Shown: positions 1-46,137 of the stretch, in pieces
How the letters are laid out: every line of letters starts with the position of its first letter
How positions within the stretch are numbered: the first letter of the stretch is position 1
From: a virus
Strand: one strand, 5' to 3'
DNA: 46,137 nt
Virus record (IMG/VR): IMGVR_UViG_3300026320_000012
Span: 1-46,137 of that record
Translations under genes and position numbers: made by a program
Notes under the pieces: generated by a model
What the model was told of the DNA's origin: nothing
The model's database searches: none
What the model saw: only the letters and a program-made list of their open reading frames with translations

Positions 1-92
1 AAGCCGCAGCCGAACAGTTGCAGGCCATCGCCCGAGTCCTGACGGAGATTCGCGAGAAGCTCGCGTCAGGCGGCGGGCCGGCGGATCGGTGA
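1..92 (+). CDS. Small coiled-coil protein, 5'-truncated variant copy
   Basis: This is the 3' part (30 codons) of the 43-codon gene found whole at 45831-45962, here cut by the window edge. Against that copy it has seven base changes, of which only one (position 34, Arg for Gln) changes the protein. The visible part is a helix rich in Glu, Gln, Leu and Ala followed by a Gly-rich end. It precedes the membrane-protein gene at 125 and is probably its operon partner in the lysis/membrane module. Function is unknown. Confidence 0.6.
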   Translation, partial: AAAEQLQAIARVLTEIREKLASGGGPADR

Positions 93-93
93 G

Positions 94-120
94 CTTTAAT
101 TACCGTTCGCGCTATTAAAG
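94..120 (+). other. Hairpin-forming inverted repeat before the membrane-protein gene
   Basis: CTTTAAT (94-100) and ATTAAAG (114-120) are perfect complements around a 13-base loop, in the short gap between two genes. In the right-hand copy (45962-45992) the change G to C at the base next to the stem lengthens it to nine pairs. There is no T-run, so a terminator is unlikely; an RNA element or mRNA end protector just ahead of the next start codon is possible. Confidence 0.4.
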
Positions 121-124
121 GTTC

Positions 125-505
125 ATGCGATGGCTAGGTTTAGTCCTCCTAGTGGCCGTATTCGTGCGTCACGATACGAGCTATCTGGCGCGCACGTTCA
201 CGCCGCTGACGCCGGGGGCGTGGTTCACGACGATGGGCGGGCTGTGGGAAGTAGTCCTCTGCTTCCTCGTGCTGTCACTCTGGCGCGATCCATGGGTGGT
301 AGCAGCCATGTGGATCGGCATCGTGGAAGGCGCGCAGATAGCCGCCTGCCGTCCCTTCATCATGGACATCTCAAAGGTGCCGCAGGACGTGACGCTGTGC
401 GACTATGTAACAGGATGGCGAATCGGAGTCCCAATACTGGTCCTGTACCTGCTCATCATCTGCTGGGCAATCGGCAGGAACTGGCGCTCGGCCTCACGCT
501 CATGA
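125..505 (+). CDS. Membrane protein with three or four helices
   Basis: The 126-residue product has hydrophobic stretches at about residues 3-15, 36-52, 57-72 and 100-118, so it should be an inner-membrane protein. I recognise no family. It lies in the lysis-side gene chain: the 43-residue coiled-coil gene is upstream and its stop overlaps the next start as ATGA. The second copy at the right end of the window differs in this gene only by two silent changes, which supports it being coding. A holin or holin-regulating role is possible from context but nothing in the sequence proves it. Confidence 0.65.
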   Translation: MRWLGLVLLVAVFVRHDTSYLARTFTPLTPGAWFTTMGGLWEVVLCFLVLSLWRDPWVVAAMWIGIVEGAQIAACRPFIMDISKVPQDVTLCDYVTGWRIGVPILVLYLLIICWAIGRNWRSASRS

Positions 506-618
506 TCCTCACGGTGATATCGGGGCAGGAAATCCTGCATCTAGTCCATTGGGCACCGGCCCTGACGGTGACATTGATAGCACCTCTTAGTGTAGTGTTG
601 GCGGCGAGAGCGGCGTGA
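502..618 (+). CDS. Tiny hydrophobic protein (38 aa)
   Basis: The ATG overlaps the upstream stop as ATGA, and the stop overlaps the following GTG start as GTGA, so this reading frame fills the gap between two supported genes without a spare base. The product is mostly hydrophobic from about residue 14 to the end, consistent with a single membrane span. It belongs to no family I know. The strict coupling on both sides is the main evidence that it is translated. Confidence 0.55.
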   Translation: MILTVISGQEILHLVHWAPALTVTLIAPLSVVLAARAA

Positions 619-887
619 CCCTTGGATACGTCCAACGGGCAATGCGGCTTCTTGAGGCCAGGATAGAAGGTCTTGAGGAGCACAAGAATCATGCCAGCGA
701 TAGAAGCGGCGGTGACGATGGATCAGCCTTTACTGATGAGCAAACCGAACGGATCAAAGCCCTCTTCGACGAACGCGCCGAAGTCCACGCGGGCCGAGCG
801 TTCTTACGATTATTGGTTTGGGTTGCTTGCGCGGCGGCTGTTGGGGCGGGAGGCGTCTTACTTGCTTACGTTAAACTCAAGGGGTAG
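615..887 (+). CDS. Coiled-coil protein with C-terminal membrane anchor
   Basis: The 90-residue product starts at a GTG that overlaps the previous stop. Residues 8-30 and 42-60 are charged and helical (Leu-Glu-Ala-Arg and Glu-Arg-Ile-Lys patterns), and residues 65-86 form one Ala/Val/Leu-rich membrane span near the C-terminus. Tail-anchored small proteins of this kind are frequent in phage lysis cassettes, but holin, antiholin and accessory roles cannot be separated from sequence. It is followed within seven bases by a secreted-protein gene. Confidence 0.6.
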   Translation: MTLGYVQRAMRLLEARIEGLEEHKNHASDRSGGDDGSAFTDEQTERIKALFDERAEVHAGRAFLRLLVWVACAAAVGAGGVLLAYVKLKG

Positions 888-893
888 AAAATC

Positions 894-1115
894 ATGAAAC
901 TCGCCATCCTGCTATTCGCCTGCCTCGCCCTGTCCGCCCTCGCCGCGGAGCCCAAGCCCGCGCCCGATCCTGAGAAGGTGCGGCAGGCGTGCAAGGCCGA
1001 AGCCGCCAAGGCTCCGGTGAAGCACCCTGCGGACATCATTGCGGCCCAGCGCGCGGCCTTCGACCTGTGCATGAGGGAAAAGGGCGTGCATACGAGAGTC
1101 CCCCGTGCGAAATGA
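894..1115 (+). CDS. Small exported protein with two cysteines
   Basis: The 73-residue product opens with a clear signal peptide (Lys, then a Leu/Ala-rich core, ending near Ala17-Ala18 before a Glu-Pro-Lys-Pro segment). The mature part is charged and has two cysteines (about residues 33 and 59) that could form a disulfide in the periplasm. An AGGGG sequence stands before the ATG. Its stop overlaps the start of the LuxR-type gene as ATGA. No family recognised; an envelope or lysis accessory role is inferred from position. Confidence 0.6.
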   Translation: MKLAILLFACLALSALAAEPKPAPDPEKVRQACKAEAAKAPVKHPADIIAAQRAAFDLCMREKGVHTRVPRAK

Positions 1116-1342
1116 GGCGGAACGGTGAGAATCTGGGCGTCAAGTATGGGCCGCTCACGTCGGTTGAGATTGGCACATTGCGGGCGTTTGCGGAAGGCAT
1201 GACGACTCGACAGATCGCTGAAGCCAGGGGATTGAGCCTGAGGGCGCTGCGCAAAATTAGCGAGAGGCTGCGCCTGAAGTTCGGCGTGTTCACGAACCTT
1301 GAGATGATGTTCAAGGTCGGAAGAGAACGGATAATCGAGTGA
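1112..1342 (+). CDS. Solitary LuxR/GerE-type HTH protein
   Basis: The 76-residue product is little more than a GerE-type DNA-binding domain: a Leu-Thr-x-x-Glu opening at residue 15, an Ala-Glu-Gly-Met-Thr-Thr-Arg-Gln-Ile-Ala segment typical of helices two and three, and an Arg-Leu-Arg-x-Lys-Phe-Gly pattern where family members have the recognition helix and its follow-up. There is no receiver or ligand domain. The start is fixed by an ATGA overlap with the gene before and the end by a GTGA overlap with the gene after. It probably binds DNA and may time late or lysis gene expression, or act on host promoters. Confidence 0.7.
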   Translation: MRRNGENLGVKYGPLTSVEIGTLRAFAEGMTTRQIAEARGLSLRALRKISERLRLKFGVFTNLEMMFKVGRERIIE

Positions 1343-1596
1343 GCGAAGCCGTCAAGGCTCGCACGCCAGCTGCGCTTTCATGGTTCATTGTTATGGCCGC
1401 GTTCGGAATTGAAGGGGCATTGCTTCTCGGATGGTATCCAGAGGCAAAGGTGCCCGATATCGTCGTGGGGCGTATCCTAGGAACCTTGGACCTCGCCCTT
1501 GGTATCGTGCTCAACTACTGGCTCGGGAGCGCGCATAGGGAGCCGTACCAGAGGCCCGTGGTGCCCGCTCCTGCAACGGAGGTTCCTAAGCCATGA
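1339..1596 (+). CDS. Two-helix membrane protein, holin-like
   Basis: The 85-residue product begins at GTG overlapping the upstream stop. It has two hydrophobic segments (about residues 13-31 and 42-61) joined by a short polar loop and a Pro-rich charged tail, the layout of class II holins. It is followed directly, by ATGA overlap, by the DUF5675 gene, so the pair could form a holin plus cell-wall enzyme unit. The call rests on topology and position only. Confidence 0.55.
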   Translation: MSEAVKARTPAALSWFIVMAAFGIEGALLLGWYPEAKVPDIVVGRILGTLDLALGIVLNYWLGSAHREPYQRPVVPAPATEVPKP

Positions 1597-2054
1597 AAAT
1601 CCGCGTAGAGCGCCAGATATTCGATGGCGAGTCCACGATAGGGGAATTATTCATAGATGGAGCGGAAGAATGCTATGTTTTGGAAGATAAGACGCGCGAG
1701 GTTCCCGATCAGCCCGTCGAAGAATGGAAAGTCCCGCACCTGACCGCGATCCCCTACGGCACCTACAAGCTCATCATCAACCACTCGCAGCGCTTCAACC
1801 GCGATCTGCCGCTGCTGCTGAATGTGCCAGGCTTCTCCGGGGTTCGGATTCATATGGGCAACACGAGCCAAGACACGGAAGGATGTCTGCTCGTCGGTCG
1901 CCGCCGTGGCGAAGATTTTGTAGGGGAGTCCAGAGCAGCATTCGGGCTCCTGTATCCGAAGATCGTTGCCGCAATAGCAGCGGGCGACGAAGTAACGGTT
2001 GAGATAGCGAAGGCTGATGGCTATCTAGAAAAGAATCCTATAGGAGATGTGTAA
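1593..2054 (+). CDS. DUF5675 family protein, candidate cell-wall enzyme
   Basis: The 153-residue protein shows the features I associate with DUF5675: an opening beta strand with Arg-Gln-x-Phe, a Leu-Glu-Asp-x-x-Arg motif near residue 31, an Ile-Pro-x-Gly-Thr-Tyr block near residue 51, and the conserved His-Met-Gly-Asn at about 90 followed by Thr-Glu-Gly-Cys-Leu at about 99. The His ... Gly-Cys arrangement is reminiscent of the active site of L,D-transpeptidases. It is the only protein in the window that looks like it could act on peptidoglycan. The function of the family is not established as far as I know. Confidence 0.7.
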   Translation: MKIRVERQIFDGESTIGELFIDGAEECYVLEDKTREVPDQPVEEWKVPHLTAIPYGTYKLIINHSQRFNRDLPLLLNVPGFSGVRIHMGNTSQDTEGCLLVGRRRGEDFVGESRAAFGLLYPKIVAAIAAGDEVTVEIAKADGYLEKNPIGDV

Positions 2055-2275
2055 TGACATTGGAAGAAGCAACGAAACGCATTGAAGAATTGGAACGCAA
2101 AGTCAAAGAGCTTGAGGCGCGCCCGGCGCAGGCAGTCCACTACCATACGCACCAAGCGCCGTACATTCCAGCACCAATTCCTTATCCGCCTTACTGGACT
2201 CCAATTTGGAATCCTACGTTTACAACTATCGGTGCCGCCGCTGGTGGAAACATTTCCAATCAGGTGCTGTCATGA
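2054..2275 (+). CDS. Small coiled-coil protein with Pro/Tyr-rich tail
   Basis: The 73-residue product begins with a leucine/glutamate coiled coil (residues 1-24), continues into a His/Tyr/Pro-rich segment (about 29-52) and ends in a Gly/Ala/Asn tail. TAATG and ATGA overlaps fix it between the DUF5675 and lipoprotein genes. I do not recognise a family. It could be a small virion or lysis accessory protein. Confidence 0.6.
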   Translation: MTLEEATKRIEELERKVKELEARPAQAVHYHTHQAPYIPAPIPYPPYWTPIWNPTFTTIGAAAGGNISNQVLS

Positions 2276-2643
2276 GGTTATTCGCAGCACTCGCAATCGC
2301 AATTCCGCTAGCTGGATGCGGCATGTTCCAGCCGGTGCAGCAGCTTGCCGTACCGACGAACCTGTCCGAGACTGCGGCCCAAGCTGCGAAGCTCATCAAC
2401 GAAGCCAAGGTGGACCTAATTGCAGCAAACAATACCATCGCCTCACAGACAAAGGCTGGATTGATGACGAAAGCCGATGCGCAGGCTTTGGCCGCGAAGG
2501 TGGACGAATATTGGCTGAAAGTGAAGCAAGCCGAATCGCTGCTTGCGTCTGGTCAAGACCTCGCAGCGAGAGGGCAGGCGCAGCTGTTGTCAACGCTGCT
2601 CCTAGAACTACAAAAGCAGATCGTTTCAAGGAGTAAGAAATAA
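2272..2643 (+). CDS. Lipoprotein (123 aa)
   Basis: A short basic N-terminus, a hydrophobic core and the lipobox Leu-Ala-Gly-Cys (Cys17) mark it as a lipoprotein lipidated after signal peptidase II cleavage. The rest is Ala/Lys/Gln-rich helix from about residue 35 to the end. The start overlaps the previous stop as ATGA. In this position a lipoprotein could be the outer-membrane part of a spanin pair, though o-spanins are normally shorter and Pro-rich; the coiled-coil protein at 45553 would then be a partner candidate. Confidence 0.65.
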   Translation: MRLFAALAIAIPLAGCGMFQPVQQLAVPTNLSETAAQAAKLINEAKVDLIAANNTIASQTKAGLMTKADAQALAAKVDEYWLKVKQAESLLASGQDLAARGQAQLLSTLLLELQKQIVSRSKK

Positions 2644-2828
2644 TGGACGCCATGCTAGTAGCGGCTATTGTAAATGGGATGTTCCAACTCGCACAAGCTG
2701 GCGTAGAGCGTGGGGCAATCATCGACCGGCTCCAAGGCGTGCCGCCGGAGAAGTACCCGGACATCTTGGATGCTCTTTATGCGGAAAGCAAAGCCGCCCG
2801 CGACGCCGCCATAGGTGCGGCTCCCTGA
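2643..2828 (+). CDS. Small protein of unknown function (61 aa)
   Basis: The start overlaps the lipoprotein stop as TAATG. The product is helical with alternating Ala/Leu and charged residues and no membrane span strong enough to call. It closes the tightly overlapped chain; the next clear start is 90 bases downstream. No family recognised. Confidence 0.55.
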   Translation: MDAMLVAAIVNGMFQLAQAGVERGAIIDRLQGVPPEKYPDILDALYAESKAARDAAIGAAP

Positions 2829-2918
2829 GTAAGCCCGGCCCGAAGCGTTCAGGACTCGGCCCATGCGCTCATTGCGGGAACTGGATGCCCCCGGCACGAT
2901 GGATCGAAAGGATGCCCC

Positions 2919-3706
<788 letters not shown>

Positions 3707-3710
<4 letters not shown>

Positions 3711-4015
3711 GACGCGACTTGCATCTTCGCTACGCACTCGACGATTGCGCAGTTGAGGTCAGCATTCATGGCATGTGAGCCAAAGGGCCCAGCCCCTCCT
3801 ATTGTGACCGACCACTCAACTAGATCGCCAGAAGTGCGGATCGAGCGTATCCCAAACCTCTTCATCAGCGCCATCGCCTGCGCATCGTCGTGGAGGGGTC
3901 TGTAAGTGATTGCAAATTCCGCTCCATATCTGGCGCGAACTAGTCCTTCAATCTCTCCAACGATGGTCAATCCCATCGCCTCTGCGCACAGCTTGGTCAT
4001 CTCAAGGTCCGTCAC
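3707..4015 (-). CDS. Phage ABA-sandwich domain protein
   Basis: The 102-residue product resembles the phage ABA sandwich family: an opening Thr-Asp-Leu-Glu-x-x-Lys-Leu-Cys-Ala-Glu-Ala-Met-Gly, a central Tyr-x-x-x-x-Asp-Asp-Ala-x-Ala-Met-Ala-Leu segment, and a Trp-Ser-Val-Thr strand followed by a terminal helix. The start is a GTG in a GTGA overlap with the upstream gene, behind GGAGGAAGG. It is the last gene of the leftward early operon and its TAG shares the four bases CTAG with the stop of the converging gene. Confidence 0.65.
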
Positions 4016-4311
4016 ACCTTCCTCCCATAAACAATCCTCGGCACCCTCACGCATTTGCGCACCCATACGCTCTTGATGATCGCTCCGGAGGAGTTGCGCT
4101 CGTCGAAGCGCTGGGCGATCGTGAATCCGGTTTGGCACATAGGGTCAGCGATAGTGAAAGGAGCTGCGACCGCAGGCACAACCGCAGGGAGCGCGGGATT
4201 TTGTTGCACTGACCTTTCCTGCGGCGCAGCATTGACATTCTCGCACATCAGCGCGAGAAGGAGGATTAGTCCTCGCTCAATCCTGGCGAAATTTGTGCGC
4301 GTGACCACCAT
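4012..4311 (-). CDS. Small exported protein with cysteine pair
   Basis: I place the start at the ATG at 4311, nine bases behind AAGGAGGA, rather than at the upstream TTG. The 99-residue product has a basic start, a Leu/Ile-rich core (about residues 13-23) and a likely signal-peptide cleavage near residue 28, then a Pro/Val/Ala linker and a domain with two cysteines. No family recognised. It overlaps the upstream gene by 46 bases. Confidence 0.6.
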   Translation of the reverse strand: MVVTRTNFARIERGLILLLALMCENVNAAPQERSVQQNPALPAVVPAVAAPFTIADPMCQTGFTIAQRFDERNSSGAIIKSVWVRKCVRVPRIVYGRKV

Positions 4312-4487
4312 ATTTTCCAATCCTCCTTCGTAAATCCTTTGGCAGCAAGATTTCCTGCTCCAGCTTCCGGTCCATTAGCGCATCCGAGACACGCGCAACC
4401 AAGAGGCCCAGGTTCGCACCAGCGCATTGCAAACTCAACTGGCAATCGTCGCATCGCTGCATCAAACTGTTGCTCACGCTCAGTCAC
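4266..4487 (-). CDS. Small Cys-rich phage protein
   Basis: The 73-residue product has a Trp-Cys-Glu-x-Gly-Pro-Leu-Gly-Cys-Ala-Cys-Leu-Gly-Cys segment (about residues 24-37) and a C-terminal Phe-Thr-Lys-Glu-Asp-Trp-x-x-Trp helix, a combination I have seen in unnamed phage proteins and one that should bind a metal. The start is a GTG overlapping the stop of the preceding gene as GTGA. An earlier start at 4550 would overlap that gene by 67 bases and is less likely. Confidence 0.55.
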   Translation of the reverse strand: MTEREQQFDAAMRRLPVEFAMRWCEPGPLGCACLGCANGPEAGAGNLAAKGFTKEDWKIWWSRAQISPGLSED

Positions 4488-4606
4488 GTCATCATCAACG
4501 CCAAAATACACGCCGCCGCAATGAAGCACAGCGCTAAGCGGTATTGCCACCTGTTTGGACTCAGCCGCTCAAGGCGCTGGCGCGGAGTGATGGCGTCGCC
4601 GATCAT
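4484..4606 (-). CDS. Single-span membrane micro-protein (40 aa)
   Basis: Both ends are in four-base overlaps (ATGA at the start, GTGA at the stop), so it links two supported genes. The product has a basic, Arg-rich first half and one hydrophobic span (about residues 23-39) with two cysteines. Type II orientation with the N-terminus in the cytoplasm is expected. No family recognised. Confidence 0.5.
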   Translation of the reverse strand: MIGDAITPRQRLERLSPNRWQYRLALCFIAAACILALMMT

Positions 4607-4902
4607 GCGCGGTCCTTGAGGGCAGCGTCGATGGCGGCGTCGAATTCAAGCCCAGCGATGCGCGCCTGCTGGCTATCAATGATGGCAGTCCTCACCTTTG
4701 CGGCTTCGAGAAGTCCATCGAACGCGGCCTTCAGCTCATCCTCGACCCTCATGTGCCCCTTGATCTCGGTCTGGGCGAGTTCTATAGCACGACGGTCGTC
4801 CTGACGGCGCTGAATCTTGGTGATGCGCCGATCAGTCATATAGGCTCCATGATCGAATTCTAATGGCGGACTCGACTCGGGCGTGGCAGGGCGGGAGGTC
4901 AT
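4603..4902 (-). CDS. Coiled-coil early protein (99 aa)
   Basis: The ATG at 4902 overlaps the upstream stop as ATGA, which decides against the longer reading from 4917. Residues 22-97 are almost entirely charged helix with a heptad-like pattern, after a Pro/Ser-rich N-terminal tail. No family recognised. An internal ATG at about residue 22 with a weak GGAG could give a shorter form. Confidence 0.6.
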   Translation of the reverse strand: MTSRPATPESSPPLEFDHGAYMTDRRITKIQRRQDDRRAIELAQTEIKGHMRVEDELKAAFDGLLEAAKVRTAIIDSQQARIAGLEFDAAIDAALKDRA

Positions 4903-5069
4903 GGTGAGGATGTCCATAGATTTTGTGGATGGACTGCGAAGAAAATTTGGCGCAAGCAGTAACGGGCAACATCATTAGCTTGCTCCTCCGTTTCGCACCA
5001 GCCACTTTCTGAGTAGATGCCATATTGAACATGCCATTCGAAACCCCCGTCTTTCGGTATGATATTCAC
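4899..5069 (-). CDS. Small early protein (56 aa)
   Basis: This frame fills the gap between two genes with four-base overlaps on both sides: GTG in GTGA with the upstream stop and TGA in ATGA with the downstream start. A GGGAGGAAG site lies just ahead of the GTG. The product is mixed alpha/beta with several aromatics, two cysteines and a Glu-Thr-Glu-Glu-Gln turn; I do not recognise it. The spacing and ribosome site make it a convincing gene despite its size. Confidence 0.6.
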   Translation of the reverse strand: MNIIPKDGGFEWHVQYGIYSESGWCETEEQANDVARYCLRQIFFAVHPQNLWTSSP

Positions 5070-5473
5070 GTCTTCCTCCCATCGGCTTCGGCGGCGGAGA
5101 GCGCAGCATGTAAGCCTTCAACGGCTGCGACGAAATTTGCCTTCAGTATCTCTCGGTCATTTTGCGTTAGAACATGGTCGAAATTCGGGCTGTCGCGGAA
5201 CATCGCCATTGCATCGCCCGCTTTCTTCCACGCTCGCGCAGCTTTGAGCACCTGGTCGCTCGACGGCTGGCGCTCGGCACATGCACGTTCCAGTTTCTCA
5301 GATAGTTTCCCGTGTAGAAAATGTTTTTCGGCATCGAATGCTCTTTCACTATCCGAGCGGCGCAGGGCGGCGATGATTTGCTGGCGCTTCTCTATAGACG
5401 AAAATTTCCACCAGTCAATCCTGCCAGCTTCAAGCTCTCGCTCAATCTCGTCCGCAAGCTCAATGTTGGTCAT
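5066..5473 (-). CDS. Helical early protein (135 aa)
   Basis: The start overlaps the upstream stop as ATGA. The product is all helix by composition: Met-Thr-Asn-Ile-Glu-Leu-Ala-Asp-Glu-Ile-Glu opens it, and Arg/Glu/Ala/Leu-rich segments continue to the end. Phage early operons often carry such proteins of unknown function. No catalytic or metal motif is visible. Confidence 0.6.
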   Translation of the reverse strand: MTNIELADEIERELEAGRIDWWKFSSIEKRQQIIAALRRSDSERAFDAEKHFLHGKLSEKLERACAERQPSSDQVLKAARAWKKAGDAMAMFRDSPNFDHVLTQNDREILKANFVAAVEGLHAALSAAEADGRKT

Positions 5474-6138
5474 GGGCGCTCCGGTGGGGGTGGGAGGGCA
5501 TAGGTGTAGAACCAGTCGCTCGTATCTGTGTGCGTGTAGACGCCTTTTGCTCCAGCCGCAATGTAGACGTAACCATTCGGCACTACGCTAACCGGATGCG
5601 CCCACCCCTGCCCGAGCTTCTCGATGAGGGCAGCGGCGTCGGCAATGGCTTCGTTCCAGACTGGAACGCCGGTGTCTATACAATTCAGCCGCTTCACCGT
5701 CGCTGCCGCGTCGGGTGCAGCAGCCGCAGGCGTAACAGACGCGCTATCGCCGTTATCAGTGATAGTTCTGACGGCGCTGCGTTCGATTTCGACCTCGGCA
5801 GAGTGCGCGCTCCTTGACTGCACCTGCGGCGCTGCATTCTGTTCCCCCAGCTGCTCCTTGGCTGCTCGTTCATTTTCCCATTTCATGTTTGCTCTGCAGT
5901 TAATTGGGGTGCAATCCTTTGTAGCCAGCAACATGGCCTCTGTCACTATCGCCTCCTCGCGCACGGATTCGAGCGAGAGGGCGCGCTGATTCCAATGTCG
6001 AGCAAGTTCTGCTTCGTCATCTAGATTTGGCCCGAACGTTTCGCATTTGAGGCACATCACATACTTCGTCTTAACACCGCGCTTGAGTTCAGCGCGTCCG
6101 CCGCAAAACGGGCACGGCAAGAGCGTAATATTTCCCAT
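5470..6138 (-). CDS. Lar-like zinc-ribbon protein with long C-terminal extension
   Basis: An N-terminal Leu-Pro-Cys-Pro-Phe-Cys-Gly-Gly motif, a second Cys-x-x-Cys about 18 residues on and a Trp-Asn-x-Arg ending (residues 5-53) match the Lar family (restriction alleviation, named for the Rac prophage protein). The remaining 170 residues are low-complexity and then a globular end unlike Lar. I chose the ATG behind AAAGGA at 6138; an ATG at 6174 would add 12 residues. Whether it alleviates restriction is not shown by the sequence. Confidence 0.65.
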   Translation of the reverse strand: MGNITLLPCPFCGGRAELKRGVKTKYVMCLKCETFGPNLDDEAELARHWNQRALSLESVREEAIVTEAMLLATKDCTPINCRANMKWENERAAKEQLGEQNAAPQVQSRSAHSAEVEIERSAVRTITDNGDSASVTPAAAAPDAAATVKRLNCIDTGVPVWNEAIADAAALIEKLGQGWAHPVSVVPNGYVYIAAGAKGVYTHTDTSDWFYTYALPPPPERP

Positions 6139-6163
6139 CTCCGCGTCCTTTCTCGTCAGTGCG

Positions 6164-6355
6164 TCATCGGCCATCGTGATGCCCCAGTCTTCTGCGTATC
6201 ATTTTTCGGACAGAGCGGAGTATTCGCTCTGCATCCTTTCGCGCCGCGCGTTGAATCTCCCGTCGCCGAGCCCCACGCCTCATGTCAAGGCATACCAAGT
6301 CCCAAGCTAAACGACGCGCCAAGTCATCGGCCATCGGGGCGGGCTTTCCGGTCAT
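6164..6355 (-). CDS. Basic small protein (63 aa)
   Basis: The start overlaps the upstream stop as ATGA. About one residue in three is Arg or Lys, with Ala/Glu-rich helical stretches, which suggests nucleic-acid or protein binding. It contains one cysteine and no recognisable domain. The gap to the next supported start (6138) is 25 bases. Confidence 0.5.
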   Translation of the reverse strand: MTGKPAPMADDLARRLAWDLVCLDMRRGARRREIQRAARKDAERILRSVRKMIRRRLGHHDGR

Positions 6356-6528
6356 GGCTTGGTCGCATCCTTGAGGTTCTTGAGCACGTCGCTGACAGCC
6401 TCGGCTGTATACGGTTTGTCTCGATCCGTAAGCGATCCGCCGAGCGTGACAATATCGGCAACGACAGCTACAGGAACCGTAACCGTTCCAAGCGCAGCCT
6501 TAGTGAGTGATTGAAGCATCGCGAACAT
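6352..6528 (-). CDS. Conserved small phage protein (58 aa)
   Basis: The sequence pattern (hydrophobic Val/Ala/Thr helix, then Val-Ala-Asp-Ile-Val-Thr-Leu-Gly-Gly, then Asp-Arg-Asp-Lys-Pro-Tyr-Thr and a short helix with Lys-Asn-Leu) is one I know from many proteobacterial phage and prophage early regions, where it is unnamed. An AGAGGAG site precedes the ATG by about 7 bases. The stop overlaps the next start as ATGA. Function unknown. Confidence 0.65.
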   Translation of the reverse strand: MFAMLQSLTKAALGTVTVPVAVVADIVTLGGSLTDRDKPYTAEAVSDVLKNLKDATKP

Positions 6529-6531
6529 GGT

Positions 6532-6747
6532 CTATCTCCTCTTGGCCTTCGCTGCGGCGTGGGCGGCGCAGGCGTTGATAAACGTCTGCCATCTTGAGCG
6601 CTGCCAAGACTTAATGTGCAAATCTCCAATGCCATCCTCAGATAATCCTGGATAGCCCATGAGCGGCGCATCTAGAACATCATAAAGTCTCATCGCCGCC
6701 CGCTCCACCCTCCGCAGCGTGTTCCGGCTCTTGCGGGGAGAGGTCAT
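6532..6747 (-). CDS. Small early protein (71 aa)
   Basis: The start overlaps the RyR-domain gene stop as ATGA. The product has a basic N-terminus, a middle segment with Gly-Tyr-Pro-Gly and Trp-Gln residues, and an Ala/Lys/Arg C-terminal helix. No family recognised. Confidence 0.55.
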   Translation of the reverse strand: MTSPRKSRNTLRRVERAAMRLYDVLDAPLMGYPGLSEDGIGDLHIKSWQRSRWQTFINACAAHAAAKAKRR

Positions 6748-7133
6748 CGCGGCTCCTTCGCGTCAGGCGGGAGGTCATATATCCATTGGCGAGCGATTTC
6801 ACAGAGCGCAACGAACACGGCGTCCTTATCGCGCTCCAGTTGCCCAAGCTGCGCGTAAGGAACAAGGTCTGGATGCGTCTTGACCTCGCGGTCATACTTC
6901 TCGCCGAACGTCCAGCCCATCGCGAAATAAGCTTGCATCCAACTTCCGTGAAGCTCCTCGGGCGATGCGGAACGTTGCGGCCCGCATTGGCGCGAGATTA
7001 CGGGCAGGAACTGACTGCGGAAGGCATCCTCACGTTCAGCCCATAGCACCGGAATGACGGGTGCACCAGCGGCCTGCGCGGCAAGCCTCGCGGCGTTATA
7101 GACAAATTCTGCACGGCGTTCATTCAAGATCAT
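6744..7133 (-). CDS. RyR-domain phage protein
   Basis: Residues 72-125 carry the signature of the RyR (ryanodine receptor) repeat as found in bacterial and phage proteins: His-Gly-Ser-Trp-Met, then Ala-Met-Gly-Trp-x-x-Gly-x-x-Tyr-Asp, then Lys-x-His-Pro-Asp-Leu-Val-Pro-Tyr and a closing Leu-Glu-Arg-Asp-Lys-Asp helix. Length is 129 residues from the ATG at 7133, which lies right behind GGGAGGAG; a longer reading to 7268 would run over the upstream gene. Bacterial RyR domains are thought to bind nucleotide-like ligands, so a role in sensing or blocking host signalling is conceivable. Confidence 0.7.
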   Translation of the reverse strand: MILNERRAEFVYNAARLAAQAAGAPVIPVLWAEREDAFRSQFLPVISRQCGPQRSASPEELHGSWMQAYFAMGWTFGEKYDREVKTHPDLVPYAQLGQLERDKDAVFVALCEIARQWIYDLPPDAKEPR

Positions 7134-7134
7134 C

Positions 7135-7347
7135 TCATCTCCTCCCTGTGCGCTTGCGCTTGAGAGCGGCGGCGCGTGTAATCTGCTCCGCAAGTTCCCA
7201 TCCCACTTTGCGGACCGCCTCGTGCAAAATGTGTCCCGTAGCGTAGAGTCCGCGACGATGCGCCTCATGGTGAATCGCTATCAGACGCGGAACGAAATCG
7301 TTGCGTGAGTCGTACAGCGCCCGCAAGGTCTTGGCGGAGGCGGTCAT
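7135..7347 (-). CDS. Small basic early protein (70 aa)
   Basis: The ATG at 7347 overlaps the exonuclease stop as ATGA; the ATG two codons upstream is less likely. The product is helical with several His and Arg residues and a strongly basic C-terminus. It is one base short of touching the RyR-gene start. No family recognised. Confidence 0.55.
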   Translation of the reverse strand: MTASAKTLRALYDSRNDFVPRLIAIHHEAHRRGLYATGHILHEAVRKVGWELAEQITRAAALKRKRTGRR

Positions 7348-7973
7348 GGGCACAGCGCAAGCAGCGCAGTATGCTGCGCGGCGACCTCTGCAAGAAATTG
7401 CGTGACAGTATCCTTGAGCTGCGCGATATAGAGTGGGTCGCGCGGGATGCGCTTGATATAGAGTTGCAGCTTAACCGGCAGTCGCGGATCGAAGCTGATG
7501 AAGTCGCACCACTCGCGGTCAGTGATCCAGAGATAGCCCTGTATCTGGGCCAGATGCTCGCACTCCTCGGTGAGCATCGTTTGCAGATGCGTCGCGCTCG
7601 TCGGGCACTTGATCTCTATGATGCCGTCCGCGTCGATCAGCCCATCCACTGAGCCGCCGACATACTGGATTGTCTTGTGATGCACGAAGCCGGTTTCCGT
7701 CACCATGCGGCCAGTCTGCGACTCATAGGCCATGCGGGCGAGCGGCTCCGTGTCAATGCCGTGCTGCATCGCTGCGGTGACATAGCGCTCGGTCGGATGC
7801 TGCGTCAGGCGCTCGATGACGAGTTCCCAAAGATACTTCTGGCGGTCTGCACCCGGCTTGCCCGACTTGAGCCTGTCCATGATCGCCGCGAACCGACTCC
7901 CGGTTGCGTGGCCTACGCGGGCCATAAGCCAATCTACGCCGCGTTGCTCGCCTTCTTCTAGGACTGCGCTCAT
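7344..7973 (-). CDS. YqaJ/lambda-type exonuclease
   Basis: The 209-residue protein matches the YqaJ viral recombinase family: an N-terminal Arg-x-Gly-x-x-Thr-Gly-Ser-Arg, a Gly-x-x-x-Glu-Pro-x-Ala segment near residue 75, Gly-Gly-Ser-Val-Asp-Gly with the metal-binding Asp near 108, and Ile-Ile-Glu-Ile-Lys-Cys-Pro (the Glu-x-Lys of the PD-(D/E)xK core) near 118. Such enzymes resect double-stranded ends to expose 3' tails. It sits next to a coiled-coil gene and an ERF annealing gene, a standard phage recombination set, with ATGA overlap upstream. Confidence 0.9.
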   Translation of the reverse strand: MSAVLEEGEQRGVDWLMARVGHATGSRFAAIMDRLKSGKPGADRQKYLWELVIERLTQHPTERYVTAAMQHGIDTEPLARMAYESQTGRMVTETGFVHHKTIQYVGGSVDGLIDADGIIEIKCPTSATHLQTMLTEECEHLAQIQGYLWITDREWCDFISFDPRLPVKLQLYIKRIPRDPLYIAQLKDTVTQFLAEVAAQHTALLALCP

Positions 7974-8782
7974 AGTTCAACCTCATGATCCTGATATTCC
8001 TTGATCGCCTTGACGACCTCCGAGAACTCGGAAATGTGTCCATATCTCTGGACGAAAGTAGCCAGCATTCCGCGAGCGTCTGTCTTGTCATTTATTTCCT
8101 TCTGAATCGCGCGCCGTTTCGCTTCCTCGGCCAATCGCAGGGTGCGTTCGGCCTGTTCCTTCGCCATACGTTCGGCGCGCTCCTTTTCCTCTTGCTCGCG
8201 CTTGGCCTTCTCAATTACAGCACGTTCAGCGCGTAGGCGTTCTTCCTCCTTGGCACGTTCGGCTCTCGCTTTGCGATCTGCTTCCTCGCGCTCGGCGCGA
8301 GCCTGGTTCTCCGCAGCCTCAATCCGCTGCCGCGCCTCGCGCTGATCTGCTTCCAGTTTGGCGCGCTCTTTGGCAAGCGCGGCCCGTTCCTCCGCGAGTT
8401 TCTTTTCTTGCGCTTCCCGCGCCGCTCGTTGTTCAGCCTCGATGCGCGCTGCCTCTGCGCGGATTCGTTCTTCGCGCTCGCGTTCTGCCCGCTTCGTTTC
8501 CGTTTCGATCTGCTGCTTGATCGGAAGCCTCAGGGCATCCAACTTGTCAGCAATGCGCCGCGCCTCGGAATCCACGAACCGTCCATAGGCAAGGCTTGCC
8601 TCTTTCTCTGCCGTGCGTGCTTTCTCCAGCGTGATGTTATGCGTATTGATGTCCTTGTAAGCGGCTTTTGCCTGCATCATCCCGTCTGCCGTGGCAACAG
8701 CAAACACGACATCCTTATAACGCGACGCAAGATCGGCTATGACCGCTTCCGTCGATTTGTACGCCGCAATTTCCGTATTCAT
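7970..8782 (-). CDS. Long coiled-coil recombination-module protein
   Basis: The 270-residue product has a globular start of about 65 residues, then roughly 160 residues of nearly unbroken Glu/Arg/Ala coiled coil, then a C-terminal domain of about 40 residues. Proteins of this shape (DUF1351-like N-terminus) often stand between annealing protein and exonuclease genes in phages. ATGA overlaps join it to both neighbours, so a structural role in the recombination complex is plausible. The coiled coil makes database matches unreliable. Confidence 0.65.
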   Translation of the reverse strand: MNTEIAAYKSTEAVIADLASRYKDVVFAVATADGMMQAKAAYKDINTHNITLEKARTAEKEASLAYGRFVDSEARRIADKLDALRLPIKQQIETETKRAEREREERIRAEAARIEAEQRAAREAQEKKLAEERAALAKERAKLEADQREARQRIEAAENQARAEREEADRKARAERAKEEERLRAERAVIEKAKREQEEKERAERMAKEQAERTLRLAEEAKRRAIQKEINDKTDARGMLATFVQRYGHISEFSEVVKAIKEYQDHEVEL

Positions 8783-9531
8783 ACCTCGCTCTCCCGTTCC
8801 TTGAGTGATTTCAGCTTCTTCACCGCCGCATTCTTCAATTCATCGTAAGAGGGGATATCCCCCGCAGCCTGACACGCGGCAACGATGGTTTTCCATGTCG
8901 CCTCCCACGCTTTCTTGTCCGCAGCCTTCTCGATGTCCTCCAGATACTTGAACTTGATGCTCTCCGCGAGCACATGCGGTTCCGCACCATCTGTGTCAGC
9001 ATCCTTTGGCGCAAGGCCAGTCGCGGCAAAGAGCGTGTACCGTTGCAAGTAAGAGGTCGTGCTTCCTATCGCCTGGATACTGTTCTTGCTGCCGGAGGTA
9101 TCGGGGAGCGCGGACATGCTGACTTGCTCGCTATGCCCCTGAACATGCGTCAGGATGCAGGTTACGCGGATCATGCCGCCGTCTGCCTGCTCCACGTTCC
9201 AGCGGTGCGAGAGGCCGTGGGCTGAGAGTGCCGCGCCGATCAGTTCGGATGCGTTGTCGAGCGTGGCGTGCTTGTAGGAAGTCTTGCCAGCGCCGAAGGA
9301 TACTGTTTTGTCCTTCATGATCTGCGGAGGATTCGCCTTGAACGCGGCCAGCGCGGAGACATAAGCCTTGCGCCCCTCGGACGCCTCCCATTTTTCCTTA
9401 ACTTCCAAGAGCGCGGACAGCTTCGCCACATCGAACGCTGGATCACTTGCCGCCCGGTCAATGATCTGCATCAGCGAGCGCGAATCACTCTCGCGCTGCA
9501 ATTCTTTTACGACTACCTCACGATTGCTCAT
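8779..9531 (-). CDS. erf: ERF-family single-strand annealing protein
   Basis: The 250-residue protein fits the ERF superfamily: an N-terminal helix region, a Lys-x-Asn-Pro-Pro-Gln-Ile-x-Lys-Asp block near residue 64, a Tyr-Lys-His-Ala-Thr-Leu-Asp-Asn segment near 84, His-Gly-Leu-Ser-His-x-Trp near 105, and the conserved Ile-Gly-Ser-Thr-Thr-Ser-Tyr-x-x-Arg-Tyr near 155. ERF proteins anneal complementary strands during phage genome circularisation and repair. I start it at the ATG at 9531 behind AAAGGAACG; an extension to 9570 lacks a ribosome site. Confidence 0.9.
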   Translation of the reverse strand: MSNREVVVKELQRESDSRSLMQIIDRAASDPAFDVAKLSALLEVKEKWEASEGRKAYVSALAAFKANPPQIMKDKTVSFGAGKTSYKHATLDNASELIGAALSAHGLSHRWNVEQADGGMIRVTCILTHVQGHSEQVSMSALPDTSGSKNSIQAIGSTTSYLQRYTLFAATGLAPKDADTDGAEPHVLAESIKFKYLEDIEKAADKKAWEATWKTIVAACQAAGDIPSYDELKNAAVKKLKSLKERESEV

Positions 9532-9542
9532 TGCGTTCCTTT

Positions 9543-9761
9543 CTAATCCCAACAATACGGACACGTGCAATGCGCCCGCTTGCCGGATTCGCAGCCGCCG
9601 GATGCCTTATGGCTCGGGGCGAATACGTCAGTCGGAAGTCCCGGCGATTCATAGAACTCGCGGCAGCCCGGACAATTCGGGTCGAGGCGCCCTTCGCGCT
9701 CCCAACGCAGGATCATTGTGGCACGGTCTTCGGGCGTCTCGTTCGGGATGAGCCAAGTCAT
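9543..9761 (-). CDS. Zinc-binding small phage protein
   Basis: The 72-residue product has Cys-Pro-Gly-Cys-Arg-Glu-Phe near residue 30, then Phe-Ala-Pro-Ser-His-Lys-Ala-Ser and Cys-Glu-Ser-Gly-x-x-x-His-Cys-Thr-Cys-x-Tyr-Cys at the end, a pattern familiar from unnamed phage proteins that probably bind zinc. The start overlaps the upstream stop as ATGA. It lies directly before the ERF gene. Confidence 0.65.
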   Translation of the reverse strand: MTWLIPNETPEDRATMILRWEREGRLDPNCPGCREFYESPGLPTDVFAPSHKASGGCESGKRAHCTCPYCWD

Positions 9762-10048
9762 GATTTCTCCCGCTCGGCGAGCATGGCGTCGGCATAGAGA
9801 TATGCTTTGTGAGCAATAAATGCGCGGAATTCTTCTATTTGATTTTTAGGGTCCTCAAATTGTTTTGCACTTTCTCCCATCCACTCATGCGATAGGAATG
9901 CCGGTAACGCCGCCGCCGCGAAATAATCGCGCAGGCTCATGCCCTGCGATTGAGAAGTCGCAGCCTTGAATTGCTCAAATGCATCGGGCGCATCTGCATC
10001 AAATACCGCATTCGCAATAGGAAACGCCGGTCCGCCATCTTGGCTCAT
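9758..10048 (-). CDS. Conserved phage protein of the GGPAFP / GMSLRDYFA type
   Basis: The protein opens with Gly-Gly-Pro-Ala-Phe-Pro, has a central Gly-Met-Ser-Leu-Arg-Asp-Tyr-Phe-Ala-Ala-Ala-Ala and ends in a Tyr-Ala-Asp-Ala-Met-Leu-Ala helix, which is a common but functionally unknown phage and prophage family. I chose the ATG at 10048 (96 residues) behind GGGGGAG because family members start there; the longer open frame to 10207 would overlap two genes. Confidence 0.7.
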   Translation of the reverse strand: MSQDGGPAFPIANAVFDADAPDAFEQFKAATSQSQGMSLRDYFAAAALPAFLSHEWMGESAKQFEDPKNQIEEFRAFIAHKAYLYADAMLAEREKS

Positions 10049-10086
10049 TTCTCCCCCTTCGCCGCCTCGGGCTGTGCAGCGCTCAT
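10045..10086 (-). CDS. Bridging micro-ORF (13 codons)
   Basis: ATG overlaps the upstream stop as ATGA and its own TGA overlaps the downstream ATG as ATGA, giving the peptide MSAAQPEAAKGEK. It contains the next gene's ribosome site. It may be a relay that keeps ribosomes moving between two genes rather than a functional protein. Confidence 0.35.
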   Translation of the reverse strand: MSAAQPEAAKGEK

Positions 10087-10259
10087 TCGTCGCTCCAGCC
10101 AAGACACTCGACAGCTTCAACGCGATAGCCTTTAAGGAGCTTTGTCCGATTTGCCTTGCGGATAGCTTCCTCGACATTGCGGGCAACGACTGTCCGCGAA
10201 TCGACATTTACTGCGCCATCCTTCGGGTAAAAGTAAGTTACCTTGAAAAGTCCGGTCAT
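10083..10259 (-). CDS. Small early protein (58 aa)
   Basis: ATGA overlap with the upstream stop sets the start. The product is a compact alpha/beta sequence: a beta strand with Tyr-Phe-Tyr, a Val-Ala-Arg-Asn-Val-Glu-Glu-Ala-Ile helix, and a closing strand with a single Cys. This arrangement is common in small phage proteins of unknown role. A GGAGGAT site overlaps the end of the upstream gene. Confidence 0.6.
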   Translation of the reverse strand: MTGLFKVTYFYPKDGAVNVDSRTVVARNVEEAIRKANRTKLLKGYRVEAVECLGWSDE

Positions 10260-10468
10260 TTGATCCTCCAGATGCGCGCGCCGCCGTCAACGGCTCGCGA
10301 GGTGAATTTGCGATCCTTGGGCCAGTTTTGCGCCCCGAGCGAGCCTTTAGTGAAAATTGATTGCCCGACTTTGAGCGCACGAATCTTTCCTTGGAAGCTA
10401 TTCGGGTCAGGCGCGCGACCGCCACTCCTTTTCGGTATCGGGATATTCGACTGTATCGTATATTTCAC
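10256..10468 (-). CDS. Small phage protein ending in a GGARIWRI-type motif
   Basis: The 70-residue product starts at a GTG (GTGA overlap) right behind AAGGAGGG. It has Pro-Lys-Arg-Ser-Gly-Gly-Arg near residue 13, a Leu-Lys-Val-Gly-Gln-Ser segment in the middle and a Lys-Phe-Thr-Ser-Arg-x-x-x-Gly-Gly-Ala-Arg-Ile-Trp-Arg-Ile ending. This set of motifs is widespread in unnamed phage proteins; the function is unknown to me. Confidence 0.6.
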   Translation of the reverse strand: MKYTIQSNIPIPKRSGGRAPDPNSFQGKIRALKVGQSIFTKGSLGAQNWPKDRKFTSRAVDGGARIWRIK

Positions 10469-10683
10469 GCGCCCTCCTTCAACTTCTCCGCGCTCTCCCG
10501 TATCGCCCGGAACGAGTCCTCTAGCTCGGAGTGAGTGTAGCGGCGCTTGATTGGCACGTTATGTTCTACCATTAGCGCCTCCGCGAGCTTGCTGAACGCG
10601 ATTCCGAGGTCATTGATGTCAAGTTGCGGTTCCATGTGCATCGCCTCCGGTGCCAGATATCCGTCGTACCAGTTGTCAACCAT
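10465..10683 (-). CDS. First gene of the leftward early operon
   Basis: The 72-residue product is helical and acidic with no recognised domain. I place the start at the ATG at 10683 because a promoter (TTGACA, 17 bases, TATCGT) ends only eight bases upstream; the mRNA would then begin at or within a few bases of the ATG. A TTG at 10719 lies inside the -35 box and cannot be the start if that promoter is used. The stop overlaps the next start as GTGA. Confidence 0.55.
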   Translation of the reverse strand: MVDNWYDGYLAPEAMHMEPQLDINDLGIAFSKLAEALMVEHNVPIKRRYTHSELEDSFRAIRESAEKLKEGA

Positions 10684-10690
10684 TTGGCGG

Positions 10691-10719
10691 ACGATACTCG
10701 CCTGTTTCGAACTTGTCAA
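10691..10719 (-). promoter_or_regulatory. Leftward early promoter
   Basis: On the minus strand TTGACA (10719-10714) is followed after 17 bases by TATCGT (10696-10691), a consensus -35 with a 4/6 -10 box. It would drive the whole early operon down to 3.7 kb. The region between it and the rightward promoter holds half-sites such as AACG...CGTT (10719-10730) that may be operators. Confidence 0.55.
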
Positions 10720-10756
10720 CGGTTATCGTTACATTGCGCCGCACAACGGATTCCGC

Positions 10757-10785
10757 TTGACTAGGACTTCTGCTTGTCGGATACT
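10757..10785 (+). promoter_or_regulatory. Rightward early promoter
   Basis: TTGACT (10757-10762), 17 bases, GATACT (10780-10785) precedes the Cro/YdaS-like gene. The expected transcription start falls one to four bases before its ATG, so the transcript may be leaderless, and no Shine-Dalgarno site is visible. The pair of divergent promoters lies only about 40 bases apart, so a bound repressor could control both. Confidence 0.5.
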
Positions 10786-10794
10786 GTCGGCCTC

Positions 10795-10989
10795 ATGACC
10801 TATACTCAGCTTGTACGGCACTATGGGAGCGAAGCCGCTGCCGTCAGGGCGCTCGGCATACCGCAAAGCACCATCAACTTCTGGCGCAAGAACGGCATCC
10901 CACCTTGGCGTCAATCCCATATAGAACACGCAACGAATGGGAAACTCCAAACGAATAGATATCGTACGAAACGGGGCAACGACTCATGA
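10795..10989 (+). CDS. Cro/YdaS-like transcription regulator
   Basis: The 64-residue product is a single helix-turn-helix domain: His-Tyr-Gly-Ser-Glu-Ala-Ala-Ala-Val-Arg-Ala-Leu-Gly-Ile-Pro-Gln-Ser-Thr-Ile-Asn in the HTH position, then Trp-x-x-x-Gly-Ile-Pro-Pro and His-Ile-Glu-x-Ala-Thr-x-Gly, the end typical of Cro/YdaS proteins. I start at the ATG at 10795; an earlier frame start at 10774 would overlap the promoter. It heads the rightward early operon and should bind the intergenic region with its divergent promoters. Confidence 0.75.
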   Translation: MTYTQLVRHYGSEAAAVRALGIPQSTINFWRKNGIPPWRQSHIEHATNGKLQTNRYRTKRGNDS

Positions 10990-11186
10990 GTATGGCTGAA
11001 AGATTTACGTATACACGTTGCCCCAGAGATGGAAAATTCGTGCGCGAAAAAGATTATCTCGCCCTGCAAGCCGCCCTGCGAGAGGCTCTAGACGCTTGGG
11101 GGAACCATGCTGGCGTCCTTTCAACAATCTATGCGCCCGAGCTAAAGCGCATCGCCGAACTCCGCAAATTCCTCGACGACAAATAG
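10986..11186 (+). CDS. Small early protein (66 aa)
   Basis: The start overlaps the regulator stop as ATGA. The product has a Cys-Pro-Arg-Asp-Gly segment near residue 12 and then a helical, leucine-rich part ending in Leu-Arg-Lys-Phe-Leu. No family recognised. Confidence 0.55.
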   Translation: MSMAERFTYTRCPRDGKFVREKDYLALQAALREALDAWGNHAGVLSTIYAPELKRIAELRKFLDDK

Positions 11187-11195
11187 GAGGCAGAC

Positions 11196-11519
11196 ATGGC
11201 ATTCGTAGACACCGAAAAACGCTCAGCAGGCGAAGTGCAGCAGAAGGTGGGGAGGCTGAAGCTGAGCGAGGTCGTGAGGATGACTTCCAGACTCAACATA
11301 AAAGAGGAATGGATGAATTGCAATGTCTGCACCATGGGCCAAGTCTGCAAAATCATCGGCATTCCAACTGGCGGCGACCAGCGTGATCGCCTTTCGAATT
11401 ACTTCAATATAGATTATGAGATAGTCAGAGAAGCGGAAATGATGGCGCGTCCGTTTAGGGAATATGCGAATAAAACCCCGGATGAAATCGCCGACTGGCT
11501 CGCCGCGCAAGGTCTGTAA
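11196..11519 (+). CDS. Early protein with Cys cluster (107 aa)
   Basis: AGGAGG stands six bases before the ATG. The central part has Cys-Asn-Val-Cys and a further Cys seven residues on, followed by a Gly-Gly-Asp-Gln segment and a helical C-terminus. A metal site is possible. I do not recognise a family; position next to a wHTH gene suggests a regulatory or replication accessory role. Confidence 0.55.
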   Translation: MAFVDTEKRSAGEVQQKVGRLKLSEVVRMTSRLNIKEEWMNCNVCTMGQVCKIIGIPTGGDQRDRLSNYFNIDYEIVREAEMMARPFREYANKTPDEIADWLAAQGL

Positions 11520-11854
11520 TGTCCGACGCGATAGCTCGCATGGCCTTCTACTTGTCACAGGCTCCCGGCTGGGAGCCCGACCGCAGCACGTTCAAAGGCC
11601 ACGCCGAGCGCGTGATCGTATCTGTGCCGCATCGGCCCGTCCGCACTCAGCCCGCCGCGATCAAGCGCAGGATCATCACCGCGCTCGAAAAAGGCCCCGC
11701 GACCGGCGAGGAAATCGCCATGCTCACGCGCTGCAATCTGCATTCGGTGCATGCGAAGCTCTCGCGGATGTATGTGGAGGGCCTCGTCAAGCGTTCGTTA
11801 TCCGCCGTGTCCCCGCAGACTGGGCGCATGGTGCAGGTTTATGAGTTGAAATGA
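11519..11854 (+). CDS. Winged-HTH protein
   Basis: The start is in a TAATG overlap. After an N-terminal segment of about 45 residues, residues 48-105 have the shape of a winged helix: Ile-Ile-Thr-Ala-Leu-Glu-Lys-Gly-Pro-Ala-Thr-Gly-Glu-Glu-Ile-Ala, then a recognition helix with Ser-Val-His-Ala-Lys-Leu-Ser-Arg-Met, then Gly-Leu-Val-Lys-Arg and a wing ending in Val-Tyr-Glu-Leu. It probably binds DNA as a regulator or replication factor. Confidence 0.65.
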   Translation: MSDAIARMAFYLSQAPGWEPDRSTFKGHAERVIVSVPHRPVRTQPAAIKRRIITALEKGPATGEEIAMLTRCNLHSVHAKLSRMYVEGLVKRSLSAVSPQTGRMVQVYELK

Positions 11855-11855
11855 G

Positions 11856-12413
11856 ATGAATGTAGTTCATTTGAACGCGGTATTTCCTAAATATCCCATC
11901 ACCATTGAAGATAAGGGATGGGTATATGGCGTTTGGTACTGTGGGACGGCGTGGGATAAGGTCAGACTTCATGGACAATATCCGCCTACGTTTCTTAAAC
12001 GCGCGCTTGCGCTTTTCCCGGAAGCCAAAAACATTTTGCATTGCCCAAGCGGAACCGTAGAAGGACCGGGGATAACTATTGACGCCAAGCGAGATGATAT
12101 CCGTAAACCGCAAATAGTCTCCTGCGCGTCTTCATTGCCACTGAGTGACAGATCTCTTGACCTCATACTAAGTGATCCTCCATATACTATTGCCGATAGT
12201 AAGAAATATGGGTGCGCCCCATTTCCATTAGGAAAATTTATGCGAGAGTGCAGGAGAGTGCTTCGCATAGGCGGACATATGGGAATGCTCCACACTTACT
12301 ATCCATCTTACCGGCGCAAGGAGTGGAGGCTCGTTGGACTTATCGCGGTTGTGACTGGGTTCCAGCGAGCCACGAGAATGTTCTCAATTTTTGAGAATCT
12401 CGAAGATGCCTAG
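11856..12413 (+). CDS. DNA-methyltransferase-like protein
   Basis: The 185-residue protein has the Ser-Asp-Pro-Pro-Tyr-Thr catalytic motif of N6-adenine/N4-cytosine methyltransferases (about residue 108), preceded by a Leu-Pro-Leu-Ser-Asp-Arg-Ser-Leu-Asp-Leu-Ile strand and followed by a Cys-Arg-Arg-Val-Leu-Arg-Ile-Gly-Gly motif. A Phe-x-Gly-x-Gly SAM loop is replaced by Pro-Ser-Gly-Thr-x-x-Gly-Pro-Gly near residue 65. It is shorter than typical restriction-type enzymes and could protect phage DNA from host restriction. Confidence 0.75.
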   Translation: MNVVHLNAVFPKYPITIEDKGWVYGVWYCGTAWDKVRLHGQYPPTFLKRALALFPEAKNILHCPSGTVEGPGITIDAKRDDIRKPQIVSCASSLPLSDRSLDLILSDPPYTIADSKKYGCAPFPLGKFMRECRRVLRIGGHMGMLHTYYPSYRRKEWRLVGLIAVVTGFQRATRMFSIFENLEDA

Positions 12414-12444
12414 CTTCCCCAAATCCCGCCGCGATCGGCTATGA
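12406..12444 (+). CDS. Bridging micro-ORF (12 codons)
   Basis: The frame starts inside the end of the methyltransferase gene and its TGA overlaps the next ATG as ATGA, encoding MPSFPKSRRDRL. It spans the whole gap between the two genes. Like the micro-ORF at 10045-10086 it may serve translational coupling. Confidence 0.3.
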   Translation: MPSFPKSRRDRL

Positions 12445-12959
12445 GGCGCGCGGACTTATCCAAGCGTCTGCGCGATCAGCTTGCAGAAGCGCGTGCTGGC
12501 AATGCGTTCGTCGATGCCATATACGGCGATGGCAAGCCGCCGCAGGTTGTGTATCCGCCCGAGAAGCCGAAGCGGGAGCGGAAGGTGCGTGACGAGCTGG
12601 TGCCGAGCGAGCATCAGTCACAATGCGCGGTCATTTCGTGGTGGCGCTTGGCTCATGCAGGCTATGGGCTGCCAGAGTTTGCACTATTCGCCATCCCTAA
12701 TGGGGGTGCACGTGATCCAATCACCGGCTCGCGGCTTAAAGCCGAGGGCGTACGACCAGGTCTCCCTGATTTGATGCTGGCGGTGAAGCGCGGGCATTAC
12801 GGCGGCCTTGTCATCGAGATGAAGAAGATCGGCAACCAGACTAACACCACGCAAAAGGAAGTGCTCGCTTACTTTGGCCGAGCCGGTTATGCGTGGGAAG
12901 TGTGCTGGACAGCGGACGCGGCAATCGCCACAATAAAGAGTTATCTCGCTGCATCGTAG
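12441..12959 (+). CDS. VRR-NUC domain nuclease
   Basis: The 172-residue protein has a basic N-terminal arm and a VRR-NUC (PD-(D/E)xK) domain: Glu-His-Gln-Ser-Gln near residue 57, an Ile-Pro-Asn-Gly-Gly segment near 85, Gly-Val-Arg-x-Gly-Leu-Pro-Asp-Leu with the metal-binding Asp near 110, and Leu-Val-Ile-Glu-Met-Lys near 124, followed by Gln-x-Glu-x-Leu-x-x-Phe. This family in phages is thought to cut branched DNA, acting as a Holliday-junction resolvase. The start follows an ATGA overlap with the micro-ORF. Confidence 0.85.
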   Translation: MRRADLSKRLRDQLAEARAGNAFVDAIYGDGKPPQVVYPPEKPKRERKVRDELVPSEHQSQCAVISWWRLAHAGYGLPEFALFAIPNGGARDPITGSRLKAEGVRPGLPDLMLAVKRGHYGGLVIEMKKIGNQTNTTQKEVLAYFGRAGYAWEVCWTADAAIATIKSYLAAS

Positions 12960-12975
12960 TAACCTAGGGGGGCGC

Positions 12976-13071
12976 ATGACCAATGGCGATCTGATAGAGG
13001 AACTATCGCGCTATCCTAAACACTTATCCGTCAAAGTCGTGATAAGCGAAATCTGGTCATGCCTCAACTAG
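12976..13071 (+). CDS. Short protein resembling the N-terminus of a common phage family
   Basis: Behind GGGGGG at a good distance, the 31-residue product opens Met-Thr-Asn-Gly-Asp-Leu-Ile-Glu-Glu-Leu-Ser-Arg-Tyr-Pro and goes on to Val-Lys-Val-Val-Ile-Ser. Longer proteins (about 60 residues) with this start are common in phages. Here the frame stops shortly after, so it is either a minimal version or a truncated gene. Confidence 0.5.
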   Translation: MTNGDLIEELSRYPKHLSVKVVISEIWSCLN

Positions 13072-13157
13072 GTTGTAACCGTCCAAGGGAGATAGACGAT
13101 GGGCCATAGGGCTAGAATTGCCCACTATCTAGGGCGAATCCTCAGGGAGGATTGGTC

Positions 13158-13730
13158 ATGCGCAATTGGACGTATTGGGATTGGATTGCTTACACGGGAC
13201 TCGCGTTCTCTGTTCTTATTCCTGCGGCTAAAGATGGACTAAAGGAACTTTCGGTGGGCGCTACTCCGCAATATCTATTGTCGCCAATCTGGACATTCCT
13301 GCCTGCGATCCTCTTTATTGGGGCCACTTGCATTCTGATTGCAAGGGCGTTTGGGTGGATTGGCGGTAATTCATCTCGTCTAGGTTCATGGTCTGACAAG
13401 ATGGAACCTATAAACGAACGAACTTATCTTAATGAGACGATAGAAATAGACGGGAAAAGTTTTAACCGATGCAAATTTACCAATGTGAAATTTTTCTATC
13501 GCGGGACGGGACCAGTCGCGGTTATTGAGTGCGAAATTCAAGGCTCGCTAGCCATCGAAACTGATAGCAAAGGCGCCCATACCTATTACATGCTATCGGA
13601 ACGTCTCCAGAGTTCTTCTTCTCGGGTTGTTATCGGCACGCGCAATCCCGTCTCCGGCGAAATTAAAGTCTTTAGCACGATGACTCGCAACCCCGAGCAA
13701 GCCGATCAATCCGATAAGCAGAAACGTTAA
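13158..13730 (+). CDS. Membrane protein with cytoplasmic C-terminal domain
   Basis: The ATG at 13158 lies six bases behind GGGAGGA. The 190-residue product has two membrane spans (about residues 10-28 and 44-66) and a C-terminal domain of about 120 residues that contains a pentapeptide-like Phe-Asn-Arg-Cys-Lys-Phe-Thr-Asn-Val stretch near residue 103. No family is certain. As the last gene before a non-coding block it could be a moron acting at the host membrane. Confidence 0.6.
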   Translation: MRNWTYWDWIAYTGLAFSVLIPAAKDGLKELSVGATPQYLLSPIWTFLPAILFIGATCILIARAFGWIGGNSSRLGSWSDKMEPINERTYLNETIEIDGKSFNRCKFTNVKFFYRGTGPVAVIECEIQGSLAIETDSKGAHTYYMLSERLQSSSSRVVIGTRNPVSGEIKVFSTMTRNPEQADQSDKQKR

Positions 13731-13901
13731 CACGCTCTAATTGTCGCGCCGAAAATGCTAGGGTTCATTCAGCTAGTTTCGCGATTCATATGATTTCCTC
13801 TCAAGCATATTATTCACTTTAAGAGGATTGTAGTCAAGCATAAAGTTCAGTTTAGAAAATACTAAACGTAAGTCATTGAACCTGTTTACCTTTTATAGGT
13901 A

Positions 13902-13931
13902 TTGACGGGTTAACTAGAAGAATCAGATAAT
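13902..13931 (+). promoter_or_regulatory. Rightward promoter in the non-coding block
   Basis: TTGACG (13902-13907) and GATAAT (13926-13931) are 18 bases apart in an AT-rich stretch. Transcripts would run rightward, antisense through the tRNA and on toward the DUF1376 gene. The 170 bases upstream (13731-13901) are AT-rich with no gene that I can support. Confidence 0.45.
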
Positions 13932-13950
13932 TACAGACGCAAAAAGAGGG

Positions 13951-14024
13951 CGGACCGGGGGAGACTCCAACTCCCGACTTCCCGCTTAGTAGGCGGGCAC
14001 TCTATGCGACTGAGTTACCGGCCC
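13951..14024 (-). tRNA. tRNA with ACU anticodon on an arginine-type body
   Basis: The 74-base cloverleaf is complete: acceptor GGGCCGG/CCGGTCC (one G-U pair), D stem ACTC/GAGT, anticodon stem CCCGC/GCGGG, T stem GGGAG/CTCCC, variable region of five bases, discriminator G73, no encoded CCA. The anticodon loop CTACTAA gives ACU, formally serine (AGU), but there is no long variable arm; the D loop AGTCGCATA with A20, C35, U36 and G73 are arginine-type identity features and differ from argU-type tRNA mainly by A34. C19 with G56 replaces the usual G19-C56 pair. Confidence 0.8.
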
Positions 14025-14044
14025 TCCAAATGCAGCACCACCAC

Positions 14045-14088
14045 GACCTACGCGAGTGATCTTTTCTAGGGACTTGCTCGCGTAGGTC
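14045..14088. repeat. Perfect 12-bp inverted repeat
   Basis: GACCTACGCGAG (14045-14056) and CTCGCGTAGGTC (14077-14088) flank a 20-base loop. It lies 21 bases upstream of the tRNA in the tRNA's direction, and it is followed on the plus strand by TTCTCTTT. It could be a bidirectional terminator, an RNA processing hairpin or a protein site. Confidence 0.6.
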
Positions 14089-14097
14089 TTCTCTTTC

Positions 14098-14176
14098 ATG
14101 GCCCGCGCACGGTGGGTTACCGGACGATCAGATGGGCTAGCTGGTTCGTGTCTCTAGGGCGCTTTAAGCGGGCCAT
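14098..14176. repeat. 9-bp inverted repeat enclosing 61 bases
   Basis: ATGGCCCGC (14098-14106) and GCGGGCCAT (14168-14176) can pair and close a 79-base structure in a stretch with no supported gene. With the neighbouring hairpins it suggests a structured non-coding RNA or a replication or packaging site. The rest of 14177-14492 holds only an open frame without a start codon (14241-14375). Confidence 0.35.
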
Positions 14177-14492
14177 CCGAACATTCTATCCCGCACCTTC
14201 CAGGCTAGTCCCGCGCTGTTTCAATCAAACTGAGGCATGACCCGAAATCTATGGCGCGCAAGACCTCGCGGGCGACTTCAACGATGAATACCGGATCGAG
14301 TTGAATAGGGAGGATGCCATAGAAGCGGAGGCGGTCATCCACATGGGCAACTTCCTCCTGATCGAGAGCAAATAGCATGACCACCGCATCCTCAGCTGCC
14401 GCAATTCTCCCGCGCGTTCATGCGGCACATGCTGTAGAATCTTAGCTTGCCGGTGACGGCTCGGTTTAAAGCGCGAATGGGTTGATCGCCCC

Positions 14493-14510
14493 GCCACGCC
14501 GCAACGTGGC
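14493..14510 (+). other. Hairpin in the leader of the DUF1376 gene
   Basis: GCCACG and CGTGGC form a perfect six-pair stem with a six-base loop, 25 bases before the GGAGG site of the next gene. No T-run follows. It may shape access to the ribosome site. Confidence 0.35.
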
Positions 14511-14543
14511 TAGCGCCCGAACAATTACCTTTGCGGAGGTTCT

Positions 14544-15185
14544 ACGAACTTCTATAAGCACTATCTTGGTGACTATGCCAGGGACACGGCGCATCTCTCA
14601 GTCACCGAACATGGCGTCTATCGCCTCCTGATGGACCATTACTACGCGCTCCTCAAGCCTCTACCTGACGATTTTGCCTATCTTTGCCGCGTTGCAAAAT
14701 GTCACTCAAGGCATGAAAAGGCCGCTTTGAGATCAATTCGAGATCAATTCTTCGACATCATCAACTGTCAACTTAGACACACACGCATAGACCAAGAAAT
14801 CCTTAAATATCAACAAAACTCCGATACGAACCGTAAAGCAATCGAATCGAGATGGAATACGAACCGTAATACCAAGCCAGAAGCCAGAAGCCAGATACCA
14901 GAAGAATCTAAGTCAACACCATTAGCTTCGAGCCCTAACGGGCTCTCGGCTGGTCTCAATGGCAAAAGCGTTGCTTACATTCCGCTAGTGGACGGAACTG
15001 AATTCGGGCTTTCAGAAGGTGAGTTGGACGAGCTAAAGAAGGCCTACCCGGCTCTTGACTGCAAGCAGACAATGCTTGAAATCAGGGCATGGTGCATAGC
15101 TAATCCAACAAGGAAAAAGACCAGGAGAGGCGCAATGCGGTTCATCAATTCATGGATGGCTAGGCTTCAGGATCGGGCGCGCTGA
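14544..15185 (+). CDS. DUF1376 (YdaU-like) replication-type protein with ACG start
   Basis: The N-terminal 80 residues are a DUF1376 domain: Asn-Phe-Tyr-Lys-His-Tyr-Leu-Gly-Asp-Tyr-Ala-Arg-Asp-Thr-Ala-His-Leu, then Glu-His-Gly-Val-Tyr-Arg-Leu-Leu and a Lys-Pro-Leu-Pro-Asp-Asp segment. Members normally begin with Met just before Asn-Phe/Tyr-Tyr; here that codon is ACG (14544-14546), four bases behind GGAGG, and there is no ATG, GTG or TTG between the in-frame TAG at 14511 and the ATG at 14631, which would cut 29 residues from the domain. The linker is low-complexity and a helical C-terminal domain (about 150-210) follows. The family is linked to phage replication initiation. Confidence 0.75.
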   Translation, partial: TNFYKHYLGDYARDTAHLSVTEHGVYRLLMDHYYALLKPLPDDFAYLCRVAKCHSRHEKAALRSIRDQFFDIINCQLRHTRIDQEILKYQQNSDTNRKAIESRWNTNRNTKPEARSQIPEESKSTPLASSPNGLSAGLNGKSVAYIPLVDGTEFGLSEGELDELKKAYPALDCKQTMLEIRAWCIANPTRKKTRRGAMRFINSWMARLQDRAR

Positions 15186-15598
15186 TGGCATACGACAGAC
15201 CAGAGCGGGAGGCGGAGCATAAAAAGGCCGCAGGACCCACCATGTGCGAATGGAATGAGATGGGGGCCAACTGCCCGCATCGCGGCATCCTTTCACCCGG
15301 TAATCTCGGCTATGGCCCCTGGTATTGCCGCGAGCATTTCTATGATCTGCGCGGCTATCCGGATATGAAAGCTGAGAACCTGCATGGCAACCAGCTGCCA
15401 AAGACGCCACTGCATTCGATTGCGGTTGACGAGATACACAAGAAAATACGCGAGAAATTCGCGGCCAGAACGGCTCCGGCGGTCAATCCTACCGCCTTCG
15501 CGCATCCCATTGAGGACGAGGAAACGGAGGCTGCGTTTGCGGCTTATATGGCCGAACCCGTAAAAGAGGACTCCGAAACGCCGCAGGAAGTATCCTAA
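15185..15598 (+). CDS. Cys/His-containing early protein (137 aa)
   Basis: TGATG overlap joins it to the DUF1376 gene. Residues 20-55 contain Cys-Glu-Trp ... Cys-Pro-His-Arg-Gly ... Gly-Pro-Trp-Tyr-Cys-Arg-Glu-His-Phe, a likely zinc-binding site as found in proteins encoded next to DUF1376 genes. The C-terminal half is acidic and probably disordered. It is the last rightward early gene; the next genes converge on it after 23 bases. Confidence 0.6.
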   Translation: MAYDRPEREAEHKKAAGPTMCEWNEMGANCPHRGILSPGNLGYGPWYCREHFYDLRGYPDMKAENLHGNQLPKTPLHSIAVDEIHKKIREKFAARTAPAVNPTAFAHPIEDEETEAAFAAYMAEPVKEDSETPQEVS

Positions 15599-15621
15599 AC
15601 CGCGCCAGGATCACCCAGGAG

Positions 15622-15819
15622 CTAATATTGTCTCTTCCGTGGCTCCCACTGAGGGACCTTTTCCTTGACGGGGACCTCAGCCCGCAAGCGCCTCTCAGCC
15701 AGCAGCCGATAGAACGAACTGGGCAGCACGCCTGCCTTCCGCGCCGCCGCATGAGCATTGACCCCGGCAGCATGTAGCCGCAGGGCTTCCTTCATCTCGG
15801 CGGAGCGTTTAGCGCCCAT
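15622..15819 (-). CDS. Small HTH protein (65 aa)
   Basis: I start at the ATG at 15819, which sits in the end of the upstream gene (11-base overlap). Residues 8-45 look like a resolvase/Fis-type helix-turn-helix: Glu-Ala-Leu-Arg-Leu-His-Ala-Ala-Gly-Val, Ala-Ala-Ala-Arg-Lys-Ala-Gly-Val and Ser-Ser-Phe-Tyr-Arg-Leu-Leu. The C-terminal tail is basic. It may regulate this short operon. Confidence 0.55.
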   Translation of the reverse strand: MGAKRSAEMKEALRLHAAGVNAHAAARKAGVLPSSFYRLLAERRLRAEVPVKEKVPQWEPRKRQY

Positions 15820-15979
15820 TAGGCAGGACTTGCTTGTAATGACAAAGCGCATTGACGGCCTCGCTCGCATCCATGCCGCGCAGAACCATTTCTTCAAGCG
15901 CCTGACGGCGAGGGACTGGCTGCGAATGCCCGCACAGCACCAGCTCATCAAGCCAGCGGTCCGTTATGGTCTTATTCAT
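15809..15979 (-). CDS. Small protein (56 aa)
   Basis: The ATG overlaps the upstream stop by eight bases (ATGAATAA). The product is helical with two cysteines, Leu-Asp-Glu-Leu-Val-Leu-Cys near residue 10 and an Arg-Arg-Gln-Ala-Leu-Glu-Glu-Met-Val-Leu-Arg-Gly helix. No family recognised; support comes from the tight fit with both neighbours. Confidence 0.5.
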   Translation of the reverse strand: MNKTITDRWLDELVLCGHSQPVPRRQALEEMVLRGMDASEAVNALCHYKQVLPNGR

Positions 15980-16409
15980 GCCGCACCTTCGTCAACACGG
16001 CGCGGGCAAGAATGCGAATGGCTCGGCTCAAAGCTAAGCCATTTGTTCGGTCGCACATAGCGTCTATCCGTTTCAGCGCCTCGACCAGCTCCCTGTTCTG
16101 CGCGGCGAGGGCGTCATTAGAATACTTCAAGTTGTCGCGTTCACAGACGAGCGCGGCCATAACAGACCCTTCACGCTCGACATTTTCCAGCGCCTCCAGC
16201 GATACGCCTTCAAGGGCATTGACGCAAGCCACGATACGCCGGGCGTTGGCGTTAGTATGTACGTCGGCTATAGGATCAAGCGTGCCTCCAATAGTGTCTC
16301 CGTTACGATAAATCGTGTTTTCGGTGGCGACGTTTCCAGGCGAGCGTTTAACAATCCACTTACCGGGCGTATGCTCTCCCGCGCGGGGCTTTGCGTTAGG
16401 GGCGGTCAT
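15972..16409 (-). CDS. Phage protein of the HTPGKW / NARRIVACVN type
   Basis: The 145-residue product opens with a flexible segment and His-Thr-Pro-Gly-Lys-Trp, and has Asn-Ala-Arg-Arg-Ile-Val-Ala-Cys-Val-Asn-Ala-Leu-Glu-Gly near residue 75, motifs shared by many unnamed phage proteins, followed by a coiled coil. GGGAGAACG precedes the ATG at 16409; the frame extends upstream to 16463 but without a ribosome site. Confidence 0.65.
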   Translation of the reverse strand: MTAPNAKPRAGEHTPGKWIVKRSPGNVATENTIYRNGDTIGGTLDPIADVHTNANARRIVACVNALEGVSLEALENVEREGSVMAALVCERDNLKYSNDALAAQNRELVEALKRIDAMCDRTNGLALSRAIRILARAVLTKVRHE

Positions 16410-16467
16410 TTCGTTCTCCCTCATGGTTTCAAAGTAGGAATAGTCGCTGGGCCAGTAGGACATGGCG

Positions 16468-16638
16468 CTAGATAGCTGCCAGTCGGCGCAGTTGAGCGCG
16501 GCTGATGCCTTCCTTCGCCATGCGCTCCTTGCACAGCGCCACAGTTTCAGCGGAGTTCGCCTTCACGGTCGCGTCGGTGAAATTCCTGACGCGGGCTTCA
16601 GCCTCAGTAAGAATCTGCCACAATTCACGATAGGTCAT
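16468..16638 (-). CDS. Small helical protein (56 aa)
   Basis: GGGAGGA stands just before two consecutive ATGs; the second (16638) has the better spacing. The product is a helical, Glu/Arg/Ala-rich chain starting Met-Thr-Tyr-Arg-Glu-Leu-Trp with one Cys. No family recognised. It lies between the HNH gene and the HTPGKW-type gene. Confidence 0.55.
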   Translation of the reverse strand: MTYRELWQILTEAEARVRNFTDATVKANSAETVALCKERMAKEGISRAQLRRLAAI

Positions 16639-16694
16639 CATTCCTCCCGTTTGCCTTACGTTGGAAATCATCCCCGGTGTAGCGACCGGCGGCG

Positions 16695-17147
16695 CTAGAG
16701 CCATTGCTGACGTGTCCTGATTCTGGAAATCTGCGTCTGTGATACCCCAAACTCTGCGGCGATAGCTTCCTGCGGCTTGGTCGAAGCTCTGATGGCGATG
16801 ACTTGCTCCAAGGAGAGCTTAGCGTTGTAGTTGGCCGTTCCAGCCTGAACGCGTCCACGCGATCCGTCTGGATTGCCGCGACCGCGACCCTTGAGGTGCA
16901 TATCGCGGTTATTGTCGCCGCGAGTCCCAAGGAATAGATGGGCTGGATTTACGCAGCATCGCACATCGCATGAATGGCACACGCACAGAGCGCCAGTGAT
17001 CTGGCCACGGTAAAGCGCATAGGCCATTCGATGGGCATACTGATTGAACCATTTCGCATAACCCTTCTCGCTGAGTTTGCGCATCCAAATCCAGCACCCA
17101 GAGAAGGGAATGCGCTCAATGGTGGCTTCAAATTGTTCAAGGTTCAT
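16695..17147 (-). CDS. HNH endonuclease with C-terminal HTH repeat
   Basis: The 150-residue protein contains the HNH_3-type core Cys-Val-Cys-His-Ser-Cys-Asp-x-x-x-Cys-Cys-Val-Asn-Pro-Ala-His-Leu-Phe-Leu-Gly-Thr (about residues 56-76) and Asp-Asn-x-Arg-Asp-Met. The end (about 105-150) is a small HTH as in homing endonucleases: Ala-Asn-Tyr-Asn-Ala-Lys-Leu ... Ala-Ala-Glu-Phe-Gly-Val-Ser-Gln-Thr. It is the first gene behind a consensus promoter, and is probably a free-standing homing nuclease that carried or attracted the small genes behind it. Confidence 0.85.
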   Translation of the reverse strand: MNLEQFEATIERIPFSGCWIWMRKLSEKGYAKWFNQYAHRMAYALYRGQITGALCVCHSCDVRCCVNPAHLFLGTRGDNNRDMHLKGRGRGNPDGSRGRVQAGTANYNAKLSLEQVIAIRASTKPQEAIAAEFGVSQTQISRIRTRQQWL

Positions 17148-17177
17148 CAGATTACCCCAATCGGACTGCTCACCCTC

Positions 17178-17206
17178 ACTGTAGCATTATGAACTAGCGC
17201 TGTCAA
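17178..17206 (-). promoter_or_regulatory. Promoter of the HNH operon
   Basis: On the minus strand TTGACA (17206-17201), 17 bases, TACAGT (17183-17178) places the transcript start about 24 bases before the HNH start codon. The consensus -35 suggests host sigma-70 use. The remaining 17207-17322 region holds no gene that I can support. Confidence 0.55.
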
Positions 17207-17322
17207 GCACTATTTGCGTCAGCACAAACAAAGGTGTAGAACGCAAGCATCACCAGAGCACAGCCGCCTGAACGGGCGTCCCCGGAGTGGGAATGGCTTT
17301 GGGGGGATAGGGGGGCCGTAAC

Positions 17323-17910
17323 ATGGAATTCCCACCATTTGCATTTTCTACTCCAGAAAGTGCTACGATAGACGCAATGAACGAACACCACTACTCCCGC
17401 ATTGATGCAGGACAATCACGGCAATCCATCACGAAGCCCATAGCAGCCATCCCGGTCGAAAACCCCGACCTGCCTTCAGCCAAAGCCCAGATCGTCGCAC
17501 AGGCGATCTTAGATCACTCCGAAGGCAAATCTCTCCGTCAGATAGCCCAGCACCTCGATGTTAGCTACGAAGGATTGCGCATCTGGATGCTTCAGGAGCA
17601 ACCAGCTAACTACAAAGCCGCCCAAGAACTCGGGCTAATCTCAAGGATCGTCTATGCGGATAAAGAGTTGGATGATGCCGCAAACAGCCTTGATATCGCA
17701 CGCGCACGCGAGACTGGCAAGTTCGCTCGATGGGATGCAGAGCGCAGACTCCCTCACTTATTCGGTCAAAAGCAAGAGGTGACGCACAAGGGACACGCTC
17801 CGGTCCTGAGCATCACGATTGTGGATAACTCGGGCAAAATCGTGGATAACTTGGGTCAGGATCAACATAGCAGCGTTATGTTAAATACGCCTGAGCTGCC
17901 TCAGAAGTAG
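17323..17910 (+). CDS. Terminase small subunit-like protein
   Basis: The 195-residue product has a HTH in the middle (Gln-Ala-Ile-Leu-Asp-His-Ser-Glu-Gly-Lys-Ser-Leu-Arg-Gln-Ile-Ala, Val-Ser-Tyr-Glu-Gly-Leu-Arg-Ile-Trp, residues about 60-85) followed by a helical region and Ala-Arg-Trp-Asp-Ala-Glu-Arg-Arg-Leu-Pro-x-Leu-Phe-Gly, close to the Lys-Trp ... Pro-x-x-Tyr-Gly ending of phage small terminases. It would recognise the packaging site. The ATG at 17323 follows a long G-run; another at 17377 lacks a ribosome site. TerL is unusually far away, at 24.4 kb. Confidence 0.7.
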   Translation: MEFPPFAFSTPESATIDAMNEHHYSRIDAGQSRQSITKPIAAIPVENPDLPSAKAQIVAQAILDHSEGKSLRQIAQHLDVSYEGLRIWMLQEQPANYKAAQELGLISRIVYADKELDDAANSLDIARARETGKFARWDAERRLPHLFGQKQEVTHKGHAPVLSITIVDNSGKIVDNLGQDQHSSVMLNTPELPQK

Positions 17911-18059
17911 GCAAGCATCGGCTCGCCCCGGTTTCAAGACTCGCGCGGTCATGCGCTGTAAGCATGCTTTCCCTGCCAGGTTTTGACCCAGGGGGCTATC
18001 TTTCCGGCTTGACGGGCAAGGGGCTATGCTGGGTTACATACTCCCCATCCCCCAGAAAA

Positions 18060-18287
18060 ATGAGCCCGGAGAGTGCTTGCAATTTAAAATCATGTGTGAT
18101 TCAATATCGCATGGAAGAAATTAAGCGGTTGCCGTGCGAGGAGCTTGGAAAATGCATCTACCCGAGTTGTTTGAAAAGTTGCCATGATCCAAACTGCAAG
18201 AGCTTATGCCACCTCGGGCCGTCGTGGCATCAAAGGCATCTGGTTATAGAAGCAGAACGCGCAGGAAAACTTCGTGCCGGAAATTAA
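18060..18287 (+). CDS. Possible Cys-rich small protein
   Basis: The frame is open from 17964 and the C-terminal 58 residues have seven cysteines at regular spacing (Leu-Pro-Cys ... Cys-Ile-Tyr-Pro-Ser-Cys ... Ser-Cys-His ... Cys-Lys-Ser-Leu-Cys-His), which could bind metal. None of the starts (17964, 18060, 18111) has a ribosome site, so the N-terminus is open. It overlaps the next GTG by 14 bases. Confidence 0.4.
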   Translation: MSPESACNLKSCVIQYRMEEIKRLPCEELGKCIYPSCLKSCHDPNCKSLCHLGPSWHQRHLVIEAERAGKLRAGN

Positions 18288-18468
18288 GAATGCTGGGGCG
18301 CAGGCGGTTCGGACTCCTCCCTCCGATGCGGTGCTGCCTGCGACCTCAGCTTCGGTATCCGGGAAGAAGATTGGAAGGCCGAGGTTGAACCGGACTGCGG
18401 AAGAAAAAAAAGCGCTGAGGAGGGAGTATTTGAGGAAGTATCGGGCGAGGAAACGTGAGTCTGCTTGA
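18274..18468 (+). CDS. AT-hook-like basic protein (64 aa)
   Basis: A GTG behind AGGAAA starts a 64-residue product with a Pro/Ala/Ser-rich first half and a very basic second half. It contains Lys-Lys-Ile-Gly-Arg-Pro-Arg-Leu, an AT-hook core that binds the minor groove of AT-rich DNA, and ends in a Lys/Arg helix. It may bind DNA next to the terminase gene. Confidence 0.5.
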   Translation: MPEIKNAGAQAVRTPPSDAVLPATSASVSGKKIGRPRLNRTAEEKKALRREYLRKYRARKRESA

Positions 18469-18631
18469 GTTGCTGATGCAGCATCTGGTGCCTGCTGGTC
18501 CTGCGCCAGCGCAGAGGGTGGCGGGGGTGCTGCCTGGGAGGAGTCCATCGCAGGAGGATTTCCTGCTGCAGCAGTTGCGTGCTCAGAGCGATGTGAAGAG
18601 TCTGGAAGCGCTGTTCCAGAAGTACAAATGA
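18455..18631 (+). CDS. Small leucine-rich protein before the sugar genes (58 aa)
   Basis: A GTG behind GAGGAAAC starts it, 14 bases inside the upstream gene, and its stop overlaps the epimerase ATG as ATGA. The product has a hydrophobic helix start, a Pro/Ala/Gly linker and a C-terminal helix rich in Gln and Leu. No family recognised. The overlap couples it to the sugar cluster. Confidence 0.5.
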   Translation: MSLLELLMQHLVPAGPAPAQRVAGVLPGRSPSQEDFLLQQLRAQSDVKSLEALFQKYK

Positions 18632-19497
18632 GGTACTTGGTTCTAGGCGCTTCGAGTTTCTACGGTTCGAATTTCTTGAAATTCCTGCAGGAAAAAGGTG
18701 AGGATGTCAAAGGACTCAGCCGCCCCGAGTTTGATCTGCGCAAGGATTTCATGGTCCCCAACGCAGATATCGTCGTCAACTTCATTGCCGAGAGTCTTGT
18801 TGCCGAATCTTGGGAAGACCCCGAGCGCTGGCTCGAAACGAACGTCGTATGCACCAACCGGCTATTTGAGGAAATACGCAAGAAGGAAATAGGCCTCTAC
18901 ATCCATATTTCCACGCCGGAAGTGTATGGGTCGAACACCCACTGGATGAAGGAGCGCCGCGACTACCTGCCGGCGACGCCGTATGCGGTCTCCAGAGCCG
19001 CAGCGGATATGATGCTGCAAGCCTACTGGAAGGCTTACCGTTTCCCCATGATTATCACCAGGACTGCGAATATCTATGGCAAAGGCCAACAAGATTTCAG
19101 GCTCATCCCGAAAGCGTTCTCCTTGCTGGCATCCGGAATGCCCTTTCCAGTCCGCGGGACTGGGCGTTCTCAGCGTAGCTTCATCCACGTTCGAGATGCA
19201 GCCCGAGCACTATATGTGCTTTCCAAAGACGGAAAAGCCGGAGAGCACTACCACATCTCGACCCGGAAGCAACACTCGATCCTAGAAGTCGTGAGGATGA
19301 TCTGCAAGATATTGGGTAAGGGCGAGGTTGAGTTTGAAAAAGACAGACTCGGGAAAGACCATGCCTACCTGCTGAACTCGGACAAGATGAGGGCGTTGGG
19401 CTGGTACGATCAGATCGAGCTTTATGAGGGGTTAAGAGATTATGCAGATCATGGCGGTTTCCTTGAAGACAGCAGAAGATTTCTTGTCGAAACATGA
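18628..19497 (+). CDS. NAD-dependent epimerase/dehydratase (extended SDR)
   Basis: The 289-residue protein has the Rossmann motif Gly-Ala-Ser-Ser-Phe-Tyr-Gly-Ser (residues 7-14), the SDR Ser-Thr-Pro-Glu-Val-Tyr-Gly strand near 95 and a Pro-Tyr-Ala-Val-Ser-Arg-Ala-Ala-Ala-Asp segment near 115 where the catalytic Tyr-x-x-x-Lys should be; the Lys is Arg here. The rest follows the nucleotide-sugar epimerase/dehydratase pattern (Thr-Arg-x-x-Asn-x-Tyr-Gly, Arg-Ser-Phe-Ile-His-Val-Arg-Asp). It should act on an NDP-sugar. It heads the sugar cluster by ATGA overlap. Confidence 0.85.
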   Translation: MRYLVLGASSFYGSNFLKFLQEKGEDVKGLSRPEFDLRKDFMVPNADIVVNFIAESLVAESWEDPERWLETNVVCTNRLFEEIRKKEIGLYIHISTPEVYGSNTHWMKERRDYLPATPYAVSRAAADMMLQAYWKAYRFPMIITRTANIYGKGQQDFRLIPKAFSLLASGMPFPVRGTGRSQRSFIHVRDAARALYVLSKDGKAGEHYHISTRKQHSILEVVRMICKILGKGEVEFEKDRLGKDHAYLLNSDKMRALGWYDQIELYEGLRDYADHGGFLEDSRRFLVET

Positions 19498-19708
19498 AAG
19501 ACACTATAAGGCTCCCGTTGAACCTGTCTGCGCCATAGGGGTTGGCGATGAAACCGGTCTCCATGGCGCAGCAGTCCTCGGAAGAAACGGCGAAGATGCA
19601 GAACTTGCCCATATCTATTGCGACGGAGCCTCCCAAGCCTATAGCCTCCTATACGGAGCTTGCTGGCGCACCCTCAAAGCCTTGGGGTACAAAAAGGCCG
19701 TTCTGTGA
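19442..19708 (+). CDS. Truncated XF1762-like (GNAT-type) protein
   Basis: The 88-residue product matches the front of a phage family I know as XF1762-like: His-Glu-Arg-His-Tyr-Lys-Ala-Pro-Val near residue 18, a Gly-x-Ala-Val-Leu-Gly-Arg strand, and Cys-Asp-Gly-Ala-x-x-Ala-Tyr-Ser-Leu-Leu-Tyr-Gly-Ala near 62. Relatives run on for some 60 residues after Leu-Gly-Tyr-Lys-Lys; here the frame stops three codons later, where the E1alpha gene begins. It overlaps the epimerase gene by 56 bases and is probably a remnant. Confidence 0.6.
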   Translation: MQIMAVSLKTAEDFLSKHERHYKAPVEPVCAIGVGDETGLHGAAVLGRNGEDAELAHIYCDGASQAYSLLYGACWRTLKALGYKKAVL

Positions 19709-20351
19709 GCGTCTGAGGGTTTTCGAGGAATATATCCTCGCGCATCTGGAAGAAATTCGCTGCCCAGTTCACCTTTCTCTAGGTCAGGAGCTTGTGTCAG
19801 AGGCTATCCATCGAAATATCCTTAAAGGCGATTGGCTATTCTCTACTCATAGAAACCATGGACATTATCTAGCGAAGGGCGGGAGCGAAGACAGGCTGTG
19901 GGATGAAATATGCGGTTTGGAGACTGGAATTAATCGCGGTATGGCAGGCAGTCAGTGTTTCTCCGATCCTGCGATAAACTTTCACGCGAGTTCAATTGTC
20001 GGCGGATCGATCGGTATTGCCGTGGGCGCGGCTTTTTCGTTGAAGGGAAGCGGAAATCTGGTCGTGTGCTGCCTGGGAGATGCCGCCACAGAGCAGGGGG
20101 TCTTCTGGGAAGCATTGAATTTTTCTGCATTGAAAAAACTCCCCATTTTTTTTATCTGCGAAAATAATCGATTGTCCATTGATGTCCCCATTGTGGAGCG
20201 TCAGACTGTCGGCATAACCCGGAGGGTCAAGACCTGGATCGAGATAGCGCCGACCATAAAACAAGGTTTCGAGATGGGCAGAATAGCCCCGATGTTTCAC
20301 GAAGCCTTTGTAACCAGAGAGGGGAAGCATTGCTATTTTCAGAAGAAATAA
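19596..20351 (+). CDS. E1alpha-like thiamine-diphosphate dehydrogenase subunit
   Basis: From about residue 40 it follows the E1 alpha fold of 2-oxoacid dehydrogenases: Arg-Cys-Pro-Val-His-Leu-Ser-Leu-Gly-Gln-Glu, Ser-Thr-His-Arg-Asn-His-Gly-His-Tyr-Leu-Ala-Lys-Gly-Gly, Ile-Val-Gly-Gly-Ser-Ile-x-Ile-Ala-Val-Gly-Ala-Ala, and the cofactor site Gly-Asp-Ala-Ala ... Glu-Asn-Asn, with Ala for the third Gly of Gly-Asp-Gly. It is about 80 residues shorter at the C-terminus than normal. The start is unclear: ATGs at 19548, 19563 and 19596 all lie inside the truncated GNAT gene. Confidence 0.75.
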   Translation: MQNLPISIATEPPKPIASYTELAGAPSKPWGTKRPFCERLRVFEEYILAHLEEIRCPVHLSLGQELVSEAIHRNILKGDWLFSTHRNHGHYLAKGGSEDRLWDEICGLETGINRGMAGSQCFSDPAINFHASSIVGGSIGIAVGAAFSLKGSGNLVVCCLGDAATEQGVFWEALNFSALKKLPIFFICENNRLSIDVPIVERQTVGITRRVKTWIEIAPTIKQGFEMGRIAPMFHEAFVTREGKHCYFQKK

Positions 20352-20836
20352 ATAAGGCTCTGGACGAAGCCCTGAAGGATGAGAGGACACTGCTATGCGG
20401 ACAACTCGTGAACTACGGTCATTCAGCCCTAACCCGTGGGCTGGAGAAGAAATATCCGAATCAAGTGGTGACCTATCCGGTGGCGGAGAATTTGATGAAT
20501 GCGAGTGCGATGGGGATGAGCTTGGCGGGCAAGAGACCGATTGTATTGCATGAGCGCTTCGACTTCGCCTTAGTTGGAATGGACGCACTTATCAACCATA
20601 TTGCGATCTGGCCGAAGAAATGCGCAATGAAATTGCCTTTGGTGATGATGATAGTGGTGGGACACGGTAAAGGTCAGGGACCGCAGCAGAACAAGGATTT
20701 CACTGGATGGTTCAGGGAAATGGAGGGCTGGACTGTCCTTGAGCCGCGTCTTCCTGGATCGGCCTCCGTTGCTGTTCACGCTGCGACTCTTGCCGAGTCT
20801 CCGGTAATGCTCATTATCCATCGGGAGCTGTATTGA
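20330..20836 (+). CDS. E1beta-like thiamine-diphosphate dehydrogenase subunit, N-terminal domain only
   Basis: A TTG behind GAGGGGAAG starts the 168-residue product, 22 bases inside E1alpha. It matches the pyrimidine-binding half of E1 beta: Glu-Glu-Ile-Asn-Lys-Ala-Leu, Pro-Val-Ala-Glu-Asn-Leu-Met with the catalytic Glu, Met-Gly-Met-Ser-Leu-Ala-Gly-Lys-Arg-Pro, and Met-Asp-Ala-Leu-Ile-Asn-His. The usual C-terminal domain is missing. With E1alpha it could form a small ketol-transfer enzyme that builds a sugar; no E2 or E3 partner is encoded. Confidence 0.75.
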   Translation: MLFSEEINKALDEALKDERTLLCGQLVNYGHSALTRGLEKKYPNQVVTYPVAENLMNASAMGMSLAGKRPIVLHERFDFALVGMDALINHIAIWPKKCAMKLPLVMMIVVGHGKGQGPQQNKDFTGWFREMEGWTVLEPRLPGSASVAVHAATLAESPVMLIIHRELY

Positions 20837-21432
20837 TCTTTCCCGATGGTTCGATGGCCGGATATAGCTGGGAGAACGATCCGAAGCGCTTTGCCTTCAC
20901 CTGCGCCAGATACAAATTCATTGCGAAGATGGTAGAGGGCATGGACAAGGTGCTGGAGGTCGGCTGTAATGATGGGTTTTTCTCACGCATCGTCAGACAG
21001 CATGTAAATCATCTGGTAGGAATGGACAATGACCCGAAGGCTGTTGAACTCGCCAAGGAGATGAACTCTGAGAAATGGAACATCTACTTTCAGCAGTGGA
21101 GCATACTGGATTCGACAGTGTTGTCTCAGCCAGGGTTCGATGCTGTGTATTGCCTGGATGTATTCGAGCACATAAAGGAGGAGGATGTTCTTCTACAAAA
21201 TCTCGTATTTTTTGCTCCTATGTGCATTATCGGCACTCCTAGCCTTGAGTCTCAAATATATGCTTCTCCGGTATCTAAAGCGGCGCATGTTAATACGGTT
21301 ACGAAATCACAACTCCGAACCAAGATGAAGAAATATTGGAAGCATGTTATTTGCTTCGGGATGCAGGACGAGGTTCTTCATACCGGCAAAGACGAAATGT
21401 GCAATTATATTTTCGGTCTTGGGTTCAAGTGA
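20833..21432 (+). CDS. Class I SAM-dependent methyltransferase
   Basis: A TTG in TTGA overlap with the E1beta stop starts the 199-residue product. Motif I is Val-Leu-Glu-Val-Gly-Cys-Asn-Asp-Gly-Phe-Phe (about 40-50), followed by Gly-Met-Asp-Asn-Asp at the acidic strand and Phe-Asp-Ala-Val-Tyr-Cys-Leu-Asp-Val-Phe-Glu-His as the Asp-x-x-Glu-His element common in methyltransferases of glycan and small-molecule pathways. In this cluster a sugar is the likely substrate. Confidence 0.8.
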   Translation: MIFPDGSMAGYSWENDPKRFAFTCARYKFIAKMVEGMDKVLEVGCNDGFFSRIVRQHVNHLVGMDNDPKAVELAKEMNSEKWNIYFQQWSILDSTVLSQPGFDAVYCLDVFEHIKEEDVLLQNLVFFAPMCIIGTPSLESQIYASPVSKAAHVNTVTKSQLRTKMKKYWKHVICFGMQDEVLHTGKDEMCNYIFGLGFK

Positions 21433-22490
21433 AACTCCCTCGTCCTGAGCCTGCCCTCGGCATCTTGGCCTACGCCCAAGAGCGCGATCTGTGCGTCAAC
21501 ATGGATCGCAGGAAGGCCGATAACTGGCGCTCCTATATCCAGACTAAGAATCTAGGCTGGCGCTCGACGATTGGCTATTTACCGATCAAGCTCGATATCG
21601 AAAACTGCTCACGCTGCAATTTCGCGTGCACTATGTGCGCGGTATCGAAGTGGGCGCACGGCAAGCGCGCAGACGACATGACGCTGGAGGAATTCAAGGC
21701 GCTCATCGATGAGCAATACGGTTTGGTCGAGATCAAACTGAACGGCCTGGGCGAGGCTTTGATGCAGGGGGATGATTATTTCGAGATGGTCAAGTATGCG
21801 AGGGCCAAGCATATCTGGGTGCGGATGACCACAAACGCCTCGCTCCTGCATCTACGGGACAACTACAAAAAACTCATCGACTCCGACGTGAACGAAATAG
21901 ATATCTCGATAGACGGCGCAGACCAAAAGACATTCGAGGGGATCAGGATACAGTCTGACTTCGATCAGGTCGTAAAGAACGCGAAGCAACTGAACGATTG
22001 CTGCGCTGGGACGAGGACGAAGATGTGGACGCTGGTGCAGAAGGCCAATTATACCAATTTGGCCGAACATCTTCATCTGGCTGACTATATGGGATTCAAG
22101 AATGTCGTGTTCTCCATGAATATGCACGGATGGGCCGACCCTGAATTGAAAAAGCGCAACGACGCCGAAATGGTCAATCTGAGCGAAGACTATATTTCGC
22201 ATCTTATGGAGACCGCCAAAAACAAGAGAATTAAACTCGCGTTCTGGGATGTAAATGATAAATTCGATACCGATATCATGCAGCACCGCTGCCCGTGGCC
22301 CTTCGAACGGGCCGTAGTGACCTCCGATCTGAGGACTGTTCCTTGCTGCATGATCGGCGATCCTGATAAATTCGAGATCGGGAAAGGCAAGACATTCCTG
22401 GTGAACTGGAAATCCGAGGAATATCGTGATTTCAGGCAGGCCCATATAGACGGAAATATTCCAGACGTCTGCAAAGCCTGCTACAAATGA
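21429..22490 (+). CDS. Radical SAM enzyme with SPASM domain
   Basis: The GTG in GTGA overlap gives 353 residues. Cys-Asn-Phe-Ala-Cys-Thr-Met-Cys (about 60-67) is the CxxxCxxC site that holds the 4Fe-4S cluster cleaving SAM, followed by the Gly-Leu-Gly-Glu-Ala element. The C-terminus has Cys-Cys-Met-Ile-Gly and Cys-Lys-Ala-Cys-Tyr, a SPASM-type auxiliary cluster site. Such enzymes in glycan clusters modify carbohydrate or peptide substrates by radical chemistry; the substrate here is unknown. Confidence 0.85.
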   Translation: MKLPRPEPALGILAYAQERDLCVNMDRRKADNWRSYIQTKNLGWRSTIGYLPIKLDIENCSRCNFACTMCAVSKWAHGKRADDMTLEEFKALIDEQYGLVEIKLNGLGEALMQGDDYFEMVKYARAKHIWVRMTTNASLLHLRDNYKKLIDSDVNEIDISIDGADQKTFEGIRIQSDFDQVVKNAKQLNDCCAGTRTKMWTLVQKANYTNLAEHLHLADYMGFKNVVFSMNMHGWADPELKKRNDAEMVNLSEDYISHLMETAKNKRIKLAFWDVNDKFDTDIMQHRCPWPFERAVVTSDLRTVPCCMIGDPDKFEIGKGKTFLVNWKSEEYRDFRQAHIDGNIPDVCKACYK

Positions 22491-23635
22491 AGGTGCTGAT
22501 TCTCGGCGGAGGATTCGCCGGAACGACGGCAGCTTATCTTCTCCAGAAAGAAGGCTATGAAGTTACCCTCATGGAGAAGGAGCCTCATCTGGGCGGCGGG
22601 TGCAGGACTTTCTTCTATGGCGGTCATCCTTTTCAATACGGCCCGAGGGTCTATTATGGATATAGCAAAAAAGTCTTTGACTGGGTTAATTCGTTCACGC
22701 CAATTCGCAGGTTTCCTTTTGAACTTAGAACCTTTGTTGAAAGCGATCAACGCTTCTACCACTACCCGATACATGAGGACGACTTGCCCTCAATGCGGGC
22801 ATACGCACAGATTAAATCTGAACTCGCAGCCAGAGACAACTCCAAGGAACCCAAGGATTTCGAGGAATACTGGATCAACCGAGTAGGGCGAACGCTCTAC
22901 GATATGTTCGTCAACAACTACTCTAAAAAGATGTGGATGATCGATGACAACCGCATCTTCGACATCTTCAAATGGAGCGCCAAGGACAAGCCGATAGAGT
23001 CAGGGCCGAAGGGGACTTATAAGGATTCGATCATCGGCTATCCGTATGCCCATGATGGATACAACGCCTATTTCGATGTGATGACGGAGAATGTCGAAGT
23101 TAGATTGAACGATTCATATTCTTGGTATGACAGGCACACTTTATCTTGCGAGGATTTCGATCTTTACATTAACACAATTCCTATTGATGAATTTTTGGGA
23201 TATGAATTTGGAGAGCTTCCATATGTTGGAAGAGATTTTCAAGTCATCATTCTGCCCTGCAAGCAAGTTTTTCCAGCGGATATCCGCTTCTGCCACTATG
23301 CGGGTTCAGAGCCGCACACCAGAATAACGGAGTTCAAAAAACTGACCTATCATGAGTCTGAAGATACCCTCTTGGTCATTGAGACCCCTTCGCATAAAAA
23401 CAAGCTATATCCCTATCTCACCAAAGCAAATATGGCTACCGTGGGGAAATACCTGGATTCCCTACCACAAAACGTTTATTCCATTGGAAGGCTTGGCACG
23501 TACAAATATTCGACGATTGAGCAAACTATCTGCCAAGCATTTGAAGTGGTATCGAAGATTACGGGCAAGTCCAATCCAATGGCAGATCAATTCTTTGGCA
23601 TCGGCGACACTGCATTGATGAAAGATAGAAAGTGA
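22487..23635 (+). CDS. glf: UDP-galactopyranose mutase-like flavoprotein
   Basis: ATGA overlap fixes the start of this 382-residue protein. It has the FAD Rossmann motif Gly-Gly-Gly-Phe-Ala-Gly (7-12), a Gly-Gly-Gly-Cys-Arg-Thr loop, Tyr-Gly-Pro-Arg-Val-Tyr-Tyr near 48, Asn-Asn-Tyr-Ser-Lys-Lys-Met-Trp near 144, Asp-Gly-Tyr-Asn-Ala-Tyr-Phe near 189, and Gly-Arg-Leu-Gly-Thr-Tyr-Lys-Tyr near 340, matching UDP-galactopyranose mutase, which makes the galactofuranose donor UDP-Galf. Length is normal for the family. Confidence 0.85.
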   Translation: MKVLILGGGFAGTTAAYLLQKEGYEVTLMEKEPHLGGGCRTFFYGGHPFQYGPRVYYGYSKKVFDWVNSFTPIRRFPFELRTFVESDQRFYHYPIHEDDLPSMRAYAQIKSELAARDNSKEPKDFEEYWINRVGRTLYDMFVNNYSKKMWMIDDNRIFDIFKWSAKDKPIESGPKGTYKDSIIGYPYAHDGYNAYFDVMTENVEVRLNDSYSWYDRHTLSCEDFDLYINTIPIDEFLGYEFGELPYVGRDFQVIILPCKQVFPADIRFCHYAGSEPHTRITEFKKLTYHESEDTLLVIETPSHKNKLYPYLTKANMATVGKYLDSLPQNVYSIGRLGTYKYSTIEQTICQAFEVVSKITGKSNPMADQFFGIGDTALMKDRK

Positions 23636-24435
23636 CTAAAACGGTTCTATACGATCTATCGGTAATGCCTACTACCTTTGATTTCGCCTGTACGGCAGTC
23701 ATGGCGAAGACTTTGGGCTATGAGGAAATCAGGTTCGTCGTGGATAAGCCCATGACGGAATGGAAGTATCCGGCGAAGATAGGCTGGAGGCGTTGGGCGA
23801 ATATCCTAGTTCCACTGTGCGAGTTGGCCGACCTCAGTTTCTCTGTGGGCCGCGAGATTCCCGGTGATACATTGGGTTATACGACCGGGAATGTCGAGGA
23901 GATATTCAAACGAACCGGCAAGATCACGAAATTGAGGCCAGTGGAACTGCCGGATAAGTCAGGTTATATAACAATCACTCTAAGGCAATCATTCAGGAAT
24001 GAATGGCGTAATTCAAGTCCCGATTGGCTCAAGGTCGCCGAATGGCTAAAATCAGAGGGTGAGGAAGTCTATATCCTCGAAGAATCTGAAGAAGTCCCTA
24101 TCGCTATTGAAAAGCGCATGGGCATTTATTGTAATGCCAAGATGAATCTGGCCGTCGGTAATGGCCCGATGGTTCTATGTTGGCTATCCGAGGCCCCATA
24201 TCTGACTTTCCAGCTTCCAAAGGGCCCGGAGAAGGAATACACCGCCTTGGTGGGACAGTGGGATCGCATGGGATTTCCAGTAGGCTCTCAACTGAGCTTT
24301 AAAAATGAAAGACAGGAAATCGTCTGGGATACTGATGACTATGAGATCGTTAAGACCCACTGCGAAAAGCACTTGTTTGACAAGAACTTAAAGAAAGGCG
24401 CAAACTCGCGCGCTAATGAACGGCATACGGCTTGA
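23632..24435 (+). CDS. Glycosyltransferase-like protein
   Basis: GTG in GTGA overlap; 267 residues. The first half has a Rossmann-like nucleotide-sugar transferase look and the second half contains Tyr-Ile-Thr-Ile-Thr-Leu-Arg-Gln, Val-Tyr-Ile-Leu-Glu-Glu and Asn-Leu-Ala-Val-Gly-Asn-Gly-Pro, similar to the heptosyltransferase-like (GT-B) domain order. No strict signature is present. Its end overlaps the large terminase start by 20 bases, so the cargo is transcribed with the packaging genes. Confidence 0.55.
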   Translation: MTKTVLYDLSVMPTTFDFACTAVMAKTLGYEEIRFVVDKPMTEWKYPAKIGWRRWANILVPLCELADLSFSVGREIPGDTLGYTTGNVEEIFKRTGKITKLRPVELPDKSGYITITLRQSFRNEWRNSSPDWLKVAEWLKSEGEEVYILEESEEVPIAIEKRMGIYCNAKMNLAVGNGPMVLCWLSEAPYLTFQLPKGPEKEYTALVGQWDRMGFPVGSQLSFKNERQEIVWDTDDYEIVKTHCEKHLFDKNLKKGANSRANERHTA

Positions 24436-25867
24436 GCCAAAGCAAGGTCAAGCTTTCCAAACATCCGCAACAGAAGTTCTCTACGGCGGCGCTGCCGGTG
24501 GAGGTAAAAGCTACCTCCTCAGAGTCTCAGCGATCAGATGGTGCATGGAGATACCCGGTATCCAGGTCTATTTCTTTCGTCGCACCTTGCCCGATCTTCG
24601 AGATAACCATTTAAGGGGTCCGACCTCGTTTTTTGTCATATTGGCTGATTTACTGCAAAGCGAGAACATCAAATATCGGGCGCAGGAAAATGAATTCGAG
24701 TTCTGGAACGGTGCGATCCTGCATCTTTGCTATTGCGACTCCGAAAATGACGTGGAAAAGTACCGCGGGGCGGAAATCCATGTGCTTTGCATAGATGAAC
24801 TGACACACTTTTCCGAATATCAATATCGTTTCTTGAGGTCTCGCGTCCGTAGGGCCGGTCTCGAAGTGCCAGAGAAATACAAGAAAATGCTCCCGAGGAT
24901 AGAAGCAGCTTCAAACCCTGGATCGATAGGTCATGCCTGGGTCAAGAGAACATTCGTAACGCCCAAGCCGTTCAATGAGGTCTGGAGAGCTCCTTCGGAA
25001 GAAGGTGGGATGTTGCGGCAGTTCATCCCGGCGAAATTGTCAGATAATCCGCATTTGACCAACGATGATCCAGACTATGCAAACCGCCTCAGAGGGCTTG
25101 GAACCAGCAGTCTGGTACGGGCAATGCTCGAAGGAGATTGGGACATCATCGCCGGTCAGGCTTTTGAGAAGCTGCGTCGAGAAACCCATTGTATCGATCC
25201 TCTATCTCCCCCTGAAGATTGGCTCGTCTTCGGTTCGTTTGACTGGGGTAGCTCCCGTCCGTTTAGTTATGGTCTGTGGTGCATCTCCAACGGAGAAAAA
25301 CTCCCAGACGGAAGGTGCTATCAAGCCGGGGCAATGATCCGGTACGACGAGTGGTATGGCTGGAGCGGTAAAGCCAATGAGGGCTTGAGAATGGACGTGC
25401 GGGAGGTCGCCCAAGGCATCTTCAAACTGGAAAATGAGCGCGTTCCTGCTTACAGGATCGGCGATTCGAGCATGTGGGATGTGGATGGGGGACCTTCCAT
25501 TGCGGAGCGCTTCAACAATAACGGTATTGTGATGCGGCCTGCGCCCAAAGGTAAAGGCTCGCGGCATAACGGCTATGTGGAAGTGCGAAACAGAATCTCA
25601 GGAAATGACGACGGTCCGATGCTGTATGCCACCAAGAATTGTCATGCTGGCTTCTGGAGGACGATGCCGGAACTGGTGATGGATGAGCACCAATACGGTA
25701 TGAAGTCTGAGCAGATAGACACCGATCAGGAAGACCATGTATCGGACGAAGTGATGTATGCCTGCATGAGCCGTCCATGGATGAGGCATATTGAGCCGGT
25801 AGTAGCGGTGCCTGAAAGATGGCTGGCATTCGAGGAAGAGGAGGCCGAAACGTGGCGGACAACATAA
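24416..25867 (+). CDS. terL: Terminase large subunit
   Basis: The 483-residue protein has the packaging ATPase Walker A Gly-Gly-Ala-Ala-Gly-Gly-Gly-Lys-Ser (about 24-32), Walker B His-Val-Leu-Cys-Ile-Asp-Glu (about 122-128) and a coupling Ala-Ala-Ser-Asn-Pro. The nuclease part has acidic residues at Ser-Phe-Asp-Trp-Gly, Ile-Gly-Asp-Ser and Asp-His-Val-Ser-Asp-Glu. It cuts and pumps DNA through the portal. It belongs to the Terminase_6-type group seen in many podoviruses. Confidence 0.93.
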   Translation: MNGIRLEPKQGQAFQTSATEVLYGGAAGGGKSYLLRVSAIRWCMEIPGIQVYFFRRTLPDLRDNHLRGPTSFFVILADLLQSENIKYRAQENEFEFWNGAILHLCYCDSENDVEKYRGAEIHVLCIDELTHFSEYQYRFLRSRVRRAGLEVPEKYKKMLPRIEAASNPGSIGHAWVKRTFVTPKPFNEVWRAPSEEGGMLRQFIPAKLSDNPHLTNDDPDYANRLRGLGTSSLVRAMLEGDWDIIAGQAFEKLRRETHCIDPLSPPEDWLVFGSFDWGSSRPFSYGLWCISNGEKLPDGRCYQAGAMIRYDEWYGWSGKANEGLRMDVREVAQGIFKLENERVPAYRIGDSSMWDVDGGPSIAERFNNNGIVMRPAPKGKGSRHNGYVEVRNRISGNDDGPMLYATKNCHAGFWRTMPELVMDEHQYGMKSEQIDTDQEDHVSDEVMYACMSRPWMRHIEPVVAVPERWLAFEEEEAETWRTT

Positions 25868-28125
25868 CAGATGAGTTAGAAGTAGATCATGGGCTTTTGA
25901 TACAGTGGGTCAATGAAGCCGAAGATGCCACCGATGATTCCCGCGCACTTTCCGAGAAATGCCGAGATTATTATGACTCGAAGCAATGGACGGACCCAGA
26001 GATAAAGAAGCTCAAGACCCAAAAACAAGCACCGACAGTCTCCAATCGCATCAAGCCGAAAATTGACAGCTTGATGGGAATGGAGACTACGAATAGAACG
26101 ACCGCAAAAGCATTTCCTAGGACTCAAAAGCATGAAAAGGCTTCCGAAGCCGCCACGGAAGCTATCAGGTTCGTATTGCAGGACAATACTTTTGAGAAGA
26201 CCCGCTCGTCAGCTTTCGAGAATATGTTGATCGAAGGAATTGGCGGATGTGAGGTCATAGTCAAGCCGGTAAAAGATGACTTCAAGGTCATCATCAATCA
26301 GATTCCTTGGGATAGGATGTTTTTTGATCCTCATTCAAGACGGAAAAATTTTTCCGATGCGCGTTACTTGGGCCAAATCGTATGGATGGATTTCGACGAA
26401 GCTCTGGAACTCTATCCAGAAGGAGAAGACCATCTTAATACTATGTCTTCTGGCTCAACTACCTTCGATGACAAGCCTCGCTGGCTAGACTCCAAGAGGA
26501 AAAGAGTAAAAATCGTTGAGATGTACTACGGCAAGGATGGCGACATTTGGTATTCGTGTTTTACCCGTTCAGGGTTCCTGAAAGAACCGAAGATATCACC
26601 CTACAAGGATGAAGAAGACAATACCGAATGGCCGTATGAATTCGCTTCTCCGTTTGTCGATAGAGAAGGTGGGCGCTACGGTGCTGTGAGACAGCTTTTG
26701 GATATGCAGGACGAGATAAACAAGAGGAGGTCGAAGGCACTGCATTTGATGTCAGTCAGGCAAGTGAGGGGAGAACGCGGCGCTGTTGAGGACGTGAATA
26801 AGGCCCGCCAAGAACTTGCGAAACCCGACGGATATATTGAGACTACACCAGGCATGGAATTCGAGGTCCTGAAGACCGGCGACATGGCGGCGGCTCAGTT
26901 CAACCTCTTGACTGAGGCCAAGCAGGAAATAGATGCGGTGGGGGCGAATGCGGCTCTCATGGGGAAAACTACGAATCAGGATGCTTCCGGGCGCGCATTG
27001 CTCGCCAGAGAAGCAGCTGGCAAGACTGAGTTAGCCCCAGTTTTCGATACACTCAAAGGGTGGGATTACAAAGTCTATAGGAAGGTCTGGAACAGAATCC
27101 ACCAGTATTGGAAGGCTGAGAAGTGGATTCGCGTCACCGATGACGAGCAAAATCTACGCTGGGTCGGATTGAATAAGCCCATGACCAAGGGCGAGGTCGT
27201 CCTACAGAATGCGCAGGAGCAAAATATTCCACCAGAGCAGTTGCAGCAACTACAGCAGCAAATAGATGCGAATCCTGCAATGAAGGAAATCGACCATACG
27301 CATAATGATGTCGTGGAAATGGACGTTGATATTGTCTTGGATGACGTTCCAGACGCCATTACTTCACAGATCGAGGACTTCCAGACATTGGGTGAGATGG
27401 TCAAATCGGGCTTCCCAATTCCTCCGCTGGCTGTAATCGAAGCCTCACCGCTCACGAACAAGACCAGGATTCTGAAGATGATGAAGGAACAGCCGCAAGT
27501 TCCTCCGCAACTTCAGAAGCAGATGGAAAAGATGCAGGAAGACCTCAAAAAGGCGAATGAAGAGAATCAACAACTGAAAGCTGGAACTCAGGCGAAGATG
27601 GCGCAGATTGATGCTGATAAGCAAGCATCTGGCGTGAAGATGCAACTTCACCAGCAGGAAACCGCAGCGAGCCTTGCTCACGAACGCGAAGCCAATGCCG
27701 CCAGATTGCAATTTGAGCGCGAGAAAGCCGCTCAGGAGTTGCAACTACAGAGAGAGAAGGCGCAGCAGGAAGCCGACCTTCTTGTCTGGAAGGCGAAGTT
27801 GGAGGCCGAGACCAAAGTATTGGTCGCGCAAATCGCAGCCAAACAAGCTGGGGAGCAAGCATTACTCGAAGCTGAAACTGCCGCCGATGTCAATTTCGTC
27901 AAGGATGAGGGCGGCGCGACTGGCACCAAGCCAAAGATCAGAGATGTTATAGCTAGTCTCGCCGATGGCCTAAAGACCATGCAGGACACCCACTCGAAAG
28001 GCATCCAGGAGCTTGCCAAGTCGCACCAGCAGTCCACTGAGAAACTTCTAGCCCATATCTCAAAGCCTCGGACTATCACGGCGAAGAGTTCCAATGGCAC
28101 GACGCTTACGGCAACCACGCATTAA
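25852..28125 (+). CDS. P22-type portal protein
   Basis: I start at the GTG at 25852 behind GAGGAGG (757 residues). The first 470 residues match P22-like portals: Lys-Cys-Arg-Asp-Tyr-Tyr-Asp-Ser-Lys-Gln-Trp, Pro-x-Val-Ser-Asn-Arg-Ile-Lys-Pro, Gly-x-Glu and Trp-Asp-Arg-Met-Phe-Phe-Asp-Pro-His-Ser-Arg. The last 200 residues are a Gln/Glu/Lys coiled coil, as in the helical barrel of P22 portals. It forms the dodecameric channel for DNA. Confidence 0.9.
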   Translation: MADNITDELEVDHGLLIQWVNEAEDATDDSRALSEKCRDYYDSKQWTDPEIKKLKTQKQAPTVSNRIKPKIDSLMGMETTNRTTAKAFPRTQKHEKASEAATEAIRFVLQDNTFEKTRSSAFENMLIEGIGGCEVIVKPVKDDFKVIINQIPWDRMFFDPHSRRKNFSDARYLGQIVWMDFDEALELYPEGEDHLNTMSSGSTTFDDKPRWLDSKRKRVKIVEMYYGKDGDIWYSCFTRSGFLKEPKISPYKDEEDNTEWPYEFASPFVDREGGRYGAVRQLLDMQDEINKRRSKALHLMSVRQVRGERGAVEDVNKARQELAKPDGYIETTPGMEFEVLKTGDMAAAQFNLLTEAKQEIDAVGANAALMGKTTNQDASGRALLAREAAGKTELAPVFDTLKGWDYKVYRKVWNRIHQYWKAEKWIRVTDDEQNLRWVGLNKPMTKGEVVLQNAQEQNIPPEQLQQLQQQIDANPAMKEIDHTHNDVVEMDVDIVLDDVPDAITSQIEDFQTLGEMVKSGFPIPPLAVIEASPLTNKTRILKMMKEQPQVPPQLQKQMEKMQEDLKKANEENQQLKAGTQAKMAQIDADKQASGVKMQLHQQETAASLAHEREANAARLQFEREKAAQELQLQREKAQQEADLLVWKAKLEAETKVLVAQIAAKQAGEQALLEAETAADVNFVKDEGGATGTKPKIRDVIASLADGLKTMQDTHSKGIQELAKSHQQSTEKLLAHISKPRTITAKSSNGTTLTATTH

Positions 28126-28772
28126 TGGCTTTCACCCTAGTACAACAAAATAGTGGTACGGCGAACGGAACTTCGATCACTGTAAGTTATGGTTCCACGC
28201 CGACAAACGGGAATCTCTTAATAGGTGTTATTGGATCGAATGATGGAGGGGCTACCGATCCGACAGGATGGTCTACAGCCGTTAACAAGGTCAATGTCAC
28301 CGATGACGATTTCGTTAGGATTTCCTATAAAGTCGCCGGGGCCGCGGAGACTACTGCGGTCGCTTTTACCGGTCTTGTCGGCAATAGTCATGGTCTTGGA
28401 ATTTTAGAGTTTGCCACGCCTACGGCTTCACCGATTGATGTTACGTCATCCGCTGGCGAAAGTCTGGCTGCTACCTCTCAGACATCAGGCACGACCGCAG
28501 CAACGGCGCAAGCCGATGAGCTCAGTATCGTAGGATTTCAGATACGCGCTGATGTTACCACTCCATCTCTATCCAATGGCTTCACATTGCAGCACGATCT
28601 ATTCAACGCCGTAACCGTTTTAGTCGGCTATAACATAGAAAGTGCCACCGGAACTAAGGAATCAACAGCTTCATGGACAGTCGCCGGGAACTCAATCGGC
28701 GTAATCGCTACTTTCAAGGCTGCGGCTGCGGTAGGCGATACTTCCACTCCAATTCTTAATTTCATGTTCTGA
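28125..28772 (+). CDS. Beta-rich virion protein (215 aa)
   Basis: TAATG overlap with the portal gene. The product is Ser/Thr/Ala/Gly-rich with repeated short strands (Ser-Ile-Thr-Val-Ser-Tyr, Phe-Thr-Gly-Leu-Val-Gly), few charged residues and no cysteine, typical of immunoglobulin-like decoration or fibre-base domains. No named family. Position between portal and fibre genes supports a structural role. Confidence 0.6.
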   Translation: MAFTLVQQNSGTANGTSITVSYGSTPTNGNLLIGVIGSNDGGATDPTGWSTAVNKVNVTDDDFVRISYKVAGAAETTAVAFTGLVGNSHGLGILEFATPTASPIDVTSSAGESLAATSQTSGTTAATAQADELSIVGFQIRADVTTPSLSNGFTLQHDLFNAVTVLVGYNIESATGTKESTASWTVAGNSIGVIATFKAAAAVGDTSTPILNFMF

Positions 28773-30154
28773 TGGCCTCAGTCAGACACGCAACATCGGT
28801 TCAAGGTGCCGATGATCCTGGAAAGTCGGTACAGGCGGCACAATGGAATGAAGACCATACGCTTGTAGGCATCCCCGATCAGGCGTCATTAGATGCCGTC
28901 AGCGCAGCTGTCTCTGTTGTAGCGGCGAATCTTTCTGCATTGAGCGTCACAGTCGCCGGAATTGGCGGTGGCGAGGTTCATCCCACTTCGGCTGAGTTTG
29001 TCAGCCTTCAAGCTGACTTCTCCACTCTGAGCATTCAGGTCACGAACGTTTCCGCTGCCGTAAGCGTCGTGGCGGCAAATCTCTCCAATGAGATTTCCCT
29101 GCGTTCTTCGCAGATCAACACTGCATCCGGGGCCGTTAGTACGCTTTCTTTGGCCGTTTCAGTCGTAGCTGCTGCTCTTTCAAATGAAACCTCGGCACGT
29201 ATAGCGGGCGACAACGCAGCTTCTGGAGCCGTGAGCACTCTAAGTCTTGCTCTTTCGGCTGAAACTGCCGCGAGGATAGCGGGGGATAACACAGCCTCCG
29301 GCGCAGTGAGTACACTCAGCCTCGCAGTTTCGGTGGTTGCAGCTGCGCTCTCGAATGAAATTTCTCTCAGATCATCCCAGATCAATACAGCTTCTGGTGC
29401 TGTAAGTACATTGTCTCTAGCTGTATCTGTGGTAGCGGCGGGACTGTCAAACGAAATCTCCGCAAGGAATGCGACAAGCAATGCTATTAGCACTATGAGT
29501 CTTGCCGTTTCAGCAGCAGAGGCCCACGCCGCCGCCGCTTCCGCTGCTGTCAGCACTTTGAGCCTTGCGGTTTCGGTTGTGGCCGCGCAGCTTTCTGCTA
29601 CTAGCGTTCAAGTAACGGCAGTCTCTGCTGCGGTGTCAGTGGTCGCTGCTGGCTTGAGCGCACTGAGCATTCAAGTCTCTACCCTTTCGGCGCAGATGAC
29701 CTCACTTGTCGCATCCAAGATCGTAATGCTTGGAGCACAGACAATATCGGTATCGGCTCTAACCAATGTTTCCGGGCAAGCATTCTCGGTAGGGGCGAAT
29801 AATACCTACGCTTTCAAGTATATGATTATTTACCAAGCCGCCTCGACTGCTACAGGGTTGGGAGTGAGCGTGACCTTCCCTGGGATGAAGACATTTGCGG
29901 CTACTGCCTATATCACTTCTGGTGCGACCGGAACTGCGAACACATTCTCTGGGCCTATAACGGCCTCTGGAACTAAGATTCAAGCTCTAAGCTGTCAGAC
30001 TGCCGCGACGGACTTTTACGCCGTGATAGAGGGAGCTTTCCAGGTATCTACTTCAGGCACCTTGCAGCTTCAGGCCGACTCTGGAGTTGGCGGGACTTCT
30101 GCTCAGGTCATCATCAGGCCAGGAACATTCGGAATGGTATGGAGGGGCGCTTGA
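28772..30154 (+). CDS. Fibre protein with Ser/Ala/Val heptad repeats
   Basis: The 460-residue product has a short N-terminal attachment segment, then about 280 residues (roughly 40-320) of Ala/Ser/Val/Leu repeats built on units such as Ala-Val-Ser-Thr-Leu-Ser-Leu-Ala-Val-Ser-Val-Val-Ala-Ala, and a C-terminal beta domain of about 140 residues. The repeat should form a trimeric coiled coil or fibre shaft. TGATG overlap joins it to the gene before. Confidence 0.75.
   Translation: MASVRHATSVQGADDPGKSVQAAQWNEDHTLVGIPDQASLDAVSAAVSVVAANLSALSVTVAGIGGGEVHPTSAEFVSLQADFSTLSIQVTNVSAAVSVVAANLSNEISLRSSQINTASGAVSTLSLAVSVVAAALSNETSARIAGDNAASGAVSTLSLALSAETAARIAGDNTASGAVSTLSLAVSVVAAALSNEISLRSSQINTASGAVSTLSLAVSVVAAGLSNEISARNATSNAISTMSLAVSAAEAHAAAASAAVSTLSLAVSVVAAQLSATSVQVTAVSAAVSVVAAGLSALSIQVSTLSAQMTSLVASKIVMLGAQTISVSALTNVSGQAFSVGANNTYAFKYMIIYQAASTATGLGVSVTFPGMKTFAATAYITSGATGTANTFSGPITASGTKIQALSCQTAATDFYAVIEGAFQVSTSGTLQLQADSGVGGTSAQVIIRPGTFGMVWRGA
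29087..29610 (+). repeat. Protein repeat array of the fibre shaft
   Basis: The unit Ala-Val-Ser-Thr-Leu-Ser-Leu-Ala-Val-Ser-Val-Val-Ala-Ala begins at 29132, 29303, 29399 and 29546. The amino acids are almost identical, but nearly every codon differs in its third base between units, so the repeat is strong in protein and weak in DNA. Confidence 0.8.
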
Positions 30155-31485
30155 AGCGTCTTGATGTCCTAAAGACGAAGGTCAATACCTCTTACTGCAT
30201 TTCTGATGAGCGCAGGGATCAGCAGATGCGTCTTTCGAACGCGCGGATCAATGGCAGAGTTCAGCCAGCAACGCAGATTTATGACGAAGAAATAGCCATT
30301 GTCTGCTACGGGCCGTCCCTGAGAAAAACTTGGACAACAATAAAATCCTTCAAGAAGATTATGACTTGCTCTGGAGCGCATAAATTCCTCTTGGAAAGAG
30401 GGATCATGCCCACTTGGCACGTTGATCTAGACCCGCGCGAGCATAAAACTAAGATGCTCGGAGAGCCTCACAAAGATGTCGAATATCTGATGGCGTCATG
30501 TTGCCATTCGAGCATGTTCGATAAGCTTGAAGGCTTCAATGTGAAACTGTGGCATATCTACGCCAATGAAACGAATAAGGAGCTTCCCAGGACTTACCCG
30601 CGCGGCGACTGGATTCTGACCGGCGGCAATAATGTCGGGATGAGGTGTCTAGTGATGGCGCGTCTTTTGGGCTACCGGAACTTCAATATCTTTGGCATGG
30701 ACTGTTCCTTCCCCAAGCATGGTTCCCACCATGCTGATGCCCACCTGAATCCATCATCAAGGATTTATGAGACCCCATACGACGGGAAGATGTACTACTG
30801 CGAGCCAGTGATGCTTGACTATGCGCGTAATTTCTTCCATGAAGTAGAGCAGCTTCCAGATGTGACGATCAAGATGCACGGCGAGGGCCTCTTGCAGCAT
30901 ATGGTCTACAAGAAAATGGGCGACCAGATAAAGGTCAAACCCAAGGCCGTGATTGCGTTTTCAACTCCAGTGACGATCACGCCAGCATACGTAGAATTGA
31001 ACAAGAAGATGCACCTGAATCCGATCTATGGGATCGGTGGAAGGGCGCGTAAGGAAGTAGTTTTGAAGCTCTCAGAGGCCCTGAACACGCGCTCCATTCT
31101 TGATTACGGCTGCGGGAAAGGAACCTTGGCCGCGAGCCTAGCTTTCCCTATTTGGGAGTATGACCCGGCTGTGCCCGGCAAGGATTCAGTGCCTCGTGCT
31201 GCTGATCTGGTCGTGTGCCTGGATGTGCTGGAGCACATCGAACCAGAGATGCTGGATAATGTCTTGGGCGATCTCGTCAGATGCTCGAACAAAATGCTCT
31301 TTGCCATCATAGACACCGGCCCAGCGGAAAAGGATTTGCCTGATGGCCGTAACGCTCACCTAATCCAGCAGGATAAAGACTGGTGGCAGGAGAGGCTGGG
31401 CAAATTCTTCAAGATCGGGGCAATCCTCCAGACCGGGCCTGAGCTTCATTGCGTCCTTGAGCCTAAGAAGATGGGGCCATTGTGA
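30151..31485 (+). CDS. Maf/DUF115-like glycosyltransferase fused to a methyltransferase
   Basis: The TTG at 30151 (TTGA overlap, behind GGAGGGG) is the likely start; an ATG at 30139 is an alternative. Residues 45-230 match the DUF115/MptE-like domain of Maf flagellin glycosyltransferases: Val-Cys-Tyr-Gly-Pro-Ser-Leu, a Gly-Ala-His-Lys-Phe-Leu strand, Trp-His-Val-Asp-Leu-Asp-Pro and Gly-Gly-Asn-Asn-Val-Gly-Met. Residues about 310-440 are a class I methyltransferase with Tyr-Gly-Cys-Gly-Lys-Gly and Cys-Leu-Asp-Val-Leu-Glu-His. It probably adds and methylates a sugar on a protein. Confidence 0.75.
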   Translation: MKRLDVLKTKVNTSYCISDERRDQQMRLSNARINGRVQPATQIYDEEIAIVCYGPSLRKTWTTIKSFKKIMTCSGAHKFLLERGIMPTWHVDLDPREHKTKMLGEPHKDVEYLMASCCHSSMFDKLEGFNVKLWHIYANETNKELPRTYPRGDWILTGGNNVGMRCLVMARLLGYRNFNIFGMDCSFPKHGSHHADAHLNPSSRIYETPYDGKMYYCEPVMLDYARNFFHEVEQLPDVTIKMHGEGLLQHMVYKKMGDQIKVKPKAVIAFSTPVTITPAYVELNKKMHLNPIYGIGGRARKEVVLKLSEALNTRSILDYGCGKGTLAASLAFPIWEYDPAVPGKDSVPRAADLVVCLDVLEHIEPEMLDNVLGDLVRCSNKMLFAIIDTGPAEKDLPDGRNAHLIQQDKDWWQERLGKFFKIGAILQTGPELHCVLEPKKMGPL

Positions 31486-31871
31486 CGGGCATCTTCAATT
31501 CGATAATTTTTGCCAACAATATCTTCAACGTTGGTACTGCGGGGCCGATACCGCCCGCTGTCGTGGCGGACGCCAAGCCCGGCGGGGGCGGGATCGAGGG
31601 GGTCTACAAGCCTACCGGGCTTACAAAGCGCAAAAAACTCAAGCTCAAAAAAGTAGACGAGCGGATCGAGGAATTTCAGGATGCGCAGATCGAGATTACG
31701 AGGAAACTCAGGCAGGAGTTCATTGAGGAGAGCCCTGCCACCATTCGCCAAATAAATATTATGTCGATGGCGGAAATAGAAACGGAAATTGGAACTTTAA
31801 TGCGAGAAAAAATTAGAACCGAGGAAGAGGAGCTAATGCTAATACTTTTAATTGCGCAAGCGTCTTCCTAA
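31482..31871 (+). CDS. Small virion or assembly protein (129 aa)
   Basis: GTG in GTGA overlap. The first 50 residues are Gly/Pro/Ala-rich with a hydrophobic start, then a Lys-rich linker (Thr-Lys-Arg-Lys-Lys-Leu-Lys-Leu-Lys-Lys) and a helical C-terminus with Glu-rich heptads. No family recognised. The last 59 bases overlap the antisense HNH gene, so its end may have been altered by that insertion. Confidence 0.55.
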   Translation: MTGIFNSIIFANNIFNVGTAGPIPPAVVADAKPGGGGIEGVYKPTGLTKRKKLKLKKVDERIEEFQDAQIEITRKLRQEFIEESPATIRQINIMSMAEIETEIGTLMREKIRTEEEELMLILLIAQASS

Positions 31872-32199
31872 GCAATTTATGTAGAGCAATGTGACATGAA
31901 CGGCACAGCCATTCAACCTCTAATGGTTTGGAGTAATCGTGATGGTGTTTCTGGCTATCAGGTGATTTACAGACCTCACAGGGCTGTTTCTTCAATTTTC
32001 CCCTCTTCTGATATTCATTGGCATAAGCTCTACAATTTGAAGCCTTGCGCTCGGCCTTGGATAGCAATCTATGAGGAGGGCGAGTTTGACGCATATTCGC
32101 CGCATGACATTTAGCACAGTAGCTCGCAAAACGTATGTGCTCAGATTCACGATAGCGGTTATGTTCCACGCCGCATATCGCGCAAATGCCAATTTTCAT
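31813..32199 (-). CDS. HNH endonuclease, antisense in the late operon
   Basis: The 128-residue protein has an N-terminal zinc ribbon (Cys-Ala-Ile-Cys-Gly ... Cys-Ala-Lys-Cys) and a C-terminal HNH core Cys-Glu-Val-Cys-x-Ser-Pro ... His-His-His-Asp-Tyr-Ser-Lys-Pro ... Leu-Cys-Arg-Ser-Cys-His, a common phage homing nuclease type. It reads against the flanking structural genes in an AT-richer patch. The region 32200-32265 after it is the leader of the scaffold gene. Confidence 0.8.
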   Translation of the reverse strand: MKIGICAICGVEHNRYRESEHIRFASYCAKCHAANMRQTRPPHRLLSKAERKASNCRAYANEYQKRGKLKKQPCEVCKSPDSQKHHHDYSKPLEVEWLCRSCHIALHKLLRKTLAQLKVLALAPLPRF

Positions 32200-32265
32200 C
32201 AAGGCATTATAGCATGTTTTAGTGGAACAATGTGCCGCCTACACGAAGGGCGTTAGGAGATTCAA

Positions 32266-33090
32266 ATGCCGGAACAAATGACTTTGGACACCATACTAGA
32301 TGACAAGCCGCCTGTTGACACCCCGCCAGCAGAAGAAGTCAAGATCGAAAGCGACAATGCCAACATCAGGCATCAGGAGAAGGAAGAAGCCGCCCAGGGT
32401 CGCGTCAGGGACGGTACGGGTAAGTTCGTCAAGAAAGAGGAAGTCAAGGCCGAAGTAAAAACCGAGGTCAAGACTGAAGTAAAAGAGCCGGAAAAGAAAG
32501 AGGTTCCAAAGCAGGAGTTCTCCGAAAAGGAGCGGGCTCTACTTGCTGCCCTGCAAGACGAAAGGCGCAAGCGACAGGCTCTTGAACTCAAGTCCCAAGA
32601 GGTCAAAAAGCCTGAAAAGCCATTCTGGGAAGCTCCCGAGGACCATTTCAAGGCCGTAGAAGAGCAACACAAATCATGGGAGCAGAAGCAGAATGAGCGC
32701 GAGACCATATCCCTCTTGCGTGTAGCAGAATTGATGGCTCGTAAAGAGCATCCAGATTTCGACGAGAAGATTGAGCATTTCGGCAAGATGGTGCAGGAAA
32801 TACCTGGGCTTCACGCCCAATGGCTGCAAGCCCCTGATCCAGCCGAGTTCGCCTACAAAACAGCCAAACAACACAAGGATTTGCAAGAGGCTGGCAATAT
32901 AGATACACTGCGCGAGAATATTAGGAAGGAAGAAAGACTTAAGGTAGAAGCCGAGCTTAAGTCCAAGGAAGAGCAGTTAAAGAAGGAGCGCGACGCATTG
33001 CCGGGCACTTTATCGGATGCTCGCGGTACGAAGCAGCAAAAGACCGTCTGGGGCGGGCCACCGTCACTTGACGAGCTTTTGAAAGGGTGA
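32266..33090 (+). CDS. Scaffolding protein
   Basis: The 274-residue product is highly charged (Lys/Glu), with a disordered N-terminus, several Lys-Thr-Glu-Val repeats near residues 60-85 and long helices ending in a basic tail. No fold signature is needed: this composition and the position directly before the coat gene are typical of P22-like scaffolds, which shape the procapsid and then leave. TAGGAGA precedes the ATG. Confidence 0.75.
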   Translation: MPEQMTLDTILDDKPPVDTPPAEEVKIESDNANIRHQEKEEAAQGRVRDGTGKFVKKEEVKAEVKTEVKTEVKEPEKKEVPKQEFSEKERALLAALQDERRKRQALELKSQEVKKPEKPFWEAPEDHFKAVEEQHKSWEQKQNERETISLLRVAELMARKEHPDFDEKIEHFGKMVQEIPGLHAQWLQAPDPAEFAYKTAKQHKDLQEAGNIDTLRENIRKEERLKVEAELKSKEEQLKKERDALPGTLSDARGTKQQKTVWGGPPSLDELLKG

Positions 33091-33206
33091 CGCCGACCTA
33101 AAAGGGCGCATTTGTAGGGCCGCCTCCTTAAGGGCGATTGTAATTGTTATCCGCCGCCGGGTTTCCGGGCGAGAAACAATTTATCAATTGAATTAAGGAG
33201 AGTGTC

Positions 33207-34301
33207 ATAGCACAGACATATGCCCAGCCGGGTTTAACTCCGCAAATCTGGGATTCGGACTTCTTTCGCGACTATGTGCGTGCGAGTAGATTTCGCCGCT
33301 ATATGGGGACTTCGGAAGCTTCAATCATCCAGCTGAAAGAGGAGTTGACCAAAAAGCGGGGCGATTCAGTTACCTTCGCCCTCGTCAATGAATTAGTAGG
33401 AAGCGGTGTTACGGGTAACAACACCTTGAGGGGCAATGAGGAAAGACTCGGCTCCCGGTCGATGAAGCTGACGGTTGACGTTCTGCGTCACGCCGTAGCG
33501 GTTGATGACTGGGATGACCAAAAATCCGTAATTGACCTTCGCATGGCGGCTCAGACCCAACTTCGGGAATGGGCACAGAAGAAGCTTCGGGACGCGATCA
33601 TCACTAGTTTGGGTGAGATCGACGGTACGGCGTTTGAATCGGCAACCGGCGCTGCGCGTACCACCTGGAATACGAATAACGCTGATCGCGTATTGTTCGG
33701 GTCCAGCACAGCCAATTACACAGCCAATTTCGCCTCGGCGGCGGCTTCAATCGCAGCCAGCGAGCAGCTCGGGCCTCTTACCCTGAGCCTCATGAAACGG
33801 CTGGCACAAAAGGCTTCCCCGAAAATTAAGCCGATCTATGTCAAGGAAATGGATCAGGAGTGGTATGTGGCCTTCATTGGGTCTCGCAGTTGGAGAAACC
33901 TGACGGAGAACAGCCCGACTACCAACGTCCTCACCTTGGCGAACCGGGATGCCCGTATCAGGGGTGAAGACAATCCTCTGTTCACAGGCGACTCCCTGGT
34001 TTGGGACGGTATTATCCTGCGGGAAATTCCTGAAATTCAGCCTCTTCTGGCGGTTTCTGGGTCTGCAGGTACTGCGATCGAGCCCGTTTATCTGTGCGGG
34101 GCTCAGGCTATTGGTATCGGATGGGCTCAGAGAACCAAGAGCACGACCGACCTTACCGACTATGGTTTCTTGCATGGGGTAGGGGTCCAGGAAATTCGGG
34201 CTATCAAAAAGCTGCGGTTTGGGACTGATCCAACGGTGGATACGACTACGCCGAAGGATCATGGCATAGTGACGGCCTTCGTCGCAGCGGCTTCGGACTA
34301 A
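33207..34301 (+). CDS. Major capsid protein with ATA start
   Basis: The 364-residue protein has the coat signature of the DUF4043/N4 gp56-like group: Thr-Tyr-Ala-x-Pro-Gly-Leu-Thr-Pro-x-x-Trp-Asp ... Phe-Phe-Arg-Asp-Tyr-Val, Arg-Phe-Arg-Arg-Tyr-Met-Gly-Thr, Asp-Ser-Val-Thr-Phe-Ala-Leu-Val-Asn and Thr-Val-Asp-Val-Leu-Arg-His-Ala-Val-Ala-Val-Asp-Asp-Trp. Relatives begin with Met-Ala just before this; here the codon is ATA (33207-33209), six bases behind AAGGAG. The in-frame TGA at 33189 is followed by no ATG, GTG or TTG until GTG at 33276, which would lose 23 residues and has no ribosome site. Confidence 0.88.
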   Translation: MAQTYAQPGLTPQIWDSDFFRDYVRASRFRRYMGTSEASIIQLKEELTKKRGDSVTFALVNELVGSGVTGNNTLRGNEERLGSRSMKLTVDVLRHAVAVDDWDDQKSVIDLRMAAQTQLREWAQKKLRDAIITSLGEIDGTAFESATGAARTTWNTNNADRVLFGSSTANYTANFASAAASIAASEQLGPLTLSLMKRLAQKASPKIKPIYVKEMDQEWYVAFIGSRSWRNLTENSPTTNVLTLANRDARIRGEDNPLFTGDSLVWDGIILREIPEIQPLLAVSGSAGTAIEPVYLCGAQAIGIGWAQRTKSTTDLTDYGFLHGVGVQEIRAIKKLRFGTDPTVDTTTPKDHGIVTAFVAAASD

Positions 34302-34311
34302 GGAGAACACT

Positions 34312-34779
34312 ATGGCTGTCTTCACAGCAAATGCAGCGCAAACGACCGCGATGCCGAAAGGCAATCGGACAGGCCTGGTGGCGGTTACTTCGTTCTGGTC
34401 GTGGGATCGATCCGTTTCTGTCGGGACTACGATTCAGATGGTCAAAGTACCTGCCGGCGGGACTCCGTTATTTGTTCAGGTGGGCTCCAACAATGCGGGT
34501 CAGTCTTCCGTGTCCGTTGGTGATGGGATCAACAATTCCAGATATCTGAACAACATCACCCTTTCCTCAGCAATGGGGATGGTAATTGGTGGTGCCAGCG
34601 GAACGGTAATGGCGGTAGCGGCGCCTTATACCTATAGCACGGATGACACTATCGACATCTTCGTGTCTCTGGTATCCATCACAACTATCGGCGGGGCGTT
34701 CTATCTGACGACCATTATTTCCATGGACGTTCAGCCCACAGGTACAGTTGTCGGTCTTACTGGCGGTGTAGCAGGCTAA
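34312..34779 (+). CDS. Capsid-associated protein (155 aa)
   Basis: AAGGAGA stands before the ATG, ten bases after the coat stop. The product is Thr/Ser/Gly/Val-rich and beta-forming with almost no charged residues, as expected for a capsid decoration or head-fibre protein. It lies between the coat gene and the terminator, so it should be made in large amounts. Confidence 0.65.
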   Translation: MAVFTANAAQTTAMPKGNRTGLVAVTSFWSWDRSVSVGTTIQMVKVPAGGTPLFVQVGSNNAGQSSVSVGDGINNSRYLNNITLSSAMGMVIGGASGTVMAVAAPYTYSTDDTIDIFVSLVSITTIGGAFYLTTIISMDVQPTGTVVGLTGGVAG

Positions 34780-34785
34780 AGGATT

Positions 34786-34805
34786 GGGGGCGAAAGCCCC
34801 CTTTT
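34786..34805 (+). terminator. Intrinsic terminator after the coat operon
   Basis: GGGGGC-GAAA-GCCCCC-TTTT is a perfect six-pair GC stem with a GNRA-type loop and a U-run. It separates coat/decoration genes from the TPR glycosyltransferase gene, whose ATG is four bases on, so downstream expression must rely on read-through or another promoter. Confidence 0.85.
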
Positions 34806-34809
34806 CCCC

Positions 34810-36156
34810 ATGGAACTATTCGAGGAAGCTACAGAACTACATAAGGCAGGGAAATACAAGGAAGCAGAAGAGAAATATGATCTGCTTTTCACTCAGAATC
34901 CAAACAATGCTGGGTTGATAGCAACCTACGCTACATTGTGTCTCCAGACCGACAAGATCGGGCTGGCGATCAGTCTCTATCACCGGGCACTGGAAAAACT
35001 GCCCAATCAGAGCGAAGTCCTCTCGAATCTAGGTCTCGCCTACAAAAAGGCGGGCATGAGGGACAAAGCCTTCCAATATCTGGATAAGGCTTGCAAGTTC
35101 AATCCGACCGCCGAAGCCCTATCGAATTATGGCGGGCTCTATACTCAGACGAATAATCCTGACAAAGCTATCGATCTTTGTTCTCGTGCCATTGCAAAGA
35201 ATCCTGAACTGGTCATAGCCCACTGGAATCTAGCTCTCGCGCTGCTTGAGTCCGGCAAGTGGGAGACTGGCTGGGATGAGCATGAATGGGGCCTGAAAGC
35301 GGCTCCAAACGCTTCCAAGATGCGGGTCGATAGGAAACTAGGCGGCAGGCCAGAATGGGACGGAACCCCTGGTAAGACTGTGGCTGTCTATGGCGAGCAG
35401 GGTCTGGGCGATGAGATCATGTTTTCCTCAATGATCCCGGACCTGATGAAGACGAACAAGGTCATTCTGGAATGTCACCCGCGCCTTGAAAAGCTCTTTT
35501 GGCAGTCATTCGGACTCAAGGTATTTGGCACGCGAGAGCAGGACGATCCACAGTGGGTCAAGGACACGGAATTCGACTATCGCATCTCAATTGGTTCGCT
35601 GGGTAAGTTTTTCAGGCGCACCAAAGAGTCGTTTCCCGGTATGCCTTATCTGAAATCTGAGAAGGCTCCAGAAACCGGGAAATTCAGGATAGGAATTTCC
35701 TGGACTGGCGGGCATAAAGCATCCCGCGTGATGATGAGGACGGTGCCGCTTTCATGGTGGAAGCCAATCCTAAACCAGAAGGATATTGAGTTCGTATCGC
35801 TTCAATATACGGACTGCGACGAAGAACTAGCCATCATGAAAGGCGATGGATACGACATCAAGACCTATGATGCGATCAAGGCTTTCGAGTATTCGGAGAC
35901 CGCGAAGATCGTCAAATCCTGCGATTTGGTTATCTCCGTCTGTACCTCAGTCATCCATCTTGCCGGTGCTCTGGGTGTCCCATGTTGGGTCATGGTTCCA
36001 AATAAACCGGCTTGGAGGTACGGGGTTTCCGGGAGAATGGTTTGGTATTCTAGTGTGCGTTTATATAGACAAAAAGAATCCTGGCTTCCGGTCGTGGAAG
36101 TCATTGCCGATGACTTGAGAAATCTGCTTGAAGACTTGAGAGAGAAGGCTGCCTGA
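34810..36156 (+). CDS. TPR-domain glycosyltransferase
   Basis: Residues 1-150 hold four to five TPR units (Ala-x-x-Leu-His-Lys-Ala-Gly-Lys-Tyr-Lys-Glu-Ala-Glu-Glu, Leu-Gly-Leu-Ala-Tyr-Lys-Lys-Ala-Gly). Residues 185-448 form a GT-B domain of the heptosyltransferase/GT41-like type with Gly-Glu-Gln-Gly-Leu-Gly-Asp-Glu-Ile-Met-Phe near 199 and Val-Cys-Thr-Ser-Val-Ile-His-Leu-Ala-Gly-Ala-Leu-Gly near 378. Such proteins use the TPR part to bind a protein and glycosylate it. Here it lies among virion genes. Confidence 0.85.
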   Translation: MELFEEATELHKAGKYKEAEEKYDLLFTQNPNNAGLIATYATLCLQTDKIGLAISLYHRALEKLPNQSEVLSNLGLAYKKAGMRDKAFQYLDKACKFNPTAEALSNYGGLYTQTNNPDKAIDLCSRAIAKNPELVIAHWNLALALLESGKWETGWDEHEWGLKAAPNASKMRVDRKLGGRPEWDGTPGKTVAVYGEQGLGDEIMFSSMIPDLMKTNKVILECHPRLEKLFWQSFGLKVFGTREQDDPQWVKDTEFDYRISIGSLGKFFRRTKESFPGMPYLKSEKAPETGKFRIGISWTGGHKASRVMMRTVPLSWWKPILNQKDIEFVSLQYTDCDEELAIMKGDGYDIKTYDAIKAFEYSETAKIVKSCDLVISVCTSVIHLAGALGVPCWVMVPNKPAWRYGVSGRMVWYSSVRLYRQKESWLPVVEVIADDLRNLLEDLREKAA

Positions 36157-36833
36157 TGGGACTCCCAATCTCAGCTCTACACATAATCGCCCCCCTGATC
36201 GAGGGGAAGAAAGTCCTATGTCTCGGCTATCCGGATATTATCGCCACGCCAGAGCATATCGAGGAGATTTTCGGAGTGACTCCGGTAAAGTTCACTGAAA
36301 GGGGAAAGGATCATGGTTACGAATTTCCTCTGCCTGAGACCTATTCTCTCTTTGAAAAAGTCGGGGCCGAACTGACTTGCATCGATGTTGTTTCAATTTT
36401 CGGCAAGGAGAAGATAGTTGACTTGAATTATCCGCATGATTTGGGGAAATTTGATCTGGTGATAGATCCAGGTACTTGTGAGCATTGCTTCAATATCGCT
36501 CAGGCTCTGATGAATGCGGCGCACGCTGTAAAAGCCGAAGGCCGCATCTTCCATATCAATCCGATGAATTGCATGAACCATGGCTTCTACAATATCTGCC
36601 CGACGCTGATGCACGATTTCTATGAGCAGAATGGGTGGAATGTGGAGGTCATCAAAGCGGTTCCGATGAGGCCAATGGAATTCTCCGCGACCAAGCGGTT
36701 CTTCGATAGCACCGAATACAACCTCTATACGCTCGCCCAGAGACTGGGTGAGATAGCAATGACCTATCCGACGCAGCACAAATATTACAAGCGCATCGTT
36801 TTAGACCAACAGAGAAAGGTAGCAAATGGCTGA
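36156..36833 (+). CDS. Methyltransferase-like protein
   Basis: TGATG overlap with the glycosyltransferase gene. The 225-residue product has a Val-Leu-Cys-Leu-Gly-Tyr-Pro-Asp strand near residue 21, Phe-Asp-Leu-Val-Ile-Asp-Pro-Gly-Thr-Cys-Glu-His-Cys-Phe near 105 where methyltransferases have Asp-x-x-Glu-His, and an Ala-Glu-Gly-Arg-Ile-Phe-His-Ile-Asn-Pro strand. The classic Gly-x-Gly loop is weak, so cofactor binding is not certain. It may act on the sugar or protein modified by its neighbours. Confidence 0.65.
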   Translation: MGLPISALHIIAPLIEGKKVLCLGYPDIIATPEHIEEIFGVTPVKFTERGKDHGYEFPLPETYSLFEKVGAELTCIDVVSIFGKEKIVDLNYPHDLGKFDLVIDPGTCEHCFNIAQALMNAAHAVKAEGRIFHINPMNCMNHGFYNICPTLMHDFYEQNGWNVEVIKAVPMRPMEFSATKRFFDSTEYNLYTLAQRLGEIAMTYPTQHKYYKRIVLDQQRKVANG

Positions 36834-37053
36834 TAAGCAAGGTTATAAATGCGGTCCCGCCCCGAAGAATAGGCAAGTCACTATGCCGACTTCGGCACCG
36901 CGGCATCTTCTGGCTCCTGGATCGAAGCCGCCGATGCAGACGAAGACCGATATGCCAGACAAGATGAAGTCGTTTGGCAGTCCCACGGCAGCTCCTGGTA
37001 AGGTCTACCAGCATCAAGGGGGCCGCAAGGGCGGAAACGCGCCGTCCTCGTGA
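36826..37053 (+). CDS. Small basic virion-type protein (75 aa)
   Basis: The start lies eight bases inside the previous gene. The product is Lys/Pro/Gly/Ser-rich, with a Gly-Gly-Arg-Lys-Gly-Gly end and no hydrophobic core, so it is probably disordered. Phage head or internal proteins often look like this. No family recognised. Confidence 0.5.
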   Translation: MADKQGYKCGPAPKNRQVTMPTSAPRHLLAPGSKPPMQTKTDMPDKMKSFGSPTAAPGKVYQHQGGRKGGNAPSS

Positions 37054-37754
37054 TCCGAATTTTCATCGGCTGGGATAGCAACGAAGCGGTAGCTTCGAGC
37101 GTCCTCATTCACTCCCTGATGAGGACGGCGAAGGAGCCTATCAGCATCACGCCTATGATACTTGGGCAGCTTCCTATGACCAGGGCGAGAGCGGAATATC
37201 AAAGCACAGAGTTCTCGTTCTCAAGGTTCCTCGTGCCCTATTTGTGCGGCTATGCGGGACGGGCGATATTTTTGGACGGAGACATGCTATGCCGCTCAGA
37301 CATTGGAGAGCTATGGAAACTGACCGATACGCCACACCCAGTTTCGGTGGTGAAGCATGATTACCAGCCGAAAAAGGAGGACAAGTTCCTCGGCTATAAG
37401 CAGAGTCTCTACGACAAGAAAAACTGGTCGAGCCTCATGGTCTTCAACAACGAACGCTGCAAGGCGCTCACGCCAAAGGTCGTCAATGATGCTTCTGGAC
37501 TGTTTCTACATCAGTTCAAGTGGCTCCAAGATGATTCACTGATAGGTTCCATCCCGGTTGAGTGGAACCATCTCGTAGGGGAGTACCCGCCCAATCCAAA
37601 GGCGAAACTGGTGCACCACACTTTGGGAAGTCCATGCTTCAAGGCATACAGCCAGTGTGAGTTTGCAACGGAATGGTACGATGAATTGGACCGCCTGAAC
37701 GATTACAACCGTATCGGCGAATACAAGGTGAAGCATGAAATTCGTGCAGTATAA
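37050..37754 (+). CDS. GT8-like glycosyltransferase
   Basis: GTG in GTGA overlap. The 234-residue product has the GT-A features of family 8-like enzymes: Ile-Phe-Ile-Gly-Trp-Asp-Ser at the start, Tyr-Gly/Ala-Gly-Arg-Ala-Ile-Phe-Leu-Asp-Gly-Asp-Met near residue 72 with the metal-binding Asp-x-Asp, and a Val-His-His-Thr-Leu-Gly element near 188. It transfers a sugar from a nucleotide donor. It overlaps the next gene by 20 bases. Confidence 0.8.
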   Translation: MIRIFIGWDSNEAVASSVLIHSLMRTAKEPISITPMILGQLPMTRARAEYQSTEFSFSRFLVPYLCGYAGRAIFLDGDMLCRSDIGELWKLTDTPHPVSVVKHDYQPKKEDKFLGYKQSLYDKKNWSSLMVFNNERCKALTPKVVNDASGLFLHQFKWLQDDSLIGSIPVEWNHLVGEYPPNPKAKLVHHTLGSPCFKAYSQCEFATEWYDELDRLNDYNRIGEYKVKHEIRAV

Positions 37755-38010
37755 GGAAGATGTAATCTGGAAAGAGGGGCGCATGTGCCTGCGCGGCAAA
37801 CCCTTTGAGGTTTATGACGATTATGCGCTCGGTGTTTTCTCGACCGACCCCAAATTTGAGAAGCTACAGGAGAATGAAGATGAAGAAATCCAAGGGCAAG
37901 AAGCCCCGCAGAACCCCATCGTACTGAAAGGCAAAGCTTGTACCAAATGCGGGAAATTGATCCCGCGCGGCTGGTATTTCCATGACAAAAATTGTAAGGG
38001 TATGAAGTGA
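37735..38010 (+). CDS. Small protein with C-terminal zinc finger (91 aa)
   Basis: The product has a beta-rich start, an acidic linker and a Cys-Thr-Lys-Cys-Gly ... Phe-His-Asp-Lys-Asn-Cys end (about residues 73-88) that could bind zinc. It stands between a glycosyltransferase and a tail adaptor gene, joined by overlaps on both sides. No family recognised. Confidence 0.55.
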   Translation: MKFVQYKEDVIWKEGRMCLRGKPFEVYDDYALGVFSTDPKFEKLQENEDEEIQGQEAPQNPIVLKGKACTKCGKLIPRGWYFHDKNCKGMK

Positions 38011-38726
38011 CCACGACGTTCACGAGAACGACCAGTCAGCTCGCCGACATGATTTTAAGGAAATTGGGAGTTCTCGGCTCTGGTCTCTCGGTATCCGCCG
38101 CCGCTTCTGACGTAACCATAGTGACGGAGGCCATAGACCTATGGATCAAGCAGGCGCACAAGGAAGGCATCTACTGGCGCAAGGTCAACAAGCGTCCACT
38201 GTCATTCAATATCCCAGCCAATGTTGCTTCCGCCTCAGCTGCATCCGTAGGCGATGTCCTATTCCCCATCTCGATGCACGTCACGATCAATTCCATCGAT
38301 GAGCCAGTGGATATCATCGGGCCGGTCGAATATGCGGACATCTTCGACAAGTCCTACCAGGGACCGCCAACCAAGGTTCTCTGGACTGGCAGTGCGAGCG
38401 CGGAGTTCATCTTCTGGCCGGTGCCGACAGTCACTACGACCGCCAAGCTAGTTTATGAGGCGATTGCCGACGATACGACCGCCAACGCAGCAATAGACGT
38501 GGATGTCTCAATGCTGCGATGGGTGAAGGATATTATTGCGTTCAACCTTGCCGATGAGTATGAAATCCCCGAGGGCAAGATTCAGAGGTGGGCGAAGGAA
38601 GCTCAATATGCAATCTTGCAGATTAAGAAGCTCGGTGCGTTGAGAATCGACCCGAAGCCCGTCGCCGTGGATGACTTCAATATCCACACGCCGCAGGGGA
38701 GGGGATTGAATGATTATGCGATCTGA
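38007..38726 (+). CDS. Head-tail adaptor-like protein
   Basis: GTG in GTGA overlap. The 239-residue product has the layout of the tail-adaptor group near P22 gp4: an N-terminal helical part (Leu-Ala-Asp-Met-Ile-Leu-Arg-Lys-Leu-Gly), a central beta part and a C-terminal helix (Trp-Val-Lys-Asp-Ile-Ile-Ala-Phe-Asn-Leu-Ala-Asp-Glu-Tyr). It lies where P22-like phages have gp4, between capsid and gp10-type genes. The assignment rests mostly on position. Confidence 0.6.
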   Translation: MTTTFTRTTSQLADMILRKLGVLGSGLSVSAAASDVTIVTEAIDLWIKQAHKEGIYWRKVNKRPLSFNIPANVASASAASVGDVLFPISMHVTINSIDEPVDIIGPVEYADIFDKSYQGPPTKVLWTGSASAEFIFWPVPTVTTTAKLVYEAIADDTTANAAIDVDVSMLRWVKDIIAFNLADEYEIPEGKIQRWAKEAQYAILQIKKLGALRIDPKPVAVDDFNIHTPQGRGLNDYAI

Positions 38727-38728
38727 CC

Positions 38729-39121
38729 ATGGATGAATTACCTACCGGAGCATTAGAGGGTCTTCCTGTAAAAATAGATAAATCATATTTTCCAGAGGAT
38801 AAGAAGTCTAGATCACTTCTGGAAATACACAACGACTGGAGTAGTGGGGATAAGAATAGGGAATTAGCCTATCTAATCTTGCAAGGAATGGATTATGCCC
38901 AAAGTAGAGACATTCCCCAGCATCCTGAGAAATTTTCCGAGGGAAATCCTATCTTGGGTCCGCACCCAAGCATGGGAAAATTAAATAACTATACTGCATT
39001 GACGATGCTCGGTCATTTGATGCTGGCGAATTATTTGCCTCCTGACATTCGTAGGCTATTCCAGAGCGGATCGTTAGGTCTTGAAGCTTTCACTGTAGCG
39101 AATAATAAGAAGGTCAGATAA
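38729..39121 (+). CDS. Small protein of unknown function (130 aa)
   Basis: It begins two bases after the adaptor gene. The product is mixed alpha/beta with Asn-Asp-Trp-Ser-Ser-Gly-Asp and Pro-His-Pro-Ser-Met-Gly-Lys segments and no known domain. The DNA is AT-richer than the genes before it, as is the next gene. It may be a tail or injection accessory. Confidence 0.55.
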   Translation: MDELPTGALEGLPVKIDKSYFPEDKKSRSLLEIHNDWSSGDKNRELAYLILQGMDYAQSRDIPQHPEKFSEGNPILGPHPSMGKLNNYTALTMLGHLMLANYLPPDIRRLFQSGSLGLEAFTVANNKKVR

Positions 39122-40624
39122 ATGTATAAACCCAATCTCCAGCTTGCACTCGCAAGCAGCTACAACGAGCGCGGGGTAGCTGGGTTCACCAACACGGTGA
39201 CAAACAGAATCGACCAGCAGAAGGTTAATTGCATGTATGACCTTACAAAAAATGCCATTACTGGAAGCGGTAAAGTAGAACTCACGAAAAGACCCGGAGT
39301 GACGATTGATGCAAATAGCTATGGGGTTTCCACTCAGGCTGCATATTTGATTCAAATACCAAATATAGGTCAACCACAATCTCTGACTTCTTCTCCTTGG
39401 GTATATTCCAAGGATGGATTAAATATTCAAGTCTCTAATAACTCAACAACAACAACAATTTTTTCCTCTTCCGCGGCGGAGGCTTATGTACCTGCATTTT
39501 TTTGCAGAACACTAATATCAAATGTTGAGGCTGACATACTTCAATGCAGAACAGCCACCACTCCATCTGTTCATAGAGCTTTTTTTTCCAACGGCATAGC
39601 TACTTGGGCCGAGATAGTTGATGCCGATTTTACCGGAGCGGTTCCGCATCGTGGAAAAATAGAATGTATGGATGGTTTTGCATTCATTCTGACGGGGAAC
39701 AACAAACTTATTAATTCTGACTTGAATAGCTTGGCAAATTGGCCTGCATTGGGTTTTATCACCAAGCAAATTCAAGAGGATTATCCAGTAGGCCTAGCTA
39801 GGCTAAATAATCAAATTTTGGCGTTTGGTGATGAAACAGTAGAGGCATTCTATAATGCAGGAAATGCAACTGGCAGCCCGCTTAGTCCGATAAAACAACT
39901 TCATCAAAGAATAGGACTGATTGATACGCCCATCCCTGGTGGCACTCATTATTATTCAACTGTGGACAATAGGCTTTATTTTGTCGGAAGGAGAGCTGGT
40001 GGCGCGGCTTCCATAGGAGTATTTACCTATAATGGCTCATCATTTGAAAAGGTGAGTACAGCATATATAGATAAAATTTTGGGAGAACAATCCGCTTCGA
40101 TATATTCAATAAATTCTTTTGGGTTTCATGGAAAATCTGCAATTTCCATCGCCCTTACCGCGCCAACTGCAACAACTCAAAGATGGCTAATTTTCTTTCC
40201 CGATTGGAAAGATTGGTTCGAGTGGAATAGCACAGTTTTTTCTCCTGTAAATAATGGAGAATTCTTCCTTGGGATAACGCCGAATCAACATAAGGTTTAT
40301 AAGTTCTCTGCTTCAGATAATTGGCAGGACAACGGTACGAATTTCACTGCTTTTACTCAATTTAAGCTACCCCAAGACGGCCATCAAAGAAAAAGAATGG
40401 CCGAATTCGGAGTCTTGGCGGATACTGCACGCTCTACCAATATGCTCTCGGTGGAGTTCTCAGATGACGATTATGTGAGCTTCATCAATATCGGAGCCAT
40501 CGACCTTGCGCGAGATATCAAGACGCTCAATCGCGGAGGTTCATACAGACAGAGAGCGGTGAGATTGAGTAGTACGAATGCTTTGGAAACGAGGCTCTCG
40601 GCGTTTATTGCCAGGGTTGAATAA
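39122..40624 (+). CDS. P22 gp10-like tail hub (DNA stabilisation) protein
   Basis: The 500-residue beta-propeller-like product has repeated short strands and the conserved Phe-Gly-Asp-Glu-Thr-Val-Glu-Ala-Phe-Tyr-Asn-Ala-Gly-Asn segment (about 236-249), then Ile-Gly-Leu-Ile and a Phe-Gly-Phe-His region, which match packaged-DNA stabilisation proteins of the P22 gp10 kind. It closes the portal channel and carries the needle or fibre. Its base composition is clearly AT-richer than that of the ejection genes that follow. Confidence 0.75.
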   Translation: MYKPNLQLALASSYNERGVAGFTNTVTNRIDQQKVNCMYDLTKNAITGSGKVELTKRPGVTIDANSYGVSTQAAYLIQIPNIGQPQSLTSSPWVYSKDGLNIQVSNNSTTTTIFSSSAAEAYVPAFFCRTLISNVEADILQCRTATTPSVHRAFFSNGIATWAEIVDADFTGAVPHRGKIECMDGFAFILTGNNKLINSDLNSLANWPALGFITKQIQEDYPVGLARLNNQILAFGDETVEAFYNAGNATGSPLSPIKQLHQRIGLIDTPIPGGTHYYSTVDNRLYFVGRRAGGAASIGVFTYNGSSFEKVSTAYIDKILGEQSASIYSINSFGFHGKSAISIALTAPTATTQRWLIFFPDWKDWFEWNSTVFSPVNNGEFFLGITPNQHKVYKFSASDNWQDNGTNFTAFTQFKLPQDGHQRKRMAEFGVLADTARSTNMLSVEFSDDDYVSFINIGAIDLARDIKTLNRGGSYRQRAVRLSSTNALETRLSAFIARVE

Positions 40625-41943
40625 TGACTACGCTGACCGATCTCTATAATACTAGGCCGACATATGGCACCAATATGCCGACTATACAGCCCACAGCTTC
40701 GCTGTATGGTACGAATATGCCGAGCATTCCCAGCGAAGCTTCTATGCCGGGTAGCTCGCCGGAAGCTGCCTCCCCTATTTTGGATCAAGCAGGATATTTT
40801 GCACAGAATCCCAATGCTGGTTTCGGGGATTGGCTGAACTATACGCAGGGGAAAACTGCTGGGGGACAGTTCCAGGCTCCCGATGCGTCTTCCCTACCAG
40901 CGGGATTCATGCAGTCTGAATACGGCCCGGCTTGGCGGGGAGTTCTCGGTCAGTTTAGCGATCCTAATTACAATCGAAATGAAGACCCCAATAATTTGTC
41001 TGCATGGCTGACAAATGCGCCGACACAATTCACAGCTGGTCGGTCATTGGCCGAGTGGGCGAAGCCGACTACTTCTGCCAATCTCATTGGCGGCGGAGCG
41101 CATGCCCTAGACGCCGCAACCGTAGGACAATTAGCTCTGGGTGGTGCTGCTGGGGCCGCAGCCAATGCTGGAGTAGGTGGATCGGCCACCGCTGGTGGCG
41201 GCGCGATTCCCGCTGTATCTGGTGATGTGGCTGGCGCCGCTGCGCCTGCGGCGGTCACTGGGACTGACATAGCAGGCGCAGGGGCCGCAGCCAGCGCAAT
41301 CTCTCCTGCCCTGACTGCCACACAAGACCCGCTCGGCAGTGGCGGCGATCCGGGCAATCCGATCGGCGGCTCATCTGGCGGCGCAGGCGGTGCAGCCGGG
41401 AGTGCCCTGTCTCGCATCATAGATGGAACCGCAACTACGGCGGACTGGACGAGCGTTCTTGGCGGGACTGCTGGGACGGCTCTAGGAGTCGCCGGGAGTG
41501 TCAGCCAGCAAAAAGCCATTCAAGACCTTGCAAAACAGCAAATGGCGATGGGGGCTCCATACAGGGATAGGCTCGCAAGCCTCTACGCTGATCCTAATTC
41601 ATTCCTGAAGTCTGCGGAAGTTACAACTCCAGTCCAACAGGGTACAGACGCCCTAGCGCGTTCCCTGAGCGTCCAAGGAAACCCCATTGGGTCAGGTCAT
41701 GCACTACAGGAGCTTCAGGATTATTCTGCAAATCAGCTTTTTGGCAGACTTGGCGAGGAAAAGAATCGTTTGGCTGGATATGGCGGGCTCACGGCCTACA
41801 ACGCAGCCGCGCCAGGAACTGCATTGGCAGGCATCAACGCTGGGTCGAACATTTGGAATGCCGTTGGTTCAGGAATTGCGAATCTCACGAATCCGCAACC
41901 GTCCCTAGTTGATCTATACAAAACCATGAAGGGGCTCGCCTGA
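40624..41943 (+). CDS. Ejection-type internal virion protein 1
   Basis: TAATG overlap. The 439-residue product is Gly/Ala/Ser-rich in its middle third, with an N-terminal Pro/Ser part and a helical C-terminal part, the composition expected of P22-like injected proteins. No strong motif is present. It starts a group of three such genes after the tail hub. Confidence 0.6.
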   Translation: MTTLTDLYNTRPTYGTNMPTIQPTASLYGTNMPSIPSEASMPGSSPEAASPILDQAGYFAQNPNAGFGDWLNYTQGKTAGGQFQAPDASSLPAGFMQSEYGPAWRGVLGQFSDPNYNRNEDPNNLSAWLTNAPTQFTAGRSLAEWAKPTTSANLIGGGAHALDAATVGQLALGGAAGAAANAGVGGSATAGGGAIPAVSGDVAGAAAPAAVTGTDIAGAGAAASAISPALTATQDPLGSGGDPGNPIGGSSGGAGGAAGSALSRIIDGTATTADWTSVLGGTAGTALGVAGSVSQQKAIQDLAKQQMAMGAPYRDRLASLYADPNSFLKSAEVTTPVQQGTDALARSLSVQGNPIGSGHALQELQDYSANQLFGRLGEEKNRLAGYGGLTAYNAAAPGTALAGINAGSNIWNAVGSGIANLTNPQPSLVDLYKTMKGLA

Positions 41944-43370
41944 TGCCCCTCGAAGATGCTTTGGCTCGTGTCCCAGGTTTAGCTGGTTATCTTGGAACGC
42001 AGCAATTCCAACAGCAGCAGCAAGCTGGACAGCTGGGGCAGATGGGGAGTCTTGTCAAAATCCACGCGGCTATTAAAGCTCAGCAAGAAGGCGATCAGAT
42101 AAAGGCGATTCTCGCTAAGAGCCCTGATTTGCAAACAGCATTGCCGGAACTCATCAAACTTGGTCCGGCCGGGATTGCTGTTGGAAAACATCTTGCCGAG
42201 GTTCAGCAGGCTCAACAAGATGCAGCGATGGGTGCCGATGTTCAAAAGATGATCCCGAAGGATCAGAGTGCCGTTCCCTCGGACGTTTATCGCGCTCTCG
42301 GGATGAAGATGGGTCTGCGTGGGAAAGTCGGCGGGTCTGCTTTGATCTCAGAAGCTGACAGAATGGACAAGCTGGCACAAGAAAAACAAGCTTTGACTGG
42401 AATGCAATCTGCTCCAGAAGTTCCTGCTGTCGGAGCACAAGGACCGAATGTTCCGGCTCCTGCAAAACCTGGGGTTGTGGCTGACTTTCTTCTCAGTGAT
42501 CCACAATTCGGCCCATCAGCAAAAGCATTGCAGGGAAGAATCAATAGTGGAGTCTTTCCAACAGCAACCGCAGCTGAAGCTGAAGTTTCCCGCTTGACCA
42601 GCGCATATAACGCTGCACAACAAACAAAGGCTTTGGTAGGCATGAGAGGGGCAGAAGCAAGAAAAACAAAAATGACTATGGACCCCACTGGAATGATTAC
42701 TCCAGAAGCGAGGACCGCAGCAGCAGCGCGATACAACATAGATGGAACTTTACCTTCAAATCTGGGCAGGGGAAACCAGGGAGCGGCCAATACGGTAAGC
42801 ATTTTGAATGAGGCTGCTCAAAATGCTCTACAATCTGGCGACACGCCTGAAGCGCAGAGAATCAGGCAGATTTCCAATAAGGCTTCAACGATTGCTCTCA
42901 ACCAGCTTTCCAAGGATTTGGCCGCAATAGGTCCGTTTGAGCAGATGTTGAATACCAATGCCAAGATTGCAATAGACTTGTCAAAGAAGATTTCCGATAG
43001 CCGTACTGGCTCCCAATTTGTCAATAGACCGCTTACTTGGCTGCAAACCAACGCAAAGGACAATCCCGACATAGCAGAATATCTTTTCCAGATGCAGACG
43101 GTAAAGACTGAGGGAGCGCGGATTTTGAATAATCCTAGGCTGGTGGGACAGCTCACCGATTCGGCCCGGCACGAAATGGGCGATGTCATAAATGGAAATA
43201 TGCCTCTGGGACAAACTGAAAGAGTCCTCAATAGGATGATGTCTGATGGTCGTAACAGAGTCACGGCTATGCAGGCCCAGAAGGGTATTCTGTTGCAAGG
43301 AATGGGACAAACTCCTGCGCAGAGTCCGACCTCAGAACAAGATGGCTGGAAAATTACTCCAGTTCCGTAA
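41943..43370 (+). CDS. Ejection-type internal virion protein 2
   Basis: TGATG overlap. The 475-residue product is largely helical, with a Gln-rich N-terminus (Gln-Gln-Phe-Gln-Gln-Gln-Gln near residue 21) and long Ala/Lys/Glu stretches. It occupies the place of gp20/gp16-type proteins that enter the cell with the DNA. No catalytic motif is visible. Confidence 0.6.
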   Translation: MPLEDALARVPGLAGYLGTQQFQQQQQAGQLGQMGSLVKIHAAIKAQQEGDQIKAILAKSPDLQTALPELIKLGPAGIAVGKHLAEVQQAQQDAAMGADVQKMIPKDQSAVPSDVYRALGMKMGLRGKVGGSALISEADRMDKLAQEKQALTGMQSAPEVPAVGAQGPNVPAPAKPGVVADFLLSDPQFGPSAKALQGRINSGVFPTATAAEAEVSRLTSAYNAAQQTKALVGMRGAEARKTKMTMDPTGMITPEARTAAAARYNIDGTLPSNLGRGNQGAANTVSILNEAAQNALQSGDTPEAQRIRQISNKASTIALNQLSKDLAAIGPFEQMLNTNAKIAIDLSKKISDSRTGSQFVNRPLTWLQTNAKDNPDIAEYLFQMQTVKTEGARILNNPRLVGQLTDSARHEMGDVINGNMPLGQTERVLNRMMSDGRNRVTAMQAQKGILLQGMGQTPAQSPTSEQDGWKITPVP

Positions 43371-44545
43371 TGCCAAAATTCAGGATTACTGCCCCAGATG
43401 GAAAAAACTTTGATGTAGAAGGGCCGGATGGCTCAACGGCTGAACAAGCTCTTGCCCAAGTGCAAGCACAATATCAACAGCAGACTGTGCCAGCCTCCGC
43501 TCCGCAACCTGAATTAGCCACAGTCGATCCAAGAAGGAGAGCTTTGCAAAGTCTCCCTCGTTCTCTGGCATTTGGTCCTGATTTTCAACGGGCAACTGGC
43601 GATCTTGGGAGCATGGGAGATATAGGGAAAGGGGCGTATGAGCTAGGCGGCCAGGTGACGGACCTTACAGGCAGCCCGCTCGCTGGAACTGCGGCTCGTA
43701 TGATCCCAGACTTAGCATCTCTGGCCGCTGGCGGGATTGGGGGTAAGGCAGCCGCCCCCGCGTTGGAAGGAAGCGCGAAATGGCTCATGCAAAGTGCCAT
43801 GAAGCCTACAGCTACAGATTTGCTTTCAGGCAAAGCCCAAGCTGCATCGCAAACTCTATTGGAGCGCGGGATAAGCCCTACGAATGCCGGGATGCTGAAA
43901 CTCAAGCAACTTGGAGAGGAACTGAATGCAGCCGTATCCGACCTAATCGCAAAGTCTGGCGGAACGGCCAACAAAGGAGAGGCCGCTGCCGGAATCAAGG
44001 AAGTTGTAAAAAGAATAGAGGCTACCAATCCGGCACCTAATCAAGCGCGATCTGCCGCCGAGAATTACTATAACGAGTTCATGAAAAATAAACTGGTGCC
44101 GGAGAATATGCCGGTGGCACAAGCTCAGTCTTTGAAACAGGGGCTCTATAAAATACTCAAAGATCAATATGGAAAATTAAGTCTGGCTGGTAAAGCAGAA
44201 GGTGAAGCCGCCAAGACACTTTCACAGAAGGCTTTGGCCTCTGGGTTGAAGGAGAAGATCGAGAGCGTAATACCTGGAGTGAAGCCGCTCAATGAGGAAG
44301 CTTCCAAAATTTGGAATGCTCTGAATGTTTCTGAGCGGAAAGCTTTGATGGAAGCAAATAAAGACCCGATGGGGATGGCCTTGCTGCCGCACAATCCTCT
44401 TGCCATGCTCGGCTTCTGGGCCAATCGAAGCGCGGCCTTCAAATCTGGTTTGGCTAAAATACTCTATTCAGGCAAAGAAGAAATCCCTGCCGCCGCTGGT
44501 GGTATGGGCGCAACTGCTGCATATGAAGCTTCACAAGCACCATGA
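43370..44545 (+). CDS. Ejection-type internal virion protein 3
   Basis: TAATG overlap. The 391-residue product begins with a short beta domain (Phe-Arg-Ile-Thr-Ala-Pro-Asp-Gly-Lys-Asn-Phe, then Glu-Gln-Ala-Leu-Ala) that I have seen at the N-terminus of phage internal virion proteins, followed by Ala/Gly/Leu-rich segments that could cross a membrane (about 100-135, 330-350) and charged helices. A role in making the DNA channel is inferred from position. Confidence 0.65.
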   Translation: MPKFRITAPDGKNFDVEGPDGSTAEQALAQVQAQYQQQTVPASAPQPELATVDPRRRALQSLPRSLAFGPDFQRATGDLGSMGDIGKGAYELGGQVTDLTGSPLAGTAARMIPDLASLAAGGIGGKAAAPALEGSAKWLMQSAMKPTATDLLSGKAQAASQTLLERGISPTNAGMLKLKQLGEELNAAVSDLIAKSGGTANKGEAAAGIKEVVKRIEATNPAPNQARSAAENYYNEFMKNKLVPENMPVAQAQSLKQGLYKILKDQYGKLSLAGKAEGEAAKTLSQKALASGLKEKIESVIPGVKPLNEEASKIWNALNVSERKALMEANKDPMGMALLPHNPLAMLGFWANRSAAFKSGLAKILYSGKEEIPAAAGGMGATAAYEASQAP

Positions 44546-44584
44546 TAACCATAATGATTAGCTATTTGCTGGGCAGGAAGTCCC

Positions 44585-45025
44585 ATGAACAAATTCAGTC
44601 AGATTGCTCTCGATGTATGGTCGGATCAGCAAAATTCAGGAACAGACTTGGTAGGTGTTTCAGAATTATCTTGTCCAGTAGCGCCTCAAGATCGATGCTA
44701 TTTCTCCTTCAATATTCTCTTTCAGCAAAGCTCGCAAGCAGCCTCAGTAAAATTGGATTTGAGCTTCCCGCAAGCTCCGGCGAATATCGTCTACAACATT
44801 TCCATTCCTGCGGCTTCTGCCGGGGCTGATACTATGAGCACATCTTCTAACCGGGCTTGTAGTGGAACCACTGTAATTGCTTCCGTAACGGATTATCTTG
44901 CCAATATTACTGGAGTGCTTATTAATGGCATAAATCCTGGTGTCCTACAGCCGCAATTTGCTACTACGGGATTGGGAGCCGTTACGGTAAGGGCTGGAAG
45001 CAGCGTCATCATGACAAACTTATGA
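44585..45025 (+). CDS. Tail-associated beta protein (146 aa)
   Basis: AGGAAG precedes the ATG by about six bases. The product is Ser/Thr/Val-rich and beta-forming with a Leu-Asp-Leu-Ser-Phe strand and a Gly-rich end, like tail-spike base domains. It overlaps the next gene by four bases (ATGA). No family recognised. Confidence 0.55.
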   Translation: MNKFSQIALDVWSDQQNSGTDLVGVSELSCPVAPQDRCYFSFNILFQQSSQAASVKLDLSFPQAPANIVYNISIPAASAGADTMSTSSNRACSGTTVIASVTDYLANITGVLINGINPGVLQPQFATTGLGAVTVRAGSSVIMTNL

Positions 45026-45522
45026 ACCCGCTTGACCTATATGCACTGGACCAAAAGTCATGGGCATTCCTGAATCTCATCGGACAGACACCATTAACAT
45101 TCCCGACAACCATTCTTAATTCCGCTGGATATGTTACTGGCGGAAGCTCTCCGTTAAATCCTGGAGGACTTGGAGCAAGCCGCTGGGTGATAGATAACCA
45201 AGCTGGTCAGACGCGCTTTTTTACTTATGGGCCTAGCGCGGCTGTAAATGGAAGTTTTGTCATCAATTCGCAAAGGAGCGATGGGTCTAATTCTTTAGAC
45301 ATTCTCAGCATTTCTGCTACTGGAGTTGCGACATCACCAAATAAAATATATCCAGGTACTGATGCAGCTGTTGCTCAATCTGCTTCAGGTCTATATGCGG
45401 GGACCGGCGTTCCGAATAACGCCAACGGGGAGAATGGTGATTTCTACTTTCGTTCAGATGGTGGCGCTGGGACTTGCATTTATCAACGTCGCGCAGGCGC
45501 TTGGATAGCCACAGGCGCATAA
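45022..45522 (+). CDS. Tail-fibre-like protein (166 aa)
   Basis: ATGA overlap. The C-terminal part contains Gly-Thr-Gly-Val-Pro ... Gly-Glu-Asn-Gly-Asp-Phe-Tyr-Phe-Arg-Ser-Asp-Gly-Gly and Ile-Tyr-Gln-Arg-Arg ... Trp-Ile-Ala, the ending found in many collagen-like or short tail fibres. At 166 residues it is a small receptor-binding candidate without an endosialidase or lyase domain. The following 30 bases contain only a ribosome site. Confidence 0.65.
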   Translation: MNPLDLYALDQKSWAFLNLIGQTPLTFPTTILNSAGYVTGGSSPLNPGGLGASRWVIDNQAGQTRFFTYGPSAAVNGSFVINSQRSDGSNSLDILSISATGVATSPNKIYPGTDAAVAQSASGLYAGTGVPNNANGENGDFYFRSDGGAGTCIYQRRAGAWIATGA

Positions 45523-45552
45523 TGGGAGCAACTTTAGTGAGGTCCATATGAG

Positions 45553-45834
45553 ATGGAAAACAACGGAAACGGTTTCAAACGCATCGGTGGTGCGGTTGGT
45601 ATCATTGCCGCTGTGGGTGGCTCAGGCAGCTGGGTCATAAATAAGTTTGACGATATCAACCGGACTTTTGCTGCCCGCAACGAACGCATCACCGTGCTGG
45701 AATACAAGCTAGAATCGATGGAGAAGTATGTCAACTCCAAGAGTGAGGATCGTTATACTGGCAAGGACGCCGCGCGGGATAAAGCTGATCTTATGCGGCG
45801 CATTGAGGAACTTGAGAAAAGGAGATCGAAATGA
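45553..45834 (+). CDS. N-terminally anchored coiled-coil membrane protein
   Basis: The 93-residue product has a Gly/Ala/Ile-rich span at about residues 10-29 and then a charged coiled coil to the end (Arg-Ile-Thr-Val-Leu-Glu-Tyr-Lys-Leu-Glu, Arg-Arg-Ile-Glu-Glu-Leu-Glu-Lys-Arg). This is the layout of i-spanin-like or accessory holin proteins. GAGG precedes the ATG by about nine bases. Its stop overlaps the 43-residue gene as ATGA. Confidence 0.6.
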   Translation: MENNGNGFKRIGGAVGIIAAVGGSGSWVINKFDDINRTFAARNERITVLEYKLESMEKYVNSKSEDRYTGKDAARDKADLMRRIEELEKRRSK

Positions 45835-45962
45835 ATCATGAAGAACTGGAGCGAATCTACGAGCAACTCGAAGCCGCAGCCGAGCAGCTCCAAGCCATCG
45901 CCCAAGTCCTGACAGAGATTCGCGAGAAGCTCGCGTCGGGCGGCGGGCCGGCGGATCGGTGA
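45831..45962 (+). CDS. Small coiled-coil protein (43 aa), complete copy
   Basis: ATGA overlap fixes the start. The product is an amphipathic helix (Glu-Glu-Leu-Glu-Arg-Ile-Tyr-Glu-Gln-Leu-Glu ... Ile-Arg-Glu-Lys-Leu) with a Gly-Gly-Gly-Pro tail. Compared with the variant at 1-92, five of six changed codons are silent, so the frame is under selection. It may partner the coiled-coil membrane protein encoded just before it. Confidence 0.7.
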   Translation: MNHEELERIYEQLEAAAEQLQAIAQVLTEIREKLASGGGPADR

Positions 45963-46137
45963 CCTTTAATTACCACTCGCGCTATTAAAGGTTCATGCGA
46001 TGGCTAGGCCTAGTCCTCCTAGTGGCCGTATTCGTGCGTCACGATACGAGCTATCTGGCGCGCACGTTCACGCCGCTGACGCCGGGGGCGTGGTTCACGA
46101 CGATGGGCGGGCTGTGGGAAGTAGTCCTCTGCTTCCT
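45871..46137. repeat. Terminal direct repeat, right copy
   Basis: This is the counterpart of 1-267, with 12 differences in its first 140 bases and none in its last 127. Joining the two places the map as a circle of 45,870 bases and makes the lysis-side operon continuous across the window edge. Confidence 0.9.
45995..46137 (+). CDS. Membrane protein, 3'-truncated second copy
   Basis: It is the start (47 codons) of the gene given whole at 125-505, cut by the window end. Two silent base changes (codons 5 and 6) distinguish the copies. Confidence 0.7.
   Translation, partial: MRWLGLVLLVAVFVRHDTSYLARTFTPLTPGAWFTTMGGLWEVVLCF

Follow-up and report, generated by a model that had tools for sequence, protein, structure and literature searches.

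An apparent AUA start codon in a phage major capsid gene, with an extended Shine-Dalgarno sequence and a conserved leader hairpin

Introduction

Where does translation of a major capsid gene begin when no canonical start codon fits its conserved N-terminus? AUA is among the weakest start signals known, and the main shell protein of a virion is normally required in hundreds of copies. The question is raised by a virus of bacteria represented by a 46,137-base record (here called the window, meaning the whole stretch of DNA that was analysed). The first-pass annotation of this sequence placed the capsid start at an ATA codon and pointed to a second gene starting with ACG.

The capsid gene and the position of its start

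Is the gene in question a capsid gene? The plus-strand reading frame at 33207..34301 encodes 364 amino acids, which are a member of Phage_capsid_3 (PF13252, E 2.7e-52; 178.4 bits, curated cut-off 23) and match PHROG 334, major head protein (E 6.6e-76). The N4-gp56 equivalog family (TIGR04387) is related, with a score of 29.3 bits that falls below its cut-off of 60. The capsid proteins of the Pseudanabaena phages Pan3 and Pam5 and the solved capsid chains 9vye and 7eel are homologs with only about 38% protein identity, and the alignment with 9vye begins at residue 2. The AlphaFold model of the window protein is poor (pLDDT 54, and <40 at the N-terminus). At the DNA level, the window as a whole gave no match to sequenced phages.

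The gene is flanked by a P22-like portal gene, a terminase gene and two genes whose roles are assigned by position. On its 5' side lies the putative scaffold gene (32266..33090, plus strand), which has no family match and is conserved in relatives; on its 3' side lies the putative cement or decoration protein gene (34312..34779, plus strand), with an ATG start and a TAAGGAG Shine-Dalgarno (SD) sequence. The order scaffold-capsid-cement is that of Pam5. Conserved neighbours and the surrounding head genes are intact: they are open, full length and free of frameshifts.

Direct reading of the sequence bears out the local description in the first-pass annotation. An in-frame TGA (33189-33191, plus strand) closes the capsid reading frame upstream, and after it the sequence reads ATT AAG GAG AGT GTC ATA GCA CAG ACA TAT GCC. 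The motif AAGGAG occupies 33195-33200 and is separated by a 6-base spacer (AGTGTC) from the ATA at 33207-33209. Downstream of the TGA, the first in-frame ATG, GTG or TTG is a GTG at 33276-33278 on the same strand, 23 codons past the ATA. A start at this GTG would remove 23 conserved residues, as the annotation had warned, and T4, L10, F19, F20 and Y23 are invariant there in the family.

How well does comparison fix the start? Capsid relatives are encoded by 76 IMG/VR loci, 59 of which align from residue 1. At the codon aligned with the ATA, 57 of these 59 have ATG, one has GTG and one has ATA; because the ATG and GTG codons fall at exactly that position, the start of the window gene is placed at the ATA, and the claim that the conserved N-terminus begins there stands. 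The annotated capsid starts of the isolated phages Pan3 and Pam5 are the same aligned codon, although the window gene differs from both in starting with ATA. The nearest distinct relative, with a 96% identical protein, has ATG, as do all of the close relatives G002-G006, and relatives with 69-77% capsid identity have ATG except for a GTG in L070. The sole other ATA locus is contig 3300002907_000005, which is 100% identical to the window over its full 31,834 bp. The ATA is thus shared only with this 31.8-kb-identical contig and not between independent lineages, the others having ATG or GTG. By sequence comparison, then, the anomaly is real and the start position is well placed, and the ATA is likely to be used as the start codon of the capsid gene. 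The N-terminal peptide predicted for a capsid begun at the ATA is AQTYAQPGLTPQIWDSDFFR, with or without fMet.

Has the gene been under selection? With changes polarised by ten outgroups, the window branch has acquired 4 amino-acid and 48 synonymous changes since the split from its sister, the relative with the 96% identical protein; for the sister branch the figures are 5 and 50. Strong purifying selection on the capsid gene has been kept since that split. Taken over its full length, the window branch shows no relaxation of constraint, a result that says nothing about when the ATA arose.

An exceptionally strong Shine-Dalgarno sequence

The extended SD of the capsid gene, TTAAGGAG (33193..33200, plus strand), has a predicted pairing energy with the 16S tail of -12.2 kcal/mol, with seven contiguous pairs (TAAGGAG). 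No other SD among the 59 homologs, or among the 29 window starts that were examined, is predicted to pair as strongly as this element, which reads UUAAGGAG in the mRNA and has a 6-base spacing. The seven contiguous pairs of the window lineage compare with 4-5 in close relatives. For the GTG at 33276 the value is -3.2 kcal/mol, equivalent to having no SD. An SD as strong as that of the capsid gene lies upstream of 0.24% of window positions and of 3 of 602 ATA triplets, so the combination of ATA and SD is not attributable to chance. The locus thus has the two marks of a near-cognate AUA gene: no canonical start fits the conserved N-terminus, and an extended SD is suitably spaced.

Near-cognate starts elsewhere in the window and its relatives

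The second gene singled out by the first-pass annotation encodes a DUF1376 (primosomal-like) protein and starts with ACG (14544..15185, plus strand). Its claimed start is upheld, since the homologous DUF1376 genes of relatives begin there and the Pfam DUF1376 match runs from residue 2. The position aligned with the ACG is GTG in one relative (L115) and is the CDS start in a Vibrio phage and an Acinetobacter phage. Its SD, GGAGG (14535..14539, plus strand; -10.7 kcal/mol), is the second strongest of the 29 window starts. Provided that the list of starts is correct, two near-cognate genes (ATA and ACG) would take ranks one and two by chance with a probability of 1 in 406; the list includes some uncertain starts, and the ACG may have been spotted partly through its SD.

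Twelve related genomes, with 187 conserved ORFs among them, were screened for missing canonical starts, and 15 ORFs were flagged. Manual checking left as clear cases the window capsid gene and one ATT start in G010; most of the remaining flags, spread over several relatives, were artefacts of the algorithm caused by overlaps or internal Met columns. The G010 gene encodes a tetratricopeptide-repeat protein (L121, 18839-20335) two genes past the capsid; it lacks a canonical start and apparently begins at an ATT near 18920, behind AGGAG. Clear near-cognate cases are thus sporadic, one genome each.

A separate observation concerns a cluster of sugar and small-molecule genes at 18628-23635, conserved in G002, which encodes an epimerase, E1 dehydrogenase alpha and beta subunits, a methyltransferase, a radical SAM protein and UDP-galactopyranose mutase. 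The E1 dehydrogenase alpha gene (19539-20348) has ACA where G002 has ATG; an ATG upstream in frame (19596), which overlaps the previous gene, may be used instead.

A leader hairpin over the ribosome-binding site

The leader of the capsid gene is predicted to fold into a hairpin (33121..33204, plus strand) in which CGCCUCCUUAA (33121-33131) pairs with UUAAGGAG (33193-33200) and with GUG (33202-33204). Within this arm, CUCCUUAA (33124-33131) pairs with the entire SD. The hairpin ends two bases before the ATA and shuts off the SD. For the 92 bases upstream of the ATA, the predicted fold has an energy of -34.0 kcal/mol (z -3.30; 0 of 200 shuffles).

Is the structure conserved? The predicted folds of 15 of 15 close relatives, including the window's twin, have the GG of the SD paired, with a mean z of -2.4. 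When hairpin arms were swapped between sequences, arms with their own partners averaged -14.4 kcal/mol against -10.4 kcal/mol with the partners of other sequences, a difference reached in 0 of 20,000 permutations; L048 is the single exception among the 15. The preference of arms for their own partners indicates that the structure is conserved by covariation. An alignment by MAFFT takes no account of structure, so that RNAalifold applied to it missed the long helix; the arm-swapping permutation was used for this reason. A search of Rfam with the leader found no known RNA family.

A short inverted repeat motif, CGCC...TTA/TAA...GGGCG, occurs at 33091-33108 and 33121-33136, upstream of the capsid gene. 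The DNA motif CGCC...TTA...GGGCG shows no enrichment within the window; in relatives it recurs before the capsid gene and before some other genes.

The members of the clade (G002-G006 and G009-G015, IMG/VR contigs with capsids 69-96% identical) resemble the window in having a leader hairpin that pairs the SD. They differ in the start region itself, with an ATG (one GTG) and an SD of 4-5 contiguous pairs where the window has ATA and seven. Maintenance of the stem may in part account for how strong the SD of the window is.

Precedents and the reading of ATA

Are AUA starts known elsewhere? In Staphylococcus aureus they are documented for infC, ccpN and citZ, with an extended SD stated for infC and ccpN (PMC13009471). 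In reporters, the AUA starts of citZ and ccpN gave about 10% of the AUG level, and that of ccpN up to 30% in rich medium (PMC13009471). In vitro work on IF3 found that Watson-Crick pairs are required at codon bases 1 and 2 and that base 3 is more tolerant, although the weakest pairs among base-3 mismatches gave very low product (PMC10158994). A phrase search of the open-licence literature for AUA starts together with bacteriophage found no paper.

The window capsid gene shares its AUA start with all three S. aureus genes and its extended SD with infC and ccpN. The ccpN start is one that S. aureus and B. subtilis have in common. The window differs in that its AUA is confined to a single lineage and its SD lies in a hairpin. 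The S. aureus genes encode a translation factor, a repressor and a metabolic enzyme, for which attenuation is plausible; the window gene encodes the most abundant virion protein. An AUA start with an extended SD is therefore already known in kind, and is striking here for the gene concerned.

Could ATA have acquired a new meaning in this phage? Internal ATA codons align with Ile 189 times, Val 78, Leu 54 and Met 32, a pattern that resembles ATT and ATC and does not indicate reassignment to Met. Neither an initiator tRNA nor a tRNA with a UAU anticodon was found in the window. Its lone tRNA gene (13949-14024, minus strand) carries an ACU anticodon and lacks a long variable arm; ARAGORN calls it tRNA-Ser, which is odd. 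The lack of reassignment and of an encoded initiator tRNA suggests ordinary, inefficient near-cognate initiation offset by the SD.

Alternative explanations

Might the real phage have ATG, with the ATA arising from an error of assembly or consensus or from the assembler's choice of a minority allele? A single base decides the matter, and all relatives have ATG or GTG. The same base is present in the IMG/VR contig of dataset 3300002907, which argues against a one-off assembler slip, although this contig might derive from the population, or the reads, that gave the window and is not necessarily independent. Neighbouring conserved genes carry no frameshifts, and a random error would not predict an unusually strong SD; we regard an error or minority allele as quite unlikely. 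A related possibility, ranked after it and likewise improbable, is that the ATA is real but recent, a mutation that inactivated or strongly attenuated the gene in a (pro)phage copy that is defective or a dead end. The weakness of AUA as a start and its presence in one lineage only are what such a mutation would predict, and codon selection reflects the past, not the time since the mutation. Against this, none of the other conserved head genes checked is broken, amino-acid change is not in excess on the window branch, and the SD is at maximum strength.

The remaining alternatives place the start elsewhere. The GTG at 33276 has in its favour that it is the first canonical in-frame start, and it would yield a mature coat that lacks the first 23 residues. 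Such a coat is very improbable: the GTG has no SD, the invariant residues lie upstream of it, compared with the nearest relative, codons 2-23 show eight synonymous changes and one amino-acid change, and 9vye aligns across the disputed segment. Scarcely credible is an upstream start reached by frameshifting or reinitiation, for example through the mini-frame GTG-TCA-TAG (33202-33210) that overlaps the ATA. Only one base separates GTG 33202 from the SD, which is too near for normal initiation, and no slippery site was seen. Re-initiation at the ATA would need recognition of the ATA all the same, and relatives have a plain ATG.

A model for initiation at the capsid ATA

Taken with this evidence, the ATA is probably a derived near-cognate start of a working capsid gene, with the weak codon offset by a strong SD. 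The ancestral ATG would have become ATA by one G-to-A transition, and the initiator tRNA (CAU) would read AUA with a mismatch at the third base only. The much strengthened SD would hold the 30S subunit in place for long enough that initiation could occur, and fMet would be added as usual. The location of the SD inside the conserved leader hairpin implies that the hairpin must open or be processed before initiation, which might occur by transcription-coupled ribosome loading or by RNase cleavage. Ribosomes would presumably initiate efficiently at the ATA, and the amounts of capsid would most simply be reached through transcript abundance.

Several points weigh against this model. By analogy with known cases, AUA would cost 70-90% of initiation, which is hard to reconcile with the most abundant virion protein, and in the predicted fold the SD is occluded. 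The very low product of the weakest base-3 pairs in vitro also counts against it, and since the sole other ATA contig may share reads with the window, the ATA might be a polymorphism or a recent null mutation. An unlikely variant is that start-codon selection is relaxed during infection, as a property of the phage lineage or of the host, so that AUA and ACG work well behind strong SDs; the hairpin, by hiding the SD, and the weak codon would then form a two-lock translational control that sets capsid output.

Implications

Gene finders limited to ATG, GTG and TTG would trim or miss a capsid start of this kind. What is new here is the capsid leader hairpin, which by prediction pairs the SD in 15/15 close relatives with covarying arms, and which points to a translational control, apparently undescribed, in this phage group. 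Returning to the compensated AUA start, if protein at capsid level is made from AUA, this would be a natural case of strong SD pairing offsetting a very weak start codon; output on that scale, if true, would offer a direct test of the limits of SD compensation.

Follow-up and report, generated by a model that had tools for sequence, protein, structure and literature searches.

The stretch of DNA analyzed here (virus record IMGVR_UViG_3300026320_000012, 46,137 bases; hereafter the window) belongs to a short-tailed phage that encodes a P22-type portal, a major capsid protein (MCP) of the Phage_capsid_3 family and a head-closure protein of phrog_578. Three sugar-related genes had been placed between the capsid and tail genes by the initial annotation, and the three open reading frames (ORFs), their coordinates and their neighbours were all confirmed (Table 1). 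The cassette follows the MCP gene and a gene for a 155-aa protein, and precedes the head-completion and tail genes. Because starts and stops overlap throughout 34810-38726, the genes for the TPR-containing glycosyltransferase (TPR-GT), the methyltransferase-fold protein MT2, a 75-aa protein, the GT8-family glycosyltransferase, a 91-aa protein and the SU10-adaptor-like protein constitute one coupled chain. A promoter scan of the plus strand from 32.1 to 39.5 kb listed no sigma-70-like site, although scans of this type are weak. A host assignment was attempted through the TerL and MCP relatives and yielded no host name; elsewhere in the window, a tRNA-Ser with the unusual anticodon ACT is located at 13949-14024 on the minus strand.

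Table 1. Coordinates of the cassette, the preceding coat genes and the dispersed partner genes in the window
Feature	Position	Strand	Remarks
Sugar cargo	18628..24435	+	4,6-dehydratase-like; split TPP E1-like alpha/beta; methyltransferase; radical SAM/SPASM; UDP-galactopyranose-mutase-like; gene 23632-24435
MptE/DUF115 (Maf-like) domain fused to methyltransferase	30139..31485	+	C-terminal half of the family normally behind TPR-GT in other phages
MCP, acceptor candidate	33207..34301	+	Phage_capsid_3, E 2.7e-50; phrog_334; PDB MCPs 9vye/7eel
155-aa protein in decoration/cement position, acceptor candidate	34312..34779	+	Ser/Thr-rich (23%); kept directly behind MCP in relatives
Terminator-like hairpin, then TTTT	34787..34806 (stem-loop about 34787-34802)	+	GGGGGC-GAAA-GCCCCC
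TPR-GT (TPR + GT-B glycosyltransferase)	34810..36156	+	448 aa; GT9/TibC-like fold; TPR about residues 1-165, GT domain about 176-448
MT2, class I methyltransferase fold	36156..36833	+	225 aa; divergent motif I (LGYPDII); start overlaps TPR-GT stop
Small protein, no assigned role	36826..37053	+	75 aa; overlaps MT2 and GT8; missing from the initial annotation
GT8-family glycosyltransferase	37050..37754	+	234 aa; PF01501; phrog_28018; GTG start overlaps stop of the 75-aa ORF
Head-completion protein	38007..38726	+	weakly SU10-adaptor-like; end of the overlapping gene chain

The TPR repeats of TPR-GT were recognized well above the Pfam cut-off (TPR_2, 67.5 versus 27 bits), and the trace of GT9 was weak and fell below it (PF01075, E 0.04, 13.6 versus 22 bits). 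The AlphaFold (AF2) model built from a 20-sequence alignment had a pLDDT of 92 and predicted about ten TPR helices followed by the two Rossmann-like domains of a GT-B fold. Foldseek ranked SPINDLY and OGT first for this model, with which it has the TPR plus GT-B layout in common; the whole-chain superpositions on them were poor (9-16 Å) and no GT41 match was found in Pfam. Using VIA-align, the GT domain was superposed on WaaF (1psw) with a Z of 16.6 at 3.1 Å over 242 aligned residues, on WaaC with a Z of about 16, and on the protein heptosyltransferase TibC with a Z of 15.2 at 3.4 Å over 243 residues, indicating a GT-B fold of the WaaF/WaaC type. A profile search with the GT domain by itself gave no significant PDB relative (1psw, E 0.63), so its family placement rests on the fold. 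A GDE motif and other residues were invariant in the alignment of 20 relatives, and D201 of this motif was paired with the GD of WaaF in a profile alignment that scored below threshold, so D201 may be a catalytic residue. TPR-GT is 88% identical in amino acids to its nearest relative; synonymous sites are saturated between the two, and dN/dS was therefore not computable. To judge from its sequence, the protein is under strong constraint.

The protein encoded behind it, MT2, was assigned as a methyltransferase only weakly by sequence (Methyltransf_12 in Pfam, E 0.008), and its model (pLDDT 77.5) superposed on NodS with a Z of 12.3 at 2.8 Å over 154 aligned residues, which corresponds to a Rossmann-like methyltransferase fold. 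Its motif I reads GYPD or SYPD instead of GxGxG in nearly all of 30 relatives, so that the glycine motif for SAM is absent. Since the positions EHCFNI and NHGF are nearly invariant among the relatives, MT2 is regarded as a maintained protein of uncertain chemistry. Given the weak sequence call, the lack of a PDB relative by sequence and the missing motif I, its designation as an ordinary methyltransferase was rejected, and we refer to it as a methyltransferase fold. Searching the viral sequences with the single MT2 protein returned no match, and searching with the MT2 alignment returned 28 loci. A separate phage group has consecutive genes for GT8, a Maf-like MptE protein and MT2 (at about 5.5-8.4 kb in each of L196-L202) and no TPR-GT, and in four of these genomes the MT2 match was reported with one internal TGA. 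The GT8 protein scored 31 bits against PF01501, above the cut-off of 24.3, and its metal-binding DxD motif (D76, D78) was invariant in 20 relatives. Hydropathy of the membrane type was found in none of GT8, MT2 and the MptE-methyltransferase fusion, and a scan of the genes surrounding the cassette detected none of the phage Gtr serotype-conversion families (membrane flippase and membrane glycosyltransferases).

Upstream of the cassette, the MCP is 73-74% identical to those of the relatives, and no family match was found for the 155-aa protein in the decoration position. The MCP gene apparently starts with the ATA at 33207 (33195-33209), where the aligned codon is ATG in the relatives, and is preceded at a distance of about 6 nt by the Shine-Dalgarno sequence AAGGAG; with the listed GTG start at 33276, 23 conserved residues would be lost. 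The same base is present in another contig of this virus, IMGVR_UViG_3300002907_000005, with 0 mismatches over 8,400 bases. This codon may be a genuine AUA start, or an assembly error common to both contigs if they were built from the same reads.

The strong terminator that had been noticed behind the coat genes is present as a perfect GC stem closed by a tetraloop and followed by four Ts. It was missed by a simple terminator scan because its T run is short, and the fold of the region was ordinary in comparison with shuffled sequences (z -0.9). Among 57 relatives, a strong GC hairpin between the decoration gene and the TPR-GT gene was found in 49 (86%), versus 4.6% of 2280 random 75-nt stretches, and a hairpin with a T-rich tail behind the decoration gene in 79%, versus 1.1% of the random stretches. 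The position of the hairpin is kept across the phages and the stem sequences differ. In the window the stem ends 7-8 nt before the start codon of TPR-GT, where no Shine-Dalgarno sequence is found; as the stem lies 6-8 nt from the start codon and such a sequence is missing throughout the window's clade, the hairpin may damp translation besides transcription.

To define how closely TPR-GT is linked to the capsid genes, IMG/VR was searched with a profile, which returned 584 TPR-GT relatives, and the best 80 of the 584 were fetched. Within the 2 kb preceding TPR-GT, a same-strand MCP gene was found in 53 of the 54 loci among these 80 that have at least 2.5 kb upstream, and in 42 of 43 after removal of near-copies; because the loci were picked by likeness to the window's TPR-GT, this fraction applies to its lineage. 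The upstream MCPs fall into two families, with 36 belonging to that of the window's MCP and 17 to phrog_1328. In the sole eligible locus with no capsid gene just upstream, L141 (3518-11884), the portal gene follows TPR-GT at a distance of about 4 kb. Both GT8 and a methyltransferase occur within 3.5 kb downstream of TPR-GT in 30 of the 48 loci with room, and GT8 and MT2 are missing from some phages with TPR-GT (G010, G012). The usual methyltransferase partner behind TPR-GT is of the family found in the C-terminal half of the window's MptE fusion, which scored 29.6 versus 27 bits for Methyltransf_23 and carries the motif I ILDYGCGKG, both marks of a class I SAM methyltransferase. MT2 replaces this partner in L180-L182, L186-L188 and L195, and none of the loci with room had both behind TPR-GT. 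The methylated glycan proposed earlier rests more on the methyltransferase of the MptE fusion, whose family is the usual cassette partner, than on MT2, which is devoid of the SAM motif.

The genes of the putative set are dispersed in the window and move among its relatives. The window and three further 45-kb genomes (G001-G003) all encode TPR-GT, MT2 and GT8, in differing placements: TPR-GT follows the decoration gene in all four, MT2 lies behind TPR-GT in the window and immediately before the scaffold gene in G001-G003, and GT8 lies behind TPR-GT in the window and G003, whereas in G001 and G002 it immediately precedes the large terminase gene. This last slot is the place of the window's sugar cargo, and in G001 part of the cargo (the dehydratase-like, E1 alpha and beta, and radical SAM genes) lies upstream of MT2. 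Relatives of the cargo gene at 23632 are located behind TPR-GT in G001, L107 and L135; this gene was considered as a further transferase on a likeness seen by eye, and the assignment was dropped as neither a profile nor a PDB match was obtained. The strongest indication of a joint role of the scattered genes is the trading of late-region slots by the same genes among relatives, and the TPR-GT set and part of the 18-24 kb cargo look like one exchangeable set in these gene-order comparisons. A relative of the HNH endonuclease encoded at 16698-17147 on the minus strand separates TPR-GT from the methyltransferase in the glycan cassette of MW202512.1, and this endonuclease is a possible agent of the shuffling. 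The initial annotation had described a dispersed but complete system, of which the belonging together of the dispersed pieces is supported by the slot exchange and the completeness is not supported: NTP_transferase, for NDP-sugar synthesis, gave no match in the window and three relatives, with positive controls detected, the 4,6-dehydratase-like protein has Tyr-x3-Arg with Arg at the expected catalytic Lys, and MT2 lacks GxG. The missing NTP_transferase suggests that sugar nucleotides are probably supplied by the host.

The gene at 28772-30154, between the portal gene and the MptE fusion gene, which overlaps its 3' end, encodes 460 aa with imperfect heptad-like repeats (ASGAVSTLSLAVSVVAAALSNE) and 25% Ser/Thr, and no nucleotide tandem repeat was detectable in it. 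Its product looks fibre-like and would be a second candidate for the glycan acceptor.

In a tree of the GT domain with 95 rows, 50 phage and 3 prophage sequences were located on one side of a branch with an SH-aLRT of 93 and 42 bacterial sequences on the other (1 change), by a quick method without bootstrap. Only 3 of 80 loci from bacterial genomes had adjoining capsid genes (L229, L239 and L222, the last a prophage-like locus of Reyranella sp. CPCC 100927), and the others often lay in islands with more TPR-GTs, GT8 and methyltransferases, indicating that the set is not intrinsically viral. As the toolkit is common to cells and the phage branch is separate, one branch seems to have entered capsid operons. 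A flagellin pattern was matched once near the bacterial relatives in the 80 loci, and ten neighbours of bacterial TPR-GTs were housekeeping or signalling genes by Pfam.

Collectively, the gene comparisons argue that the capsid-linked glycosyltransferase cassette is real, conserved and widespread, occurring in dozens of other phages, and the recurring arrangement suggests that these phages sugar-coat their own particles. We consider it probable that the cassette is expressed late and glycosylates a virion protein delivered by the TPR arm, the reading that best fits position, timing, TPR arm and constraint. The TPR arm would bind a structural protein made just upstream, either the decoration protein or the MCP, the GT-B domain of TPR-GT would attach the first sugar, GT8 would add the second, and one or more methyltransferases would cap the glycan, while the hairpin would let only part of the transcripts through and so keep the enzymes fewer than the coat protein. 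We infer the activity of the cassette, its sugar, its acceptor, the order of the steps and the dose effect of the hairpin from the genes, and the coat proteins are putative acceptors. Adjacency to a capsid gene means the same timing and is not proof of the same target. A natural control is the locus L214 (617-3153), which has an MCP 70% identical to that of the window and a dissimilar decoration protein but lacks TPR-GT, and the decoration protein as acceptor would fit this pattern (n=1). The decoration proteins contain 22% Ser/Thr with TPR-GT versus 18 and 15% in two controls without it, a difference not used as evidence. For the wider claim, that a phage-specific TPR-GT lineage fixed behind the capsid gene, with two MCP families and many short-tailed phages, is dedicated to virion-protein glycosylation, its TPR arm reading the coat or decoration protein and interchangeable methyltransferases and GT8 finishing the glycan, we hold the chances to be even.

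GT9 and GT8 families both include classical glycosyltransferases of the LPS core, which makes late remodelling of the host LPS core the main rival: a GT9-like enzyme and GT8 would extend the core in the cytoplasm, for example against progeny sticking to debris or against superinfection. The fold of the GT domain is indeed nearest to WaaF and WaaC, and GT8 is also present in the bacterial islands. However, LPS heptosyltransferases have no TPR arm, TibC, within about 1.4 Z of WaaF as a fold match, acts on a protein, GT8 and MT2 have no membrane-type segment, and the linkage is to capsid genes (53/54 loci among the best 80 of 584 relatives) in a late gene chain, so we judge this activity unlikely. 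That the sugar goes to a tail or fibre protein, either the receptor-binding part or the coiled-coil protein of the 28772 gene, instead of the shell is suggested by the running on of the cassette into tail and head-completion genes and by the overlap of the Maf-like MptE fusion gene with this Ser/Thr-rich gene, but it is rather unlikely too, as TPR-GT is fixed behind the MCP and decoration genes and not behind fibre genes, and the coiled-coil gene was seen in 3 loci only.

The joint occurrence of TPR-GT, methyltransferase and GT8 in bacterial islands, the several late-region insertion slots and the varying partner genes would also be expected of cargo from a bacterial glycan island hitch-hiking in a permissive slot with no dedicated virion role. 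This explanation is improbable given that the position of TPR-GT is constant over deep divergence and two MCP families, and that the TPR-GTs form one phage lineage under strong constraint. Phage glycosyltransferases can modify DNA (Pyle 2024, cited in PMC12619734), and the enzymes might thus act on a hypermodified base, which we regard as very improbable: the window and three relatives yielded no thymidylate-synthase or hydroxymethylase family gene, with controls detected, and the cassette lies in the late region. A search for Tet_JBP, for DNA-base oxidation, gave no match with its controls silent too and carries no weight.

If glycosylation of a virion protein is correct, protein glycosylation of phage particles would be a common trait of environmental short-tailed phages instead of a mycobacteriophage peculiarity, performed by an enzyme with the domain layout of the eukaryotic OGT. 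A clean system would also become available, with one TPR arm, one abundant neighbouring acceptor and natural phages with and without the gene, in which one could ask what glycans do for a virus that has no need to meet animal immunity.

Among known systems, OGT and SPINDLY (GT41), which act on proteins, likewise fuse a TPR superhelix to a GT-B domain, but the window's GT domain, taken by itself, superposes on GT9 enzymes at 3.1 Å. WaaF, WaaC and TibC have the same GT-B fold, with Z of 15-16.6 over about 240 residues, whereas WaaF and WaaC have no TPR arm. FlmG of Caulobacter crescentus is a flagellin O-glycosyltransferase and demonstrates that a cytoplasmic GT-B enzyme can owe its choice of acceptor to a TPR arm (PMC7591256). 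It resembles TPR-GT in carrying an N-terminal TPR and a C-terminal GT-B part in one protein, a comparison made by layout and not directly by sequence, and in using a sugar made by separate genes; it differs in its acceptor, flagellin, its sugar, pseudaminic acid, its length of 596 aa and its cellular origin. The earlier suggestion that the TPR part points to a protein acceptor is supported by analogy with such enzymes, in which the acceptor protein is bound through the TPR arm. In mycobacteriophages, proteins of the capsid and tail tube are modified by the phages' own glycosyltransferases, with an O-methyltransferase encoded nearby (Freeman 2023, cited in PMC11600133 and PMC12619734). These are siphoviruses of Mycobacterium in which the modification was shown experimentally, and the available text of these two sources does not report a TPR-GT9 type enzyme fixed behind the MCP and decoration genes. 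Virion glycosylation by phages is thus known from the mycobacteriophages, and the cassette described here is a different and widespread enzyme set.
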